This document shows, piece by piece, positions 1 through 64,000 of a stretch of 64,000 nt of DNA. How positions within the stretch are numbered: position 1 is the first letter of the stretch; every line of letters starts with the position of its first letter. Origin of the DNA: Paenibacillus azoreducens (GTDB lineage Bacteria; Bacillota; Bacilli; Paenibacillales; Paenibacillaceae); assembly GCF_021654775.1 (NCBI RefSeq), contig NZ_AP025343.1, positions 1,951,501 to 2,015,500 on the forward strand. The letters are read 5' to 3'. A program made the position numbers and the translations under genes. A model generated the notes under the pieces. That model searched no databases. It had not been told where the DNA came from and worked only from the letters and a program-made list of their open reading frames with translations.

Positions 1-546
1 GAGTCGAGTAAAGCTATCAAGGAACACACATTGGAAGTGCGCGGCGGCAAATTGGTTGGGGTTGATGGCAATCGAAACTTAGACAGCCTTCCGCAAGAAT
101 TGAAGGACGCTCTCACTCGGATGCATATTCTCGGTAACGATAACATCTTCAGTTCCTTCGAGAGCGGCAACGGTGATAAGCTTACTGAGCAAGCTGTTGC
201 AACCCTCGGTAATGCAGTGAGGGGTTCGAATGATTTGAAAGTTGGTTCTGGATGGTATGCAGAAGATACGACTACCTTGGTCATTCGTGTCTATACAACA
301 ACCTTCGAATTGCCGAGCCATATGTATGTCGACAAAATACCGATGGAGATTCCAGGGCTTGAGGTGTCTGGCGACAAGAATCAATTCTTCAGCAAGGGCT
401 TCACTGGGCATACGAAGCTGAGCTACAAAGTTGGTCATGTCGGCATGGTGTTCGACAGCTCCAAGGGCGACTTCGGCGGTAAACGGTCGACAGACTTCAT
501 AGTGGGTAACACTTCGATAATGGACACGTTCAGTACAGTTCAATAA
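1..546 (+). CDS. Hypothetical protein, 5'-truncated by window edge
   Basis: The frame is open from base 1 and stops with TAA at 544-546, so the gene probably starts upstream of the window; the first possible internal start is a TTG at 31 with no convincing ribosome binding site. About 180 residues are visible. They are soluble, without a signal peptide, membrane segment or recognisable motif. A GC-rich hairpin followed by a T-run lies directly downstream, so this is likely the last gene of its transcript. Function is not recognised. Confidence 0.7.
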   Translation, partial: ESSKAIKEHTLEVRGGKLVGVDGNRNLDSLPQELKDALTRMHILGNDNIFSSFESGNGDKLTEQAVATLGNAVRGSNDLKVGSGWYAEDTTTLVIRVYTTTFELPSHMYVDKIPMEIPGLEVSGDKNQFFSKGFTGHTKLSYKVGHVGMVFDSSKGDFGGKRSTDFIVGNTSIMDTFSTVQ

Positions 547-561
547 AGCTCTACCTTAATG

Positions 562-594
562 GGAGGTGTCGAGAAATTGGCACCTTCTTTATAT
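562..594 (+). terminator. Rho-independent terminator
   Basis: GGAGGTGTC and GGCACCTTC form a stem of 9 pairs with two G-U wobbles around an 8-base loop, followed by a T-rich stretch. It sits 16 bases after the stop of the first gene. Confidence 0.7.
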
Positions 595-672
595 TTGGGG
601 TTCAATTCACCTTCGTTTCAAGTTATAGTAGATACATTTATTTTCCTACCATTCTTGAAATGAGGTGATGTT

Positions 673-987
673 ATGGCTAAATTATCCGAGTTGTCGTTGT
701 ATGCCAGATTCAAGTGGGCGGTTCCGGTTGTTCCCACGGTTAAAAAGGATGAGGGGTTCTTCAGTGATCCGAAGCCTTGGGATTTTGAGGAGCTAGTACT
801 GGAGCTGATTGAACAGATGTTTGTTGAAATCGAGGAGTTCTTTTCTAAGAAGAACATGCCAGTAGAAGTGGCAATTTACGAAATCAGGGAAGTCTTCGAC
901 CGGCTCCATGTCGAGATGTACAGTCCACATCAGGAAGTCTATATGATCGTGGAGAAGTACAAGAAGCTATCTGAAAACCTATTTTAA
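673..987 (+). CDS. Small hypothetical protein
   Basis: ATG at 673 is preceded by GAGGTGATG, a good ribosome binding site. The 104-residue product is acidic in the middle (runs such as FEELVLELIEQMF and EIEEFF) and probably mostly helical. No signal peptide, membrane segment or known motif is visible. It is flanked by terminators on both sides, so it is probably monocistronic. Function unknown. Confidence 0.75.
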   Translation: MAKLSELSLYARFKWAVPVVPTVKKDEGFFSDPKPWDFEELVLELIEQMFVEIEEFFSKKNMPVEVAIYEIREVFDRLHVEMYSPHQEVYMIVEKYKKLSENLF

Positions 988-993
988 CTTAGT

Positions 994-1026
994 GGAAGGT
1001 GTCGTGAAAATCGGCACTTTCTTTTT
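994..1026 (+). terminator. Rho-independent terminator
   Basis: GAAGGTGTC pairs with GGCACTTTC and is followed by TTTTT. It resembles the terminator at 562-594, as if the gene-end region had been duplicated. Confidence 0.65.
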
Positions 1027-1137
1027 ATGGGACGATTATTTTATAAACGCTCGATTGTTTAGTTCGATTTTAATGGGGTTCCTGTAGAAGATTATTACTA
1101 ATCGTTTCAAGCAGGATAAGGTTCCTTTGATTCCCCG

Positions 1138-1151
1138 CCATCCCTCCAACC
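1138..1151 (+). repeat. C-rich 14-mer repeat, copy 1
   Basis: The sequence CCATCCCTCCAACC occurs here, at 2981-2994 and at 26733-26746, each time in non-coding DNA on the plus strand. The core CCCTCC is complementary to a Shine-Dalgarno sequence. The 310-base gap between genes here (988-1297) holds in addition a terminator and a hairpin at 1262-1284. Confidence 0.6.
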
Positions 1152-1261
1152 TTTGAATGGGATTCGCACAACTATTATTTACAAGCATTTGTATGGAGTT
1201 GGGACGACAAGGGGCTTACATAACTTAACTTCAACACATGATTCAAGAGTCAACAGCTTCT

Positions 1262-1289
1262 AAGTGATTCAAAATAAATCACTTGGAGG
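1262..1289 (+). promoter_or_regulatory. Leader hairpin abutting Shine-Dalgarno
   Basis: AAGTGATT (1262-1269) and AATCACTT (1277-1284) form a perfect 8-bp stem with a 7-base loop. GGAGG begins at the very next base, and the ATG at 1298 follows. The geometry places the stem against the ribosome docking site, so it may control translation or protect the 5' end. Confidence 0.55.
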
Positions 1290-1297
1290 TAAGCGGT

Positions 1298-2068
1298 ATG
1301 AATGAGAAAGATTCGTCGGTTTCAAATGAGGTTCAGAGCATTGATGAAAAGATTGAAGAGTTCAAAGGGAGTGCCGCCAAGGAAGCGGATTTCATTTGGG
1401 GCGTAGATGTATTTTATGGGTGGCAGTCAGCATCCGGTCGTGAAAAGAATGTAGTAGAAGTCACCTGTAAGCTGGACGGTCAAAAGTTCTATTATCTACT
1501 CGAAGACCTGCGAGACATCAAGCAGACGGATCTGGTAATAAAAAGCCTTGGCTCAATTGCACTCATCAAGCGTAGCTACGTTAAGCACTTTGTCGATGTT
1601 GCTGACGGAATGATCATGGAAAAGAAGCAGAAATTGATGGACTGTATCGATGTGTATGTTCCATTTGACTTGGGGTCATTGAATGCCCTGCAGCATTATC
1701 GACTTGTTTATCGGCACTTTCAGGAAAACCAGGAGAAGTTCCCTTCAAAGATCAGCAACACCTTCAATTCGGAGGAACATGAAGGAGCAATCCTTGATGT
1801 AGAGTACCCTGTCGACAAAGAAGGCGTTCTGACAATTGCGTTTTTGCGCGAAGACTTTAGGAGTCTGTTCAGCGTAAAGAATGACAATGAGTACAATCAA
1901 ATTCTTGATGCTCTGCACACTCTTGGGGTTCTGATTCCGAATTCAGGAAAAAAGAACAAGAAGAAATCCGAAGCTTTTACGTTCGAACGTGCTTTGGCAA
2001 AGGGGATTGCAGTGAAATACTTTACGATCCGAATTGACCCATCTTTATTCAAGGGGGAACTGGTGTAA
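1298..2068 (+). CDS. Hypothetical protein, possible replication-type winged helix
   Basis: The ATG at 1298 is chosen over an upstream TTG because GGAGG lies at 1285-1289. The product has 256 residues. The first 40 are charged and probably flexible; the C-terminal half (for example residues 160-250) alternates short strands and helices and ends in a basic stretch KKNKKKSEAFTF, which could suit DNA binding. The stop overlaps the start of the downstream adenine methyltransferase by one base, so the two are co-translated. I do not recognise the family; a partner of the methylase is an inference from coupling. Confidence 0.75.
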   Translation: MNEKDSSVSNEVQSIDEKIEEFKGSAAKEADFIWGVDVFYGWQSASGREKNVVEVTCKLDGQKFYYLLEDLRDIKQTDLVIKSLGSIALIKRSYVKHFVDVADGMIMEKKQKLMDCIDVYVPFDLGSLNALQHYRLVYRHFQENQEKFPSKISNTFNSEEHEGAILDVEYPVDKEGVLTIAFLREDFRSLFSVKNDNEYNQILDALHTLGVLIPNSGKKNKKKSEAFTFERALAKGIAVKYFTIRIDPSLFKGELV

Positions 2069-2964
2069 TGGCAACTAGACCAGATCCGCTCCCGCAGCTT
2101 GGTGGGAAATCGCAAATCATTGATAAAATGGTTGAGATATTCCGCTATTGTATAGAAGAGCATGGTTTGACAGGTGCAGCCGATTATTTCATGGGCGGTA
2201 ATCGGCTTTTCCTTCACCTTGATTGTGACCAGATTAAGTTCAAACTGGCTAATGAAATTGATCGAGGGGTTGTCGCCTTTTTCAAATGTTTGCAAGACCC
2301 ATATAAGACTGATCAACTAATCGATTCAATTTGGAAGCTGGCGGATTATGTCGACACTCAGGAGCGCTTCACAAAGGCTTGTGAAATAAGACTGGATGAT
2401 CAAGCTGATGAAATTATCTCAGGCGCTTTGACTTATATTGTTGCTCTGCACAGCCGAGCTACAAATAGGCAAGATTTTTGCAAAGCGAACGTAGGAACAA
2501 GATTAACTCTTTCTGGGCTGGACAAGTTGGTCGGCTTGGATGAAGTCATTGGTGATGTTCAAATTTACTGTGGAGATTATAAAGAACAGTTCCATAAGTA
2601 TAAGAATCGGGATGATCTATTAGTTTGGCTTGATCCTCCGTATCTGACTACGGAAGCTGTTGAGGGGAAGAGGGGTAATCGGAAGAAAACAAAAGCTACA
2701 AACGGTTATGTCCATCCGTTTACTAAAGAGGATCATGAATTAATGATCGACAACATAACGTCACTTGAATGTAAGAACAAGATTATTGTAAGTGGCTATA
2801 AAAATGATGCTTATAGGCGACTTGAGCAGAATGGGTTTTACAGGTATTTCGTTGGAACAGTTCACGTCCCGAGTTCAGGGATAGGTAAGATGATTGCCGA
2901 GTATATTTGGAGTAACGTCAAGATTCCAGATTGGGTTCTTGACTGGACACATAATGCCGAGTAG
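2068..2964 (+). CDS. D12-class DNA adenine-N6 methyltransferase (Dam-like)
   Basis: This 298-residue protein carries the catalytic motif DPPY near residue 190 (context LVWLDPPYLTTE) and an N-terminal LGGKSQIIDKM resembling the AdoMet-binding start of D12-family enzymes. A second motif, FMGGNRLF, replaces the usual FxGxG-type loop. D12 enzymes transfer a methyl group from AdoMet to adenine N6 in a short DNA target. No cognate endonuclease lies beside it, so it looks like an orphan methylase, which mobile elements often use against host restriction or for regulation. TAATG coupling ties it to the upstream gene. Target sequence cannot be inferred. Confidence 0.88.
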   Translation: MATRPDPLPQLGGKSQIIDKMVEIFRYCIEEHGLTGAADYFMGGNRLFLHLDCDQIKFKLANEIDRGVVAFFKCLQDPYKTDQLIDSIWKLADYVDTQERFTKACEIRLDDQADEIISGALTYIVALHSRATNRQDFCKANVGTRLTLSGLDKLVGLDEVIGDVQIYCGDYKEQFHKYKNRDDLLVWLDPPYLTTEAVEGKRGNRKKTKATNGYVHPFTKEDHELMIDNITSLECKNKIIVSGYKNDAYRRLEQNGFYRYFVGTVHVPSSGIGKMIAEYIWSNVKIPDWVLDWTHNAE

Positions 2965-2980
2965 AAGGATTGAACTTCCT

Positions 2981-2994
2981 CCATCCCTCCAACC
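2981..2994 (+). repeat. C-rich 14-mer repeat, copy 2
   Basis: CCATCCCTCCAACC lies 17 bases after the methyltransferase stop and about 100 bases upstream of a strong terminator, an arrangement compatible with a short 3'-UTR-derived RNA. Confidence 0.6.
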
Positions 2995-3093
2995 TGTTGA
3001 ACTCGAAATATGCTGATTCTGTTGATTTATTTTGATTTGGCTTAATAATCCTCGAGAACGGCAATAACGACAGTCTTATACAGTAACGATTAG

Positions 3094-3134
3094 AAAAACA
3101 CTCTCGACCAGGCAATTGCGCTGAGAGTGTTTTT
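3094..3134 (+). terminator. Strong rho-independent terminator
   Basis: AAAAACACTCTC and GAGAGTGTTTTT form a perfect 12-bp stem. The A-run and T-run on the two sides would let it work in both directions. Confidence 0.9.
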
Positions 3135-3720
3135 CTTTATGCCTAAAGGAACAAATTGGTCGTAATTTTTGCAATTACGAGAGCTGCAACTGACAGCATG
3201 TTGTCGCAAACCCTTCTATAAACACACTTTTTTGAGCAGAACACCATTCGAACTATCTCGAGGTATGCCTTAAAACACACTACGCTCCTTATTTGACGCG
3301 GATTTCTTGCAATTCGTGTCGAAAGCTGTCAGTAAGAACGATGAAGAAGGGATTTCGAGGGGATTCCATGTTCGGTTGAAAGAGTCGATGAAATTTTGAG
3401 TTAAGCAACATCAGATCGATATTCTGTGATCCCGTTTTTCCGTAACTCCTGATTTTCTCCGAATGTAAACCTATTCCAGTATCGGTCGCCCTGCTCCCTT
3501 CAGCGGCGGCTTTTGCTCGGCGGTCAAAATCGGCTCGTATAGCCGCCGACTCCCTTGGCAGGTCTATTCCCCTAGTTTTGCCCTTTCGGTCGCTTACAGG
3601 GGCTTTCAGGGCGTCCTGCTCGGTTGTCGCCTTTTCGCTCTGTATGGGGTTCTCGTTTTTCCAGTCGTATCAAGGGTTTTCGGCTTTTTGGTTCTAAAAA
3701 TTAACCCTAAAAAAGATCAA
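3135..3720. other. Long gene-free stretch with GC-rich structured segment
   Basis: No plausible gene on either strand. From about 3480 to 3660 the composition becomes clearly more GC-rich than the surroundings and contains self-complementary blocks, for example GCGGCGGC near 3499 and GCCGCCG near 3541. It could be a structured RNA, a transfer or replication site, or a remnant of imported DNA. Confidence 0.5.
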
Positions 3721-3727
3721 AAAACAC

Positions 3728-3756
3728 TTGAATTAATCACTAAATGAAGCTATTAT
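3728..3756 (+). promoter_or_regulatory. Sigma-A type promoter
   Basis: TTGAAT (3728-3733) and TATTAT (3751-3756) are separated by exactly 17 bases. The predicted start lies just before the inverted repeat at 3773-3803 and the gene at 3828. Confidence 0.7.
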
Positions 3757-3772
3757 TGATACACGTTAAATA

Positions 3773-3803
3773 ACTTAAATTTACTAAAAAAGTAAATTTA
3801 AGT
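3773..3803 (+). promoter_or_regulatory. 13-bp perfect inverted repeat in leader
   Basis: ACTTAAATTTACT and AGTAAATTTAAGT are perfect complements around AAAAA. The element lies about 17 bases downstream of the -10 box and 9 bases before GGGAGG, so it may be an operator overlapping the initial transcribed region or an RNA hairpin near the ribosome binding site. Confidence 0.7.
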
Positions 3804-3827
3804 AAAATAATCGGGAGGATGATAAAG

Positions 3828-4010
3828 ATGTTTATAGCTTTGATGGTTTTGGGGATTGTTTTGTTTCTGCCATTTGTACTTCTGAATTTGGAACTTGTGA
3901 AGATTGGTTTTAATAGAGAAGTGCCGATTACTCATCGAAACATTGCCGGATATGCACTGATCATTGAAGCGGCAGTAATTGGGATCTTAGCCGTGCTTTT
4001 AATCTTGTAA
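3828..4010 (+). CDS. Small two-span membrane protein
   Basis: The ATG at 3828 is preferred to that at 3819 because GGGAGG at 3813-3818 would touch the latter. The 60-residue product is two hydrophobic helices (about residues 2-22 and 42-60) joined by a short polar loop with NREVPITHRN. It is the first gene after the promoter at 3728 and is followed closely by DUF5348 and a resolvase-like gene on the same strand. No family recognised. Confidence 0.75.
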   Translation: MFIALMVLGIVLFLPFVLLNLELVKIGFNREVPITHRNIAGYALIIEAAVIGILAVLLIL

Positions 4011-4070
4011 TTTGCAACAGTGAACTTGAAGTTTGTAAAAGAACAAGATGGAACGAGAGGAGCGAACTTC

Positions 4071-4292
4071 ATGGCAGACAAAATTCCTATGCAATATGAT
4101 GCTGATGCAGATCGGTGGTATGTGATTCTCAATGATAAGAAATGCTGGATGCATTGCGGTGAAGGCTTTGAGCTTTACATTTGTGGTGATCAAGTTCCAT
4201 GTCGGCTTGAGCTAGACCATGATTGGTATGTAGTCATTCAAGGCATCAGCTTCAATTTAAGAAAAGGGACTAAGTACATGGTTAATGTATAA
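4071..4292 (+). CDS. DUF5348-like protein
   Basis: AGAGGAG lies just before ATG 4071, which is chosen over a GTG at 4020. The 73 residues show the pattern RWYVIL, LHCGE-like WMHCGEGFEL, CRLEL and DWYVV that I associate with DUF5348, a small beta-rich family common in Firmicute mobile elements, of unknown function. It is followed after 15 bases by the resolvase-like gene, so the two are probably co-transcribed. Confidence 0.7.
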   Translation: MADKIPMQYDADADRWYVILNDKKCWMHCGEGFELYICGDQVPCRLELDHDWYVVIQGISFNLRKGTKYMVNV

Positions 4293-4307
4293 GAGAGGGG
4301 TAAAAAT

Positions 4308-4832
4308 ATGGCACGACTTGCCTATATCCGCTGTCAACGCAAGCAGGAAATCGAAGAATTTGAGCAGCAAGCTCAGGCAGATGAAGTATTTATTGATTTG
4401 GCTAACGAATTCGGTGTTACTTTGAACAATTCGCTTGAAGTAATGCTCGAAAAGTTAGTCAGTGGTGATGAGGTTGTTGTTCGAGGGTTGAGTGAACTGG
4501 CAGATACCGTAGCCGAAATACGTTCATTAATGGCGACTTTGCGTGATATAGGTACTGAACTACATCTTCTGAACTCAGTCAGTACAGGTGTCCTTTCGGA
4601 TGAAGGACTTAAGATCCTCACGTTAATAGATACTTTCATAAAAGAAAAGGAACAAATTCGGGAAAAGAAGAAGCGAAAAGGCAGACCTGTGCAACCTTAC
4701 CCTCCCAACTTCCTTGAAGTATATAAGGGATATCGGAATAAGGAATATAACAGGCTGGAAGCAGCAAAGAAGTTACAAATTAGTGTTAATACATTTCGAG
4801 ATTTGATTATTGTTTTTGAATTTAGGTTTTAA
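4308..4832 (+). CDS. Resolvase-like protein lacking catalytic serine
   Basis: The N-terminus MARLAYIRCQRKQE aligns with the YxRVS start of serine recombinases, but the catalytic serine and following residues are replaced (IRCQ). Residues around 60-95 (DEVVVRGLSELADTVAEI) align with the conserved LxRLxR helix, and residues 115-170 carry the GRP-Y-PPNF recombinase hinge followed by a helix-turn-helix. The recombinase fold and DNA-binding tail are therefore kept while catalysis is probably lost. It may act as a DNA-binding regulator or accessory factor. 174 residues; ribosome binding site GAGAGGGG. Confidence 0.75.
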   Translation: MARLAYIRCQRKQEIEEFEQQAQADEVFIDLANEFGVTLNNSLEVMLEKLVSGDEVVVRGLSELADTVAEIRSLMATLRDIGTELHLLNSVSTGVLSDEGLKILTLIDTFIKEKEQIREKKKRKGRPVQPYPPNFLEVYKGYRNKEYNRLEAAKKLQISVNTFRDLIIVFEFRF

Positions 4833-4869
4833 TTTGGAAAGGAGAGAGTTGGAGGTGATAACTTTTAGT

Positions 4870-5520
4870 GTGAATCCGACAGAAGAGCGGATTGGAGATG
4901 CTGGAGTAAGGGTTGTACCTAGGAAGAAACCTGTAGCCCATTACAGTCGCTTTGAAAGTTTAGGAATAAGCGAAGGTTTTGTTAAAACGGTTGATGGATA
5001 TTTGGATCAGCCCATAAAAGTAGGCGCATTTGGATATGGTGTTGAGAGAAATACAAAAATGGCTATTAGCAGTAAGGAGGTTCCGATTCTGACTGTTGAT
5101 GAATTTAAAGCCGGTCGTAAAGGCGGGGTTTCAGAAGCGATTCTTAAGGTAAAGAACTTTTCTGATAATGACAACTGGCTTGAATCGTTAGACACTGATT
5201 ACGAAGTAATCAAAGCTGTATTTAATTTGGTTGAAATCGAGATCTATAACCATAAGAAGAAGTGGTTGCACTTAGTTATAGAAGTTGCTTTAAGAACAGG
5301 TAGATCAAAAGATATTGACTATCTTGGGAGGTTGATTGAAGAATTCAACGATTTCAGTAAACTGCCTCTAGTATCGCAAGATAAAGAGTGCTTCAAGTCG
5401 TCTACCAACCCAAGTATGATTCAAAAAGTCATCTTCTACTTAGAGGAACACAGTTTAAGGGATTTAGTGGGGTATATCATTACAAATAAAAAGGCAGCTG
5501 ATGCTGTTGGATTGTCTTGA
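4870..5520 (+). CDS. Hypothetical protein, possible IDEAL-type domain
   Basis: GTG 4870 is chosen because GGAGGTGATA sits 11 bases upstream; earlier TTG/GTG codons would overlap that site. The 216-residue product has a basic N-terminus and a central helical segment (about residues 125-165, with VIEVALRTGRSKDIDYL) that resembles the IDEAL domain of small Bacillus regulators, in which IDEAL is followed by a D-x-x-x-F/Y helix. This match is by eye only. It follows the resolvase-like gene on the same strand. Function unknown. Confidence 0.7.
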   Translation: MNPTEERIGDAGVRVVPRKKPVAHYSRFESLGISEGFVKTVDGYLDQPIKVGAFGYGVERNTKMAISSKEVPILTVDEFKAGRKGGVSEAILKVKNFSDNDNWLESLDTDYEVIKAVFNLVEIEIYNHKKKWLHLVIEVALRTGRSKDIDYLGRLIEEFNDFSKLPLVSQDKECFKSSTNPSMIQKVIFYLEEHSLRDLVGYIITNKKAADAVGLS

Positions 5521-5554
5521 CGCTAATTGGCTCATAATCTAGGAGGGCGATAAT

Positions 5555-6283
5555 ATGAAATCTCTAACTATCCCCAAAATAATTAAAGGTAGAGCAATTG
5601 TTGGAGATGTTGTCATTGGTTTAGAAGATTGGGAGATAGATAAACACTGGCGTAAATGGGAAGCGTTTGGAGATGAAGATTGCACCGATATTCAAATAAG
5701 GGATAATTACATTGATAAGCAAATTGCTCTTGCAAGTTTGCGGAAAAGAAAAAGGAAGCTTGTTGAAGGCGTTTATCATTCGACTTTTGAGGAGTACTCT
5801 TTCTTGGTTGATCGTAAGTCAGGGGGAGTGACACATTACAACAACAAGGAATGTTTTTATGAAGTGAAATGCGGAAAGATTTATCTGGTCAAGTATTCAT
5901 CAGGTGAAACTAAGATGGTGTATGATGGTGTTAAACTAATCACAATTTCCGGGGACTGGTTGAGAAAAAATGACCAGCCAGCAAGTTCTAAAAACTTTGG
6001 TTCAATAAAGTACCAAAGAAATGCACTTAGAACCAAGGCTTTTTACTTGAAATCTCATCAGATAATCTCTGTAATGTTTTTCGGTCAAAAAGCTATAGAT
6101 TTAGCAATAGATGGAGTGAGTGAAAGAACTCATGATATTAACCACAGAAATCTTAACCCTGATGATAACAGACCAGAAAATTTAGAGATAGTCACTTTGG
6201 ATGAGAATACGGAGCACAAAACGATAATGAGGAGAGTTTTGAAAGAAAAGATTCTGGTTTATATGAATAGGAACAATTTGTAA
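5555..6283 (+). CDS. HNH endonuclease (homing type)
   Basis: The 242-residue protein contains, at about residues 192-222, the HNH_3-like signature HDINHRN followed by PDDNRPENLEIV and EHK. This is typical of phage-type HNH nucleases in which the His pair and the downstream Asn/His coordinate a metal and cut DNA. The N-terminal 190 residues are basic and have no clear motif. AGGAGGG precedes the ATG. A terminator follows at 6363. Free-standing HNH genes of this type usually spread between mobile elements. Confidence 0.85.
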   Translation: MKSLTIPKIIKGRAIVGDVVIGLEDWEIDKHWRKWEAFGDEDCTDIQIRDNYIDKQIALASLRKRKRKLVEGVYHSTFEEYSFLVDRKSGGVTHYNNKECFYEVKCGKIYLVKYSSGETKMVYDGVKLITISGDWLRKNDQPASSKNFGSIKYQRNALRTKAFYLKSHQIISVMFFGQKAIDLAIDGVSERTHDINHRNLNPDDNRPENLEIVTLDENTEHKTIMRRVLKEKILVYMNRNNL

Positions 6284-6362
6284 TAAGCGTAGTCTTAAGT
6301 TTATTGAGAAACTGGTGGTGTAGTTGAAATATGGTAAGAAATTGTTCATTAGCACATTAGTT

Positions 6363-6397
6363 TAGCGAGACTCGTGTTCAGAGATCTCGCTATTTTT
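6363..6397 (+). terminator. Rho-independent terminator
   Basis: TAGCGAGA and TCTCGCTA form an 8-bp stem followed by TTTTT, ending the HNH transcript. Confidence 0.8.
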
Positions 6398-6559
6398 ATG
6401 CGCTCAGGGGTATTGACCGAACTTTATCGTAAATTCTGGACTTTAATGCATCACTGCGAAGGATTTATCGTGCTTCTAATTGAAACTTTGATTTTTAAGA
6501 TTAGATTAAGAACGGGGTATTTGAAGTGAGTTCCTGAGAAAAAACTGAGTTAGTTTAGA

Positions 6560-6760
6560 AGAGCGAATCCACTTTTCATAAACAGTGAAGTTTGGTTATC
6601 CAACCGAACAGAAATTGAATAAATAAGCGAACGGGATTTAGAACAGCGAACAGAAATTTTATAAAAAGCGAAGTGGATTCAGAAGGAACGAACAGAAGCC
6701 TTATAAAGTGTCGAGGGAATATATACAGCCGAATACAATTTTATAATAGACAGGAGCAGT
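6560..6760 (+). repeat. Iteron-like array, about 41-42 bp period
   Basis: CGAA boxes occur at 6564, 6605, 6647, 6689 and 6730, spaced 41-42 bp. Most are followed 11 bases later by TTTATAAA or a variant. Between them lie weaker CGAA/TGAA/CGAG boxes at 6586, 6628, 6669 and 6712, giving an overall step of about 21 bp, two helical turns. The block lies in a 1.1 kb gene-free region and resembles a replication or partition protein binding array. Confidence 0.65.
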
Positions 6761-7402
6761 CTAAAAGATAGGTGAGAAACGGGTATGAAGTGATGGATGG
6801 ATTTAATTTTGCTGTCACATCAAATACCAGTTCTAATATCTGTTTAGACTACTCGTTCCCTAGATTATGTTTATAATCGAGGATTTAGTTTGTTTCTATC
6901 TGATCGGTATATTAGGTAGGTCGAAATAAAATATCATTCTGAGTTATACCTTATCATTCTGGGAAATTATACCTACCAACCCCTCGGAACACTGTTGATT
7001 TCTCGCCAGTTCAAATTTTATCCCTCTACCCCTCTATGACTTTATTTGCTTTCATTTGAACCGTATACAGCAAGAAAAATAATCAGTTGAGAAAATTCCG
7101 TTTGCTCACGAGATGGGATCAAATTCAGGAGTTGAAAATGAAGCAAAATTACAGTACTTACAAGCTCACTTTCTCAAAACTGACTTAAATTCAGTTTGTG
7201 TGTTCAGTTAAGCTCTGATTTTCCTCTCAGGCTCTAGGGTTTTTCGTTACAAAAGAAAATCAGAGGACTTACGTCAGCCCCATATGCGGGTAAATTAAGT
7301 AAGTCGGTATGGAATTAACGAAAGAGGTTCTGATTATGTCGTTTCATGTCGAGTTAGTCGAGAGCCAGGCAACATCATCACATAAAGAAAGGAATTGATC
7401 GA
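6761..7402. other. Gene-free region downstream of the repeat array
   Basis: No supported gene on either strand. The region is AT-rich, with a long inverted repeat at 7213-7265. Together with the repeat array it forms the largest non-coding region of the window and is the best candidate for an origin or cis-acting maintenance locus. Confidence 0.5.
7213..7265 (+). repeat. 11-bp perfect inverted repeat
   Basis: CTCTGATTTTC (7213-7223) and GAAAATCAGAG (7255-7265) are perfect complements 31 bases apart. There is no T-run after it, so it is not a typical terminator; a leader structure or protein site upstream of the gene at 7403 is possible. Confidence 0.55.
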
Positions 7403-7828
7403 ATGGATCAGCCAAAGAAAATGTTGTGGTGGCAGATAACTGAAGCTGTTTCAACAATCCAGAAAAGACTAAAGTCAAAAGAATTGAATGATGCGGATAA
7501 GATGTTAGAGCATATGAAATTGGACACTATTAATCACATTGTTCTTTTATTAGGAGAACTTAGCAATCTAAGTGAGAAGTCAAAACTAAGGTACGAGATG
7601 TGGATAAACAAAAGCACAGGCAAAAATTCTTCAAAACAGGCAGCGAAGTACGGCATAACGACTGACTCATTACGATCCAAGATCATTTACTTTGATAACA
7701 AACTCAGAGCTTTGGTGGGTGATCAGACTATTGCTTCAATAGTATCCGCTACATCCGCAGAGCAGCTAGTAGCAATAATGAATCAATTTATACAAAATGC
7801 CAAGGAGAGAAAGGGTGTGTTTATGTGA
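7403..7828 (+). CDS. HTH-like paralogue family member 1
   Basis: The 141-residue protein shares a core with the products of 7825, 29977 and 30540: a helical N-terminus, then a region with AAKYGITTDSLRSKI, then D-x-x-x-x-x-LVGDQTI and a final helix. The pattern of small residues followed by S-x-R/L-R suggests a helix-turn-helix related to sigma region 4 or similar DNA-binding folds, though this is an inference. GAAAGGAA precedes the ATG. The stop overlaps the GTG start of the next paralogue by four bases, so they are translationally coupled. Confidence 0.75.
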   Translation: MDQPKKMLWWQITEAVSTIQKRLKSKELNDADKMLEHMKLDTINHIVLLLGELSNLSEKSKLRYEMWINKSTGKNSSKQAAKYGITTDSLRSKIIYFDNKLRALVGDQTIASIVSATSAEQLVAIMNQFIQNAKERKGVFM

Positions 7829-8655
7829 TCTTCCCGAAGAAGCTGGAGAATGCAATTATTACAGTTAAAAATAAACTGCCAGAGAGCGACCCCTTCTCAG
7901 ATACAACGCAAATTCAACAAAGTAAATTGGATGCTCTGATGGAGATCGTGAACTTTGTAAAGCAGATGAATTACATTAAAAGACCAAGGGTAAAGGAGAA
8001 ATTCTCCTTCTTCCTTCGATCCAAATATGATTATCAGGAAACAGCGACCCACTTCGGGACATCTCGTAATTCAATTGATGTTATGGTCTCACGGGTTTCG
8101 CGGCAGATAGAGTCACTTGTCGGTAAAGAGACCATCGACATGATACTTCAAGAAAAGGTATCGGAGGCGTTAAGAGTATTCAGGTCAGGGATATTAAACG
8201 AATCAGCAAAGGGGTTTTTCTTGCCGGAAGCTGCAAAGTATTTGCCCGAACCCAAGTATCGAATGTTCAATTCCCTAGAGGAGTGCAGTTCTGAGATTCG
8301 TTTTTTAAATGTTTTAACAGAACATGGAATGAAAAACATGATAGAGGGATGCGATCAAGAGAAATTGGCTCATATTCTCTATCTCATTTCGGATAATTCT
8401 AAGAAAATGATTGAAGGCGTAAGCGATGATAAAGTTCTTCAGTCGTATTTTGAGAATGGGCACCATAGTCGCGAGAAAGTAGCTATTGAACGCGAAGCTC
8501 TATTGAAGTTATTTAATGGAGAATTCAGTATGACGGACATTGGTGAACATATAAGTAATAAATATCAAGTCGAGAAAGCACTCGATGAGGTACGGAGACA
8601 ACACATATTCCATGATGCCGGTTCAGGGCTTGAGTTGGCTTCCAAGGAGGGGTAA
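7825..8655 (+). CDS. HTH-like paralogue family member 2, extended
   Basis: Starting with GTG 7825 inside the stop of the previous gene, this 276-residue protein carries the same core at about residues 55-115 (ATHFGTSRNSIDVMV, then LVGKETI). It has an extra C-terminal half of about 150 residues rich in charged helices that the other family members lack. It may be a regulator with an added interaction domain. Followed 4 bases later by the gene at 8660. Confidence 0.75.
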   Translation: MIFPKKLENAIITVKNKLPESDPFSDTTQIQQSKLDALMEIVNFVKQMNYIKRPRVKEKFSFFLRSKYDYQETATHFGTSRNSIDVMVSRVSRQIESLVGKETIDMILQEKVSEALRVFRSGILNESAKGFFLPEAAKYLPEPKYRMFNSLEECSSEIRFLNVLTEHGMKNMIEGCDQEKLAHILYLISDNSKKMIEGVSDDKVLQSYFENGHHSREKVAIEREALLKLFNGEFSMTDIGEHISNKYQVEKALDEVRRQHIFHDAGSGLELASKEG

Positions 8656-8659
8656 GCAC

Positions 8660-9349
8660 ATGTACTTAAAGGCTATTCCCCTATACAAATTACCTGCTGA
8701 TACTTCTGTTCATTTCCTCAAAACCGATCTTGAGCAAATGACAATTGATGAAATGAGTGAGTTAGCGGCATCTCCATATCGAGATGAGAACTGGGTAAGG
8801 CTTGCATATTCTGTTTCAATAACAGCCTTTCGTCCATATATTGATGAGAACTTTGCAGAAATAGTGGAGAGGAGGTCAGCTGTCGATCAATTCTCTTATT
8901 CAGATAGCACGGTAATCAGTACGGTATCGGCTATAAACTGCTTATATTTCGACACTTCGTACCGTTCCCCAGGAACTTGCGATTGTTCGCGTGAATTCAA
9001 GTTCTTTTCAGGAGAACACTTTCTTGGAGGTATCGGGGTATATGCAATTTATCTATCCCCTGATAGCACTTCAAGAGACAAGCTACGATCAATTACCTCA
9101 ATAGCAAGATACTGTCTCCAGAGTGGCAATCCCTTCAATCGCTTGCTCATAGCGGTCGTAAAGCCGGATAAATGGGAACTTGCTTTTGCTCAAGTGAAAC
9201 TACTGCTTCCTCCAGTTGCAAAAACAAGATCCTGTAAAGTAACGACCACCTTGTTTTATAATCCAGTTGATTTTTTCCAAGCGATACTCAGCGGCGGAGA
9301 GGTAAAAGATACTTATCATGAGCAACACAGGTCAAGGTTTAGCTTCTAG
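8660..9349 (+). CDS. Hypothetical protein in HTH-like operon
   Basis: AAGGAGG at 8644-8650 sets the ATG at 8660; the longer frame from 8585 would overlap the upstream gene. The 229-residue product has no signal peptide. Residues 85-130 contain four to five cysteines or aromatic residues in a hydrophobic context (NCLYFDTSY, CDCSREF), and the last third alternates strands and helices. It is third in a tight operon with the two HTH-like paralogues. Family not recognised. Confidence 0.75.
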   Translation: MYLKAIPLYKLPADTSVHFLKTDLEQMTIDEMSELAASPYRDENWVRLAYSVSITAFRPYIDENFAEIVERRSAVDQFSYSDSTVISTVSAINCLYFDTSYRSPGTCDCSREFKFFSGEHFLGGIGVYAIYLSPDSTSRDKLRSITSIARYCLQSGNPFNRLLIAVVKPDKWELAFAQVKLLLPPVAKTRSCKVTTTLFYNPVDFFQAILSGGEVKDTYHEQHRSRFSF

Positions 9350-9570
9350 TAAGCAGACTTAGCATAATTTCGGAGTTTTATATTCTTTGGTTTACATTTT
9401 ATAACCTTTCTTCTGCCTTGTACCAAGAATATAGGTTCATTAAAGAGTAGATGATTCCCACGCAAATCACAATGAAGCGACATTCTTGTATTATGTTTAT
9501 TTCTGGCGAGTATGTTTCAATGGAATGCAACCGAGTATACTCACTAACACACATTAATTGCCGTATCTTC

Positions 9571-9604
9571 AAGTGCATCTCACCCTTCAGGGTGAGATGC
9601 ACTT
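9571..9604. terminator. Very stable 15-bp hairpin
   Basis: AAGTGCATCTCACCC and its exact complement flank a TTCA loop. The following ATATATTTTCATTTT is only a weak T-tract. It could terminate the operon at 7403-9349 or form a stable RNA end. Confidence 0.7.
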
Positions 9605-9809
9605 ATATATTTTCATTTTAGTCATTTCTTTCATGGATAAAAATGAATTTCAGTCTGAGAGTTCATGAATTTCAGGAGTGGATAGCTGATCAATTTTATA
9701 GTAAGTAGAACCCGAATGCCGAATAGCTACCCAATTCATCATTTAGGTTCACTTCATTGCCCATACGCACTTCCATATAACTGCACGAGGGTTTAGATCT
9801 AGGAGGTTA

Positions 9810-9836
9810 ATGAAGGGATTGAAAATAATAAACTGA
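9810..9836 (+). CDS. Eight-codon leader minicistron
   Basis: AGGAGG (9801-9806) precedes ATG 9810 at ideal spacing; the frame reads MKGLKIIN and stops at 9834-9836. The stop overlaps the GAAGGG that serves the next gene at 9851. Such an arrangement couples translation of the membrane protein to that of the leader. Expression is inferred only from the ribosome binding site. Confidence 0.4.
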   Translation: MKGLKIIN

Positions 9837-9850
9837 AGGGATGATCAGAG

Positions 9851-10171
9851 ATGCAAAAGGTGATTGACTTGAAAAAAGGTTCTATGGGCAGCGTAGAGGA
9901 TCGGAGAAAATCATGGTTGTGGTTAGAACTTGCGTTTGTGTTTAATGCTATTTTTAGTTTCATTACTCTAATGATCGTGAAGTCTGGTCATTATTCTGGC
10001 AATGGTTTTTTGGCTAATTGCTTTATTGCTGGACTAATCTTTGCTGCCTCTACAGTAGTGACATTTTTCTACTCTAAGATTAACAACAAATGGAGGTACT
10101 TCATACTTATCCAATGTTCGATCATCACTCTATACTTCTCCCTGTTCAAGATGCACCTAATTTTTAATTGA
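9851..10171 (+). CDS. Small three-span membrane protein
   Basis: The 106-residue protein has a basic N-terminus (MQKVIDLKKG, EDRRKSW) and three hydrophobic helices at about residues 23-45, 52-72 and 83-103. GAAGGG lies 10 bases before ATG 9851. It stands between the leader minicistron and a terminator at 10185. No family recognised. Confidence 0.7.
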   Translation: MQKVIDLKKGSMGSVEDRRKSWLWLELAFVFNAIFSFITLMIVKSGHYSGNGFLANCFIAGLIFAASTVVTFFYSKINNKWRYFILIQCSIITLYFSLFKMHLIFN

Positions 10172-10184
10172 TCAACAGATTGAA

Positions 10185-10217
10185 TCCCCCTCGAACATAG
10201 AGGGGAATTTTTTTTTT
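10185..10217 (+). terminator. Rho-independent terminator
   Basis: TCCCCCTC and GAGGGGAA form the stem, followed by ten T residues. Confidence 0.85.
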
Positions 10218-10341
10218 GCCATTTGCAGATAGCATTCATTTCAAAAGTTATTACCAGATAAACCTTACAACAACTAAAATCCACAAATGACATGATCATA
10301 CAGATCACGTTCCGATGTTCAAACACAAGGGGGTTGATACA

Positions 10342-11187
10342 GTGAAATTAAAGAGAAGAGTCTCATTTCTGATTATCTGTGTCGTATTCATCTGCTTAAG
10401 TTCTTCTGGAGTATTCGCCGCGGCAGATACAGATATAAAAACTATCGAGATTCCTTCAGGCGATAAGAAGCATATGCAAGACGTTTGGAGTAAATTAGGG
10501 GATGGGGGAAGTCATCTCAACCTTGAGTTTGAAGCTAACACAGGAGATCATCCTGATTCTCGGCTTCTGGTCTATGATGGTACGAGCGGAACGGTAAAAT
10601 TCAACAATACCAATTTTCAGGATGCAATTGATAAATCAAGGAAAAGAGTGCTAAGGGAATTCGTTGAGGTGCTTCAGGGGTCGTCAGTCTCGGATCAAAC
10701 GCAACAAGTATTATTGGGTTCAATATCTGCTTTGAACAACGAAGTTTCAATGGTGCTGATCCCTTTAGTTACGGAAAGTGCTTCAGCAGATATGTATACT
10801 GCAATGATATGGATCAATCCGATCTTGCCTTACGTTAGAGTAGTTTTCGGCATAGGGGCGATCTTACTTACAATTTATCTGATTGCAACATCGATTGCCG
10901 ATTTGTTTTACATTGGACTACCTGTAGCAAGAGAGTCAATGGATTTGAAGGCAGATAATAAAGGGCGAAAGAAGCCATTTGGAATAAGTGATGATGCGAT
11001 TTCCGCTGTTAGGGAAACAGAAGCTTCATTAAAATCATCAGGCAGTTATAAAAATGCGTACATGCTTTACTTTAAACGAAGGTTTTTGACTTACATTGTT
11101 CTTTCGCTCTGTCTGCTCTACCTGATCGGTGGAGAGCTTGGCGGACTTATTGCATGGCTCCTGAGTTTAGGAAGTGGAGTTGTATAA
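10342..11187 (+). CDS. Secreted/membrane protein, possible conjugation component
   Basis: GTG 10342 is chosen because AAGGGGG sits 10 bases before it. The 281-residue product opens with KLKRR and a hydrophobic segment ending VFAAADT, a typical signal peptide cleaved near residue 27. After an extracellular domain of about 130 residues come two hydrophobic regions (about 159-194 and 247-277) separated by a basic cytoplasmic loop. The architecture, and its position before the 1721-residue membrane protein, suggest an envelope complex, perhaps a transfer apparatus, but no defining motif is present. Confidence 0.72.
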   Translation: MKLKRRVSFLIICVVFICLSSSGVFAAADTDIKTIEIPSGDKKHMQDVWSKLGDGGSHLNLEFEANTGDHPDSRLLVYDGTSGTVKFNNTNFQDAIDKSRKRVLREFVEVLQGSSVSDQTQQVLLGSISALNNEVSMVLIPLVTESASADMYTAMIWINPILPYVRVVFGIGAILLTIYLIATSIADLFYIGLPVARESMDLKADNKGRKKPFGISDDAISAVRETEASLKSSGSYKNAYMLYFKRRFLTYIVLSLCLLYLIGGELGGLIAWLLSLGSGVV

Positions 11188-11193
11188 AACATT

Positions 11194-11226
11194 AATCCTC
11201 TCATTTCATGAGGGGATTTTTCTTTT
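11194..11226 (+). terminator. Rho-independent terminator
   Basis: AATCCTCTCAT and ATGAGGGGATT pair around TTC, followed by TTTTC. Confidence 0.8.
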
Positions 11227-11421
11227 GCTTAAGTATCAGTAATCCCGAAATCGTCGAGTTAAGAAGCCTCGAGTGGTTCATTTATCACCCCGCAACACAT
11301 GAAACCTAGAAATACCTTTGTATGACGTTTGAGATTAACACAACTTCGACATCTGGTTTTGCAGAAGGATTACAAAAGTAGCACATAAATAAAACGATTT
11401 TCAGAAAAGGAGATGACGGGA

Positions 11422-11655
11422 ATGAGGGGTATTGAGAGCGGTCAGGTCAATGGGTTCGTTATTGATCACGGTGAAGGTGTCGAAGCAGATATGCATTCAG
11501 ATGAACTCAGTGACAAGGAGTATATAAAGATTCAGAAAAAGATGGTTCGTGCTGAAAAGTGGCTGAGCCGGTTAGAAAAAACAATTGCATGGTTAGATCG
11601 AGTTCGGCTATGGGCTGAGGAGCGAGCTTCAAAATCAAAACAGAATCTGAATTAA
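11422..11655 (+). CDS. Small coiled-coil protein
   Basis: AAAGGAGAT at 11406-11413 points to ATG 11422 rather than 11413. The 77-residue product has an acidic N-terminal half and a helical C-terminal half with heptad-like spacing (MVRAEKWLSRLEKTIAWL, then RVRLWAEERASK). It ends 29 bases before the giant membrane protein and is probably in its operon, perhaps as a partner. Confidence 0.65.
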   Translation: MRGIESGQVNGFVIDHGEGVEADMHSDELSDKEYIKIQKKMVRAEKWLSRLEKTIAWLDRVRLWAEERASKSKQNLN

Positions 11656-11684
11656 GATGATCGTTAAGGATGGAGGTGACAAGA

Positions 11685-14600
11685 TTGCAAGCTAAGCAAA
11701 TATTTCGTTATGTAGCGATGCTTATTGCTGTGATGATACTGATAACATCTACGCCGATCAATTCGGCTTCTGCAGTCGGTAGTCCTTCAACAGACTCCCC
11801 AAATGCTATGGCACGTTCGATGATTGACTTCTTCAGGAAAGACAGAACGGAGCTTGCTGTAGACAGGGTTTCTAGAGATGAATTGATGGTGTATGGGGTA
11901 TTTCTTTCCAATTTCTTTATCCCAGGGAAGACCAAATTAAGTGATATGGTCGATGCTTCAACGGATAAGCAGGACACCATTCCAAGGATTGTGAGCAATA
12001 AGTTTTTTGGATCGCCTGATAATTATAAGCAGATCGTGGACGTCAATACGAAGTTATACAATGCGATCATGGAGGTATTCCAATCCTCAAAGTCATCCTT
12101 CGGTTTGTTTAAGTCCGTTCCTCAGGATGGGTCACTTCCAATGTCAGGAGAAGATTTTTATAACAAACTGGCAGGAGTAGACACGAATCGAAAAATATAT
12201 GCGAAGAATGGTTCAGGCGACAATGTTGTAATGGACTTGAACGATAAAGCAACAAGAGCAGCTATTCAAGTACTGTTCTCTTATTCGCCAGAGTTGATTT
12301 TGGATAAGGAGAAAGGACTTAGGGCTTTAACCGCCATGTATATCGATGGATTAGGTAACATTTGGGGGGCTTACGATAATGTCGCAATAGAAGAGTATGT
12401 ACTGGTTCTTCCTGCAGCATTAAATCCAGTAGTCTTTTCTAAAACTGCTAATGGGGGTAAGTTTCCGGTTGCAAACGTTTTTGTTATGGGCGGTATAGTT
12501 AAGATTACGGAAAACTTTTTAGACGGAAAACCCTTCATGACTCCGTACTATAACATTAAGGATTACTTTACGAACGGTTCTTCGGCAGGAAGCACAATGA
12601 ACAGAAGTAATATGCTTAGTATCTTTGGTATTCAATCGCATTCCAGTATGACAAAGCTATCAGGGGGTTCAGCATTCCGAAGTCTGGGCGATTCAGACAC
12701 TTTGATCATGAACAGTGATAAGGTCACCTCAAATCCGTATCAAGATGTTCAGAAGTATATTAACGAAACCGTATCTAACACTTTTTCAAGTAACAATTCG
12801 TTTATCTTTTTGACCATTGATGCAAGTAAATTCACCAATGGACAAAAATATTTTGTAGATGAAGAAGCACTCAACAGTGATCAGAAGGATACTTTGTCCA
12901 AATACTTATTCGGTGGCAGTGTTTTTTCATTGGATGAATTAGCTGACGATATGTACTATTTCAACGTACCAACTGGAGCCAGCGGCGGTGAAGGTGATTG
13001 GAAAACCGATGATGATGCTTTGATGATGAGGCAGAAGATGTTCGCCAAAGAAGTATCGGGTCAATATCAGTTTTATCAAGGCTCTTACTTCTCGTCACCT
13101 TTCAACGGCTTTCTTCACTATTACTATGATAGCAAGAGTTCAGGGAACGAACAGGATCAAGTAGATTTTTTAGTGAAATGGCTTCAAGATAACACGACCA
13201 ATAAAACTATAAATTCAACTTCTGCTGAGTTTAAAGCGTTAAAGAGCTTTTTGGATTCGGGGAATTTTGGAACCGATGATCCTGATACAATTAACGCCGC
13301 GCTAAAGCTGTTGAAATTCGACAGTAATAATTTCGTATATAATTTGTTACCCTCATCGACACTCGTCGAGGATAATCTTATACGATCAAACTGGTACCAA
13401 CCAAAACTTATATCTCCAACTAGCTTTGGTTTAACTGAATATGATTCTTTTCTGGGGTATATTTCAATTGCGATAAGAAAGAGTGCTTTCTTTAAACAAT
13501 ATAACGGATTTGATGATTATTCTTACTTTGAATTTAATGGTGCTGGTCTTTTTCAGTCAGGAAATGGCGGAAAAATCGTAGGTCATGATACTGTCAAAGG
13601 ATCGAGTAAGAAGGTTGTTGGGACAAACGGACAAAATGCAATTTCTACTCTGTTCTATAATTCTATGGTGTATCGGGTATTTGGAATGAATAGTACCTTT
13701 ACCCGACAATTAACGAGCAACATGTACGCTGGAACAGAAGTAGATGGCGTTCTAGGTAAATATACTACTCGGACTGCGATCATGAATGATGTCAATAACT
13801 ACCCAGGTATCTATTGGGGTTACATGGTGCAACTACTCGGCATCGAAAAGAGTAAAGACAGTAAAACTGGTGAGGAAAAATGGGATAGCAAACGTTTCGA
13901 GAATGATTTATTGCCCACAATTATATTGAATACGATGGGTGGGGGATTAGACCTTGTTACGATCATCGGAGGATCGGGGGTTGTTGCTTCCGAAGAAAAA
14001 ACCATGCAGGAAATGCAAACCGATATCGTTAAGAAGATTTATGGTCTTCTCTATGACGGTCCAAATCAGTACAGAGATAAGCTGATCAAATCTGCACAAG
14101 ACAGCTGGATTATATCCACCCATAGAAGCATTACCGGTTCGTGGATCGGAAATATTTTAAGTGTAAGTGCAGGCGGAAACCAATCATATGCTTCGATTGT
14201 TGGTTACATCAATACGCCTAGTCTGACGGAGTTACCTATAACTTCTTGGTTACTGGACGATTACATGTCAATATACTTGTTGCTGATCTTATTTGTTGCG
14301 ATGATTGTGATAATAATGGTCATAACACATGTGCGTTCAATTAGAGAAGGGGTATTAATCTTCATCGTAATGGCTTTCGTACTGATAATTCCTCAGTTCT
14401 TTATTTCAAGTGTAGTAAATTTATCAAATACTGCAGGAGATAAGCTGTATTCTGGGAGGTTTAATTATTGGGCAATTACTCAGCATCAGCAAGCACTGTC
14501 TTCTATGCGTTATGTAAAGCTTATGGATGATGAGAAAAACTATATTATTGCTCAAAACATGGAGTTTGCAAGGGAGGCATATTCCTCAGATGTTGGAGTT

Positions 14601-16850
14601 CGGGTTAAATGGATGTCGCCTAAGAAAGATGATGTTTTCGATGATATGTTTAACAAAGGGAAAATAACTCAAACGTTAAATGAAAATCTGAACATCTTTA
14701 GGTGGTTATTCAGCAGTTTTATTAACCAAGAAGAGTATGTTTTCAATGATCCACTGGTCACCTACTTATATAGACCATATAACGCTATAGCTACAGCAGC
14801 CAAAAATTCGTACTCCAAACTTACAGAAAAAGCAGTATCAAGAAATGAGTCTGCCAACAAATTATTAAACGCTAAAGAGTCATCCTTCGTTTTCCCTGAG
14901 TACAGATTTAAGTCTTTATTGGACGACAATAAGAAAGTTCAATATTCTGATCAACAAAATCAGTTAATAAAATCGAGTGCAACACTATCAGTCACCGATA
15001 ATTCTGAAATGGAGGAGAGCTATAGGTATTGGGCTTTGAATAGTTCCAATGTTTCTAAAGCCATTTTCCGAAATGATATCAACTCTAATGCAGGATTACG
15101 TGCCGCGACAGATGAGCATTCCGAAGCCTTCCTGTTATCAACTGAAAGTCCGTTTTATTACTTCTATAATGCATTGAAGAGCAGATATTCAAGAGTTGAT
15201 GGAGAGTTCAAATCAGCCTTACTTTCCAAAGAAGTATTCAGGGCTTCAAGTGATGATGACCTGAAGGTAAATAATTCAATGAGGGATTTCCTCGATCTTG
15301 AGGGGTTATTTACTTACGTGATTCCTTATTTGTATCAAGGTAATGACTATGTTTACAGGTGGACGGCTACGAACGGGAAGAGTGTCGATACCTTTAACTT
15401 CAAAAACGCAATAGAGCCTTCCGATCCTGCGATGAAGGCAAAATTTAACGAAGAAGCGAAACGTAAAGAAGACCTAAAAGCTGTTTGGAAGTTGTACTCA
15501 CCTTGGGTTGACCAGATTTATTCTCTCGATGTAATGGGGAAACAAGTTCCAATTGCCAACAAAAAAGTATATGTTGCTGATACGGCTAACCCAGGTGCAT
15601 ATGATGATGCCGGAAGACCGATGATCTTTTCTGAGGCAGATATGTATGCGAAGGGGTATAATTACTCTCAGCTTACTGATGTAGAACGGAGAATCCAGTC
15701 CACACTGAAATCAACGTACAAGGATCTAATGTATTTGACGAACTATTACGATTTCGATAATGAGGTTCTTATTACAGCAGCAGCAATGATGGCGACCTTC
15801 AACTTTAATCGCGAGTTCTCGGAAAATAGGCTCCTCGGAGAAAGTAGTACGTTGTACCCGCAAAATTTTGAGCTAAAAAACTTTAATTACGATGCTTTCA
15901 TGAGACTGATCTTAATGAATTCTACTGGAGAAGCGTTAATGGACGATCAAGACCTGTACGCACGGGTTCTTGAAAAGACGTCGATATTCTCAGGATTACT
16001 TTTGATTCTGTGTGATTTGATGGCTGTCATCGTTGTGCCAGTAGCGAAGTTATTCGTATTGCTGTTGCTTTTGTTCTTAACCATTGCGATTTGCTTATCA
16101 AGTGTGTTGGTTCCTCCAGAGAGACTGACAAGAACCATTAGTAAGAATTTGTTTATACCGTCTCTGATCTTCTTGGCAGCGAGTATTGGGTTTGCATTTG
16201 TGATCTCACTATTCATGGGTGAAGGGTTAACGGGATATGTTGGAGGAAGAACGCCATCACTCGGAGTTAGCGATCCTTCGATAGTCATGTTATTAATGGT
16301 GGCTGTTGACGTTTTGTACGTCTTTATCCTTTGGAAAATTGCGAAGTTACTCATCGCATCATTGAAGTCGCATGTGATTTCAACTGTTTTTGCAACTGTA
16401 GGGCTTGCAGTAGGTGCAATGACTGCATTTAAACAATATATGCATTCATCGATGAGCAGGACATTTGATGGAGCTCTAAGTCACGCTCTTGATACAAAAG
16501 GTGAAAATGCAGTTAATGGTGGACCGACGGGTGGTAATAAGCCTTCAGGGTTGAGATCGAGATTCGGAAAAGGAATTATGTATAACCACGATCAGCTTAA
16601 CCTGAGCCATTCAGATGGTAATGAAAAGAGTAACCCTTCGATGAACGGCAGAGATGGGCAATCGAATAATGCCGTACTACCTAATGAGAAAGATCGTAAG
16701 TTTGAGAATTATATTGATGATCTGTCATCCCGAAGAGCAGGGAGTACTGATAGGAAAGACGATGGGATGCGAAAGCAAACTAAGAAAAGTGATTCTGTTG
16801 GTAAAGATATAAAGTCCGATCAAAGCCAGCAAAAGAAATCCGAGAAGTAG
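11685..16850 (+). CDS. Giant multi-span surface/membrane protein, putative transfer channel
   Basis: GGAGGTGAC at 11672-11680 fits a TTG start at 11685 (1721 residues). A signal sequence (AMLIAVMILITSTPINSASA) is followed by about 820 extracytoplasmic residues, two membrane helices (about 860-911), a second domain of about 520 residues, then four or more helices (about 1436-1585) and a hydrophilic tail of some 135 residues rich in Lys, Ser, Asn and Asp. Polytopic proteins with a large extracellular part occur as VirB6-like components of Gram-positive conjugation systems, but no ATPase or relaxase is in the window, so that role is an inference. It ends at a clear terminator. Confidence 0.75.
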   Translation: MQAKQIFRYVAMLIAVMILITSTPINSASAVGSPSTDSPNAMARSMIDFFRKDRTELAVDRVSRDELMVYGVFLSNFFIPGKTKLSDMVDASTDKQDTIPRIVSNKFFGSPDNYKQIVDVNTKLYNAIMEVFQSSKSSFGLFKSVPQDGSLPMSGEDFYNKLAGVDTNRKIYAKNGSGDNVVMDLNDKATRAAIQVLFSYSPELILDKEKGLRALTAMYIDGLGNIWGAYDNVAIEEYVLVLPAALNPVVFSKTANGGKFPVANVFVMGGIVKITENFLDGKPFMTPYYNIKDYFTNGSSAGSTMNRSNMLSIFGIQSHSSMTKLSGGSAFRSLGDSDTLIMNSDKVTSNPYQDVQKYINETVSNTFSSNNSFIFLTIDASKFTNGQKYFVDEEALNSDQKDTLSKYLFGGSVFSLDELADDMYYFNVPTGASGGEGDWKTDDDALMMRQKMFAKEVSGQYQFYQGSYFSSPFNGFLHYYYDSKSSGNEQDQVDFLVKWLQDNTTNKTINSTSAEFKALKSFLDSGNFGTDDPDTINAALKLLKFDSNNFVYNLLPSSTLVEDNLIRSNWYQPKLISPTSFGLTEYDSFLGYISIAIRKSAFFKQYNGFDDYSYFEFNGAGLFQSGNGGKIVGHDTVKGSSKKVVGTNGQNAISTLFYNSMVYRVFGMNSTFTRQLTSNMYAGTEVDGVLGKYTTRTAIMNDVNNYPGIYWGYMVQLLGIEKSKDSKTGEEKWDSKRFENDLLPTIILNTMGGGLDLVTIIGGSGVVASEEKTMQEMQTDIVKKIYGLLYDGPNQYRDKLIKSAQDSWIISTHRSITGSWIGNILSVSAGGNQSYASIVGYINTPSLTELPITSWLLDDYMSIYLLLILFVAMIVIIMVITHVRSIREGVLIFIVMAFVLIIPQFFISSVVNLSNTAGDKLYSGRFNYWAITQHQQALSSMRYVKLMDDEKNYIIAQNMEFAREAYSSDVGVRVKWMSPKKDDVFDDMFNKGKITQTLNENLNIFRWLFSSFINQEEYVFNDPLVTYLYRPYNAIATAAKNSYSKLTEKAVSRNESANKLLNAKESSFVFPEYRFKSLLDDNKKVQYSDQQNQLIKSSATLSVTDNSEMEESYRYWALNSSNVSKAIFRNDINSNAGLRAATDEHSEAFLLSTESPFYYFYNALKSRYSRVDGEFKSALLSKEVFRASSDDDLKVNNSMRDFLDLEGLFTYVIPYLYQGNDYVYRWTATNGKSVDTFNFKNAIEPSDPAMKAKFNEEAKRKEDLKAVWKLYSPWVDQIYSLDVMGKQVPIANKKVYVADTANPGAYDDAGRPMIFSEADMYAKGYNYSQLTDVERRIQSTLKSTYKDLMYLTNYYDFDNEVLITAAAMMATFNFNREFSENRLLGESSTLYPQNFELKNFNYDAFMRLILMNSTGEALMDDQDLYARVLEKTSIFSGLLLILCDLMAVIVVPVAKLFVLLLLLFLTIAICLSSVLVPPERLTRTISKNLFIPSLIFLAASIGFAFVISLFMGEGLTGYVGGRTPSLGVSDPSIVMLLMVAVDVLYVFILWKIAKLLIASLKSHVISTVFATVGLAVGAMTAFKQYMHSSMSRTFDGALSHALDTKGENAVNGGPTGGNKPSGLRSRFGKGIMYNHDQLNLSHSDGNEKSNPSMNGRDGQSNNAVLPNEKDRKFENYIDDLSSRRAGSTDRKDDGMRKQTKKSDSVGKDIKSDQSQQKKSEK

Positions 16851-16861
16851 AGATTGGAACA

Positions 16862-16903
16862 GTCGGAAATTTTTCAATAGAAGAGTTTCCGACTTTTTTT
16901 TTG
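16862..16903 (+). terminator. Rho-independent terminator
   Basis: AGTCGGAAA and TTTCCGACT form a 9-bp stem followed by nine T residues. Confidence 0.9.
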
Positions 16904-17074
16904 TTTGAGAAGTAGTAAAAACAGCCAGCTAAGGGACTTAAGGTGACTCTTTATTCTGGCTCTTGAAGGTAAAAGTTGATTTAAGTCGTTCATTTCGATG
17001 AAATGGTATATCTTGTCCTTTGTGCGCGGATGGGGTATATTGGAACTAATAAAATATTCTTTGGAAGCGGAAGC

Positions 17075-17116
17075 ACCGCAGACAAGCCTATTAACGGGCG
17101 TAGTCTGCGGTTTTTT
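17075..17116 (+). terminator. Terminator/attenuator upstream of zinc-ribbon gene
   Basis: ACCGCAGAC and GTCTGCGGT make a perfect 9-bp stem followed by TTTTT. It lies about 30 bases upstream of the start codon at 17147 with no gene in between, so it may end a small RNA or act as an attenuator. Confidence 0.75.
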
Positions 17117-17146
17117 GCGTTCAATGACAATTGGAGGATGATTCTT

Positions 17147-17413
17147 ATGAAATGTTGTACATTTTGTTCTAGCGAAGCTGAAGTACTGTTTAATCACCTT
17201 ACTCATGATATTGGGTCGCTTTGCGTAGAGTGTTACATGAAACTACACGGATCATGCGGAGTTTGCCGCGGCAGCTTTCTACCTGAAAAAGTGATGCCTG
17301 ATGTAGATAATCGGATTGAGATTAAATTTATTGGAACAGGAGAAAAGAACTTTATCGTTTGTAATCAATGTGATTTAGAAATTCGTCAGCATTTCCCGTT
17401 GATGTTCGTTTAA
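17147..17413 (+). CDS. Small zinc-ribbon protein
   Basis: GGAGG at 17133-17137 favours ATG 17147 over ATG 17138. The 88 residues contain four CxxC-type knuckles: CCTFC, CVEC, CGVC and CNQC, enough for two zinc sites. No other domain is visible. It is flanked by terminators, so it is probably expressed alone. Likely a nucleic-acid or protein binding adaptor. Confidence 0.75.
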   Translation: MKCCTFCSSEAEVLFNHLTHDIGSLCVECYMKLHGSCGVCRGSFLPEKVMPDVDNRIEIKFIGTGEKNFIVCNQCDLEIRQHFPLMFV

Positions 17414-17453
17414 GGGCATTGGGGGCATGGGTCTAATCTATAGCTTACAAAGT

Positions 17454-17485
17454 GATCACCTTTCACTAAGGTGATCTTTATTTTT
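17454..17485 (+). terminator. Rho-independent terminator
   Basis: GATCACCTT and AAGGTGATC form a 9-bp stem followed by a T-rich tail. Confidence 0.8.
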
Positions 17486-17572
17486 GATTTTAGATAAATT
17501 AGGCTCAACATTTTTTCGAAAAACCTATGAAAAGTGCGTCAAAAAGTAACTTCAAACCTGAGAAAAATTACA

Positions 17573-17605
17573 TAACTAACCAGTTAATTGTGGTTGGTTA
17601 GGAGG
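17573..17605 (+). promoter_or_regulatory. Leader hairpin abutting amidoligase ribosome site
   Basis: TAACTAACCA (17573-17582) and TGGTTGGTTA (17591-17600) pair with one mismatch, and GGAGG begins at 17601. The layout matches the hairpin before the gene at 1298. Confidence 0.6.
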
Positions 17606-17613
17606 CTCAGGGA

Positions 17614-18585
17614 GTGCATGTTGAATACACAAGTTTATCATTCGGTTTTGAATTAGAATTCACAGGGATAAAACGTTCAGTGGCAGCTCATGTTGTTGCG
17701 GACTTCTTCGACACAGGCAGACCAACACAAATTGGTGGATGGGGTCATGATACTTATGAAATAAAGGATCGATCCGGACGGATATGGAGAGTCGTTAAGG
17801 ACGCATCAGTTCAAGCGGTTCGACAAGAGAACTCCGAAATAGTAATCGTATCGGATGATTATCAGTGTGAACTTGTATCCCCTGTTTTGGGGTATTCTGA
17901 TATTCCTTTATTACAGAGATTAATTCGTGAATTGAAGGAAAGCGGCGCATTAGTAAACAAGAGTTGCGGATTACATGTACATGTAGGAGCTGAGAGATTC
18001 TCTCCAAATAACTTGAGAACTCTTTGTAATATTATCTACGCAAAACAATCTTTGCTGACCAAGGCATTGGATTGCAGACAGGATCGGCGCAGATACTGCT
18101 TGGATCTTTCAGATGAGTTTATAAAGAAGCTGAATAAAAAGAAGCCGAAGACGATGGGGGAGTTTGCAGAAGTTTGGTATCACGGATTCAATGCTTTACC
18201 CTTCCGTCGAAACGATCGATATAACGACTCCAGGTACCGGATACTGAATTTGCACCAGTTATTAAGCGGCAGATTAAAGACAGTAGAGTTCCGTTTATTC
18301 AATGGAACTTTGCATGCCGGCAAAGTGAAAGCAAGTATCCAGTTGAGTTTGCTCATCGCGGCTCAAGCCCTTAACCAAAAGAAAGCAACCAGTCGGGTAA
18401 CAGTGCCTGACAACGGGAATGAGAAGTATTCATTTCGTGTATGGCTTCTCAGACTTGGTGGTATTGGTGATGAGTTCAAAACCATGCGTCATCACCTACT
18501 TAAGTACCTTGAAGGTAATTCTGCATGGAGGGAGCCGCCAACGAATGATGACGCTCGGGGCTTGTCAGATGTCGAAGCGCAGTAA
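17614..18585 (+). CDS. Amidoligase family enzyme (Amidoligase_2)
   Basis: GGAGG lies 8 bases before GTG 17614. The 323-residue protein opens with FGFELEFTG, the acidic metal/ATP-binding strand of the glutamine-synthetase-like amidoligases, and carries CGLHVHVGA near residue 118, the family's His motif. These enzymes are predicted to form amide bonds, joining amino acids or peptides to proteins or small molecules. The next gene encodes a gamma-glutamylcyclotransferase-like protein, a pairing known for this family. The C-terminus (about 269-306) holds a module with FR-x4-LRLG and GNSA that recurs in the gene at 44533. Confidence 0.88.
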   Translation: MHVEYTSLSFGFELEFTGIKRSVAAHVVADFFDTGRPTQIGGWGHDTYEIKDRSGRIWRVVKDASVQAVRQENSEIVIVSDDYQCELVSPVLGYSDIPLLQRLIRELKESGALVNKSCGLHVHVGAERFSPNNLRTLCNIIYAKQSLLTKALDCRQDRRRYCLDLSDEFIKKLNKKKPKTMGEFAEVWYHGFNALPFRRNDRYNDSRYRILNLHQLLSGRLKTVEFRLFNGTLHAGKVKASIQLSLLIAAQALNQKKATSRVTVPDNGNEKYSFRVWLLRLGGIGDEFKTMRHHLLKYLEGNSAWREPPTNDDARGLSDVEAQ

Positions 18586-18695
18586 GCCCCATTCGGGGTA
18601 TTCTTGGGCGATCCTGACCGTTATTGAACACTGTACAACCAATCGTAATCCAAGGTAAACTTACCAACTAACTATTGATATTGGAGGTACCGAGT

Positions 18696-19208
18696 ATGAA
18701 GCCTTATGTAGCTTACGGGAGCAATATGCACATTAAGCAAATGAAGATGCGTTGTCCTGATGCGTATATCATCGGGATTGGGTGTATTGAAGATCATGAG
18801 CTAGTGTTTAAACGCGTAGCCACCATCTCTAAACATATCGGACTATTTGTACCTGTTGTGTTGTGGATGATCTCCGAAAGGGATGAAATCGCTTTAGATC
18901 ATTATGAAGGCGTTTCAGTTGGACTCTACAGAAAAGAGATCATTAAGATAAAGTTAGAATCGATTAGTGTAAAAAATGACGTGTTTAATGAAAGTGATCT
19001 TCCAATTGAACTAGGAGCGATGGTTTATATCATGAATGCCGAATCAAGACCAATATCGGCGCCTACTCGGATATACTATGAGACTATTCTTGAAGGCTAC
19101 CAACAGAACAACATTGATGTTCGCCCCCTTTCTGTTGCAGCTATTAAAAGCGATTATAGGGACACGGATTATTATGAAGGTTATAGAACAGCTAGACGGA
19201 GGAGGTAA
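18696..19208 (+). CDS. Gamma-glutamylcyclotransferase-like (AIG2/GGCT fold) protein
   Basis: GGAGG before ATG 18696 defines a 170-residue protein. The N-terminal VAYGSNM matches the substrate-binding YGSN loop of GGCT-fold enzymes, followed by RCPDA, VPVVLWMI and DHYEGV, whose Glu is at the position of the family's catalytic acid. Such enzymes release 5-oxoproline from gamma-glutamyl amides, or act as gamma-glutamylamine cyclotransferases. Beside an amidoligase, it may remove or trim the gamma-linked product. It is followed 4 bases later by a small gene. Confidence 0.88.
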   Translation: MKPYVAYGSNMHIKQMKMRCPDAYIIGIGCIEDHELVFKRVATISKHIGLFVPVVLWMISERDEIALDHYEGVSVGLYRKEIIKIKLESISVKNDVFNESDLPIELGAMVYIMNAESRPISAPTRIYYETILEGYQQNNIDVRPLSVAAIKSDYRDTDYYEGYRTARRRR

Positions 19209-19212
19209 GTGT

Positions 19213-19485
19213 TTGAGCCTACAAATAGTAATGACTCATGGGGTTCGAGAGATTGGCTGTAGGGATTGGCAACTGGTTATTTCATTAATCATCAAGCACT
19301 TTTATGGCAAAGAAGAGTTTCTGTCTTTTAAGACTGTTGGGAAGAAAACGGTAGTTACGAATGGGAATGACGGTCATTTACTCACTATCGACAACAAGAA
19401 GTTATTTTCAGAAGTAGTTTGGGCAGTATACGGCGATGAGGGGAAGATGAAGTATTATACATTCATGCTTCCGCATGAGTATTAA
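19213..19485 (+). CDS. Small hypothetical protein of amidoligase operon
   Basis: GGAGGAGG upstream fits a TTG start at 19213, avoiding overlap with the GGCT-like gene; 90 residues. The sequence alternates strands and short helices, with a single Cys in IGCRDWQ and a YYTFMLPHEY end. No known motif. Position suggests it is the substrate, carrier or accessory of the amidoligase pathway, which is an inference. Confidence 0.65.
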   Translation: MSLQIVMTHGVREIGCRDWQLVISLIIKHFYGKEEFLSFKTVGKKTVVTNGNDGHLLTIDNKKLFSEVVWAVYGDEGKMKYYTFMLPHEY

Positions 19486-19666
19486 TCACGTAAGTAGCGA
19501 GAGTTTGAAAATTGTAGGATCGATGTGACTTATATACAACAGACTATTATTCTGGTTCTTTATATAATTAAGATGATGCCTTCTAAATGGAATGGAGTGG
19601 GAATAAGGGACAGATACACTGTTCCTTCTTTTAAAGTTTAACGAATCCTGTAGATCGGAGGTCAAT

Positions 19667-21013
19667 ATGAAAACGAAAAAGTTAACAGCAGTAATACTTG
19701 CATTCTCAATTATTTTAGGGGGTCAAGGAGCACTCGCGGCGCAGTCTGAAAAACCAGTTCAAATTGCTTCTGCGGACTTCGATTATTCCAAGGAAGCAAA
19801 GGAAGCTTTGGACTATATCAACAAAATTCGTAAAGATGCAGGACTCAGTGAAGTAAAGTTGAACCCGTACCTAACCAAAGCATCTGAAAACCATGTGAAT
19901 TACCTCACTTCCAACAATACAACTGGGCATGATCAGGTAGAGGGTAAGAAGGGTTATACTGGTAAGGAGCCAAAGGATCGCGTATTGGTAGTAGGCGGGG
20001 ACACAAAGTTGGCACAGGGGTTGTCTGAGGTGATCTCGTATAGTGGCACCACAACAAAGGCTTCGATTGATACTTTGATTGGTTCCGCTTACCACAGAGC
20101 TCCTTTCTTGAGTCCTTACACATCAGAAATCGGGGTTGGGTATGTGGGCAGTAAGTTTGTTATGGTTGCGAAGTCTAGCGGGTCGGATACAACTGCTGTA
20201 TCTATGTACCCGTATAACGGACAAAAAGATGTACCGACCACATTTGTAGGTGCAGGTGAAAACCCTAACCCACTCAGTAAATTTGGTATCGAAAGATCGG
20301 GTTACGTCATCTCCTTTTATCCGCCACATGTACTAGACACTAAGACTATTGATGCAACTATTAAAGACGGTAAGGGTAACAATGTTCCCTTCTTCTCCGA
20401 GTGGTATTCGGGGTACTGGTTCTTCTATACTAAGCAACCGTTAAAAAATGGGGAAACCTACACAGTGTCTGTGAATTATAAACCTCTCTACGAGGAAGAG
20501 TACGAGGGCAAAACGCTCAACAAAACTTGGTCTTTCACAACTGCAACAAGTGGCTCGACTGGTGGCTCTAACGGCGGTGTAACCACCCCTCCAACTGGAG
20601 GCGGAGATGTTAACCCTCCACCGAGCGGTTCAACTTCTGCAATCACGGGTAACTTTAACAAGGACAATGTCGGTGTAACAATTAATGGCGATTTGGTAAG
20701 TTTGAATCCTCCTGCGAAGATCGTCAACGGAAGCACCTTCATCCCACTTCGTGGAGTTTTCAAGAAGCTCAACTCAGAAGTAAAGTGGAATAATGACAAG
20801 CAAGAAGTAACTATTGTTCGAGAAAGTATTACAGTTAAGCTGACAATTGGCAGTAAGACTGCGTATGTCAATGGCAAGGCGATTACACTTTCGACAGCAC
20901 CGTTTATCAATAACTCATCAACCTATGTACCTTTAAGATTTGCTAGTGAAGCCATTGGTGCAGATGTAAAATGGGATCAATCAAATTATATTGCCATCAT
21001 TAAATCTGAATAA
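19667..21013 (+). CDS. Secreted CAP-domain protein with stalk domain
   Basis: A signal peptide (KKLTAVILAFSIILGGQGALA) is followed by a CAP/SCP domain at about residues 35-170 (with YINKIRKDAGL, NHVNYL and a YHRAPFL segment), a beta-sandwich region to about 295, a Gly/Thr/Pro-rich linker, and a C-terminal copper-amine-oxidase N-terminal-like domain (about 330-448, with FIPLRGVF and YVPLRFASEAIGADVKW). The last domain is hugely expanded in Paenibacillus, supporting the host assignment. It is probably a cell-wall-associated protein. GGAGGT precedes the ATG. Confidence 0.9.
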   Translation: MKTKKLTAVILAFSIILGGQGALAAQSEKPVQIASADFDYSKEAKEALDYINKIRKDAGLSEVKLNPYLTKASENHVNYLTSNNTTGHDQVEGKKGYTGKEPKDRVLVVGGDTKLAQGLSEVISYSGTTTKASIDTLIGSAYHRAPFLSPYTSEIGVGYVGSKFVMVAKSSGSDTTAVSMYPYNGQKDVPTTFVGAGENPNPLSKFGIERSGYVISFYPPHVLDTKTIDATIKDGKGNNVPFFSEWYSGYWFFYTKQPLKNGETYTVSVNYKPLYEEEYEGKTLNKTWSFTTATSGSTGGSNGGVTTPPTGGGDVNPPPSGSTSAITGNFNKDNVGVTINGDLVSLNPPAKIVNGSTFIPLRGVFKKLNSEVKWNNDKQEVTIVRESITVKLTIGSKTAYVNGKAITLSTAPFINNSSTYVPLRFASEAIGADVKWDQSNYIAIIKSE

Positions 21014-21027
21014 TTACTGATATTGGG

Positions 21028-21105
21028 GTCAGATGCATCAAGCATCTGGCTCTTTTCTTATTGTGAGCAGTGTTTCCCTATGCTAGGGGACACTGCATTT
21101 TTTTT
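21028..21105 (+). terminator. Double terminator
   Basis: A first hairpin (GTCAGATGC/GCATCTGGC, 21028-21050, then TCTTTTCTT) is followed by a second (GCAGTGT...ACACTGC, 21067-21096, then eight T residues). Confidence 0.85.
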
Positions 21106-21257
21106 ATGCCGATTGAAGCCACGGATAATTAAGGGGAATTAGTTGCTAGAAAAATTTCAAAATGTTGTAGAGTTTGATTGATTTTCAGGATAGTCATCAT
21201 GAGCAAATTTATAAGACCAAGAGAAAAAGAACAAGTAGAAGTAAGGAGATGAAGGAT

Positions 21258-24200
21258 GTGGCAAACAGTAAACAGGAAAGAAAAAGGTTCATCTCAGTTC
21301 TCTTGGTGATCGCTCTGCTTATTGGGCTATTCCCAATGAGCGCTCTTGCTGACGATCCACCAAGCGACACCGACTACGGAAATGAAGTGAGCGTAACGGA
21401 TGCTGTTTACGGCGAAACCAGTGTAACGAATGCAGTATGCGCTTCCGACCCGAGTCATTTCATTTACGAGTTAAATCCGGAATGGATGAATGAACCTTAT
21501 GCCTATATCCGAGAGTATATCGGACCAGGCGGAGATGTGGTCATCCCCGAGACAATCGAAGGGCGACCCGTTTCAAGGATTTTTGGAGCAGCATTTCTGG
21601 GTAATCAAAGTATTACGAGCGTAGTTATACCTGAAAGTGTTGAGCGAGTCGAGGTTAACGCGTTTGCGTACAGCTATGGAATTAAAAGTATTGTATTTAA
21701 AAATCCTGATACGATAATTGGTGACAAGAATGGTTTGTCTGATTGGGACATTGTGATCCCATACCAAGCTACAATTATCGGTCATAACAATTCGACAGCA
21801 GAAAGCTTTGCTCGTAAACGAAACATCAATTTTTTGAGCATTGATGAGCCTTGGACTACTGAAATAGACTATGGATCACAAGATGCAATGTCTCGTTTCC
21901 ATCGAGGTGAAGATGTTGTCGTGAGCGAACTGTTCCAAAGTAGTGAGTTGGCCAATTATTTCGCACATTGGATGGGCGAGCCTTGGGGACTATGGACAAC
22001 ACCAGTCTGGAACGGGACGATTAACGATACGCTCAATAAGCGTGACGTTGAGATGCGGATGCAAAGGTTCTATCAAAACAAAGGACACTTCTCATTCGGC
22101 TCCGATGATTTCAAGGGAATCACAAGCTTAGAGGGTCTGCAGCTATTCAAAGACAGTATCCTTAGCGACCCTAAGTTCTCGTACAATGCAGTATTTCAGT
22201 TTAGCGGCAATCAGCTTCGTGAAGTGAATGCCCTGAGCTTCCTGAACGGGGTAAATTATCTTGATCTGAGTAATAATCAGTTGGAGAACATTGACGGGCT
22301 AAGTGGTCTTGAAAGGTTAAGTCACTTGGATGTGTCCAATAACAATTTAACCAATCTTGATGGCTTGAGTAATTTGAGAAGGTTGATCGAGCCGCAGACA
22401 GCGGCGACAACGACCAGTGTTCTTGATTTCAGTCATAACCGGCTCTCCAACATCGAGGGGCTAAACAATGTAAGCATGCTTGATACACTAAATGCAAATA
22501 AGGTTGATTTCAGTTACAATTTCTTAACCAATAGTAACATTCCCACTTTATCGAAGCTGTTCAAACTTTTCGACCAAGTAGCAAAACCTCAGTTGCTGTT
22601 CGACTACAATTATATTTTTATTGACGACCAGGCAGCAGGTAAACAGTTCTACAACGATTGGTTAGAAATATCCGGTCTATCGAGGGGCGACAACCGAGCC
22701 AATACTCCGCAATACAATTATCGATTCGTTAAAGGTGCTGACACGTTAAGAGTCGAGCATCGTGTCAAAGGAACAGATGAATTGCTATCTTTTGAGGAAT
22801 ATTCGACAGCGGACAAGTCTTTGGACTTGAACGCTTCCATTACGTACAATGCCAAGAATTTTGAAGGTTATTCCCTCATTGGTGATTCAGGTAAGTATGT
22901 TTTAAACAAAGATCATATTTTCACTTCCAAAATCGGCACAGAGCGTCACTTAGTTAATTCAAGAAATGGGTTATCGATCTCCAATGTAGGACTGCCAGAT
23001 AATATGACTAGTTCAATTACGGATGAAGGGATATTGACCACTACCGATACAGCGGGCGAATACAACATTGTTGGTAAAGGAACTACAGAGGTTAATATTC
23101 ATAGCGAAGGGGTATCTCATGGCATTTATCCGCTCACTTTCGACACCTTTGGAAGCAAGGACAATGTCATCGTTTTCTATTACCAATCTTCTGCTTCATT
23201 AGCGAAGCATAAGTTAACAGTCGGTATGGAAGGGCAAGGTACAACCTTTCCTGCAACTGGCACTTACGAATACGATGACGGAGAATGGGTTTCCATCTCT
23301 GCTCGGAATACAGTACCAGGATATGAACTTGAAAAATGGGTGATTGATGGCGAGGATTACTTCGATGCCTTTGGTTATGGGGTAAGCTTGAAAATGGACA
23401 GCGACAAAACAGCAATAGCTCACTTCAAGCAAAACCAACCACAGCCTACACGGTATACGCTAACGGTTAATCAAGTTGGAATGGGAACAGTTACTCCGTT
23501 CGCAGCTGGCAGTGTTACGAATTTTCCCGAGTTTGAATCGGTCAGCCTGATGGCTAATCCCTCGCCTGGATATAAGTTCGAGAAATGGGTCGTGAATGGG
23601 CTAGAGTCAGACGATCAGGGTATTACCATGTATATGGATCGCAATGTTGTCGCGATAGCGCACTTCATCCCCATTGCATCACCACCAAAGGAATACAAAC
23701 TGATCGTTGAAGTCGTAGGTGAAGGTACAGTCAATGTTGTAAATGAAGATACAAAAGATGTGTTCCAAGATGTCCGAGGCGCAGTAGGACAGTTTAAGGA
23801 AGGAACTGAAATATCCGTATCAATGAATCCTGTTAAGGGGCATAAATTCACTAAATGGATGGTGGATGGACAGGAAATTGTTAAAGAGTCGCTCTCGTTT
23901 AAGATGGATGAGGACAAGATCGTCCAAGCCTATTTCGAGCCAGTCGTTCCATCACCAGAACCGAAAGGTAGTATAACGGTTGAATTTGTTGATTGGGAAA
24001 CGAACAGTAAGCTCAAAGAAGATGTAATTCTGTCGGATTTGCCGTTAGGTGATCATTCATATAGAGCTGATGCGTTTATCGGGGTATATAAGCTAATTGG
24101 AGATTCAGTCAGAAATGTTGTGCTAACAGCAGCCGAGCCATTCGGAAAGATGATCTTTCTTTATAAGAAGGAAGATGTCATCCCGACACCTGAACCAGAG

Positions 24201-25511
24201 CCGAAGCCAAATCCCGAGCCGACACCTAGCCCTGATCCAGAACCAAAACCAACGCCAGAACCGAAACCCGAACCGAAACCTGAGCCAACACCAGAGCCGA
24301 AGCCTGAACCAGAGCCGAAGCCAAATCCCGAGCCGACACCTAGCCCTGATCCAGAACCAAAACCAACGCCAAAACCAACGCCAGAACCGAAACCCGAACC
24401 GAAACCTGAGCCAACACCAGAGCCGAAGCCTGAACCAACGCCAAAGCCGACACCAGAGCTTAAGCCAGAGCCGAAACCTGAACCGACACCCAAGACGGAA
24501 TTGCCAACGGTAGATCCACAACCGGAGCCTGAAACAAAATCGAATGATAAGGAGCGGGGGCTTGAACCAGAGAGAGGGGCAAGCCAAGTAACAAATGTGC
24601 CGGCTCCAGCAGTTGAGAAAGAAATGGATACTTTGCTCGTTGAAGCTGTAGATCATGAGAACGAAGAGCTTCTCCAAACTGAGGAAATCGATACCTTGCA
24701 CTTAGGTTTGAATGAGGTCAAAGCCCCCATTATCGCTGGCTACTCTTTGATCGGATCGGATAAGCAAACGGTATTTATCAGCGAGAATGGTGAATCTTTA
24801 ACAGTTACCTTCAGGTATCTGAAAGAAGCTGAGCCGAACGAACTGTTTGGTGTTGTATACGGGGTTGTGAAGGACGCGAACGGTAATCCTATGCAGGGAG
24901 TAAAAGTCGAACTTCATTCCGATCCACGAATTACTTTTACCAACGAGAACGGCGAGTACCGCTTTGAGAATGTCGAGCTTGGGAAGCATACGGTTATATT
25001 GAAAAATCCATTTACCGACAAAGAAATTTCTCGGATCAACGTTGTTGCGTACAAGGACTACAGAGACTCAGATTCGACTACGGTTGAATCGGTGCAAGTA
25101 GCAGAAGAAGTAAAACGGTCAATCGAATTAAATGAATCAATGAGTACTCAACGGGTTGACTTCGTTATTGAAGCCATTGAACAACCAGAACCGGTATCGC
25201 CTGACAAAAAGTTCCCTATCATTCCGATAGTGGCGACTCCCCCGCTAATCATTATTCTTCTGGCGTACTCCAGAAGAAGGAATGTAGGTATTTACAACGG
25301 AGCTAATCTGCTGATCAAAAAGATTAGGGTGAAGGCGAAGCCTGAAACTGTCATTGATCTTACTGGTTATGCTGCAAGTGCATTCAAAGTGGTTTTCCGA
25401 AAGCCAAATAGTTTCAGGAATATTGATTTGTACATTAAATATGGCGACACCATTACGCAAGTCGAGTTGGCAGACGATCTAAACTTCATCGTGTTTTCTC
25501 CAGAGAATTAA
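21258..25511 (+). CDS. Large LRR/InlB-repeat surface adhesin
   Basis: AAGGAG at 21243-21248 suits GTG 21258 (1417 residues). After a signal peptide ([19 protein letters not shown]) come BspA-like LRRs (about 60-185), internalin-like LRRs (about 310-420, with [11 protein letters not shown]), three divergent InlB B-repeats (about 647-895, each ending AHF or AYF), a MucBP-like strand domain, a Pro-Glu-Pro repeat (about 975-1088), a second MucBP-like domain and a carboxypeptidase-regulatory-like Ig domain (about 1195-1265). A single membrane helix near 1325 and a cytoplasmic tail of about 75 residues replace the LPXTG signal. Likely a cell-surface adhesin. Confidence 0.88.
24191..24430 (+). repeat. 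Tandem duplication in Pro-Glu-Pro coding region
   Basis: The 114 bases from 24191 are repeated from 24305 almost exactly; the second copy has 12 extra bases (AAAACCAACGCC) near 24369. The unit encodes P-x-P repeats and keeps the frame, so copy number can change protein length without breaking it. Confidence 0.8.
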
Positions 25512-25525
25512 ATACAACAATACAG

Positions 25526-25556
25526 AAACACCTCGCGCTAAACGAGGTGTTTTCTT
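25526..25556 (+). terminator. Rho-independent terminator
   Basis: AAACACCTCG and CGAGGTGTTT form a 10-bp stem followed by TCTTC. Confidence 0.85.
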
Positions 25557-25786
25557 CTGTTCAGGGGTATAGACCCCGCCGCGCGAAGGTTTTCGAGAAT
25601 TTTTGAGTTAATATCGTCTGACCGATGTTCTTGTGTTCTTGAAATACAAAGCATCGATAATTAGCCGATGAAACTAGTTGGTATTTTATATAGGCAACAG
25701 TTTTTCAATACGTTCTTGACCTCTAACGATTTCATGAGTTGATGTGAGAAAAATCTTATTAACAACAAGAGGAAAGGGTGATGATA

Positions 25787-26701
25787 ATGACAGCTACACT
25801 GAATGAAGCAAGCACCTTAACCAAGACAAAGGACGAAACGCATACTCCACAATCCGATACAATTGACGACCTGCACTTCTCGTTCTTCTCCACTGACGAA
25901 AGCGAGATCAATGCTGGCATCGGGATGGGCATCGATCCGAGTCACAATTTTGACCGGGAGAAGAGTGACACTGAACCATTTGACGACCATGCCGAATTAG
26001 TCGTTCAAGTAGCCGAAGTCGATGATGCTGTACCGACATTAGAAAGCGATACTCCCGAACATCAAACCGATGAACCTGACACTCCCGCGGCAGAGCCGGA
26101 GAGAGAACGCTCATCTGGACTAATTATTCATTCTGACGAGTCAATAGAAACTGAATCCAGTCCGCCTGAACCTGATAATATTTTCGAGAAGAGCACCAAG
26201 CTTTTCGCTGAAGCACGAAGAGCTATGGATACTATAAAAATTGATCCAGCAGTACTTGAACCCAAATCTATTACTCCAGCACAAGACTCGCTCTATATCG
26301 AAGCCGATGTAGATACGATAATGTTTCCTAATGAACAGTTTGAAAATGACTATCAAGCTAAAAGTATTCCTGCCATAGAGAAAATTGTTGAAGTTCAGAG
26401 ACCTATCGATGCAAACAAGAAAACAGCGACTCATACTCAAGGCACTAAACCAGTAAACCGTTTATATCGGTTTTTGCATAATGGGGTCAGGGAGATAATC
26501 AGTAAGATCGTTACAGCGATAAAGATTATTTTGATTAGTATCGTACTTATCTCAATAGTATCAGTTTTTTATGTACATTATGTTGATCCAAGTGTACCAG
26601 TAACCGAGATTCCAATGCAGTCTTACACGACAGTCAAAGAGTTGATAATCGCTATATACAAAGACATCTTGGAGTTTGTCAGGGAAGTAGCAAACAAGTA
26701 A
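25787..26701 (+). CDS. Acidic tail-anchored protein
   Basis: GAGGAAAGGG precedes two ATG codons; 25787 has the better spacing (304 residues). The first 220 residues are strongly acidic, Glu/Asp/Pro/Thr-rich and probably disordered, followed by a basic patch and one membrane helix near residue 245-265 (IKIILISIVLISIVSVFYV) and a short outer tail. No signal peptide. It lies after the adhesin but behind a terminator, so it has its own promoter. Function unknown. Confidence 0.72.
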   Translation: MTATLNEASTLTKTKDETHTPQSDTIDDLHFSFFSTDESEINAGIGMGIDPSHNFDREKSDTEPFDDHAELVVQVAEVDDAVPTLESDTPEHQTDEPDTPAAEPERERSSGLIIHSDESIETESSPPEPDNIFEKSTKLFAEARRAMDTIKIDPAVLEPKSITPAQDSLYIEADVDTIMFPNEQFENDYQAKSIPAIEKIVEVQRPIDANKKTATHTQGTKPVNRLYRFLHNGVREIISKIVTAIKIILISIVLISIVSVFYVHYVDPSVPVTEIPMQSYTTVKELIIAIYKDILEFVREVANK

Positions 26702-26732
26702 ATCATAGCTTCAAATATATTCATTCAAGCCC

Positions 26733-26746
26733 CCATCCCTCCAACC
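26733..26746 (+). repeat. C-rich 14-mer repeat, copy 3
   Basis: CCATCCCTCCAACC again, 32 bases after a stop codon. The 308-base gap 26702-27009 otherwise holds the repeat block at 26805-26890. Confidence 0.6.
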
Positions 26747-26804
26747 CAAGCTCAAGATTTGGATCGGGTATCAGGGGCGTTTCTTTTACATTCTGCTGAC
26801 TTGA

Positions 26805-26890
26805 TTTATAAAAGATGCGAGTAAGTTATACATACCGAACACAAATTTATAAAATCATGAAGGTCACTTTATAAAAACTAAGCTGAAAGT
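26805..26890 (+). repeat. Second block of iteron-like elements
   Basis: TTTATAAAA occurs at 26805, 26846 and 26868; the box at 26846 is preceded by CGAACACAAA exactly as in the array at 6560-6760. The 41 bp and 22 bp steps match the two spacings of that array. Confidence 0.6.
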
Positions 26891-27009
26891 CACTCATCCC
26901 TTCCTTCTTATGTAGAATCCAGTCGAATTAAAGAAGGGGTTCGAACGGGAAGTGGAGAATATTTACTTTTATAGGATCAACGAAAAGCAATTCAGAAAAG
27001 AGTGATTAA

Positions 27010-27633
27010 ATGACGAAGAAAAATGACCCGCTTGATGAAAAGAGCTCAAAGCAGCTTGCCGATATACTTAAGGATTTGTTTGGAGACAGCGATCCGTTCC
27101 CTGTGTTGAAAAGGGAATACAAACCGCTCCCTTTAAAGAAAAAGGGCGATATTGAGTATGAAGTCAGGTGGCACACGACTGATTTAGAAAAGGATGGACA
27201 TAAGGTCATCCATGTAGCCCAGAACCGATTCGGGGAAAGTGTCATGATTTACCGCTTAATGTATGGTGACGGGATGGATGATGTAAACATTCATCTTAGG
27301 GTGAAGGTCATTTCCAAAGATGGGGTAAAAGCTCCAGATTCGAACGTCCACGTACATGTTGAGAACAAACATATGGATATCGCGGATATAAAGATTGAAG
27401 GAGAACGGGTTAACAGAGGTTACGGCTCGATCATGATGGAAGGGCTAATGAAGATTGTCCATGAAATGCAAATCAAAGTTATTACAGGATGGATTTCCTC
27501 TGTTGATTGGGATCACATCGACAGGTCGGAACATTTCTACAGAAAACACGGTTTCGACTGCCAACTCGATCATGAGAATAAGCGAGGTACCATTGTTTGG
27601 GTTAACCGAGAACTCGGATCTACTCAAGATTAA
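27010..27633 (+). CDS. GNAT-fold acetyltransferase-like protein
   Basis: In this 207-residue protein, residues 135-150 (VNRGYGSIMMEGLM) match the R/Q-x-x-G-x-G/A acetyl-CoA loop and following helix of GNAT enzymes, and the end (HFYRKHGFDC) matches the motif B tyrosine/phenylalanine region. The first 70 residues are a charged extension. Such enzymes acetylate amines on proteins or small molecules; the substrate is unknown. The gene stands alone upstream of a membrane protein gene. Confidence 0.78.
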   Translation: MTKKNDPLDEKSSKQLADILKDLFGDSDPFPVLKREYKPLPLKKKGDIEYEVRWHTTDLEKDGHKVIHVAQNRFGESVMIYRLMYGDGMDDVNIHLRVKVISKDGVKAPDSNVHVHVENKHMDIADIKIEGERVNRGYGSIMMEGLMKIVHEMQIKVITGWISSVDWDHIDRSEHFYRKHGFDCQLDHENKRGTIVWVNRELGSTQD

Positions 27634-27691
27634 CAATAGTGATTTATCCACGTTCTACGAAAAAGGGAGTTGAGAAGATCTGACTGTTATA

Positions 27692-28606
27692 TTGAATGTA
27701 GTACTGACTGTAATTGAAATTTTACTCTATAATTTAGCGTTGCTAGTTCTTCTGATAGTACTCATACTAGCGCTGATTTTATTCTTCATGATTAAGCATA
27801 AAAGGAACATCGATGAGACACGTAATTTTATCAAAGAGTTGTTTGATAGAATACTGACATGGAATGAACGTTGGATTCCAGATGGATTAGACAAATGGGA
27901 GGAAGAAATCAGTCAAGATGGTGGATGCCAAAAGGTATCGTTCAGAGATTTTTTGAAGAGTTGCGGTTTTAGCTTTATTTTATCTGATAAATATTCTGCT
28001 TATTGGGGAGACCTGCAAAGTGTTGAACTTAAAGGTGTTAAGGTAGAAACGGAAAACTATTCGTTTAGTGTAAAAAAGTTAATTCACAAAGATCGGCAGC
28101 TAACTCTGATGTGTAAAATAGAGGGCAGTCATGACCAAAAGCCTCCAAGAATTAATAAAAATGGTGGGAAAATTAAAATTTACGGTCGCGAACTAAATGT
28201 AGAAATATTCCCTCTAGAAGATGAGGATACCACGCACATTATATCTGTAAATCAACCACTAGGAAATAACGAGATTTCCTATGGAACAGAGATATCAATA
28301 ATATGCAAGCTGAATAAAAACGATTCAATAGATAATATAATTGAGGTACCACCCTTTGAGGTACCAGAAGTGACTGTCCCGACCCAGGTGAGCGATGTTT
28401 TCTCCAAAAGTAACTATTTATTGTTCTGTGCCTTAGGGGGATTTAATTTCATAGCACTTATAGCTGTCTTTATGATATCCCTCCTGCTAATTATATCTTG
28501 GAAGGTATTACCCTTCGTTATAGTAACAAGCGTTATATTTATATTGCTTTCGGTAAAGTTGAACATGAAGTTATTTGGAGTCATCTACAATTCATTGAGA
28601 TCATAG
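27692..28606 (+). CDS. Membrane protein with N- and C-terminal spans
   Basis: The 304-residue frame begins with TTG 27692, which has no well-placed ribosome binding site; an in-frame CTG at 27680 lies 10 bases after GGGAG and could be used. A hydrophobic N-terminal helix (about 8-34) is followed by about 200 mostly strand-rich cytoplasmic or external residues and two C-terminal helices (about 248-298). No family recognised. The next gene on the strand encodes a HEPN-like protein 59 bases away. Confidence 0.68.
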   Translation: MNVVLTVIEILLYNLALLVLLIVLILALILFFMIKHKRNIDETRNFIKELFDRILTWNERWIPDGLDKWEEEISQDGGCQKVSFRDFLKSCGFSFILSDKYSAYWGDLQSVELKGVKVETENYSFSVKKLIHKDRQLTLMCKIEGSHDQKPPRINKNGGKIKIYGRELNVEIFPLEDEDTTHIISVNQPLGNNEISYGTEISIICKLNKNDSIDNIIEVPPFEVPEVTVPTQVSDVFSKSNYLLFCALGGFNFIALIAVFMISLLLIISWKVLPFVIVTSVIFILLSVKLNMKLFGVIYNSLRS

Positions 28607-28665
28607 TGGAAAAGGATATCATCTTTATTGAGTGGATAACGTGGAAGGAGCGAGTGTGTTAGCCA

Positions 28666-29550
28666 ATGTATACAATAAATTTGGTCGAGTCATCGATACA
28701 CAGTAATTATCTGAACAACAACAACTCTCGGATTAAGCTTGAATTTGACTTGCGTATATATGAAGATACTATCCAGTTCGTTAATATTTCGTTAACTGAC
28801 CAATTTAGTCGCCTTCAGAATGTATTAGATATTCAGGTAAGTGCAAAGTCGAGCTATAGTGTTATCAAGAAGACTGTCGGACAAATCCAAACATCACTTT
28901 GGGTATTTAATCAAAACTCTGGTCACAACAGGTGGGACTGGATCATTGACTCTAACGACATTTCCACCCTAGAAGGGGTCAGGAATGGCGATCTTGAATT
29001 AGACATCGAAGTAAAAGCCATTGTTGAGATAACAGAAAATGGTAGTAAGATGATTCCGATCATAGGAAGAGAACGTGTTCGCTTCTCTGAAACGGACTGG
29101 ATCTCTTTCATCAGGCATTTTGGGTATTCGACAAAATATGGTTTGTCGTTACCGCCATCTTTACTGAACGACAAAAATTGGATTGAGGCATATGATAGTC
29201 TTAATGATGCTAGGGAGCATATTCAAAGAGGCAAAACCTACGATGCTTTACGTCAATGTCTTTCAGTCATTGAGTCATATATTGATACTGATAAGCGGGG
29301 CGGTCCATACAGCGAAAGGGTTTGGGAAGAACTACTTCATGATATTACTCCCCAGAAGAAGGATGGGATCGCTGGTTTATTTGCAGGCGTAGCAACCTAT
29401 TTGAATAAGGTTGGACATCATAGGAATTCTAGGCAAAAGGTCAATGGCAATTTAGAAACAATCCCATTAGATCAATATGAGGCAGAACTCCTGTTGGGGA
29501 TATCGCAGCTTGTTGTGACTTATTTGGAAAGACTAAGGACGGATAAATAG
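28666..29550 (+). CDS. Hypothetical protein with HEPN-like C-terminal helical domain
   Basis: ATG 28666 is the first start after an in-frame stop; AAGGAG lies 15 bases away. The N-terminal half of this 294-residue protein is beta-rich. A linker (RFSETDWISFIRHFGY) leads to a helical region (about 180-290) with LNDAREHIQRGKTYDALRQC and NKVGHHR, resembling helical domains of abortive-infection and HEPN-type proteins. A clear R-x4-H catalytic motif is not evident, so nuclease activity is not claimed. Confidence 0.7.
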   Translation: MYTINLVESSIHSNYLNNNNSRIKLEFDLRIYEDTIQFVNISLTDQFSRLQNVLDIQVSAKSSYSVIKKTVGQIQTSLWVFNQNSGHNRWDWIIDSNDISTLEGVRNGDLELDIEVKAIVEITENGSKMIPIIGRERVRFSETDWISFIRHFGYSTKYGLSLPPSLLNDKNWIEAYDSLNDAREHIQRGKTYDALRQCLSVIESYIDTDKRGGPYSERVWEELLHDITPQKKDGIAGLFAGVATYLNKVGHHRNSRQKVNGNLETIPLDQYEAELLLGISQLVVTYLERLRTDK

Positions 29551-29588
29551 GTTCGGGAGTGGGTTATAAAAAAGAAATGGTGATTATA

Positions 29589-29819
29589 ATGAAAGCCTGG
29601 GCAAATATCGACACCTCACTGAAAACGTACACTGTTCACCTAGACCATGATGTATGTCCGCATGTCACTGAAATGAAGTACGGAACTGAGCTGGGATGGA
29701 AGAAGCAGCATGGAACAGGAAGTTGGAAACCGTTCCGCTCAAAAGAAGAAGCTGTAGATATTTACGATAATAGCTACAAAGAAAAGCTAACCCTAATCGA
29801 GTGTAATAACTGCAAGTAA
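29589..29819 (+). CDS. Small hypothetical protein with C-terminal CxxC
   Basis: ATG 29589 follows GGTGAT at usable spacing; alternatives at 29559 and 29577 exist. The 76 residues contain one internal Cys (DVCPH) and end in CNNCK, which with HVT could bind a metal. A strong terminator follows. Function unknown. Confidence 0.65.
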   Translation: MKAWANIDTSLKTYTVHLDHDVCPHVTEMKYGTELGWKKQHGTGSWKPFRSKEEAVDIYDNSYKEKLTLIECNNCK

Positions 29820-29830
29820 AACAATTGAAG

Positions 29831-29874
29831 AGGCAGTACAGAATTCGCATGTTGAGTTCTGTACTGCCTTTTTG
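29831..29874 (+). terminator. Rho-independent terminator
   Basis: AGGCAGTACAGAA and its exact complement form a 13-bp stem followed by TTTTG. The outer stem resembles the terminator at 31484. Confidence 0.9.
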
Positions 29875-29976
29875 TATTTACGGAGATTATTGTAATTCAG
29901 CAGTTATTGCAGCATCTACTCTATAAGTACAGGACACGCTCTCCTTCGAAACTTCGATTAAGAAAGGATGATAGTC

Positions 29977-30384
29977 ATGAATTTCCTTATTAGCGTAGAA
30001 AGGAGCTATAAGCGTTACAAGCGATTATTGCATTCAAAAGGTATCGATCGACGGACGAAGCTAATCCTCAGTGAGAAGTATAACGCCCTCCGACAGATTA
30101 TTATCTTTCTATACGGAGATTTCCTCGATAACACTACGACTCATAATCAGCAGTGTGTGGAGATTTTCCAAACGAACAATTTCAGTATTCCTGAATCGGC
30201 ATCCGATCTCAACTTGCCGGAGGACACTCTAAGGAAGGTTCTAACCAGTGTTGATCTAGAAATGATGACGATTGTCGGTAAAAGCACAATCGAGAATATC
30301 AACAAGGCTAGGACTATTTGGGACATTCAAAAAGCTATGAGGGGATTCAATAAAATGTTAAATCGGTTCCGTTATTCTGCTTAA
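29977..30384 (+). CDS. HTH-like paralogue family member 3
   Basis: AGAAAGG sets ATG 29977 over ATG 29968. This 135-residue protein is closely related to the next gene: SEKYNALRQIIIFLYGDF corresponds to TEKFNALRFIAFFMVNEF there, and both share A-x-x-L-N-L/I-x-E-x-x-LR, then VG-x-x-TI-x-NIN-x-AKT/ART. The core is shared with the genes at 7403 and 7825. A helix-turn-helix DNA-binding role is inferred from the pattern. Confidence 0.8.
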   Translation: MNFLISVERSYKRYKRLLHSKGIDRRTKLILSEKYNALRQIIIFLYGDFLDNTTTHNQQCVEIFQTNNFSIPESASDLNLPEDTLRKVLTSVDLEMMTIVGKSTIENINKARTIWDIQKAMRGFNKMLNRFRYSA

Positions 30385-30539
30385 ATTGTTCTAGAAAGTG
30401 TATTTTCAATCATGACATTGATCCCGATTTGGCAGTTGCTACGGCATCAATTTTATATAAGTAGTCGATGCCCTTTTGTTCTGTCAATTGGGGTTCGATC
30501 TTCAATCACTATATTTTTCCGAAGAAAGGATTTGATCGA

Positions 30540-30950
30540 ATGAAGTTCTTATCGAGACTTGAGAGTAATTATATTCGCTACTCGGATTTGATGAGTTCAA
30601 GTGGGACTGATCCGATGTTGAGACCACTTATTACGGAAAAGTTCAATGCCTTAAGATTTATTGCGTTCTTTATGGTTAATGAGTTCACAAGTCGCTTGTC
30701 TGGTCAATATCAGCTTTGCGTAAAAAGCTATATTTCAAACAAGCGTAACCTTAAAGCTGCAGCCGCTCAGCTAAACATTTCAGAAGAACAATTAAGAAGT
30801 GCCCTTTCTGAAGTCGATAATAAGATGCGTGTCTTTGTAGGTGAGAGGACGATTGATAATATCAATAGGGCAAAAACGATTCGGGGTATCCAAAGTGCAC
30901 TGAGTCACTTCCATAATAATTGGCAAGGCTTCTCGGCTCAAAGTTCCTGA
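30540..30950 (+). CDS. HTH-like paralogue family member 4
   Basis: GAAAGGA upstream supports ATG 30540 over the earlier start at 30468. The 136-residue protein has helix-rich N-terminal half and the core AAAQLNISEEQLRSALSEVD followed by VGERTIDNIN. Upstream sequences of this gene and of 29977 also resemble each other (GCAGTT, GCATC and a TATAAGTA box), so the duplication included the promoter region. Confidence 0.8.
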   Translation: MKFLSRLESNYIRYSDLMSSSGTDPMLRPLITEKFNALRFIAFFMVNEFTSRLSGQYQLCVKSYISNKRNLKAAAAQLNISEEQLRSALSEVDNKMRVFVGERTIDNINRAKTIRGIQSALSHFHNNWQGFSAQSS

Positions 30951-31201
30951 TCTTGACGTAGCCTTGTAGAATTTATTATCAAAAATTGTTAGTCTTCTCT
31001 ACGAGGCTCACAAATCGATTTTCTTGTATGGGTGGCTGTGCTATCGCTATTAAATCGATTACAGGGCGTTTAATTCTATATGGGGTAAGGCTTCACACTT
31101 TTTGCTTTGTTGTCGTTCAGGTTCGGCTTTGATTACATTACAATAGAAGGAACGCGTTTAAATACGATGTCGGCTTTTATGTTGGTAATAACCAGCGAAT
31201 C

Positions 31202-31465
31202 ATGCTATATTACCAAACAAATTTTCTATTGTATGAATCGATGCAAAGGATGATCGCTGTGGACTTGAAACAAAGAGTGGCTTTGTTCTACGGGCTTCGG
31301 TGGGAAACGTACCGGGAGACGTGTCTAAGAATAATAAACGAGAAAAATATATTGATGGATACTGATGTGAATCATGCGGTTCGCACACTTAAGCGAAGCG
31401 ATCTCGAAGATCTTGAACTTACTTTGCTTGAGTTAATTGAGGAATTTGAAAAGAGTCAGTGTTAA
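31202..31465 (+). CDS. Small hypothetical protein, start uncertain
   Basis: The frame of 87 residues contains better-supported internal starts, ATG 31241 or GTG 31259, the latter 6-7 bases after AAAGGAT. The C-terminal half is an acidic helix (RSDLEDLELTLLELIEEF). A terminator resembling that at 29831 follows. Function unknown. Confidence 0.6.
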   Translation: MLYYQTNFLLYESMQRMIAVDLKQRVALFYGLRWETYRETCLRIINEKNILMDTDVNHAVRTLKRSDLEDLELTLLELIEEFEKSQC

Positions 31466-31483
31466 ATATCATATGGGTTGGAA

Positions 31484-31531
31484 AAAGGCAGTATAGGACT
31501 CGTTCATCGAGTTTTATACTGCCTTTCTTTT
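31484..31531 (+). terminator. Rho-independent terminator
   Basis: AAAGGCAGTATA and TATACTGCCTTT form a 12-bp outer stem, with GACTCG/CGAGTT inside, then CTTTT. The gap 31532-31938 holds no supported gene. Confidence 0.85.
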
Positions 31532-31938
31532 ATAGCTCGTAAAAATAGTTGCTGGAATGGTCGAGGGCAAGTCCAAATTCAGCATCGGTATCTAGATTAA
31601 CTATATAGAAGTAACGGATGCGGTATTGCATTTAGTTGCTAATCCTGAGGATTTCACCTTTGGGGTATGGCTCCCAAATGTCTTTCTCCCATATAAGAAG
31701 AAGCGATTCGTTTTCCGTTCCCGAGGTCGTGCCAATAGTTATCAGGATCGTCTTAAAAGAACACTATTCCTTCTTTGTTAGTGAAGTCGTTTCAAAACGG
31801 TTTGTCCTTCGGGTCATAACTCTTGAGTATTGCCCCTCTCAATTCCGTCCGATTTTTAGACGGTAGAATGCGGGTTTAGTCGGTGTCATAACTGGGGGTC
31901 ATAAGTAAATTAAAAAATTGCTGGTGGTGATCTGAATT

Positions 31939-32523
31939 ATGCCGAAATACGGGTATGCCCGAGTAAGTACTGTGGGTCAGTCAAGGCACGGTAACAGTTT
32001 GGAGCATCAGGTAAACCAACTATTATCGGAAGGGGTCGATCAATCCTTTATTTTTGTAGATAACTTTACTGGCTCGAAAATGGACCGCCCTCAATTCACA
32101 AAGCTATTACAAATATTAAAGGCTGGTGATACATTGGTTGTCACCAAACTGGATCGGTTTGCTCGTTCCACAGTCGAGGGTGAAAAGATTGTTAAGAATT
32201 TAATCGAACGAGGCGTTCGAATTCACATTCTTAATATGGGAATCTTGGACAACACACCGACCAGTATTCTGATACGCACCATCTTTTTCGCTTTCGCTGA
32301 ATTTGAAAGAAACATGATCATTGAGCGAACTGCTGAAGGTAAAGCAATCGCCAAGCAGAAAACTGGATTCCGAGAAGGTCGACCACCTAAATTTACTAAA
32401 GTGCAGTTGGATTACGCGATTAGTTTACTTCAAACCCATAGCATGAATGAAGTCGTAAGCATAACACGGATCAGTGAAAGTACCCTAAAACGTGAGCTTC
32501 GAAGAAGAAGGAGTCCTATTTAA
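31939..32523 (+). CDS. Serine recombinase, resolvase/invertase family
   Basis: The 194-residue protein is a complete small serine recombinase: YARVS with catalytic Ser10, Arg8, the [13 protein letters not shown] segment, TKLDRFARS with conserved arginines, the long E helix ([13 protein letters not shown]) and a C-terminal helix-turn-helix after GRPP. It should bind paired sites as a dimer, cut both strands through a phosphoserine link and exchange them. It may resolve plasmid multimers or invert a segment. No obvious res repeats are adjacent. It is the only catalytically complete member in the window. Confidence 0.93.
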
Positions 32524-32585
32524 AAGTTTGATTACAATGGATCGCTTTCGAGCAAATTGAGCTTGATTAAATCGGGGGTGAGGCA

Positions 32586-34016
32586 ATGTATCGATTACGA
32601 GAACTTGTAAAGTCCATCAATAAAGGCGTAGCAGCTGTCGAACGCAAAAAGCTCTTACCAAATGAGCCTAAGCAGATCATACATGAATGGTCACCGAACA
32701 ATTTTCGTCGGCTTATTGTCGGGTTCGATTGGGCAGTTATTCAGCACTTTGTTACAAGTCAGCGTTTGCGTACTTTAATTGAACGTGTTGATTTAAGAAC
32801 AGTATGTAAAAAAGATGAGGAGTTAATGGATTCGGAATCACACAAATACAAGTCGATCCTTTCTTCAGTTATCTCAGGGCGAGTTCTTTCTTCTCTTGAG
32901 GAGATCGTGTTTTGTACTGAGGAGTATCCCAAGAGGATGCTTTCCAGTGACACTTTTCTCAAAGATCTGATTGATGGAGATACGAATTACAACACTCGTT
33001 TTCCAAGACTTCGGCATATTTCCTACTGTTCATGCACGGTGGAAAAACTGTGGGATCTTCTTGAAAGGACAAGAAAGCCAACTGAATTAGTACTGGATGC
33101 AATTAAGGAAGAAGGCATTCAGATTCACCATTTCATTGAACCACATATAGAGGATTGGTGGTCTGGAACTTCGCTTCGCCCTCAATTCTACAGTATGGAT
33201 TCAAGTATCCTTCAGGAGTATTTCGATAGGTTGAAGAATGAAATAGTAGTTGCTAAGCGTATTGAGCGGTTAGAGAAGATGATTAATAAGGATGATTTCG
33301 AAGCAATTGAAAAGTATAGCTCTACTATCATTTTGGTTATCAAGTGGGGGTTCGACTTAATCGACAAAGGGCAACAAGTATTTAATGAGGCTTCAGTAGA
33401 CTGTCAGACAGTGTGGGCGCAGTATCTGTCATTTGAGAATGTATGCCAGGGTGTCCGTTATGAGCTTATCAAGAGTCCTGAATTTATCAAAGTGGTTATG
33501 CGGATTGATTTCGAGCGCATCGTTAAAGCCATGAGGAGTTACGGGGATGATGAAGATAACGTCCAAGTTGTACAAAGATTTCGTGATACGGTGATCAATC
33601 ACATTTTGAAAGCAGAGGATGATTATGAGCTGGAGATAAATAAAGAGAGCATCGCTCATAGCCTGTTGATCCTACAAAAATTAGTAGGTATTACATTCGG
33701 ACAGGTTGTTAGTGTCATCTACCTTTCGTTTATCAAGTACCTGACCCAAAATTCGGTCGAGAATGCTCAATACCACTTCGGCAGATTGAAAGCGCATATT
33801 CCAGATTTGACATACACCAGACCTATGATCGAGTACTGGAAAGATCATCTCAGTGATGGGGTAAGCAAGAGAGCGATGGATGCCATTGGAGCAAATGAAG
33901 TGTTAGTCGAGCAGTTCGACGTTCGCGCTAAATTTATTGAAGCTATCAAGATGTTAAATGGCTTATCGGTAGCAGGGGATGTGATCAAGGATGGATTTGT
34001 TGGGACAACTCCATAA
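32586..34016 (+). CDS. Large helical hypothetical protein
   Basis: GGGGGTGAGG precedes ATG 32586. The 476-residue protein is helical, soluble and charged, without signal peptide or recognised motif. A cysteine pair (YCSCTV) occurs near residue 150. The last 26 bases overlap the next gene, and three more genes follow closely, making an operon of unknown function directly after the resolvase. Confidence 0.75.
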   Translation: MYRLRELVKSINKGVAAVERKKLLPNEPKQIIHEWSPNNFRRLIVGFDWAVIQHFVTSQRLRTLIERVDLRTVCKKDEELMDSESHKYKSILSSVISGRVLSSLEEIVFCTEEYPKRMLSSDTFLKDLIDGDTNYNTRFPRLRHISYCSCTVEKLWDLLERTRKPTELVLDAIKEEGIQIHHFIEPHIEDWWSGTSLRPQFYSMDSSILQEYFDRLKNEIVVAKRIERLEKMINKDDFEAIEKYSSTIILVIKWGFDLIDKGQQVFNEASVDCQTVWAQYLSFENVCQGVRYELIKSPEFIKVVMRIDFERIVKAMRSYGDDEDNVQVVQRFRDTVINHILKAEDDYELEINKESIAHSLLILQKLVGITFGQVVSVIYLSFIKYLTQNSVENAQYHFGRLKAHIPDLTYTRPMIEYWKDHLSDGVSKRAMDAIGANEVLVEQFDVRAKFIEAIKMLNGLSVAGDVIKDGFVGTTP

Positions 34017-34317
34017 AAACAATGAAGTAATCGCCGCGGCGGTCTATATATCAGTAGAAAACATGGATCGAGAGGAAGCTGAACGAGTTATTGTCGCGCA
34101 GCTCTACCAAATTCATTCTTTCGCTGACCAGCACAGTATAGTCATCATCGATTCTTACATTGAAAGAGAAGACGGTGAAACTGAACGGAAACGGCTTCGT
34201 GAAGATGCAAGAACTGGTCGGTACCGAGTAGTTCTTCATTGTGGGGATATTGATTCGGATAGTTTTTATGAATTTGGGGTCGTTGAAATAAATGTTCAAC
34301 GGTACGAAGGAAAATGA
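33991..34317 (+). CDS. Degenerate resolvase-like N-terminal domain
   Basis: The 108 residues align by eye with the catalytic domain of serine recombinases: AAVYISVENMD in place of AxYxRVSxxxQ, then DSYIEREDGETERKRLREDARTGRYRVVL in place of the D-x-x-SG-x-x-x-x-R-P segment. Both the catalytic Ser and its neighbour Arg are missing, and there is no DNA-binding tail. It overlaps the upstream gene. Probably a fold re-used for binding. Confidence 0.6.
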   Translation: MDLLGQLHKNNEVIAAAVYISVENMDREEAERVIVAQLYQIHSFADQHSIVIIDSYIEREDGETERKRLREDARTGRYRVVLHCGDIDSDSFYEFGVVEINVQRYEGK

Positions 34318-34342
34318 AACCGTAATAAGGGAGAAGGTTACT

Positions 34343-34663
34343 ATGGCTGAAAGTAGTGTAAAGGAGTTCAGAGATGAGTGCCTGAGCGTAATTTCAAAGC
34401 TGGAGTCATTACTTGAAATTGGAATTAGTAATAATGAAATCAAACCGTATGATATTTCTGCATTAAAGGAAAGAGTCTTATCAATCAGAACGGATAATGA
34501 CATAAAACGGTTTATGGATGGATGGGACTTTATAAGGTTACAGAATCTCATGCGACTATGCGGCAAGGTGTGTTGTAAACATGTAGTTGAGCCGAACACG
34601 ATAATGCAAATCTTTACTTGTAATGGTTGTCCGATTTTCTCGTTCGAGAAAAAATATTTATAG
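34343..34663 (+). CDS. Hypothetical protein with C-terminal Cys cluster
   Basis: GGGAGAAGG supports ATG 34343 (106 residues) over ATG 34292, which overlaps the previous gene. The C-terminal third contains LCGKVCCKHV and TCNGCPIF, a likely metal site of Cys/His ligands. The N-terminal part is a helical coiled segment. Third gene of the operon. Confidence 0.65.
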   Translation: MAESSVKEFRDECLSVISKLESLLEIGISNNEIKPYDISALKERVLSIRTDNDIKRFMDGWDFIRLQNLMRLCGKVCCKHVVEPNTIMQIFTCNGCPIFSFEKKYL

Positions 34664-34679
34664 AAAGGGGTTCTCGGAA

Positions 34680-35174
34680 ATGATAGGAAGACCCGATGGT
34701 TTACTCATTGCTCTATTTATTGACAAGCAACAGTGCTGTCATTCTGGAACGTTTGTTGGAAACTACAGTGAGTTTCGCCCCGATGTGAATCTTTTGAACA
34801 ATCAGGATAAGTTACAAAAATACTATGAGGACAGCAGGTATCTATGTGTCATGCTTCATAATTGTATACGTACCCAAAAGGATTTCAAGGAGGTAATTGG
34901 ATTAACAAATGAGAACGTACAAATAAACTGGGTAATAATCTTTGATGCCTTGGATCACATTTTCAAGCATTATACTGCGATGTCTTCATCTGGACTGCCC
35001 ATAATCCAAACTATGCCATCTATTAAACAGGATGCGATTAAAATTAGACATTACCTAAGAAAACGGAAAGAAGAATTCGATTTGATCAGTTTGTCGGCTT
35101 TGAACATCCCTGCACCGATGGAGTTCGGGATGCAATTGAAAAGAGTGGTTGTTGGAGCGGGGGCATTTAACTAA
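34680..35174 (+). CDS. Hypothetical protein, last gene of operon
   Basis: GAAAGGGG lies before ATG 34680, so the longer frame from 34623 is not needed. The 164-residue product has three cysteines in the first half (QQCCHSG, YLCVML, HNC) and a helical C-terminus. It starts 16 bases after the previous stop. No family recognised. Confidence 0.7.
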   Translation: MIGRPDGLLIALFIDKQQCCHSGTFVGNYSEFRPDVNLLNNQDKLQKYYEDSRYLCVMLHNCIRTQKDFKEVIGLTNENVQINWVIIFDALDHIFKHYTAMSSSGLPIIQTMPSIKQDAIKIRHYLRKRKEEFDLISLSALNIPAPMEFGMQLKRVVVGAGAFN

Positions 35175-35351
35175 TTATCCAGTAATTGAAGGTGTCGATG
35201 AAATCCTCACCTATCGTTTGACGGATGATTATTTAATTGATCGATTAAAGCTCTAAGCCGATTTTCATAATGCCTATCGAAGAAAAAATGGATAAATAGT
35301 TGGTCATTGAAGAATTTTTTATAAATCTACAGTACAAATGAATTTCAGCAC

Positions 35352-35600
35352 ATGACGACAGAAACAAAACATATAAACAAGACAACGACTGTAAGGAATC
35401 AAACAAAGATCAAGCAGAGAAAGAACAGCAATCCAGGACAGGTAAGCTCTGAGGGAAACCTATATGGCTTCTCCGATTTCCCTCTATCTCACCATCCTCG
35501 ACCAGAAAAACCACTCTACCCACTTCACCCGAGACTTATTGTAAACGGTGAAAGAGTTAGTAAGGAGTCAGTACCAGGGCTGAACTTGAAGCGGTTATAA
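35352..35600 (+). CDS. Possible small basic protein
   Basis: An 82-codon frame rich in Lys, Asn, Thr and Pro, without a ribosome binding site near ATG 35352. Its C-terminal 25 residues look more protein-like. Kept as a low-confidence gene because the frame runs through an otherwise empty gap and ends 29 bases before a well-supported gene. Confidence 0.35.
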   Translation: MTTETKHINKTTTVRNQTKIKQRKNSNPGQVSSEGNLYGFSDFPLSHHPRPEKPLYPLHPRLIVNGERVSKESVPGLNLKRL

Positions 35601-35629
35601 CACATTTCAATCATGAGAGGGGTATAAAT

Positions 35630-35893
35630 ATGCTCTTGCGTCATATTTGCGAGGTATGTGGTAAAGAAGAAGTTCTGTCTCCAGAACAGGGATACGATCA
35701 AGGATGGGACTACCCTCCCCAAATGGGTCAGTTCAAGATCATATCTCCGAGAACCTGTGGAAATTGTGCAATTAACGGCACTTTATGGTGGGCAATAAAT
35801 ATGGAAGGTAAGCAAGCTGACAGTTTTAACGAGAAGCAGCTCCAAACGTTCAATCGTATCTTGCAGGAGCCAGAGAGTATTCTGGTAACTTAA
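35630..35893 (+). CDS. Small zinc-ribbon protein
   Basis: GAGAGGGG precedes ATG 35630. Of 87 residues, CEVC near the start and CGNC near residue 43 form a plausible four-cysteine zinc site; the rest is polar with a Trp-rich middle (TLWWAIN). Function unknown; a terminator follows. Confidence 0.75.
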   Translation: MLLRHICEVCGKEEVLSPEQGYDQGWDYPPQMGQFKIISPRTCGNCAINGTLWWAINMEGKQADSFNEKQLQTFNRILQEPESILVT

Positions 35894-35936
35894 TTAAACC
35901 GGAGGTCTATCAAGGATAGTTTTTTCGTCACATTGC

Positions 35937-35965
35937 AGATGCCAATAAAAACGGCATCTTTTTTA
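35937..35965 (+). terminator. Rho-independent terminator
   Basis: AGATGCC and GGCATCT stem followed by TTTTT. Confidence 0.8.
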
Positions 35966-36137
35966 TATGTGGTGATGTTCTTCCTTATTTATTGAAATTC
36001 TGAAGCAAATTTTCCTCTTTAAGCGGCACAAATCTCTTTTCTTGAAGGGGTTGAACTGGCGAGATTGATAATAAAGCGGTCGGTAAAAGCTTTAGCGGTT
36101 TGCAATCAGCAGTAGTGAGTAAATTATACAGAAACAA

Positions 36138-36172
36138 AAATCACACTTCACAGGGGGTGTGATTTTTTTTTT
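36138..36172 (+). terminator. Rho-independent terminator
   Basis: AAATCACAC and GTGTGATTT stem followed by a long T-run. Confidence 0.85.
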
Positions 36173-36241
36173 GCGTTGTACTACTTCGATAGGGTATCAC
36201 GATCTTTGCTCGGGGGGAGTTGAAAACAACTTACGGAGTTG

Positions 36242-36252
36242 GCTCAAGAGTC
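36242..36252 (+). promoter_or_regulatory. Shared upstream motif GCTCAAGAGTC, copy 1
   Basis: This 11-mer lies 67 bases before ATG 36309. Identical copies lie at 37297-37307 and 62603-62613, each about 50-60 bases before a start codon; TCAAGAGTC also occurs at 1243 before the gene at 1298. Confidence 0.45.
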
Positions 36253-36308
36253 GTAGACATAAGAGTAGAAACAAATTTTAATGACAAATATCAAGGAGGA
36301 AGAATGGC

Positions 36309-37241
36309 ATGGAAAAACGAGAGTCCAAGTTCGGAGAAGTAGTTGATTGCATCGCTGGGTTAGGAATCGTCGTAAACAAGGACAATGAAGAAGGGCTGGC
36401 TTGGTATGGTCTGTATGGCTTAGTGAATGAGGAAGACGAATTAATAATCCCATGCGAGTATCTTAACTTGCAGATGGTTGATTACGGTTTGATTAGGGTT
36501 GAGAATCAGAGCGGTATCTACGCATATTTGGATCATCGAGGGAAAGAAGTAGTTCCCTTCTCGAGGGGTTACAATCTTGTGGGATCATTCTCTGATGGGA
36601 GAGTTGTCGTAGGTAAGTACACTCAACCCGTGGGGGAGTATCTAGACAAGTTTCATGAAAATGAGGAAGAAGATGATCCAATTGATTTCCTTGACGACCC
36701 TTTCAACGGTTCTGAGCGTTCCATCTTACATTATAACCCTTATTGTCCTAAGCTCATGGGTTACATCGACCAATATGGTAATGAAGCAATCCCATTACAG
36801 TATCAAGAAGCTAAAGATTTCTCCGAGGGGTTAGCCGCAGTTAAAGGTTGCAATGATAGGTGGGGTTTCATTGATAGTACTGGTCGGACGGTAATACCTT
36901 TCGAGTTCGATGAAGTGTTTGAATCTTATATTCCCGGTTATGAAGGTTTTATTGAAGGAACGGTAGTTGTCAAGAAGGAGGGCAAGTGGGGGACGATCAA
37001 TCAAGAAGGTGCTACGGTAATTCCATTCGAATTCGATGATGTCCTCAAGTTTTATGTTGAAGGTGCGATTGTTTTTAAGAAAGATGACAGTTGGGGTGCA
37101 GTCACCCAAAGTGGCGAGATTATTGTTCCATTCCTCTATCCTGAGCAGGGTAGAGTTATAAAATTGTTCAAAAAAATAATGCATCTAGAGGAAAATGCCA
37201 AACTCTTAGTATCTCCTTGTAAAAAGCAATCAGTTAGGTAA
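36309..37241 (+). CDS. WG-repeat protein
   Basis: AAGGAGGAAG precedes ATG 36309. The 310-residue protein consists of about six WG/KWG-type repeats of 35-45 residues, e.g. DRWGFIDSTGRTVIPFEFDE, KWGTINQEGATVIPFEFDDV and SWGAVTQSGEIIVPFLY. Such repeats form beta-structures for protein binding. No signal peptide is present, so it should be cytoplasmic. Flanked by terminators; the role in the element is unknown. Confidence 0.88.
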   Translation: MEKRESKFGEVVDCIAGLGIVVNKDNEEGLAWYGLYGLVNEEDELIIPCEYLNLQMVDYGLIRVENQSGIYAYLDHRGKEVVPFSRGYNLVGSFSDGRVVVGKYTQPVGEYLDKFHENEEEDDPIDFLDDPFNGSERSILHYNPYCPKLMGYIDQYGNEAIPLQYQEAKDFSEGLAAVKGCNDRWGFIDSTGRTVIPFEFDEVFESYIPGYEGFIEGTVVVKKEGKWGTINQEGATVIPFEFDDVLKFYVEGAIVFKKDDSWGAVTQSGEIIVPFLYPEQGRVIKLFKKIMHLEENAKLLVSPCKKQSVR

Positions 37242-37253
37242 AACCCTTAATGG

Positions 37254-37283
37254 AGATGATGTCTCCCGACATCATCTTTTTTA
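37254..37283 (+). terminator. Rho-independent terminator
   Basis: AGATGATGT and ACATCATCT form a 9-bp stem followed by TTTTT. Confidence 0.85.
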
Positions 37284-37296
37284 ATTTCAACATATT

Positions 37297-37307
37297 GCTC
37301 AAGAGTC
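37297..37307 (+). promoter_or_regulatory. Shared upstream motif GCTCAAGAGTC, copy 2
   Basis: Lies 57 bases before ATG 37354 and directly after a terminator, as expected for a promoter element. Confidence 0.45.
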
Positions 37308-37353
37308 ATAGGCAAGATAGTGTACGCAAATGAAAACTAGGAGGAAAAACAGA

Positions 37354-38061
37354 ATGGAAAAGAAATTGGTTAAGCTCGTAGGCTACAGCAGTACAGCAAA
37401 ATCTGGAATTGGTGAGTACAGGGATAACAAGGATAGAGGACTAACTGGCTTTTACAGAAACGAGAATGAGAACTCATTTGAGGTTATGGAATTAAACAAG
37501 GGTCATCGAGTTGTAAGCTATAAATTCCCGAAGATCGAAATTCCGTTCAAGTCAAAAATGCATAGTTGGCGCAACTTAGCATTCAGTTGTGATTGGTACT
37601 ACAAAGATGAGCAGGCTAGAATCGACAAACTTAAAGAAGCTGTGGAAGATAGACAAAAACCATTTGGATATGTAGCACTAACAGATGATGCTATGTTCTG
37701 GTTCGACGGAATGGCTTTAGAATATGCAATGACGCAACAAATCAGGTATGGAGTTTCATTTGGATTCGTTGGTAATCACACTTTTGGGCAGCACTTCGAT
37801 TTAGAAGCCTTTATCAAATCATATGAGTTGTTGGAAGAAGCTCACTACGGAGAACGAAAAGGTTTCATCATGAATGAGTTTGTCCAAAGCAAAATCCGGG
37901 CACTAAGTGAGCAAAAGATTCTCGACTGCCTTCAGGGGTATTTAAGTGGGAAAACAAATAGCGATTACGACCTGATCCTTTTGGGTTTACTGTTCGGTCA
38001 CCCTATCGAAGCGACATTTGCAAGACTTGTCGGAACTATGGTATACAACAACATGCCCTAA
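37354..38061 (+). CDS. Hypothetical protein
   Basis: AGGAGG at 37338-37343 supports ATG 37354 over ATG 37330 (235 residues). The N-terminal half is strand-rich and basic; the C-terminal half contains FGFVGNHTFGQHFD and a helical end. No signal peptide, membrane span or known motif. Function unknown. Confidence 0.75.
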   Translation: MEKKLVKLVGYSSTAKSGIGEYRDNKDRGLTGFYRNENENSFEVMELNKGHRVVSYKFPKIEIPFKSKMHSWRNLAFSCDWYYKDEQARIDKLKEAVEDRQKPFGYVALTDDAMFWFDGMALEYAMTQQIRYGVSFGFVGNHTFGQHFDLEAFIKSYELLEEAHYGERKGFIMNEFVQSKIRALSEQKILDCLQGYLSGKTNSDYDLILLGLLFGHPIEATFARLVGTMVYNNMP

Positions 38062-38150
38062 TCACTTCTTGGGGTTTCTTCTATCGATGCTTAAAGAACA
38101 GCACAATAACATTCGATCCTAATCAATTTATTCAAACGGAGGAATTTACA

Positions 38151-38450
38151 ATGAAATATTACGTCTATGCAAGAAGTGCAATGCAATTCCCTGATGCAAT
38201 CATAGCCCAAGTCAAAAAGTGCATGCAGTATGCCAATGAAAAAGGGTTTCTCATTGAAGAAGTATTCATCGATGACGGGTTTAGCGGCTTAGACGATGAT
38301 CGACCAGGCTACAAAAAGCTCTTGAAGACCGCCCTGAACGGAGATACAATCATTGTTGCTTCAGCGGGATCTTTGACCCGAGATTTTGCTAAGGTATCAG
38401 AGCTAGGTAATCGGTACAGTTTAGTGTTGTTGGATAAAATCGCGTTATAA
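38151..38450 (+). CDS. Stand-alone resolvase-like N-terminal domain
   Basis: GGAGGAAT precedes ATG 38151. Of 99 residues, YYVYARSAMQF aligns with YxRVS but the catalytic position reads Ala (ARSA against ARVS), followed by a clear VFIDDGFSGLDDDRPGYKKL segment typical of serine recombinases and AGSLTRDFA in place of LDRLxR. The E helix and DNA-binding domain are absent. Probably inactive in strand exchange; it might regulate a true recombinase. A terminator follows. Confidence 0.75.
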   Translation: MKYYVYARSAMQFPDAIIAQVKKCMQYANEKGFLIEEVFIDDGFSGLDDDRPGYKKLLKTALNGDTIIVASAGSLTRDFAKVSELGNRYSLVLLDKIAL

Positions 38451-38462
38451 GGGGTAAGCAGA

Positions 38463-38489
38463 GCCGCCAACTAATTTGGCGGCTTTTCT
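38463..38489 (+). terminator. Rho-independent terminator
   Basis: GCCGCCAA and TTGGCGGC stem, then TTTTC. Confidence 0.85.
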
Positions 38490-38762
38490 GTATTAGGTTT
38501 ACCCGATTTTCAATACGAACTGTCCTACACAGCTTACCCACTTATCCACCTTCCCCATGTAAGAAGTCACAATTTTTATTGAGAACAAACATTCGCTGAC
38601 AGACTCATGTCAAAATTCACTTGTAAAATAAGAAGCGTAAGCAGTACCTTAGCATCAATGCAAATTTTTGCAGTATCACATAATGAAGCAGGCAGGTATT
38701 TATTGCAGATTGTCGAATTGGTACAATATACCTATAACCATTCGTTCGAAAGGGATATTTCT

Positions 38763-40307
38763 ATGGGCGATAAAGATAAGAAAAAAGGTCATAACGGTTT
38801 AATTGATTCGACTATTGGAGCAGCAACAACAGAAAATATTGAGCGTTATGGTCGTGCAGCATCGGAGTTTATCAAGGGGTATAAAGGATCTGTCGATGCC
38901 GATGGAGACATCATTAGAAAAGGACTCAAGCAGATGTCCGAATCGAAGGTGCATCCTGATTTTAAGTATCAGAATATAAAGCAGCAAGCTGGATTTTCAG
39001 CCGAGATCCATTATGTTGATAAAACGAACGCCGAAAATATTATCAATAAGAACGACACTCGAGTCTACCGATCTAATGATATCGGTAGAGGAAATGACCC
39101 GCAATTCGACGTCTTATCTATTGATGATTCGGGCAACCCTACGTGGGGTGCTCAAATGAAGTTTTATGGGAAGTTTGAGACTCCGGAAGAAATAAAGAAG
39201 AGTTCAGAAGAATTGGTAAGGAAAATGACGAAAGATGATTGGAATAGATATCGTGGGAATGATGTCTTAGTCCCACAAGAGCAGTACGAAATTGCAAAGA
39301 AGTACGCCGAGGATAAAGCAAGGGACTTGACTGAGCAAGCTGAAAAACTTAGAACACAAGGGCAGTTCGATAAAGCTGGTATCTTAGAAGAGAAGGCAGA
39401 GAGGTATCGTCAAGTTTCGAGTGACTTAAAGGATAGCGGAATTACTTCAAAAGAAGCCATATTCCTGCGCGAACATCCCAAATTAGCAACTGCAAAATAT
39501 GTGTTAGAAACTGCACATCAATCGGGTCTTGAAAATGCAAAGAGCGCAGCTGTAATTTCTGTAGCGATCTCAACTGCCCAAAACGTAACTAGTCTCATTA
39601 GAGGTAAGAAGCGTGTCGGAGAGGCGATTGTGGATGTAGCCAAGGATACTGCGGCAGGAGCTGCTACTGCATATGTCATAGGTGCTACTGATACTGCTAT
39701 CAGGGGTTTCATGGCAGCAAGTAAGGAAAGTGTCTTTGTTAACCTATCAAAGAGCAACATGCCTGCTATGATCGCCACTGCCACAGTTCAAGTGGGTAAA
39801 TCGCTAATTCGATATGCCAAAGGTGAAATAGATAGCCTTCAGCTTGTTGAAGAATTAGGTGAAAAAGGTACCGGCATGATGGCAGCCAGCTTTGGTGCGG
39901 CAATAGGAACAGCAGTATTCCCAGGCGTAGGAACAGTCATTGGGGGTATGGTTGGATATTTAGCAAGCTCATCAATCTATAATGCATGTATGCAGACCCT
40001 TCGAGAGGAACGATTTTCAGCAGAAAGAAGGGCAAAGATAAGTGCAATTGCATCAGCCGCTATAGAAGCGATGAATAAACAGGGTAATGAACTACAGGAA
40101 ATGGTTGAAAGATTTTACGCTGAAAGACAGAAGGTTTTTACTGAATCACTTTCTATGATTGAAACTGCAAGTCGGTTTGAAAATATTGAGTTATTCACGC
40201 AAGGGCTAAGTAATATTGCGATTGAAATGGGTGGAGCCTTAAAATTTAAGAATTTCACAGAGTTTGATACTTTTATGTCCGACAAGAATGCGGTCTTAGA
40301 ATTTTAA
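38763..40307 (+). CDS. Trio gene A: large protein with Gly-rich membrane segment
   Basis: GAAAGGG lies 7 bases before ATG 38763; the longer frame from 38607 has no ribosome site. In 514 residues, an N-terminal mixed domain (to about 150, with QFDVLSIDDSGNPTWGAQM) precedes a charged helical stretch, then a region of small-residue helices (about 260-340) and a glycine-zipper-like segment (about 380-410, GAAIGTAVFPGVGTVIGGM). I have the impression of a widespread uncharacterised family but cannot name it. It begins a three-gene cassette with 22 and 0 bases between genes, and may act at a membrane. Confidence 0.78.
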   Translation: MGDKDKKKGHNGLIDSTIGAATTENIERYGRAASEFIKGYKGSVDADGDIIRKGLKQMSESKVHPDFKYQNIKQQAGFSAEIHYVDKTNAENIINKNDTRVYRSNDIGRGNDPQFDVLSIDDSGNPTWGAQMKFYGKFETPEEIKKSSEELVRKMTKDDWNRYRGNDVLVPQEQYEIAKKYAEDKARDLTEQAEKLRTQGQFDKAGILEEKAERYRQVSSDLKDSGITSKEAIFLREHPKLATAKYVLETAHQSGLENAKSAAVISVAISTAQNVTSLIRGKKRVGEAIVDVAKDTAAGAATAYVIGATDTAIRGFMAASKESVFVNLSKSNMPAMIATATVQVGKSLIRYAKGEIDSLQLVEELGEKGTGMMAASFGAAIGTAVFPGVGTVIGGMVGYLASSSIYNACMQTLREERFSAERRAKISAIASAAIEAMNKQGNELQEMVERFYAERQKVFTESLSMIETASRFENIELFTQGLSNIAIEMGGALKFKNFTEFDTFMSDKNAVLEF

Positions 40308-40328
40308 TTTTATCAAGGAGGAGTATAC

Positions 40329-41363
40329 ATGCCATTACCATTAATACCTGCAATTGCAGCAGGGATAGCGGCTATTACTGCCGCGGCAGGAGTCAAGAAA
40401 GGCTTCGAAGCAAAGAGGGATATGGATAGAGCTAAATCCATTAACCAGACGTCCCAGGACATTGCAAAAGAGTCGGAAGACTTTATTGCAATGGCAAGGG
40501 AAAGTACAAATGAAGCCATTACAGAGCTTGGACAGGAGAAAATTCGAATTCTTACAACGTCGATCAATGACTTTGTATTGAATTTTGAAAAAATTAAGAA
40601 TATCGATCTTAAAAACAGCCAAGGGATCGATGAACTCAAAAACTTCAATCCGACAAGTGAGAGTTTTAAGCAATTAAAGGAGGCATCATTTGAAGCGAAG
40701 AAAATTGCGATTAACGGATTAGCGGCAATCGGGTCTGGGGCTTTACTTGCCTACGGTACATACAGTGTTGTTATGAGTGGACTTGGTGGGCTTATAGTTA
40801 CAGCTACGACTGGTACGGCATTAGGTACCCTTTCAGGTGTAGCCGCGACAAACGCGACACTGGCGTGGCTTGGTGGAGGGGCTTTAACCGCAGGCGGTTT
40901 AGGAGTAACAGGCGGTATGGTTGTTCTTGGGGGTATTGTGGCTGGACCAGCACTTGCCATTGGTGGAGCTATTTTTGCGAGCCAAGCTAAATCCGCTTTA
41001 AACGATGCATACGGCAACTATGATAAAGCCAAGGCTTTTAAGAAGCAGGCAAGGAACATCGGTATAGCCTTGAAAGCAATTTTTACTCGAGCGAATCAGC
41101 TAACTGAGCTATTAAAAAAGCTAGATGTCTTTTTTGCTTATCAAGTAGGAGTGTTACGCGATATTATTGATTCAAAAGGGGTTAACTGGCAGGATTATTC
41201 TAAGACAGAACAAGAAGAGATATACAAATGCGTCCAATTAGCTCAGGCTATTAAGGTTATTCTCGATTCGCCGCTTCTTAAGCAAGAGGGTCAATTGGAT
41301 GAAGCCACAGAATATGTGCTTGAGAACGGTAATAAGTACCTCAATACGCTGATGAATCAATAA
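40329..41363 (+). CDS. Trio gene B: glycine-zipper membrane protein
   Basis: AAGGAGGAG precedes ATG 40329 (344 residues). After a helical charged N-terminus of about 115 residues comes a very Gly/Ala-rich hydrophobic block (about 118-218, including GGLIVTATTG, LAWLGGGALTAGGLG and GGIVAGPALAIGGAIF), typical of membrane-inserting glycine zippers. A charged helical C-terminus follows. Such segments occur in pore-forming and membrane-disrupting proteins. Stop and next start are adjacent (TAAATG). Confidence 0.8.
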   Translation: MPLPLIPAIAAGIAAITAAAGVKKGFEAKRDMDRAKSINQTSQDIAKESEDFIAMARESTNEAITELGQEKIRILTTSINDFVLNFEKIKNIDLKNSQGIDELKNFNPTSESFKQLKEASFEAKKIAINGLAAIGSGALLAYGTYSVVMSGLGGLIVTATTGTALGTLSGVAATNATLAWLGGGALTAGGLGVTGGMVVLGGIVAGPALAIGGAIFASQAKSALNDAYGNYDKAKAFKKQARNIGIALKAIFTRANQLTELLKKLDVFFAYQVGVLRDIIDSKGVNWQDYSKTEQEEIYKCVQLAQAIKVILDSPLLKQEGQLDEATEYVLENGNKYLNTLMNQ

Positions 41364-42065
41364 ATGTTTAACTGTGATCAATGCGGATTGTGTTGTAAAA
41401 AGGTAGGGATGACCGAGCAATACAAACATTTGGATCGGGGCGATGGGGTATGTCTTCATTTTGACGTGGAGACGAATCTATGTAGTATTTACGAAACACG
41501 CCCCGTCATATGTAGAATAGATGAATCATACGAGTTGTTCTTTAAAGATCAAATGACTCTGGAACAATTCTACGCAATAAACTATAAGTCATGCGACATG
41601 CTTAAGAGATTGGAGAGTAATGGAATGAGTGATTTAAAGTCTGCACTGGTTGAAAAGTTTGAAGAGATCTTTGGCTATACACCCGGCGATGAATATGCAC
41701 CAAGAGTTAAAAATGCCAGGGAAATTATTTGCCAAGGTCAATACAACAAGGATGAAATAATCGATATTACTGATACGAGCATTGGAAGCAATGGAAAGTC
41801 TGGATTAGTCTTAACGATTGACTCAGTTTGCGTGAAGGATTCGGCAAACTTCACTTCAAAATTCATAGCAAAATATGAGGATATTGATTATACAAGTATT
41901 AACGAAGATCGATTTTTAGGTTTAGATATTACTGCCCTAGAACTCCATATGAAGTATGGTACAAAATATCAAATCAGTATAGATAAAATTAGCAGGAGAA
42001 AATTGATGGATTTTATCGATTACGCAATCTCAATTTATCAAGAAGACGATGCGCTTGAATGGTAA
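41364..42065 (+). CDS. Trio gene C: YkgJ-type cysteine cluster plus PH-like domain
   Basis: In 233 residues, the N-terminus holds the metal-binding pattern C4-x2-C7-x2-C10-C11 with C30, C40 and C50 (IYETRPVIC), matching the YkgJ zinc/iron-chelating family (PF03692). The C-terminal half (about 125-230) is strand-rich with a final helix and could be a PH-like domain, seen with GKSGLVLTIDSVCV and DYTSI. Immediate coupling to gene B suggests the cluster protein matures, senses for or regulates the membrane proteins. A terminator follows. Confidence 0.85.
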   Translation: MFNCDQCGLCCKKVGMTEQYKHLDRGDGVCLHFDVETNLCSIYETRPVICRIDESYELFFKDQMTLEQFYAINYKSCDMLKRLESNGMSDLKSALVEKFEEIFGYTPGDEYAPRVKNAREIICQGQYNKDEIIDITDTSIGSNGKSGLVLTIDSVCVKDSANFTSKFIAKYEDIDYTSINEDRFLGLDITALELHMKYGTKYQISIDKISRRKLMDFIDYAISIYQEDDALEW

Positions 42066-42083
42066 GCTAGTAATTGATTCTTT

Positions 42084-42118
42084 AAAGCCAGGTGCAAATA
42101 TATGCATCTGGCTTTTGT
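42084..42118 (+). terminator. Rho-independent terminator
   Basis: AAAGCCAGGTGCA and TGCATCTGGCTTT pair with one G-U, followed by TTG; ends the trio. Confidence 0.85.
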
Positions 42119-42166
42119 ACTAAATGACGATAATCATTATAAGATTTTATCTTGGAGGAAACGACT

Positions 42167-42196
42167 ATGACTTTAACTACTGATAAAAATGGCTGA
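42167..42196 (+). CDS. Nine-codon leader frame overlapping next gene
   Basis: GGAGG at 42154-42158 is ideally placed for ATG 42167, which reads MTLTTDKNG and stops at 42194-42196. The start of the next gene (ATG 42189) lies inside it in another frame. Either translation is coupled through the leader or a frameshift has split one gene. Confidence 0.45.
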   Translation: MTLTTDKNG

Positions 42197-42431
42197 ACCA
42201 GTTCATTATAATGAACTTAAGACTTATCTCGAGGGGGCTAACCGGATGAAAGCATCGCTAGACTTTATTAAGCAATTGGAGTTATTGTATGAGCAGTACG
42301 AGCAAGAGGTAATCGAGAATCTGAAAGCCGGTCTTCTTAAAGAGAACACCGCCAAGACATACCTAACCCATTCAACCAATTTTGTCAGATGGTGTCGGAA
42401 TGACTTTGTGCCTGGGGACAGAAACAAGTAG
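42189..42431 (+). CDS. Small hypothetical protein
   Basis: The 80-residue product (YEQYEQEVIENL, NTAKTYLTHSTNFVRWCR, PG) resembles a small helical family often found in Bacillales mobile DNA, which I cannot name. The only ribosome site belongs to the overlapping leader at 42167, so expression depends on coupling or frameshifting. Followed by a palindrome at 42455. Confidence 0.65.
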   Translation: MAEPVHYNELKTYLEGANRMKASLDFIKQLELLYEQYEQEVIENLKAGLLKENTAKTYLTHSTNFVRWCRNDFVPGDRNK

Positions 42432-42454
42432 TGTAACAGTGTCTAGCCGCGGCG

Positions 42455-42476
42455 GGCTAACAACATGTTGTTAGCC
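42455..42476. promoter_or_regulatory. 22-bp perfect palindrome
   Basis: GGCTAACAACA is followed directly by its exact reverse complement, with no loop and no T-run. It lies between the genes at 42189 and 42549, and suits an operator for a dimeric protein better than a terminator. Confidence 0.6.
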
Positions 42477-42548
42477 ATGCAAAATCATCTGCAGACTACA
42501 GAACCATATGCTATGATGTGGAAAAAGACGGAATAAGGGGGTATTACA

Positions 42549-42965
42549 ATGCCTGTTCCTGACAAGAAAATTGTTATTAACAAGTTGGAGAAAAAGTACG
42601 GCTGCTCCTTTTCTATGATAAAGGGGAAGAAAATTATGTATCAGGGAATTGCGGATGGAAAACGAATTGTCATTTGTACTCCACACTCCAAGATTCATAC
42701 GATCGGTAGGGGTTGGTTCGACCTTACGATAAAACAGGTCGAACTCTTGGATGATGCGGACTTAGCAATTTTAGTGATTCGTTTGGAAGATGGTAATATC
42801 TATATTGTAGATTTCAAAGAACTGCGTAAAATGATGACCCTTGATAATCAGATTGTGAATCCTAGAGAAGGTGAGCATTGGAAGTTCTATATTTGGGGAA
42901 ATAACATTCAGGTGAGGGGTTGCTTGAATAAGTTTCAAGCAGTGCCTGAACGAATGATATCATAG
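42549..42965 (+). CDS. Hypothetical protein paired with nuclease gene
   Basis: AAGGGGG precedes ATG 42549. The 138 residues are strand-rich with a GRGWFDLTIKQ segment, then DADLAILVIRLEDGNIYIVDF and EGEHWKFYI. It might be a degenerate nuclease fold or a nuclease partner. The next gene, a PD-(D/E)XK nuclease, starts 18 bases later. Confidence 0.7.
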   Translation: MPVPDKKIVINKLEKKYGCSFSMIKGKKIMYQGIADGKRIVICTPHSKIHTIGRGWFDLTIKQVELLDDADLAILVIRLEDGNIYIVDFKELRKMMTLDNQIVNPREGEHWKFYIWGNNIQVRGCLNKFQAVPERMIS

Positions 42966-42982
42966 CGACTGAGGTAAATGAA

Positions 42983-43957
42983 ATGACAAAATTATTTTTA
43001 CATAGTCGAGAAATGAGAAGCGTATTTCAGCTTTTAGGTAAACACGAGAATGATATAAGCTATAGTGTGGCATGGGGGTTGACGCAGTGTCCTTCATTTC
43101 TGAAGGTCTTTCTCCAAAATGTTCTTAAATGGAACGGTGATGTTAATGAAGTTGAAATTCGGATGCAGGAATATGAAAAGGGCAAAGGATTCACTGATAT
43201 AGAAATTGAGTTGACCCAAGAATTTCACTTAATTATTGAGGCGAAGAGAGGCTGGAACCTTCCAGACATCACACAGCTTCAAAAGTATGCAACCAGAACA
43301 TCCTTCATACAAAATCCTTGCCATGATAAGCGACTGATTGTATTGAGCGAATGCAGCAGAGATTACGCCAAGCACCGTGTCCCAGATCAAGTAAATGGTT
43401 TTCCGGTTGAGGTATTATCATGGAAGGACTTTTACCAATACTCCAAGCTGGCACATTCACTCGGAACACATGCTGAGAAGCGGTTATTGCAAGAATTGAA
43501 TGTTTATTTGGGGAGTTTGATGACAATGCAGAAGCAAGACTCGAATATGGTGTATGTAGTATCTGTTGGAGCTGGATCTCCTGATGGTTGGTCAATTTCA
43601 TGGAGAGACATTATTAGCAAGAAGAGGAGATACTTTCACCCTGTCGGTGGTAATGGATGGGTAAAAGAGCCACCTAACTACATTGCATTTCGTTATGATG
43701 GAAAACTGCAATCGATTCATCACATAGAAGGGTATGAGGTTGTCACTAACATGTCTAAAGTTTTTTCGGAGGCTACAGACGAGGAGTGGAAACCAAGTTT
43801 CGTATATCACTTAGGAGTTCCATTTGCTCCAAGTAATGAAGTTAAGACCGGAAACATATACCCCAATGGCAGAGTGTGGTGTATGTTGGATACATTGTTC
43901 ACTTGCTCAACGATATCCGAAGCGAGGGATCTCACTAAGTCGCGTCAAAATAGTTAA
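42983..43957 (+). CDS. PD-(D/E)XK nuclease-like protein
   Basis: GAGGT lies before ATG 42983. In 324 residues, D72 (GFTDIEIEL) and E86-x-K88 (LIIEAKRGW) form the canonical PD-(D/E)XK metal-binding centre, followed by a helix with Q (QLQKYA) as in many restriction and phage-type nucleases. The C-terminal 150 residues have no known motif. With the preceding small gene it could be a defence or repair module. A bidirectional terminator follows. Confidence 0.8.
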   Translation: MTKLFLHSREMRSVFQLLGKHENDISYSVAWGLTQCPSFLKVFLQNVLKWNGDVNEVEIRMQEYEKGKGFTDIEIELTQEFHLIIEAKRGWNLPDITQLQKYATRTSFIQNPCHDKRLIVLSECSRDYAKHRVPDQVNGFPVEVLSWKDFYQYSKLAHSLGTHAEKRLLQELNVYLGSLMTMQKQDSNMVYVVSVGAGSPDGWSISWRDIISKKRRYFHPVGGNGWVKEPPNYIAFRYDGKLQSIHHIEGYEVVTNMSKVFSEATDEEWKPSFVYHLGVPFAPSNEVKTGNIYPNGRVWCMLDTLFTCSTISEARDLTKSRQNS

Positions 43958-44002
43958 AGGAATGGTCATGCTGGTTTCATCTCAAGAACATTTAGGCAAA
44001 TG

Positions 44003-44053
44003 AAAAGAACCGAATCGATGTGGTATGGATGCACACTGATTCGGTTCTTTTTG
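44003..44053. terminator. Bidirectional terminator between convergent genes
   Basis: AAAAGAACCGAATC and its exact complement form a 14-bp stem with A- and T-runs on the two sides, serving the plus gene ending at 43957 and the minus gene ending at 44057. Confidence 0.9.
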
Positions 44054-44056
44054 TAG

Positions 44057-44308
44057 CTACAGCTTTCTGTACATCTGCTGATTTTGCGGCGTTTTCCCTA
44101 ATATCTCAAGGGAGTTACTCGCATGGTTCTCGGCGTAGTTTAAGAACATGGAGCCAAGCTTAGTACGATTGCCCTTAGCGATCCGGTTCCATTCAAAGCC
44201 CCGAAACAGGTCTTTGACAAGGAACTCCTCACCTTGATCCAGACTTGGAACAGTTGCTTTGGCAATGTTCATCAAGTCTTCCAGAGAAGTGTTTTTATCG
44301 ATTCTCAT
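44057..44308 (-). CDS. DUF1413-like protein
   Basis: On the minus strand AAAGGAGAA precedes the ATG whose first base is 44308. The 83 residues contain EEFLVKDLFRGFEWNRI and RTKLGSMFLNYAE, matching my recollection of DUF1413, a small family of unknown function in Firmicute mobile DNA. A good promoter lies at 44374-44402 with heptad repeats at the predicted transcription start. Confidence 0.8.
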   Translation of the reverse strand: MRIDKNTSLEDLMNIAKATVPSLDQGEEFLVKDLFRGFEWNRIAKGNRTKLGSMFLNYAENHASNSLEILGKTPQNQQMYRKL

Positions 44309-44343
44309 TTGACATTCTCCTTTCTGTTCGAGATTTACTCATA

Positions 44344-44371
44344 GTAGCTAATAGCTAGTAGCTTATAGCTA
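44344..44371. repeat. Four tandem 7-bp repeats at a transcription start
   Basis: AGTAGCT, AATAGCT, AGTAGCT and TATAGCT follow one another exactly, placing AGCT at 44347, 44354, 44361 and 44368. The block begins next to the -10 box of the minus-strand promoter, so it covers about +1 to +25 of that transcript. Confidence 0.75.
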
Positions 44372-44373
44372 CA

Positions 44374-44402
44374 TAGTACATCTGCTTTCTATATCCGTCA
44401 AG
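44374..44402 (-). promoter_or_regulatory. Sigma-A type promoter for DUF1413 gene
   Basis: Read on the minus strand, TTGACG (44402-44397) and TACTAT (44379-44374) are separated by 17 bases. Confidence 0.75.
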
Positions 44403-44466
44403 TTGTATTTATTTGGGGTATGCTCAACAATTACTTGCATTAAATCACCGTCCAAGTTAGAACTAC

Positions 44467-44532
44467 AACAACCTCAATGAAAGGCGGTAACGCCTATCTC
44501 ATTGAAGATGTAAATTCTAATTGGAGGTTGTT
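44467..44532 (+). promoter_or_regulatory. Structured leader able to sequester the ribosome site
   Basis: AACAACCTC (44467-44475) is the exact complement of GAGGTTGTT (44524-44532), which contains the Shine-Dalgarno core and ends right at ATG 44533. Between them AATGA/TCATT and AGGCG/CGCCT form a second stem capped by a GTAA tetraloop (GNRA type). The shape is that of a translational switch. Confidence 0.72.
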
Positions 44533-45408
44533 ATGGACAGAAAAGAAATCATAAAGACGTTAGGCGATCATTTTGGAGTAAAGCCTAAGTATATGGGGGT
44601 TCCGAGCTTCATTTATCAGATTGAGACTGATACGGAGATTTACTCGATTGACAGAGCGGGCAAGATCACGACTTCGAATGGCAAGGAGGTTGATCTCGAC
44701 AGCGTATTAACTGGACAGGTTGCTGCCATACAAGACGAACCGCTCGAACCCACTGCACCAGTTGAACTGGTTGTTCAAGTTAATTCAGGCGATCCAGTCA
44801 ATTCGACAATAAGCTCAAACGCCCTACTTGAAGTAGCAGTGCCGCTGGAAGGTCACACAGGGATAACACTTAGAAATTTGATTAATTTGCTTTACAGCAA
44901 ACAAGTACTTGTAAAAAGATCACTTGGAATTGAATCGAATATTATCGAAGAAAGTTTTGCCAAAGCAATCAATGAAGCTAATGTCGATACACTGGAAAGT
45001 TTCAAGACAACGATATCAGAAATTGGTAAACAATACTGCCCAGGCATCACGTTCAGTTTTGATAGCAGTACGATCATCTTTAAGTTTTTCCAAGCAGAAC
45101 GCAGTCCTGAAGAGATACATGCCTACACGCAGCTTGTCGGACTGTTAAACCAGACTGCGATGAAGTTAAAGTATACATCGCCCAAAGGCAAGGACACCGA
45201 CAACGATAAGTTTACCTTCAGACTTTTCTTGATCCGGCTCGGTATGGTGGGAGAGGAGTATAAAACAACCCGCAAAATATTGTTGGCGAAGCTTGATGGT
45301 AACTCTGCATTCAGGGATGGCAAAAAGCCAGAGAAGGTTTCGACTGATGTATTAGAGGTTAACGAAACTGATGCTAAAGACATGATTTCAAGTACCAGGA
45401 AGGGATAA
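44533..45408 (+). CDS. Amidoligase-associated / virulence-related-type protein
   Basis: ATG 44533 follows GGAGG (291 residues). The N-terminus (MDRKEIIKTLGDHFGVKPKY, FIYQIET) matches a family annotated as virulence-related protein in Firmicute integrative elements. The C-terminus (about 226-263) repeats the module found at the end of the amidoligase at 17614: by hand, 21 of 38 positions are identical, including FR, RLG, EKT-like and GNSA. Its translation is probably controlled by the leader at 44467. Role unknown, likely tied to the amidoligase. Confidence 0.78.
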   Translation: MDRKEIIKTLGDHFGVKPKYMGVPSFIYQIETDTEIYSIDRAGKITTSNGKEVDLDSVLTGQVAAIQDEPLEPTAPVELVVQVNSGDPVNSTISSNALLEVAVPLEGHTGITLRNLINLLYSKQVLVKRSLGIESNIIEESFAKAINEANVDTLESFKTTISEIGKQYCPGITFSFDSSTIIFKFFQAERSPEEIHAYTQLVGLLNQTAMKLKYTSPKGKDTDNDKFTFRLFLIRLGMVGEEYKTTRKILLAKLDGNSAFRDGKKPEKVSTDVLEVNETDAKDMISSTRKG

Positions 45409-45525
45409 TACACCATCTGTCGAATATTGCATCAAGAAATTCGTCTGGTAGGGTATTTTGTTCCAAAAATGAATCTTAAGTTGATGTGCTACATAGTTAG
45501 GCTGCCCACTGTCTGATAGCAAATG

Positions 45526-45564
45526 AATCAACCCTGTCAAAGTCGAATGACAGGGTTGATTTTT
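45526..45564. terminator. Bidirectional terminator
   Basis: AATCAACCCTGTCA and its exact complement form a 14-bp stem followed by TTT; separates the plus gene ending at 45408 from the minus gene ending at 45573. Confidence 0.9.
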
Positions 45565-45572
45565 GCGAATTA

Positions 45573-47738
45573 TTAACTGACAGGCTTCCGTTTTCGTTTG
45601 ACTTTGTCTGCCTTTAGTTCTTCAACAACCTCAGAGATTGATAAATCATATTTCTTGATGGCGAAATCGACCACCAACATCAATTCCTCGTAAGTCCACA
45701 TTACGACTTTCTTTTTGTACCTTCCGGCAAGATCCTGCAACACGGCTACAAAACCCTGTTCAAGTTCCCCTGCTACCACTATTCCTAAAACATTGACAGT
45801 AGTGTCCTTACATTTATAAACAAACTGTTGAAGCATCTCATAAGCTTTTGTGTCTGTTGGTTTTATCGGTTTCTTCTCGTAACTCTTGGCTATCCCTACA
45901 AATACCGCATCGTCCATACCAAGCATCTGGATTGTAAAGCTGATATCACCGTATTCTTGTCCATGATGCGGATGTAATTTATGATCAGTAAACGTTACAA
46001 AAGGTTTCATTATGCAGCGGACGCTTTTTTCATGCTGACAGGCTTGGCAGGCATCTACACTATGTTTAGAACATTTCTCTCTAAGTAAGCTCAACACTTC
46101 AGCAAGTTCTTCGCGGCGTTTAGGGGTAATTCTCCGATCCCAAACGGGCTTAAATTGTTGTAGTTCTCTCACTTTGAACATGACTTTCGAAGAGACTCTA
46201 GATGAATAGTGAACGACATTGTTTTGAAGATAGAAGGATTCTTCCTCATGAGAAAATCCCTCATCAGGAAAGTACTTGCTTATGATCTTTTCGGTAAGTT
46301 CGACTATAGTTGATTTAGGATTAATTACGACTCCATCATACCAGGAGTCTATTCTGACCTTATGATCCATTAAGCAGCGAACGTTATCCTGTTGAAGTTC
46401 GGTGTAACAGAATGAACATATGACCTTTGGAGCCTGTCCTCTTTTTACGGAAACCGTTAACAAGTCGGTGTTTCCGCAGTGATTACAGGTGATATCTGTA
46501 TAATGGTCGCAACTATCGCAGTAAGGATAGAAGTGGGTAATGGTATGCTTCTTCAGTGAACCTACAATTTTATCAACATTTAAGTCGTGGAGCTTGAAGC
46601 TATCAATCTTTTTTACCTTACAGGTGACAACTGCCTTAATGACTTCCAAAATAACTTTTTTCTCGTCATTTGTAGTTGTGAAGGCAACAAGATCGGGATC
46701 TTCATCAAGTCCAAATGATTCGAACTTATCATCGATTTCGCCATTTTCCTGTATAGAGTTAATGTAATTCATGATCTGTCCGATTCGCCAAATCCCCCAA
46801 CGTCTCATTTCAGAGGCTTTAAGCTGACGGGTAAGATAAATCTTGCCTTTGTCATTGTTGACCCCAAGAGTTGAGAAGAAGTCTCCGTCCTCGTCGATTG
46901 CTTCTTGATAAACTGAACTTGGCGAGTCGTACCCATCGAATTCAGTAAGTTGACCAACCTTATTACCAAGATCACTGTCAGCCAAAGTAACTTTGCTTGG
47001 CTTACCCGATTCGGGGTCAGGATTGCTCAAAGTGGTTCTTTTCATTGACTCTTTGCTAAACACACTGTCGACAATCTTTTTGGTGATGTTTACAGGTGAA
47101 ACAAAGCAATCAAAGGCTCTTTCAAGAGTTTTGGATATTGTTCCAACTAATGACTCAGTAGGTATACTAATGCTCACAAAGCGTTGGTCAAAGTTGATCC
47201 ATAAGAAACCGAACTTCAATTCGTAAATAAAATCGGACTGTTCGGTTTCAGGATTGATGTAATTATATCTCTCTTGATATTGTAACGAGATTTCTACCGT
47301 TTCGTGATTGACAACGGTTTGGTCAATAGCAAGTAGCCCAAATATGGTGTCATTGGGGTAAGTGATTGGCTTGAGCAACTCATTCATTTTGGACACACCA
47401 GTATTATTCTTGTGATCTGCAATGAATGAGGATGAACTCAGTTGAGGGTTATGCGGACGCAGCATAAACAGCCGAAAATTGGGTCTGCGGCTGTATCTAT
47501 TATCTTCAAAACAGGTTTCGATATCAGATTCAGTTATCTCTGGTGAGATAGCCACAATCTCCACTAGTTTTTGCTTGTCAAGTCGCTCCAAAGCCACTTT
47601 TAAATCTCGTTTAACTTCACGTTTGACAACTACACGATAACGATTGATTAAATCCTGTTCGTCTACCTTTGAATATAACAGGTGACGTATAACTCCGTTC
47701 TGAACATGAAGTAATTTATCTGCGTGTTTTTCCGACAT
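45573..47738 (-). CDS. Large zinc-ribbon protein, possible defence nuclease
   Basis: The 721-residue protein starts on the minus strand after a GAGGGGGG site. The N-terminal 400 residues are mixed and unrecognised. The centre (about 420-470) holds CDSCDHYTDITCNHCGN and CSFC, a zinc ribbon; a further CxxC (CQACQHEKSVRC) lies near 595. The C-terminal 110 residues (EYGDISFTI, GIAKSYEKK, WTYEELM) have the strand order and charged residues of a restriction-endonuclease-like fold, but the D and E/x-K spacing is not decisive. It is divergent from the type I system 240 bases away, which suggests defence. Confidence 0.72.
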   Translation of the reverse strand: MSEKHADKLLHVQNGVIRHLLYSKVDEQDLINRYRVVVKREVKRDLKVALERLDKQKLVEIVAISPEITESDIETCFEDNRYSRRPNFRLFMLRPHNPQLSSSSFIADHKNNTGVSKMNELLKPITYPNDTIFGLLAIDQTVVNHETVEISLQYQERYNYINPETEQSDFIYELKFGFLWINFDQRFVSISIPTESLVGTISKTLERAFDCFVSPVNITKKIVDSVFSKESMKRTTLSNPDPESGKPSKVTLADSDLGNKVGQLTEFDGYDSPSSVYQEAIDEDGDFFSTLGVNNDKGKIYLTRQLKASEMRRWGIWRIGQIMNYINSIQENGEIDDKFESFGLDEDPDLVAFTTTNDEKKVILEVIKAVVTCKVKKIDSFKLHDLNVDKIVGSLKKHTITHFYPYCDSCDHYTDITCNHCGNTDLLTVSVKRGQAPKVICSFCYTELQQDNVRCLMDHKVRIDSWYDGVVINPKSTIVELTEKIISKYFPDEGFSHEEESFYLQNNVVHYSSRVSSKVMFKVRELQQFKPVWDRRITPKRREELAEVLSLLREKCSKHSVDACQACQHEKSVRCIMKPFVTFTDHKLHPHHGQEYGDISFTIQMLGMDDAVFVGIAKSYEKKPIKPTDTKAYEMLQQFVYKCKDTTVNVLGIVVAGELEQGFVAVLQDLAGRYKKKVVMWTYEELMLVVDFAIKKYDLSISEVVEELKADKVKRKRKPVS

Positions 47739-47978
47739 AATAACCCCCCTCTAAGAAACATTGAATATTAAGACTATTGTATCACATTTCCAGAATTGTG
47801 ATGAAGAATGTCGATTAGGAGGCATTGGTTCAGACACTACTGCATCTATTGCGAGAGCAATCCATTGAAAGAGAAGCTTAATAATTGGGGCTTTAGAAGG
47901 ATATCGGATGGGAATTGTAGAATATTGTAAGACTCCTGTGTATGAGTGGGGTAAAGAACACCTAAGGAGGTTTTACAT

Positions 47979-50732
47979 TTGTCCTATCAGTCGGAAGCCC
48001 AGCTTGAGAAAAATCTGATCGAGCAACTTGTTCGTCAAGGCTACGAACGAGTGACAATAAATGACTACGATTCGCTTTTAGGAAACTTTAAACAGCAACT
48101 GAATAAGTTCAATGAGAAGAAATTAAATGGTCAGCCGTTAACAGATGCAGAGTTCAGCCGATTCCTAACTCAGATTGATGGAAAAAGCAATTTTGACTCA
48201 GCAAAGATTCTTAGGGATAAACAAGTGTTCCAGCGTGATGACGGAACAGAGGTCTATCTTGAGTTGATGAATACCCGTGATTGGTGTAAGAACATTTTTC
48301 AGGTCACCAATCAGACAACAGTCGAAGGGACGTATAAAAACCGTTATGATGTAACAATCTTCATTAACGGCTTACCCGTAGTACAGATCGAGTTAAAGCG
48401 CCGCGGCTTAGATTTTAAAGAGGCGTTCAATCAGATTCAACGGTATCGAAAACACTCCTTCAGGGGGTTATATCGTTATCTGCAGATGTTTGTTGTCAGC
48501 AATGGGGTTGATACGAAATATTTTGCAAACTCCGATGGTGACATCTTGTATTCACATACCTTTTTCTGGTCGGATGCAGAAAATAATCGGATCACCAATC
48601 TGAGCGATTTCACTTCCAACTTCCTAGAAAAGTGCCATATGGCGAAGATGATCGCCCGATACATGGTATTGAATGAAACCGAGAAGTTGTTAATGGTCAT
48701 GCGACCGTATCAGGTCTATGCAGTTGAGGCACTTATTAAGCGTGCCTTGGAAACTAAGAACAACGGTTATATCTGGCACACAACTGGTAGCGGAAAGACA
48801 TTAACCTCATTTAAGTCGAGTCAAATCCTTGCGAACGAACCGCATATAAAGAAGGTCTTCTTCCTTGTTGACCGTAAGGATTTGGATAGTCAGACATTAG
48901 CTGAATTCAACAAGTTTGAACCGGATTCGGTGGACATGACGGATGATACGGATAAACTTGTGGCACAAATTTCGGACTTAACGAAGCCGTTGATCGTTAC
49001 TACAATTCAAAAGATGGCGAACGCTATAAAAAATCCTCGATATGAGGAGATCATGAAGCCGTATCAACAGGAGCGTGTTGTCTTCATTATTGATGAGTGT
49101 CATCGTAGCCAGTTTGGTAAGATGAAAAGACTCGTTGACAATCATTTTAAAGAGGCACAGTACTTTGGTTTCACGGGAACACCTTTGTTCGAGGAAAACA
49201 AAAGCCAAGACGGTCGGGTAACCGCCGATATTTTTGAGAAATGTCTACATACGTATCTGATTAAAGATGCGATCCATGATGGCAATGTCTTGGGGTTTTC
49301 GGTGGATTACATCCAAACGGTTGATGTTTCAATTAACGAAAAGGATCAGACCCGCGTAAAAGGAATTCTGACTGATGAAGTCTGGATGCATGATGATCGA
49401 ATCCGTTTGATCGCTGAGAACATCATAAACCATCATGATCGGAAGTCACGCAGTAAGGGGTATACAGGACTATTCACTGTGGATAGCATCCCGATGCTGG
49501 TTAAGTACTACGACACCTTCAAGTCCATGTCACATAACTTGAAGATTGCCGGCATTTTCACCTATGGACAGAATGAGGACAGTGAAGGCGATGGACAAGA
49601 CGAGCATTCTCGGGATAGCCTTGAACGTATCATCAAGGACTACAATGCTATGTTTGGAACCAACTTCTCAACAGATAAGTACCAAGGATATTTTGCCGAT
49701 GTTTCTCGTAAAGTCAAGACTGCTCAGATCGATATCTTACTGGTAGTCAACATCTTTTTGACAGGATTCGACAGCAAAACTTTGAATATCCTCTACATGG
49801 ATCGCTTCTTAAAATATCATAATTTGATTCAAGCCTTCTCTCGCACCAATCGGACGGAGAAAGCGACCAAACCTTACGGGAATATTGTATGCTTCCGCAA
49901 TCTCAAGGAAGATACGGACGAGGCAATCAAGTTGTTCTCAAAGACAGATAGCGTCGATGATGTCCTGATGAAGAGTTACGAAGAATACCTTCAAATGTTC
50001 AGGGCAGCTCTGGTAAAAGTCAAAGCTCTCGCCGCTACGCCAGCGGAAGTAGATGCTTTGGAGCGGGAGGAAGAAAAACAAGAGTTTGTCATTAGCTTCC
50101 GTGAGCTTACCAAATATCTGACTCGTCTCCAAACTTTTACCGAGTTTGAATTCGACTCGGCTCGATTGGGTATTTCTGAACAGGAGTACCAGGATTACAA
50201 GAGCAAGTATCTCCGTATTTATGACGAAGTTAAGCGCGGCGGGGGTAAAGAATCGATCTTGGCGAACGTTGACTTCCTAATCGAGCTGATGCATACCGAT
50301 CGGATTAATGTAAGCTATATCATGAATCTGATCCGGAACATCGATTTCGATAATGAAGAGCAGCGGGACAAGTCGGTAAAAGATATTGAAGATGAGATCA
50401 ATCGGGCTGATAACGAGCAGCTACGACTCAAAGCGAATTTGCTGAAGGACTTCTTGCGAAAAGTAGTACCAACGTTAACCAATGCAGATTCGGTAGACGA
50501 TAACTACAATGCCTTCGAACAAGAAGAACGTATGAAGGAAATTGAAGCATTCGCCAGTGAAGTGGGGTTATCGGCTGAAGTAATACAAGGCTTTGTACAG
50601 GAATATGAGTACGGCGGACTGGTCAACCAGCAAGAGATCAGTGATGCTGTTAAGTTGCCATTCCTCAAAAAACGAGCAATGATTCAACGGATTATCGAGT
50701 TCATCTCAGAGCACACCAAACGTTTTTCATAG
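47979..50732 (+). CDS. hsdR: Type I restriction enzyme R subunit (HsdR)
   Basis: AAGGAGG precedes a TTG start at 47979. In 917 residues, D124 (NRYDVTIF) and E138-x-K140 (QIELK) form the nuclease centre, GSGKT near residue 270 is Walker A, DECH near 372 is the DEAD-type box and FTGTP is motif III of the translocase. HsdR cuts DNA at a distance after ATP-driven translocation when the target is unmethylated. It leads the order R - small S-like - M - S. A terminator and two palindromes follow before the next gene. Confidence 0.95.
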   Translation: MSYQSEAQLEKNLIEQLVRQGYERVTINDYDSLLGNFKQQLNKFNEKKLNGQPLTDAEFSRFLTQIDGKSNFDSAKILRDKQVFQRDDGTEVYLELMNTRDWCKNIFQVTNQTTVEGTYKNRYDVTIFINGLPVVQIELKRRGLDFKEAFNQIQRYRKHSFRGLYRYLQMFVVSNGVDTKYFANSDGDILYSHTFFWSDAENNRITNLSDFTSNFLEKCHMAKMIARYMVLNETEKLLMVMRPYQVYAVEALIKRALETKNNGYIWHTTGSGKTLTSFKSSQILANEPHIKKVFFLVDRKDLDSQTLAEFNKFEPDSVDMTDDTDKLVAQISDLTKPLIVTTIQKMANAIKNPRYEEIMKPYQQERVVFIIDECHRSQFGKMKRLVDNHFKEAQYFGFTGTPLFEENKSQDGRVTADIFEKCLHTYLIKDAIHDGNVLGFSVDYIQTVDVSINEKDQTRVKGILTDEVWMHDDRIRLIAENIINHHDRKSRSKGYTGLFTVDSIPMLVKYYDTFKSMSHNLKIAGIFTYGQNEDSEGDGQDEHSRDSLERIIKDYNAMFGTNFSTDKYQGYFADVSRKVKTAQIDILLVVNIFLTGFDSKTLNILYMDRFLKYHNLIQAFSRTNRTEKATKPYGNIVCFRNLKEDTDEAIKLFSKTDSVDDVLMKSYEEYLQMFRAALVKVKALAATPAEVDALEREEEKQEFVISFRELTKYLTRLQTFTEFEFDSARLGISEQEYQDYKSKYLRIYDEVKRGGGKESILANVDFLIELMHTDRINVSYIMNLIRNIDFDNEEQRDKSVKDIEDEINRADNEQLRLKANLLKDFLRKVVPTLTNADSVDDNYNAFEQEERMKEIEAFASEVGLSAEVIQGFVQEYEYGGLVNQQEISDAVKLPFLKKRAMIQRIIEFISEHTKRFS

Positions 50733-50752
50733 TGCTATTTATAAAAATAGCA
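50733..50752. repeat. 20-bp palindromic element, copy 1
   Basis: TGCTATTT, 4 bp, AAATAGCA; perfect 8-bp arms. It starts at the base after the hsdR stop. A second copy with a different 4-bp centre is at 50807-50826. Confidence 0.6.
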
Positions 50753-50781
50753 GAAAAGGACTTGCCTTTTCTGCTGTTTTT
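50749..50781 (+). terminator. Rho-independent terminator after hsdR
   Basis: AGCAGAAAAGG and CCTTTTCTGCT form an 11-bp stem, followed by GTTTTTT. Confidence 0.85.
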
Positions 50782-50806
50782 TATTATATTGAAGTTGTTG
50801 GTTTAA

Positions 50807-50826
50807 TGCTATTTTAATAAATAGCA
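50807..50826. repeat. 20-bp palindromic element, copy 2
   Basis: TGCTATTT, 4 bp, AAATAGCA, 74 bp from copy 1 and immediately before the GGGGAGGG site of the S-like gene. Confidence 0.6.
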
Positions 50827-50842
50827 AAAGGGGAGGGTTGGT

Positions 50843-51445
50843 TTGAATTTAGAACAATGTGCATCGGTGGTGCAAGGGGCATTTTTATCCCGTATACAGA
50901 CGTCACCTTCATTGGAGGCAGTAAAGCTTCCGGTCTACACGATGAAAGAAATGAACGAGTGGTTAAGTCCTGATCCCACATCGGTAGAGAATCAGCAAGA
51001 TGCTTCTGATGTTCATGTAGATCAAGGGCGTTTGGTATCTTTACCACTCGCCAAAGAGGGTTTAGTCCTAATAAGCTTGACTGGACAACGAGCAGTAGCA
51101 TTGCAGCAGGAGCATGCTGGAAAGTTGATCCCTTCTAACTTTGCCATCATTGAGCCTACAGGTGAATTGCATCCTGACTATCTGGAGTGGTATATCAATG
51201 AACATCCAGATTGTCGCAAACAATTGAAGATCGCAACGCAAGGTTCCAGTATAGCAGCTTTGTCGATTCAAATGCTTAGGACTTTGGAAATTTTTTTGCC
51301 ACCTATGGACGATCAAGTGAAGATTGGTAGCGTCCATAGATTATTACATCGAAAAAATCGACTACTTCAGGAGAGAATCGTATGGGAACAGCAATATATC
51401 AAACAGTTATTGATGGGGTATCTAAAGGGGGAGGTAAACAGATGA
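50843..51445 (+). CDS. Half-size HsdS-like specificity protein
   Basis: GGGGAGGG precedes TTG 50843. The 200-residue product resembles one target-recognition domain plus one conserved helix of HsdS: a strand-rich N-terminal region, ATQGSSIAALSIQML, then LPPMDDQVKIGSV and a long coiled helix. Normal S subunits have two such halves; a single half can work as a dimer. The final bases overlap hsdM by four (ATGA), so the two are coupled. Confidence 0.72.
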   Translation: MNLEQCASVVQGAFLSRIQTSPSLEAVKLPVYTMKEMNEWLSPDPTSVENQQDASDVHVDQGRLVSLPLAKEGLVLISLTGQRAVALQQEHAGKLIPSNFAIIEPTGELHPDYLEWYINEHPDCRKQLKIATQGSSIAALSIQMLRTLEIFLPPMDDQVKIGSVHRLLHRKNRLLQERIVWEQQYIKQLLMGYLKGEVNR

Positions 51446-53007
51446 CAACGACCGAGTTACAACGTCATCAACAAGCCGAGTTACATAAGAAGCTTTGGGA
51501 CATGGCAAATGACCTACGCGGTCAACTCGAAGCTTACGAGTTTAAAAACTATATACTTGGTTTAATCTTTTACCGTTATTTGTCTGACAAAACAGAGGAT
51601 CGGGTTAATAGTCTTCTTAAGGAAGACAATATTTCTTACAGAGATGCTTGGAAGGATCAAGCTTATCGGGATGCTTTAAAAGATCAGCTCATTCAGGAAA
51701 TTGGCTACGTCATTGAACCAGACTACCTTTTTTCGAGCATGATTGAGGAGATTGGTAAAGGAGAGCAAGGCAAATTCGATATTGAAATGCTACATAAAGC
51801 GGTCACCGCAGTAACAGAATCAACCCTTGGAGCGACGAGTCAGGATGACTTCCAAAATTTATTTGATGACATGGATTTGAATTCCTCCAAACTAGGGCGT
51901 GATGTAAAGTCTCGCTCCAAGCTAATCGCAAAGGTCATGGTCAATATTAATGATATCCCCTTCTTACATGATGATGTGGACATTGACGTTCTGGGCGACG
52001 CTTATGAGTATTTGATCGGACAGTTTGCTGCCAATGCGGGGAAAAAAGCTGGTGAGTTCTATACTCCACCACAAGTTTCCAAAATCATTGCTAAGATAGT
52101 TACGCTGGGTAAGAATGACTTAAGAAATGTCTATGACCCGACTTGCGGTTCAGGATCGTTGCTCTTGAGGGTCGCCAAGGAAGCGAGAGTCAGAAAGTTT
52201 TACGGGCAAGAGAAAACCTCAACTACTTATAACTTGGCTCGTATGAACATGCTCCTGCATGATGTGTCTTATCATAACTTCGATATTCAAAATGCCGATA
52301 GTTTGGATGAGCCGCGGCATCTAGATATGCGTTTTGAAGCCGTAGTAGCAAATCCTCCATACTCAGCAAAATGGAGTTCTGATGAAAAGTTCCTGCAAGA
52401 TGAGCGGTTTAGTGCCTACGGAAAACTAGCTCCCTCATCCAAAGCCGATTTCGCTTTTGTTCAACATATGATTCATCATCTTGATGATAACGGAACAATG
52501 GCAGTTGTCCTTCCTCATGGGGTATTGTTCCGCGGTGCGGCAGAAGGAGTAATTCGTAAATACCTGATCGAAGAAAAAAACTACTTGGATGCGGTGATCG
52601 GCTTACCAGCAAACATTTTCTTTGGGACAACGATTCCAACGTGCATTCTTGTGTTCAAAAAGTGTCGAGAAGCGAATGATAACATTCTGTTTATTGATGC
52701 TTCCAATGATTTTGAGAAAGGTAAGAACCAAAATCGTCTTCGTGATGAAAATGTGGAGAAGATCGTTGAAACATATACGACTCGGCAAACTATCGAGAAG
52801 TATTCATATGCCGCTAGTATTGATGAAGTCAAAGAGAATGACTATAACTTGAATATTCCACGTTATGTTGATACTTTTGAGGAGGAAGAACTAGTCGATT
52901 TGAACAATGTACAAGCAAGAATTAAAGAGATTGATTCAGAGATACTACAAATTGATAAAGAATTAGAAACGTTTTTCAGAGAACTTGGAATACGGGAAGG
53001 TAACTAA
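51442..53007 (+). CDS. hsdM: Type I DNA methyltransferase M subunit (HsdM)
   Basis: GGGGGAGG sets ATG 51442 over the longer frame at 51382 (521 residues). DPTCGSGSLLL near residue 232 is the AdoMet-binding motif and NPPY near 303 the catalytic motif of N6-adenine methylases. The N-terminal helical domain (LWDMANDLRGQLEAYEFKNY) is typical of HsdM. It methylates the target defined by the S subunit and forms the core of the restriction complex. The stop is 1 base from the hsdS start. Confidence 0.96.
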   Translation: MTTTELQRHQQAELHKKLWDMANDLRGQLEAYEFKNYILGLIFYRYLSDKTEDRVNSLLKEDNISYRDAWKDQAYRDALKDQLIQEIGYVIEPDYLFSSMIEEIGKGEQGKFDIEMLHKAVTAVTESTLGATSQDDFQNLFDDMDLNSSKLGRDVKSRSKLIAKVMVNINDIPFLHDDVDIDVLGDAYEYLIGQFAANAGKKAGEFYTPPQVSKIIAKIVTLGKNDLRNVYDPTCGSGSLLLRVAKEARVRKFYGQEKTSTTYNLARMNMLLHDVSYHNFDIQNADSLDEPRHLDMRFEAVVANPPYSAKWSSDEKFLQDERFSAYGKLAPSSKADFAFVQHMIHHLDDNGTMAVVLPHGVLFRGAAEGVIRKYLIEEKNYLDAVIGLPANIFFGTTIPTCILVFKKCREANDNILFIDASNDFEKGKNQNRLRDENVEKIVETYTTRQTIEKYSYAASIDEVKENDYNLNIPRYVDTFEEEELVDLNNVQARIKEIDSEILQIDKELETFFRELGIREGN

Positions 53008-53008
53008 T

Positions 53009-54262
53009 ATGAAGATATTGCCGAAGCTAAGATTTTCAGAATTTACGAATGAGTGGAAGCATAAAAAGCTTGGTGACTTAACAATAAAGGTGGGAAGTGG
53101 AAAGACTCCTAGAGGTGGTAGTTCCGTATATACTGATGAGGGCGTAGTATTTATCAGAAGCCAGAATGTTTTGAATGGACAACTGTTCTTGGATGACGTT
53201 GCGTATATTTCGGAGGAAGAAAATAACAATATGTTATCTACTCAAGTATATGAAAACGACATACTATTGAATATCACTGGAGCATCTATTGGTAGGAGTT
53301 GTATAGTTCCACTTGGTTTTCCAAGAGCCAATGTAAATCAACATGTCTGTATTATTCGAGTAAATAAAGGCTATGATCCTTCCTTCATAATGAATCAAAT
53401 TATCTCATATAAGGTTCAAAAGCAAATTGATAGCTTTCAAGCAGGGGGAAATAGAGAGGGTTTAAATTTTGAGCAGATAAGAAATATAAGGGTTAGCATA
53501 ACATCTGAAACAGAACAGCGTAAAATTGCATCTTTCCTCTCACTATTAAATCAAAAAGTGGAGAGACAGAAAGAGAAGATCGAAGAACTAGAGTTGTTCA
53601 AGAAAGGTTTGCTCCAAAAGATTTTCTCACAGGAGATTCGATTCAAAGACGAGAATGGGCAGGAATTTCCTGAGTGGGATTCATCGGTCTTAGAGGAATT
53701 AGGTTCGTTTACTAGAAACTACAGCTTTTCACGCAGTGTCGAGGGAGAAGGGGAATATCAACATGTTCATTACGGTGATATTCATTCTAAATTATCGGGA
53801 GTGATTACCTCACAGACGGAGCTTCCGTCATTAAGTATCGATACAGAAACAACATACACACTTCTTAAAGACGGAGACGTTGTATTTGCTGATGCATCCG
53901 AAGACACTTCTGATCTAGGTAAAAGCGTTGTTCTTCTTGAAGGTAACAATAGAAAAATAATTGGTGGGTTACATACCCATTGTTTTAGACCATATAGCCG
54001 GTTAGACTCGTTGTTTTTGCATTACTTTACACAGACTACTGAGTACAGGAAGTTTATTAATGTAAATGCAAATGGGGTATCAGTTTTTGGACTGTCAAAG
54101 CCAGCGTTATCAAGTCTAGAAGTTCCACTTCCTGATATTAAAGAGCAAAGAAAGATATCTGGTTTTCTCTACAAGTTATCTCAGAAGATTGAATTGCTTA
54201 AAAAGAAAAATACCGAGCTAGAAGTTATGAAAAAGGGTTTTATGAATCAAATGTTCGTCTAA
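53009..54262 (+). CDS. hsdS: Type I specificity subunit (HsdS)
   Basis: GGGAAGG precedes ATG 53009 (417 residues). Two target-recognition domains are visible, each opening with an RFxEF or FPEW segment (LRFSEFTNEW; EFPEWDSSVLE) and each ending in a long helix after E/K-Q-R-K-I (ETEQRKIASFLSLL; IKEQRKISGFLYKL). This is the regular two-domain plan and would define a bipartite DNA target. The target itself cannot be read from sequence. Confidence 0.95.
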   Translation: MKILPKLRFSEFTNEWKHKKLGDLTIKVGSGKTPRGGSSVYTDEGVVFIRSQNVLNGQLFLDDVAYISEEENNNMLSTQVYENDILLNITGASIGRSCIVPLGFPRANVNQHVCIIRVNKGYDPSFIMNQIISYKVQKQIDSFQAGGNREGLNFEQIRNIRVSITSETEQRKIASFLSLLNQKVERQKEKIEELELFKKGLLQKIFSQEIRFKDENGQEFPEWDSSVLEELGSFTRNYSFSRSVEGEGEYQHVHYGDIHSKLSGVITSQTELPSLSIDTETTYTLLKDGDVVFADASEDTSDLGKSVVLLEGNNRKIIGGLHTHCFRPYSRLDSLFLHYFTQTTEYRKFINVNANGVSVFGLSKPALSSLEVPLPDIKEQRKISGFLYKLSQKIELLKKKNTELEVMKKGFMNQMFV

Positions 54263-54292
54263 AGCAAGGGGAATGACTCCCTTGCTTTTTAT
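54262..54292 (+). terminator. Terminator after hsdS
   Basis: AAGCAAGGG and CCCTTGCTT stem, then TTTATT; the stem begins at the last base of the hsdS stop codon. Confidence 0.85.
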
Positions 54293-54294
54293 TT

Positions 54295-54645
54295 CTATTT
54301 GTTGTTATTTACCACCCAACAATGCCCCTTAACATCCACATAGAAATCCCATGTTTCCGGATCGAAATCGACCCAATTTTTCCTTGCTCCAAGAAAGCTC
54401 ACTGCTTCAAGAACCATCTCATCATATCCAGAGCGCAATTCCTCAAACTCAGACATCAACTGTTCAATCTGTTTTTTCTTAAGTTCAATCACATCGATTA
54501 TTTCCCGTAGCGACTCAGTTCTTTGTTTAGTAAGCACTCCAATGTATTTGCCGTGTTGTTCGATAATCCTATCGTTTTGCTCATAATCGTGATGCTTGAG
54601 TCTACTGAGTGGTTGACGAGAAAGAAAATCATAAATTTGAGCCAA
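54295..54645 (-). CDS. Small coiled-coil hypothetical protein
   Basis: On the minus strand CAGGGAGAT lies 7 bases before a TTG at 54645. The 116 residues include a helical, coiled segment (about 45-85, ELKKKQIEQLMSEFEEL) and a Trp-rich end (NWVDFDPETWDF, HCWVV). It may be unrelated to the adjacent restriction system, which is convergent. Function unknown. Confidence 0.7.
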   Translation of the reverse strand: MAQIYDFLSRQPLSRLKHHDYEQNDRIIEQHGKYIGVLTKQRTESLREIIDVIELKKKQIEQLMSEFEELRSGYDEMVLEAVSFLGARKNWVDFDPETWDFYVDVKGHCWVVNNNK

Positions 54646-54699
54646 TTCAACATCTCCCTGTTTTTATGACCATTATACACATGCATCCTGCGAACTTCT

Positions 54700-54724
54700 A
54701 AAGCCGCCAATAACTGGCGGCTTT
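54700..54724 (-). terminator. Hairpin at end of minus XRE gene
   Basis: AAAGCCGCCA and TGGCGGCTTT form a 10-bp stem that overlaps the stop of the minus gene ending at 54723. Confidence 0.7.
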
Positions 54725-55415
54725 AAGCTTTAGCTTGTATCAAGTCATTCCCGTTTATGTCGAGCAACTCGTATGCTTTCCCTATCATGTCTTTGTCGCG
54801 GTCGAACAAGTGAATCGACTTATCATGAATACCACTCGTCGCAGTGACAAAATTCATTTGTTGTACCATAAATTCAGAATTGCAGAGTACAACTACTTTA
54901 TTGCTATATGTAGTAAGCTCTTGCTGAAATAATACTGCTTTTTCTGCCACCTCTATTGAGTATACGGCTGGTTTTCCGTCAGTTGCCTTCATATCTCGAT
55001 GATCAACAAAGACGCTAAGTTCTTCTTTTTGAAATGCGTTGCATATCCCCAACAGGGTTTTAGACATATGATCTACATGTTGTCCGTTCAGCAAGCCACT
55101 AACTTGAAAGGACAGAATCCGTTTATCACTGTCCAAATGATACTTGAACCGTTCAGAGATTGGAACGGTAAAGTCATGCGGTTGGTAAGCGAGGGTATCT
55201 GAAAGCCTTTCGACAGCAAACATATACGAAATTGATACATTCAATGCTTTAGCAAGTCGTTCGATATTATCCAAGCTGATATTTCGAAGTCCTCGTTCTA
55301 CACCACTGAGATAGCTCCGATCCATTCCTGCTCGGTGAGCCAAGACTTCTTGAGACATCCCACTTCTTGCACGAAGTTCACGTATTCTATTCCCAAACTC
55401 AATTCTTATATTCAC
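54723..55415 (-). CDS. XRE-family regulator with STAS-like domain, copy 1
   Basis: GAGGTG fits a GTG at 55415 (230 residues); another GTG at 55424 overlaps that site. Residues 8-65 form a lambda-repressor-type helix-turn-helix ([28 protein letters not shown]). The C-terminal half has the strand-helix pattern of a STAS/SpoIIAA-like domain ([37 protein letters not shown]), perhaps binding a partner or ligand. The adjacent gene is a close paralogue. Confidence 0.85.
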   Translation of the reverse strand: MNIRIEFGNRIRELRARSGMSQEVLAHRAGMDRSYLSGVERGLRNISLDNIERLAKALNVSISYMFAVERLSDTLAYQPHDFTVPISERFKYHLDSDKRILSFQVSGLLNGQHVDHMSKTLLGICNAFQKEELSVFVDHRDMKATDGKPAVYSIEVAEKAVLFQQELTTYSNKVVVLCNSEFMVQQMNFVTATSGIHDKSIHLFDRDKDMIGKAYELLDINGNDLIQAKA

Positions 55416-55430
55416 AAAATCCACCTCAAA

Positions 55431-56120
55431 CTAATGCACTTTAATTAAGTCATTTCCGTTAATGTCAAGCAACTCGTATGCTTGTCCGACCATATCTTTA
55501 TCACGACCGAAAAGAGGAACCGTAGGAATGCCACTTTCTTGGGTAATTCTTTTTAATTGGTGCACTTGAAATTCCGAATTACAGAGAACTACGGCTTTAC
55601 TGCTATATAAAAGCAAGTTCCGTTGAAAAGCTATAGCTCTATCGGCAACTATTGGCGAGTAAACTACCGGTTCGCCATCAGAAGCTTTCATATCACGGTG
55701 ATCAACAAATAATCTCAGTTCACCTTTCCCGAATGAACTACAAATTCCCATGAGGGTCTTGGACATAAAATCAACATTATCTCCTGTTAATAACCCATGA
55801 ACCTGAAAGGCGAGTACCCTTCTGTCAGCATCAAGTTGATACTTAAACCTCTCTGTAAACGGTATCGAAAAATCATTTGGTTGATATGCAGGGGTTGACG
55901 AGAAGCGTTCGCTCGAGAACATGTACTCAACCGATACAGAAAGCGCCGCGGCGATCTTTTCGATATTAACCAGGCTGACATTGCGTTCTCCCCGTTCGAC
56001 ACCACTTAAATATGTACGATCAAGCCCCGCGCGATATGCAAGCGATTCCTGAGACATGCCACTTCTCGCCCTCAATTCACGGACTCTTTGCCCAAATTCA
56101 TTCCGTATGTCCACAAACAA
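55431..56120 (-). CDS. XRE-family regulator with STAS-like domain, copy 2
   Basis: AAGGAGG on the minus strand precedes a TTG at 56120, with a GTG two codons later as alternative (229 residues). The helix-turn-helix ([20 protein letters not shown]) and C-terminal domain ([32 protein letters not shown]) follow copy 1 almost position by position. Only a few bases separate the genes, so they are co-transcribed and could form hetero-oligomers. A promoter lies at 56145-56173. Confidence 0.85.
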
Positions 56121-56144
56121 AAAGACCTCCTTCCCATATTCTTC

Positions 56145-56173
56145 TTAATAAGTATATCGGGATAGTAGGTCAA
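56145..56173 (-). promoter_or_regulatory. Promoter of the XRE-STAS pair
   Basis: On the minus strand TTGACC (56173-56168) and TATTAA (56150-56145) are 17 bases apart. Confidence 0.6.
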
Positions 56174-56281
56174 AAGTTATAGATATGATGGATAATTTAG
56201 TCGAGGTGGTGTTTTCGATGTGACTTAAAGTCAACTGACTAAGGAGTAGGTTCTAAATATCATGGACTAAGGGTTATCTGA

Positions 56282-56506
56282 TTAAACAGGCGGTCGTCTG
56301 TCTTTCCACTCATCAATTTTTCGGGGGTCAACCTTCAACACTTCACAGATATGCAATGCAATATTGACAGTTGGAGTTGTCAGACCGTGTTCAATGTTTT
56401 GATAATGCTTCAAAGATATATTAACAGCGCGGCTGACGCTCTCTTGGCTAAGATTCTTCTTTTCCCTAGCTTCTTTCAATTTCATAAAGGATACAGCCCC
56501 TTGCAT
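56282..56506 (-). CDS. Small XRE-family repressor-like protein
   Basis: AAAGGAAA precedes the ATG at 56506 on the minus strand. The 74 residues are a minimal Cro/CI-type helix-turn-helix: LKEAREKKNLSQESVSRAV, NIEHGLTTPTVNIAL, LHICEVLKVDP. Such proteins repress divergent promoters in mobile elements. It faces the membrane-protein operon starting at 56693, whose upstream region contains two ATAGTT boxes. Confidence 0.88.
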   Translation of the reverse strand: MQGAVSFMKLKEAREKKNLSQESVSRAVNISLKHYQNIEHGLTTPTVNIALHICEVLKVDPRKIDEWKDRRPPV

Positions 56507-56563
56507 TCGTTTCCTTTATGTTAGGGAATACGCGAATTTTTGATAACTAATTATAGTTGGCGA

Positions 56564-56591
56564 AGTATAGTTCCTATATTATACTTATCAA
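56564..56591 (-). promoter_or_regulatory. Promoter of small XRE gene
   Basis: On the minus strand TTGATA (56591-56586) and TATACT (56569-56564) are 16 bases apart. Confidence 0.55.
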
Positions 56592-56692
56592 TATATGTCG
56601 AAATGCCTACTCTGGTAAGGAATAATGAGGATTTGTCTAGAAGGGGCAGTGGGACAGTGTTAAATAAAGTCTAACCAAAGGAGAAGATGCAC

Positions 56693-57547
56693 TTGTCGAG
56701 TTCAGCACCACAATTAATCATCACATTCTTTTTACTCGTGATTATTGTTCCACCGCTAATTGCATTCTTTAAAGTCTCAGCTGAGGGAAAGTTAGGTCGA
56801 GGTGCAATTTTATCGGAAGAAGTATTGAAAAAGTTCAGGGAAGTATTCGCAGAACCAACGGAGAGATATATTGCTTCAATTGGTAATGGTTATATCATCA
56901 ACTTCCTATCAGGGGGTTCGCTTGCCAGTGGATTTTCCGTCATTAGTAACAAGCGGGTTTACTTCAAAGGAAAGTGTTACTACAAAGAAGCTGGTAAGTT
57001 GAAAAAGTCTTTTGAAGAGCGGATGGTTGATCTGAAGGATGTGACCGGAACAGGTTACACCAGGGTTAATCCGATATCACTGTTGATTACTTCCTTATCT
57101 TCACTAGTTTTATCAATCATTCTTTTCGGTGTTCTAAGTAGCTTGGGAAGTAGTGATCAGGCAACAGTTATGAACATTTTGACATTTGTATTGATCGCTT
57201 CAATATTGAGCTTTTCAATCACGCTAACTGCATACATATTGAAACGCAAAAATTTGTTCGAGATCTCCTTCGCAGGGGGTATGATTGCCTTCAACATCAA
57301 TTTGTATGATAAAGCAGAGATCGACGATTTTCAGAAGCAACTTAGAAGGGCTAAAGACCATGTTGTAGAATCAGCGCCTACTCAGGTTGCAGCGGCAGCC
57401 GCGCCACAAACGCCCACTGAAACTAACTCCAAACTTGGAATTGCTGACGAGATAAAGAAATACTCCGAACTACTACAGCAGAAGCTTATCACCCAAGAAG
57501 AGTTTGACGAAGCAAAAAAGAATCTCCTGTCCAATGGTAACAAATGA
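56693..57547 (+). CDS. Membrane protein with bPH-like and SHOCT domains
   Basis: GGAG at 56680 favours TTG 56693 over ATG 56687 (284 residues). An N-terminal helix (about 4-26) is followed by a strand-rich domain (about 45-125, with GFSVISNKRVYFKG) resembling a bacterial PH domain, two membrane helices (about 128-190) and a C-terminal SHOCT motif (EIKKYSELLQQKLITQEEF). The next gene overlaps by four bases and encodes a shorter relative. Role unknown; related proteins often sit in membrane-associated sensing modules. Confidence 0.75.
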   Translation: MSSSAPQLIITFFLLVIIVPPLIAFFKVSAEGKLGRGAILSEEVLKKFREVFAEPTERYIASIGNGYIINFLSGGSLASGFSVISNKRVYFKGKCYYKEAGKLKKSFEERMVDLKDVTGTGYTRVNPISLLITSLSSLVLSIILFGVLSSLGSSDQATVMNILTFVLIASILSFSITLTAYILKRKNLFEISFAGGMIAFNINLYDKAEIDDFQKQLRRAKDHVVESAPTQVAAAAAPQTPTETNSKLGIADEIKKYSELLQQKLITQEEFDEAKKNLLSNGNK

Positions 57548-58074
57548 GTACTGTCGTTAAAGGATTAACCTTGAGCAATGGTGAGGAGATCAGAGCGGTA
57601 TTAGGTAAAGGTAACATCGGGAACAAGGGTCAAAAGCCTGTAGTAGTTCTTACCAATAAGTACATCCACTTTTTCGGTGAACATTATCGGTATGATAATG
57701 GCGACACTTCCAGAAAAATATTCGAACCCGAATCGATACCGCTTCAAGATTTCATTGGTGCTGGCTACATACGTAAAAGATCGAGACGTAATCTCTACTA
57801 CCTTGTAACGGTCGGGGTATTAATCACGATCCTGATGCAGATCTCTAGAGGAATGAAGAAATATGGTGCGCATTTTAGCCAAATTAAGCTTTATAGCTCG
57901 ATATTGGCAGGAGTCTTTGTTATCGCCTTGGTTCTTTATCTATTTAAGAGGTACAAGCTGTTCGAAGTCGCCTTTGTAGGGAAAAGGATTTGTATTAGCG
58001 AACACCACTTTGAAAAATCAGATATCCAGTTATTTATCCAATCGATGTATCAGGCGAAGAGAACAGTTCAATAA
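57544..58074 (+). CDS. Membrane protein, shorter relative of upstream gene
   Basis: ATG 57544 overlaps the preceding stop (ATGA). The 176 residues align with the upstream protein (VVVLTNKYIHFFGEHYR; FKRYKLFEVAFVGKRI corresponds to LKRKNLFEISFAGGMI) but lack the N-terminal helix and SHOCT. Two membrane helices lie at about 78-130. The pair may form a heteromer. Confidence 0.75.
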   Translation: MSTVVKGLTLSNGEEIRAVLGKGNIGNKGQKPVVVLTNKYIHFFGEHYRYDNGDTSRKIFEPESIPLQDFIGAGYIRKRSRRNLYYLVTVGVLITILMQISRGMKKYGAHFSQIKLYSSILAGVFVIALVLYLFKRYKLFEVAFVGKRICISEHHFEKSDIQLFIQSMYQAKRTVQ

Positions 58075-58135
58075 CTTGGCTTTTAGAGCAATTGCTCATG
58101 ATAAGCATACAACAATGAAAATGGAGTGATGGAAA

Positions 58136-59524
58136 ATGAAGAAGATATCTATGATGTTGGTCTTGTCTTTGGTTATTTCCCTGTTTACTTCACTAACGGT
58201 TATGGCTGAGAGTGGAGCGAAAGTTGAGACGAAGCAAGGAGGTTATGTTTCAATCTCAAACGTAACTGATAAAAAGCAGTTTATTGATGAAGGATCAGGT
58301 GTTGGAGATACGGTTTTTGTATCCGACAAGCCAGTAACGCTTACTATTACCGGAAAAGACCCGCATCCGAGTATCAGTTTCCTCCCTGACGCGAAGCTTG
58401 GTGGTGAGTCCTTCATTATGGGAGAAGCTTCCGAAGATATCGCTGTAAAAGGCAGTACCGTAAGTCTCAGCAAGAAGGGCTATTATGGGGTGAACGTGCG
58501 CTTCGGCAGCGAGTTTTCACCTGATACTGTTGCCGAATTCGTGGTGCAGATTGTAGGCGAAGGAACTGCAAGTAATGATCCTAAGACTAACTCCGAATCC
58601 GGTAACAGTGAAGCCGAACAAGGTATGTCGACAGTAAATGTTCTTAATGAAAATTCGGGGTATAAGATTAAATTCCCGAGCAGTTCTTTAAAGCTACAGA
58701 AAGTTAAGGGAAATGACGATGAGATCGGTGGTTTTGAAGTCTCTGCGATCACCTTAAAGACCCCGAAATTTGAGAAGGACTCTAATGTATTCTTGTTTGA
58801 TCTGGTAACTACAAATTCAAAGGCTCATTCAGTTTATGTGAGTGTCGACAGCTATTTTGGTGGTCAAATGAAATATGTAGACGAGGAATTTAAAGACGGT
58901 AAGGTTTCCGTATATATGCCTAGTGTTACATTTGAATCTGTTGTTACAGACGATGTATTAGTTGCGTCTATTGAGGTTTATGACAAAGATCGTAATGTGA
59001 TCGACTCGTTTAAGAATATTTACTTCATGTATGAAGGATTCAATCGTTACAAAGTGGTTGATGCAGATACAAATCAGTCGAGCAAGCCTGTATCTGCCAA
59101 GCCCACAGCATCCAAGGTTATTGTCAACGGCAAAGAAGTATCCTTTGAAGCCTACAACATCAATAACAACAACTTCTTTAAACTTCGCGACATCGCTTCA
59201 GTTGTGAATGGCACCGAGAAGCAATTTGAAGTGAAATGGGATGGAGCAAAGAATGCAATCAGCCTTCTTTCTGGTAAAGCGTACACTCCAGCGGGCGGAG
59301 AGCTTAAAGTATCCGCTAAGCCAGCAACAAAAGAAGCCAAGCCTACTTCTTCCACCTTATATATTGATGGCAAGGAAGTAAGCTTGGTAGCCTACACAAT
59401 TGATGGTAATAACTACTTCAAGCTCCGCGACATCGCAAAAGCGTTCAACATTGGCGTAACATGGGATAGCAAAACAAATACAGTTGGAATCGACACGAAG
59501 ATTGATTACAAAGATGAAGAGTAA
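58136..59524 (+). CDS. Secreted protein with stalk domain repeats
   Basis: The ATG follows GGAGTG. A signal peptide (MLVLSLVISLFTSLTVMA) leads a 462-residue protein. The middle is beta-rich; the C-terminus (about 325-455) contains two copper-amine-oxidase-like repeats (VNGKEVSFEAYNI with FFKLRDIASV, and IDGKEVSLVAYTI with YFKLRDIAKAF). Like the CAP protein at 19667, this domain is typical of Paenibacillus secreted proteins. A terminator follows. Confidence 0.88.
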   Translation: MKKISMMLVLSLVISLFTSLTVMAESGAKVETKQGGYVSISNVTDKKQFIDEGSGVGDTVFVSDKPVTLTITGKDPHPSISFLPDAKLGGESFIMGEASEDIAVKGSTVSLSKKGYYGVNVRFGSEFSPDTVAEFVVQIVGEGTASNDPKTNSESGNSEAEQGMSTVNVLNENSGYKIKFPSSSLKLQKVKGNDDEIGGFEVSAITLKTPKFEKDSNVFLFDLVTTNSKAHSVYVSVDSYFGGQMKYVDEEFKDGKVSVYMPSVTFESVVTDDVLVASIEVYDKDRNVIDSFKNIYFMYEGFNRYKVVDADTNQSSKPVSAKPTASKVIVNGKEVSFEAYNINNNNFFKLRDIASVVNGTEKQFEVKWDGAKNAISLLSGKAYTPAGGELKVSAKPATKEAKPTSSTLYIDGKEVSLVAYTIDGNNYFKLRDIAKAFNIGVTWDSKTNTVGIDTKIDYKDEE

Positions 59525-59548
59525 TTGACCATTAGGGGTTCCATTTTG

Positions 59549-59582
59549 GATGGTGTCTGTAACAGGCACCATCTTTTATTTT
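59549..59582 (+). terminator. Rho-independent terminator
   Basis: GATGGTGTC and GGCACCATC stem followed by TTTTATTTT. Confidence 0.8.
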
Positions 59583-59711
59583 GCCCTTGTTGTATTTGGG
59601 GGCATCGAGGGAAGCGGATTTCAGTCGCATTATTTCTTTTGTTGAGCCATAGGAGCCATCCGAGATACAATTAGTGGATAAACATACAATTTTCCTAGCA
59701 GGGGGTAAACG

Positions 59712-60314
59712 ATGAGCCTACCTTACGATAGAGAAGCCGAGTTGAAAGAACGATTCAATCAGTTCATAGCTAATAAAATAACCGGCTCCAATGAAGATTA
59801 CTATTCTCGGATGTCAGTTGAAGACTTCGAAGACATAAAGACTACGTTGAAGGATATACACAACATTATTACATACAAAACGACCATCCGTTTCATTGAC
59901 TGGGTAAGTGAACGCTTCCCTTATGTGAAGGAGAATTATCAAGTTTACTTGGAACAAGTACTAAAAACCAGACCGAATGATAATGGATACGATCTCATCG
60001 TTACTGGAGAGGTCAATATTATTGCCGAGATCAAATGTAACAAGCCGATCAATAATGGTTACAAATTTGGTTCAGCCCAAAGAAACGGAATCGTAAAAGA
60101 TATTCTGGGGCTACTTGAAGGGAAATCAAAAGTAAAATCGAATCCCGCGGCAGCGTTTAAATTTTTGGTGATCTATGATTTTGGCGATCATACTTTATCC
60201 GCCGCGCAGCACTTAATAAAGAATTTGCAGGCTGATCTTAAGGAGAAGGTCGAAATTTATGAAGATAGTAACCTGCTAACGACAGATAAGGTGTATGTCG
60301 TATTCATTAAGTAA
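59712..60314 (+). CDS. PD-(D/E)XK nuclease-like protein
   Basis: AGGGGG precedes ATG 59712 (200 residues). D94 (NGYDLIV) and E106-x-K108 (IIAEIKCNKP) form a clear PD-(D/E)XK centre, followed by QRNGIVKDI as in Holliday-junction- or restriction-type folds. The rest is helical. It sits two genes upstream of the primase-helicase and might act in element replication or in defence. A terminator follows, so the next genes have their own promoter. Confidence 0.82.
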   Translation: MSLPYDREAELKERFNQFIANKITGSNEDYYSRMSVEDFEDIKTTLKDIHNIITYKTTIRFIDWVSERFPYVKENYQVYLEQVLKTRPNDNGYDLIVTGEVNIIAEIKCNKPINNGYKFGSAQRNGIVKDILGLLEGKSKVKSNPAAAFKFLVIYDFGDHTLSAAQHLIKNLQADLKEKVEIYEDSNLLTTDKVYVVFIK

Positions 60315-60332
60315 AGATTGGAAACAGGTCGT

Positions 60333-60363
60333 AACCACTTATCCGATTGGAAGGTGGTTTTTC
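60333..60363 (+). terminator. Rho-independent terminator
   Basis: AACCACTT and AAGGTGGTT stem followed by TTTTC. Confidence 0.75.
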
Positions 60364-60444
60364 TATAATTGAGCCAAAACTATCGATGGGTTAAAATATA
60401 GAGAATACTACCAATGATTGCTTCATGTGAAAGGAGAATTGAAA

Positions 60445-61776
60445 ATGGATGTCATAAGATTAAACGAATTATTACCTTTAGACAAGAAAGTAACCACTAT
60501 TTATACAGGTTCGGAGCTTCTGCTTGCCTATGAACTCGACAAGTATGCCCAAACCTTGCTTAAGAAGAAATTGGTTTTGTCCGATGTAACAATTTCAGAG
60601 GAATTGCTCATCGGTGAACACTTCAGTTTCGTGGTAACAAACGGGCTTGATGTGGGGTTCAAACCAATCGGGACATTGAAACCTTACTCCGATAGGAACT
60701 TCTTTACAAAATCGGTTGAGGGAGTCTACTTTAAGAAAGATACCGATGATGAAGTAGTGTTTGAACTGCAATCAGATATTATGGCTAATCAAGTCTTGAA
60801 TGCTTCAAGTAAAAAATCTGCAGGATACATCAGCTTAATTGCTTATATCATGGTAAGAAGTGCTAAGGTCAACAAACCTATTCCGAAATTAATAATTGAT
60901 CATGGGGCAGTTTATCCTGATGGTTTCGAATATGTGGATCTTTACATCCTTATGCGATTCGGAAATAGTTTGCTCGATGGATTAGTCGAGATAAGGTATC
61001 TTGAAGAATCGAGCACAGATAAAATACAACTTGATAAATTCTATAATGAAGCCGCAGATGGTCCATCCGAAATTAAAGAGCATCAATTTGATTGGATAGC
61101 TTTCGTTATGCAATTCAGACAGCGGGGATGGATGAACCGATTCTACAATAAAGCAGAAAAGTTTCAATATCTTACAAGCGAATTCGAGATAGGTGATGTC
61201 GTACTGCTGTATGAACGTATAGGTGCAACGGAGTCCAATCCGGGTAAACTTTCTGAGTGCTACCCTGCAGTAATTGAAGGGTTTGATGAAGACTCTATCT
61301 CATTAACATACTATCCAAGAGTCAAGACGCGATTGACAGAGGAAATTGAAATTGAAGCCATAAATTCAATTCCCGAAGAATTGCGTGTAGCCCAAAAGAT
61401 ACCTACGTATGTAAGGGAAAAAGGGAATCGAACTCTTATAAGTCATCGAGATGATAAAATTATGAGATACGATCAAGAGACTTACTTTTTTGGAAAGACA
61501 GTAAAGTTCAATCTAAATGATTTTGGTGTAGAGCGGTATACATACAATGAAAATAATTTTCTTCAACAATTATTTGAAACAGATGGAAGCTATCAGTTCA
61601 TTCCCACAAATGAAGGAGACAAACTAGCCTTCTTCTCAACAATTGATACGGTCTATCATGTGTTCGAAGATTACAATGTTGAGTATAAAAAAGATAGGTT
61701 CCTAGAGAAGTATTATTATTCAAAAAACAGAAAGCCAGGATACTCGATTAGATTATTAGATCCGAAGGAGGGGTAA
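60445..61776 (+). CDS. Hypothetical protein
   Basis: AAAGGAG precedes ATG 60445 (443 residues). The protein is soluble, with strand-rich N-terminal (LLAYELDKY, IISEELLIGEHF-like) and C-terminal parts (FEIGDVVLLYERI, SISLTYYPR). No known motif or catalytic pattern is visible. It is coupled to the next gene, one base apart, and both precede the primase gene. Confidence 0.75.
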   Translation: MDVIRLNELLPLDKKVTTIYTGSELLLAYELDKYAQTLLKKKLVLSDVTISEELLIGEHFSFVVTNGLDVGFKPIGTLKPYSDRNFFTKSVEGVYFKKDTDDEVVFELQSDIMANQVLNASSKKSAGYISLIAYIMVRSAKVNKPIPKLIIDHGAVYPDGFEYVDLYILMRFGNSLLDGLVEIRYLEESSTDKIQLDKFYNEAADGPSEIKEHQFDWIAFVMQFRQRGWMNRFYNKAEKFQYLTSEFEIGDVVLLYERIGATESNPGKLSECYPAVIEGFDEDSISLTYYPRVKTRLTEEIEIEAINSIPEELRVAQKIPTYVREKGNRTLISHRDDKIMRYDQETYFFGKTVKFNLNDFGVERYTYNENNFLQQLFETDGSYQFIPTNEGDKLAFFSTIDTVYHVFEDYNVEYKKDRFLEKYYYSKNRKPGYSIRLLDPKEG

Positions 61777-61777
61777 A

Positions 61778-62491
61778 ATGGGTGCTGGTAAGAAAACAAA
61801 ATATAATTCAAGATTTCTAGAAATCGGTCATCAGATAATAGCGGATATGCCAAAGAGTCGAAAAGAGAATTTATGTTCATTGTCTCATACTCTACATTTT
61901 GTTACTTTACTCGGATTTCAATCATTTAAGTCAAAGCGTAATGTCGCAGATGGTGTGAGGAAATCTGAACCATGTCCTACAAAGGTAGGTATCACCTTGA
62001 TCTCTGATGTAGATATTGACGATGTTCCTGTCATTGATGTTCGTTTGGATAAGTATACGGGAATAAGTAAAGATCAGATCGGAAAACGTAAAGTAAAAGC
62101 AAATGAAAAGTTTGATCTTACCTATTACGAGTTTATGTTCTTGATGTTAAGGGATGAGTACGCTGGTTTTTTTGAAGCTAATGATGATCCTAGAGGTGGC
62201 TATGTTTCCTTATATTTGAAAGCATTTGAAAAAGGAGACGCCAAGTTACCCACACCATCGATTCAATTTAAGAGAAATAAGCCCAAGAACAAATCAGGTT
62301 ATAGAGAAGATGTTGTTCCAATTACTGAACAGATCATCCCAATCGACAAGAAAGTTCAAGGTGAATGGAAGGTAATACCGAAGTACGCAGATAAGTATGG
62401 TCCATTACTGGAGCATCTACTGAAAAAGAGAGAAGAAGGCAAGAAGAGGAAAGCACAAAGCATGAGGGAACTGCATTTAACATCCAAATAA
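61778..62491 (+). CDS. Hypothetical basic protein
   Basis: AAGGAGGGG precedes ATG 61778 (237 residues). Basic tracts at both ends (MGAGKKTKYNSRF; KKREEGKKRKAQSMRE) suggest nucleic-acid binding. The middle contains DVDIDDVPVIDVRLDKY, a cluster of acidic residues that could bind a metal, and NEKFDLTYYEF. No family recognised. A terminator follows. Confidence 0.75.
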   Translation: MGAGKKTKYNSRFLEIGHQIIADMPKSRKENLCSLSHTLHFVTLLGFQSFKSKRNVADGVRKSEPCPTKVGITLISDVDIDDVPVIDVRLDKYTGISKDQIGKRKVKANEKFDLTYYEFMFLMLRDEYAGFFEANDDPRGGYVSLYLKAFEKGDAKLPTPSIQFKRNKPKNKSGYREDVVPITEQIIPIDKKVQGEWKVIPKYADKYGPLLEHLLKKREEGKKRKAQSMRELHLTSK

Positions 62492-62501
62492 AAACCTGAC
62501 T

Positions 62502-62538
62502 ACAGTGTAGAATACCTTTGGTGGTCTACACTGTTTTT
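62502..62538 (+). terminator. Rho-independent terminator
   Basis: ACAGTGTAGA and TCTACACTGT form a 10-bp stem followed by TTTTT. Confidence 0.9.
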
Positions 62539-62602
62539 ATTCATCCAAAATAAATTAGGGTCATTTTTTTTATGCAGGAGTTGAGACGAAAATTGGGAAA
62601 GT

Positions 62603-62613
62603 GCTCAAGAGTC
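62603..62613 (+). promoter_or_regulatory. Shared upstream motif GCTCAAGAGTC, copy 3
   Basis: Lies 51 bases before ATG 62654, after a terminator, matching the layout at 36242 and 37297. Confidence 0.45.
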
Positions 62614-62653
62614 TCGGAGAGTGATATACAAACCCGAGAAAGGTGTGCTTAAA

Positions 62654-64000
62654 ATGGCAGCATCATATCAAACTCTTGAAGTCATGAAATCCTGTGTTTC
62701 ACCAATTGTAGAACAGCTCGATGAGCGGCTGGCTCTTAAGGAACGGGGAATAACTTATGGAAAGAAAGATTTAGAAATGAACGCAAATACCTTTGCCACT
62801 TACACATTAAGTCGAATGCATCTCGTTCAGCTAGGTAACGCGCAGATTTATACCTATTGCAGTAAGGGGTATTACATCGAAATGAACGATAGGATGTTAA
62901 AGGCAATCTGCCGCGGCATTATTCATGAAGCAAAAACGGATATCTGGTGTCGGAAATGGGAGGGTGAGTACTTCGAGGCTTTAAGGAGAGAGATACCATT
63001 TGTTGAAGAAATGAATCCCGAAAAGGGGCTTATAAACTTAACGAATGGTATGTTAAATCTTTATTCGATGGAAATTATTAATCATGACCCAAGCTACTTA
63101 TCCACCATTCAAACTCCGATTGAATATGACGGATCAGCATCGTGTCCGAAGTTTGAAGAATTCCTATTCGACATCTTTGAAGGTGATAGGGAGCGTATCA
63201 TGCTTGTTCAGGAAATAATGGGTTACTGCTTCATACCGGACATTAAGATTCAAAAGGCATTCTTCTTCATTGGTTCAGGATCAAATGGTAAGAGTGTATT
63301 ATCAGAAGTCATCCGTCACCTAATCGGAATCGGAAATGTGTCAAATGTTTCGTTGAAAGATTTAGGCGGTCGTTTTGGAATGCAGAACCTTCCGGGAAAA
63401 TTGGTGAACGTTTCGACCGAAAATGAATTTGATCGGAAGTTCAATACTCAGAACTTTAAAATCTTAACTGGTGGAGATGCGGTAAACGTCGAGCAGAAGT
63501 TTAAGGCTTCTTTCAATACACGATTATTTGCAAAGACGATTGTGTTGCTGAACAGTATGATGGATTCCAATGACTTAACGAATGGGTATTTCCGCAGGCT
63601 TCAAATCATTCCGTTCAACAAAATTTATCGGGAGTTGCGAGCAGGGGAAGCTCCTATTGAGGGGGTAAGCTACATGGACAAGTCTTTGCTCGATAAGTTG
63701 CTGACAGAATTACCAGGCATACTGAATTTTGCAATGAAAGGTTTGGCTCGTTTAATCGAAAACAACTTTAATTTGACCGAGAGTAAAGTGTGTGAAAAAG
63801 CATTAGAGGATTATAAGGTCAGTCAAAACCCAATTCCCGAGTATTTCAATGCGCGGGTATATTGGGATGAAGGTGAAGTGACCTTAAGATCAGATTTCAA
63901 GCGTGATTTTTCTAGATGGGCTGAAAATAACGGTTTGGACAATGTGAAGTCCATAGGCTCAACAAAGTTTTGGGAGATGTTCAGCAGAGTTCTCATCGAG
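62654..64000 (+). CDS. Phage/plasmid primase-helicase, P4/D5 family (partial)
   Basis: The frame is open from ATG 62654 to the window edge (449 codons, 3'-truncated). FFIGSGSNGKSVL near residue 207 is the superfamily 3 Walker A motif; GRFGMQNLPGKLVNVSTENE contains the Walker B-like region and YFRRLQIIPF the sensor segment typical of D5-type helicases. The N-terminal 130 residues lack an obvious primase centre (no clear zinc ribbon or toprim) but may correspond to the D5 N-terminal domain. It would unwind and prime replication of the element, possibly from the repeat array near 6.6 kb if the element is circular. Confidence 0.9.
   Translation, partial: MAASYQTLEVMKSCVSPIVEQLDERLALKERGITYGKKDLEMNANTFATYTLSRMHLVQLGNAQIYTYCSKGYYIEMNDRMLKAICRGIIHEAKTDIWCRKWEGEYFEALRREIPFVEEMNPEKGLINLTNGMLNLYSMEIINHDPSYLSTIQTPIEYDGSASCPKFEEFLFDIFEGDRERIMLVQEIMGYCFIPDIKIQKAFFFIGSGSNGKSVLSEVIRHLIGIGNVSNVSLKDLGGRFGMQNLPGKLVNVSTENEFDRKFNTQNFKILTGGDAVNVEQKFKASFNTRLFAKTIVLLNSMMDSNDLTNGYFRRLQIIPFNKIYRELRAGEAPIEGVSYMDKSLLDKLLTELPGILNFAMKGLARLIENNFNLTESKVCEKALEDYKVSQNPIPEYFNARVYWDEGEVTLRSDFKRDFSRWAENNGLDNVKSIGSTKFWEMFSRVLIE

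Follow-up and report, generated by a model that had tools for sequence, protein, structure and literature searches.

A PDC-M09-like gene pair with a YkgJ-type cysteine-cluster protein in Paenibacillus azoreducens: a candidate anti-phage system

Three genes of Paenibacillus azoreducens, encoding a glycine-zipper protein, a second protein with a Gly/Ala-rich hydrophobic stretch and a cysteine-cluster protein, lie side by side in a 64,000-nucleotide stretch of contig NZ_AP025343.1, referred to here as the window. Do these genes belong together, and what could the set do? An initial annotation, made from the letters of the DNA, saw in them a three-gene cassette and a plausible abortive defence or toxin system. 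The following features were delimited:

38763..40307, + strand: gene 1, PDC-M09B-like, 514 aa (open reading frame; PADLOC PDC-M09B at 1.4e-10, model positions 69-438 of 480; invariant residues; hydropathy; start codon and ribosome-binding site)
Protein 1, by parts: a nuclease-like N-terminus with E81, D116, Q131 and K133; a middle part; a hydrophobic glycine-zipper segment at approximately 371-402
40329..41363, + strand: gene 2, PDC-M09A-like, 344 aa (open reading frame; PADLOC PDC-M09A at 2.3e-22, model positions 19-275 of 282; alignment; hydropathy)
41364..42065, + strand: gene 3, YkgJ/CxxCxxCC protein with a BnzA/YokE-like PH part, 233 aa (Pfam PF03692 at 2.1e-7; PADLOC BnzA at 5.2e-6)
42084..42115, + strand: terminator-like hairpin with a 13-bp stem, a 6-nt loop and a short T-run (folding of 42066-42135)

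Organisation and conservation of the cluster

The cassette is confirmed: the three plus-strand genes are genuine, lie next to one another and are conserved together. The longest frame of gene 1 begins at 38607; the ATG at 38763 was preferred, with AAAGGGA immediately 5' of it. Genes 1 and 2 are separated by 21 bases, where 22 had been counted, and genes 2 and 3 by 0, as counted before. The terminator assigned to the cassette has a counterpart in the hairpin, the 70 bases around it folding at -21.8 kcal/mol (z -4.04), but the T-run is short and the hairpin was absent from the terminator-scan output. The nuclease and restriction genes described as neighbours are confirmed in part: the 324-aa product of 42983-43957 matched PDDEXK_4 at an E-value of 0.066, under the Pfam cut-off, and the genes at 47979-54262, which from their translations we take to be type I restriction genes, lie approximately 6 kb from the trio.

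Eighty loci from several phyla were fetched by gene 1. Gene 2 adjoins gene 1 in 79 of them, and the rare co-occurrence of homologues that the initial annotation had named as speaking against a cassette was not seen in this survey. An eight-cysteine YkgJ protein is encoded in the cluster in 46 of the 80 loci, against one in the remaining 0.70 Mb, and a TerB-like gene in 50, again against one; the window itself contains no match to the TerB profile. No YkgJ protein was found in the cluster in 34 loci, and neither a YkgJ nor a PH part in 27, seven of which have short right flanks. In a sample of 249 genomes of the phylum, the window's own included, gene 2 was matched in nine, with a gene 1 match within approximately 1 kb in seven of the nine when coordinates were compared; in one genome (G125) gene 2 was present and gene 1 undetected. 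Full-length matches to gene 3 were confined to two of the 249, the window's own genome and G086, both beside gene 2.

Both defining proteins of PDC-M09, a phage-defence candidate of PADLOC-DB v2.0.0, are present here in the order M09B-M09A, an assignment that relies on E-values and adjacency and not on PADLOC's own score thresholds. The earlier statement that the set matches no named system was thus wrong for genes 1 and 2 and right for the cysteine part. Within PDC-M09 the matches were to the A and B models only, and the YkgJ protein is not listed as a part of PDC-M09 in PADLOC; of the YkgJ and TerB-like proteins tested from relatives (L035, L018, L030), none matched any PADLOC model, and third genes that bear a PH part match BnzA, not a PDC-M09 model. 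The A/B pair was already in PADLOC-DB; the survey adds its link with YkgJ proteins and TerB-like proteins (each in over half the relatives fetched) and with WYL-type proteins (directly upstream in nearly a third).

The PDCs derive from a 2024 preprint by Payne et al., as cited in PMC12988326, passages of which state that most PDCs in the core defensome still await validation. No paper naming PDC-M09 was found; its A and B proteins are catalogued, and the literature searched offers no published mechanism. Titles and abstract openings on YkgJ, TerB-PH/YokE and glycine zippers in defence yielded nothing on this system, the searched portions of the literature contained no phage assay of it, and the main text of DefensePredictor mentions no TerB, YkgJ, PDC, glycine zipper or WYL.

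Composition of the three proteins

Protein 1 had been described as a glycine-zipper membrane protein. The zipper is indeed present, in the second of two hydrophobic segments (261-279 and 371-402; 19-residue mean hydropathy of at least 1.3), but ahead of it the first 160 residues hold an invariant nuclease-type pattern that this description lacked. G77, E81, D116, Q131 and K133 each occur in 111 of 111 gene 1 sequences (31 alignment rows plus 80 loci, some organisms being counted twice); the invariance of G77 and E81 in the 80 loci is forced, because these were fetched with the pattern QQAGFSAE, which contains both residues, and D116, Q131 and K133 lie outside it. Taken by itself, the alignment of 31 database matches shows E81, D116, Q131 and K133 without exception as well. 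The core of PD-(D/E)XK nucleases runs E, then D, then (D,E,Q)xK, the same order in which these four residues occur, and the N-terminal part is described here as PD-(D/E)XK-type nuclease-like, with a putative nuclease activity. Alignment of this part with 17 Mrr_cat proteins by hhalign lent no support (probability 0.3), no Pfam nuclease family was above cut-off, and the PDB sequence search with protein 1 returned nothing convincing, the best match being a yeast spindle protein (E 0.033).

Relatives that share only the C-terminal part of protein 1 carry different N-terminal parts. By eye, those of L121 and of the first copy in L018 look like HNH domains, a look with no match in Pfam or PDB sequence searches, and that of L087 is E..AD..QAK-like, as is, less surely, that of L122. 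The kinship of L122 is doubtful, because it is Ala/Gly-rich and its locus has no gene 2 match; its best PDB match (1.1e-5), to 40 residues of a fimbrial fusion, was disregarded, as none of its stretches passed individually.

Protein 2 has hydrophobic segments at 1-26, 126-173 and 181-220, which amount to a hydrophobic N-terminus and a Gly/Ala-rich hydrophobic stretch (126-220), and it probably inserts into the membrane; its PDB sequence search gave nothing convincing (best 0.18). Hydropathy agrees with the earlier count of two products with membrane-type segments, proteins 1 and 2, and protein 3 has none at the same threshold. Leo (LeoB, LeoBC) is a dynamin-like system, and residues 375-485 of protein 1 resemble LeoB positions 445-553 of 568 (2.3e-6), with protein 2 reaching 0.17 against LeoBC. 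In contrast to Leo, no Pfam dynamin or GTPase family was matched, and the likeness is limited to the Gly-rich part and the sequence after it.

The seven cysteines reported earlier for the YkgJ pattern of protein 3 (C4, C7, C10, C11, C30, C40, C50) are all present, together with an eighth, C77. Of 47 YkgJ proteins aligned from the fetched loci, a set that includes the window's own locus (L003), 46 retain C77. The YkgJ domain, at approximately residues 1-80, scored 31.9 bits against PF03692 (cut-off 23), a family with putative chelation of zinc or iron in its Pfam description, and the protein may well bind metal. PF03692 was matched at an E-value of up to 1 in 16 of 30 aligned relatives of protein 3, the remainder being mostly PH-only. 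The likeness to YkgJ/YcgN proteins lies in the cysteine pattern and the Pfam match; unlike in these, the NCBIfam YcgN equivalog models stayed far under cut-off (best 18.5 against 170 bits) and the domain is encoded in a conserved gene cluster alongside genes 1 and 2.

The PH-like part proposed before for protein 3 (approximately 116-222) is moderately supported. It matches BnzA of Bunzi, as do PH-bearing relatives (9.9e-21 in L024, 8.4e-10 in L042), all within BnzA positions 13-152, and one relative is annotated at source as 'YokE-like PH domain-containing', but Pfam bPH_3 was weak in two of the 30 aligned relatives (best 0.011) and unmatched in the window's protein. Unlike Bunzi proper, the window covers just BnzA positions 32-140 of 544, and BnzB was absent from the PADLOC matches of nine scanned window proteins, so that the locus does not make up a full Bunzi system. 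The PDB sequence search with protein 3 gave no match.

Among relatives YkgJ may have a gene to itself, downstream or upstream, or the cysteine part forms a fusion with gene 1 (P0076). Zinc ribbons take the place of the cysteine part in L034, L042 and L050, where both gene 1 and the third gene carry them, and in P0082, as a fusion.

Possible function of the trio

We favour, with moderate confidence, the reading of the trio as a PDC-M09-type candidate system against phages, composed of a membrane-tethered nuclease-like effector, a hairpin partner and a regulator. Defence had also been proposed as plausible in the initial annotation, and it remains the best guess, genes 1 and 2 being among the PADLOC defence candidates. 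Protein 1 would be a nuclease-like effector held at the membrane by its glycine zipper, and protein 2 a partner whose Gly-rich hairpin enters the membrane. The regulatory part would be protein 3, its PH domain docking on lipid or on a partner and its metal cluster reporting the trigger, which may be a redox or metal change or a membrane disturbance at phage DNA entry. Once triggered, the nuclease-like domain would attack nucleic acid at the membrane, possibly with membrane permeabilisation as well. In many relatives a TerB-like protein would join or replace the PH part, and expression would be under a WYL-type regulator.

More tentatively, and with rather low confidence, PDC-M09 as a whole could be an immune complex of several parts, docked at the membrane, in which the N-terminal nuclease domain can be exchanged and an eight-cysteine metal cluster acts as the gate. 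We know of no earlier description in which an anti-phage nuclease has a YkgJ-type metal cluster for its trigger or safety catch, and to our knowledge the role of YkgJ proteins is unexplained; the gene cluster offers a setting for testing it. The survey leads to roles that can be tested, namely those of an effector, a membrane partner and a metal-dependent regulator, and shows which genes to clone together, and PDC-M09 clusters provide a concrete case for studying the recurrence of TerB-type proteins in defence against phages.

An abortive pore in the inner membrane, opened after infection by proteins 1 and 2 together, had been the proposal of the initial annotation. In this reading the N-terminus of protein 1 would do no more than bind a partner or nucleic acid, with protein 3 as sensor or antitoxin; it appears unlikely to us. 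It would suit the Gly-rich hydrophobic segments of both proteins, the weak matches of gene 1 relatives to SLATT_fungal, a two-TM effector domain (4 of 31, best 0.01), their matches to Gly-zipper_Omp (3 of 31, best 6.8e-6) and the match of the gene 2 relative in L035 to LeoBC (6.9e-5). However, a plain binding domain need not retain the invariant charged set D116/Q131/K133, and the Gly-rich stretch is dispensable in some relatives, since in L121 and L018, the variants with an HNH look, the gene-2-like partner is without it.

The part given to protein 3 as a sensor has a competitor of its own, to which we assign a low probability, namely that YkgJ proteins are maturation factors which, for example, deliver metal to protein 1 or 2 or modify them. 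The variable position of the YkgJ gene and the zinc ribbons of L034, L042 and L050 are in keeping with maturation, but the fusion of YkgJ to protein 1 in P0076 and the zinc-ribbon fusion in P0082 resemble a stable part of a complex and not an acting enzyme. A module outside defence, repairing or remodelling the membrane under membrane or metal stress, is improbable: Pfam names TerB for tellurite resistance and PF03692 for chelation, and defence enrichment among neighbours was established no further than WYL, but the patchy presence, the listing of genes 1 and 2 in PADLOC and the listing of TerB among the domains of two defence systems, Shango and Bunzi (in a table passage of PMC10952713), argue against it.

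Distribution and defence neighbourhood

The system is chromosomal, patchily distributed and accessory. Full-length gene 1 was found in one of 100 genomes of the genus and full-length protein 3 in one of 200 relatives, in each case the window's own; the 324-aa neighbour was present in two of the 100, its own genome and one with a broken remnant. A mainly phage-borne mobile element was rejected, with no match to protein 1 in phage records, to the protein 2 alignment in IMG/VR viral contigs or to an Enterobacter DNA query in E. coli genomes, and with two plasmid matches.

The nearest neighbours of the loci matched 164 PADLOC families and the control proteins 68 (25 listed of each), the controls being from genomes of the phylum and the loci from several phyla. 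Several PADLOC models are promiscuous, one protein matching many, and because of this overlap, with counts per family and not per protein, defence enrichment is claimed for WYL alone: the WYL model matched 12 of the 143 neighbours and is not among the 25 families listed for the 143 control proteins. The window's own locus has no WYL-type open reading frame in the corresponding stretch, and 25 of the 80 loci have one directly upstream of the cluster.

Identity and arrangement of the three genes

The three-gene cassette is a new, larger definition of the known phage-defence candidate PDC-M09. Protein 1 (514 aa) matches the PADLOC model PDC-M09B (1.4e-10) and protein 2 (344 aa) the model PDC-M09A (2.3e-22); no Pfam family was above cut-off for either. 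Protein 3 (233 aa) is above the Pfam cut-off for CxxCxxCC/YkgJ, and its C-terminal, PH-like part matches positions 32-140 of the PADLOC model BnzA (5.2e-6), a component of the Bunzi system; the PH part is common to the trio and Bunzi, but the trio is not Bunzi. The seven cysteines ascribed to protein 3 in the initial annotation are all present, together with an eighth, C77. By hydropathy analysis, proteins 1 and 2 contain hydrophobic segments and protein 3 lacks them.

Features of the trio and its flanks
38460-38486, terminator-like hairpin 5' of the trio
38763-40307 (+), gene 1 ORF
40329-41363 (+), gene 2 ORF
41364-42065 (+), gene 3 ORF
42084-42115, 13-bp hairpin 3' of the trio

The ORFs are spaced by 21 bases (genes 1 and 2) and 0 bases (genes 2 and 3). 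The host genome is 7.3 Mb on one contig, and protein 1 is 100% identical to the copy in Paenibacillus humicus NBRC 102415 (locus L003). Genes 1 and 2 have no second match in the window's own genome; a lone remnant of the protein-3 PH part (77% DNA identity, one internal stop) lies outside the window at G000:C1:3405936-3406119 (loci L002 and L105). Directly upstream of the trio, a short ORF (38151-38450) holds a resolvase N-terminal domain only (PF00239, 2.1e-12) and is perhaps a recombinase remnant; a longer ORF at 31939-32523 is resolvase-like by sight.

PMC12988326 presents PDCs as candidates from guilt-by-embedding, and describes validation as pending for most PDCs of the core defensome. 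The gene 1/gene 2 pair is ordinary in that PADLOC already flags it; the interest of the trio lies in its cysteine-cluster part and in the exchangeability of the nuclease-like domain. No PADLOC model matched the TerB-like and YkgJ proteins tested, and no paper found by our literature searches names the system.

Co-occurrence and exchange of the third gene

At E 0.001, at least 269 database relatives were found for protein 1 and at least 2464 for protein 2 (about 8000 best candidates scored, 120 of each listed), and 46 for protein 3 (148 candidates scored, all 46 listed). The trio stands under consecutive locus tags in Sporomusa ovata (SOV_52340/52330/52320) and Cytobacillus eiseniae (J2Z40_003538/37/36). 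Among 249 phylum genomes, own included, gene 1 gave alignment matches in 15, many over the glycine-rich part only, and gene 2 in nine; in seven of these nine, gene 2 has a gene-1 match no more than about 1 kb away (coordinates compared by eye), and none was found beside gene 2 in genomes G125 (strong gene-2 match) or G234 (weak, 8.6e-4). Protein 3 matched two phylum genomes (own and G086), beside gene 2 in both. Within the genus, gene 1 matched 12 of 100 genomes. In a set of 200 relatives, protein 3 matched three. Both matches are full-length in the window's genome only.

A one-genome-per-species collection was scanned with the protein-1 alignment, and the best 80 of 107 confirmed relatives were analysed. 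Gene 2 adjoins gene 1 in 79 of these loci by ORF calls (exception L068). Within the cluster, a YkgJ protein occurs in 46 loci, a TerB-like protein in 50 and a PH part resembling the one in protein 3 in 12; YkgJ or PH is present in 53, and 27 therefore have neither. Less than 2.7 kb is available to the right of gene 1 in 14 loci; the remaining 66 contain YkgJ in 40 and TerB in 41. Outside the clusters, 0.70 Mb of the same loci yielded one YkgJ (L039, 1.35 kb upstream of gene 1) and one TerB (L026, close to another gene-2-like ORF), and 15 control stretches of 16 kb gave no match at 1e-4 to the WYL, YkgJ, TerB, protein-1 or protein-2 profiles.

From offsets, 44 of the 46 YkgJ proteins lie downstream of gene 2 and two upstream of gene 1, and 44 of the 50 TerB-like proteins lie between genes 1 and 2, with five upstream and one downstream. 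Because a cysteine regular expression applied to these loci supplied the seed of the YkgJ profile, conservation of the seven cysteines it specifies is built in; C77, absent from that expression, is kept in 46 of 47 YkgJ proteins. Pfam confirmed YkgJ above cut-off in all three separate proteins tested (L016, L035, L072). Pfam TerB was above cut-off in L030 and below it in L018 (0.0011) and L047 (0.0016); the in-between ORFs of L016 and L035 had no Pfam TerB match and were called by iterated profile.

Parts are also exchanged. Two gene-1 relatives carry YkgJ (P0076) or a zinc ribbon (P0082) fused in front. By sight, a CxxC pair resembling a zinc ribbon opens gene 1 of L034, L042 and L050, and in place of YkgJ their third gene has zinc ribbons and a PH part; that of L042, the sole one tested, matches Pfam Zn_Ribbon_1 (8.4e-12). 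PH-bearing third genes match BnzA in L024 (9.9e-21) and L042 (8.4e-10). A gene-1 tree covering 78 of the 80 loci (quick method, undetermined third-gene loci counted as a group) shows third-gene type to be clustered, with 21 changes versus 34 on average after shuffling (none of 200 shuffles gave so few); the zinc-ribbon form makes up a single supported clade, and YkgJ loci occur on both sides of the midpoint.

Details were noted at two of these loci. In L039 (about 4093-5400), the YkgJ protein outside the cluster has a radical-SAM-looking ORF (CNFDCPFCYY) next after it, some 1 kb upstream of gene 1. L026:12697-15124 (-) encodes, beside the ordinary copy, an opposite-strand gene-2-like protein and a 300-aa TerB-like protein, the latter a profile match with no Pfam TerB match.

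The nuclease-like part of protein 1

N71, Q74, G77, E81, D116, Q131 and K133 are among the residues invariant in a 31-row alignment of database hits. All but N71 were counted in each of 111 sequences (the 31 rows and the 80 loci, with some organisms represented twice); the loci were fetched by the pattern QQAGFSAE, and D116, Q131 and K133 lie outside it. E, D and QxK follow one another as in Mrr-like PD-(D/E)XK enzymes. The Mrr relatives compared show this motif but were picked by it, and profile comparison with Mrr gave no support for the N-terminal part.

More distant relatives share the C-terminal part alone with protein 1. By eye, their N-terminus is HNH-looking in L121 and L018 (first copy) and E..AD..QAK-looking in L087 and, less surely, L122; neither reading found Pfam or PDB support. 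L089 retains a recognisable copy of the protein-1 N-terminal part (5.8e-7). A nuclease is favoured because the membrane segment stays the same while the nuclease-looking domain in front of it is swapped. The gene-1/gene-2 pair also exists in a divergent second version, seen at L018:5522-7863, directly upstream of the ordinary copy, and in L121 (genome G301) at 690-2802; its HNH-looking gene-1-like protein has a short gene-2-like partner without the Gly-rich stretch.

Proposed working and neighbourhood

Proteins 1 and 2 would be located at the inner membrane, with protein 3 docking via its PH part and holding a metal cluster. Phage disturbance (entry, redox or metal change) might then free the nuclease-like activity of protein 1 near the membrane, possibly accompanied by permeabilisation. 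TerB-like proteins, where present, would assume the docking or sensing role; no TerB match was found within the window.

Upstream of gene 1, no more than 800 bases away, 25 of the 80 loci have a WYL-type ORF, of a family detected by clustering neighbour proteins (at least 1.3 kb upstream present in 71 loci), and eight more such ORFs lie elsewhere in the loci; the L035 member matches PADLOC WYL (1.2e-17). PADLOC WYL models match 12 of 143 nearest neighbours (36 loci); for 143 control proteins, the 25 families listed out of 68 matched do not include WYL. Other neighbour families among those listed, of 164 matched, were HTH_VI (5), JukA (3), capH (3), Cas3c (3), type I restriction (2), mad8 (2), mad1 (2), type IV restriction (1) and BnzA (1). 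In L003, the stretch corresponding to that around the trio showed no WYL-type ORF. An Azospirillum ramasamyi plasmid carries WYL, gene 1 and a second 'hypothetical' gene in the place of gene 2.

A small XRE-type-looking helix-turn-helix ORF was noted in the neighbourhood of 10 of the 80 loci (L021, L026, L042, L046, L050, L058, L063, L067, L077, L082). Elsewhere in the window, two tandem, clearly related helix-turn-helix-looking regulators (233 and 229 aa) lie at 54723-56120 (-) beside type I restriction genes. A 1445-aa ORF at 21174-25511 (+) contains a long Pro/Glu/Lys repeat tract, of which the opposite-strand ORF at 24123-24701 (-) is probably an artefact.
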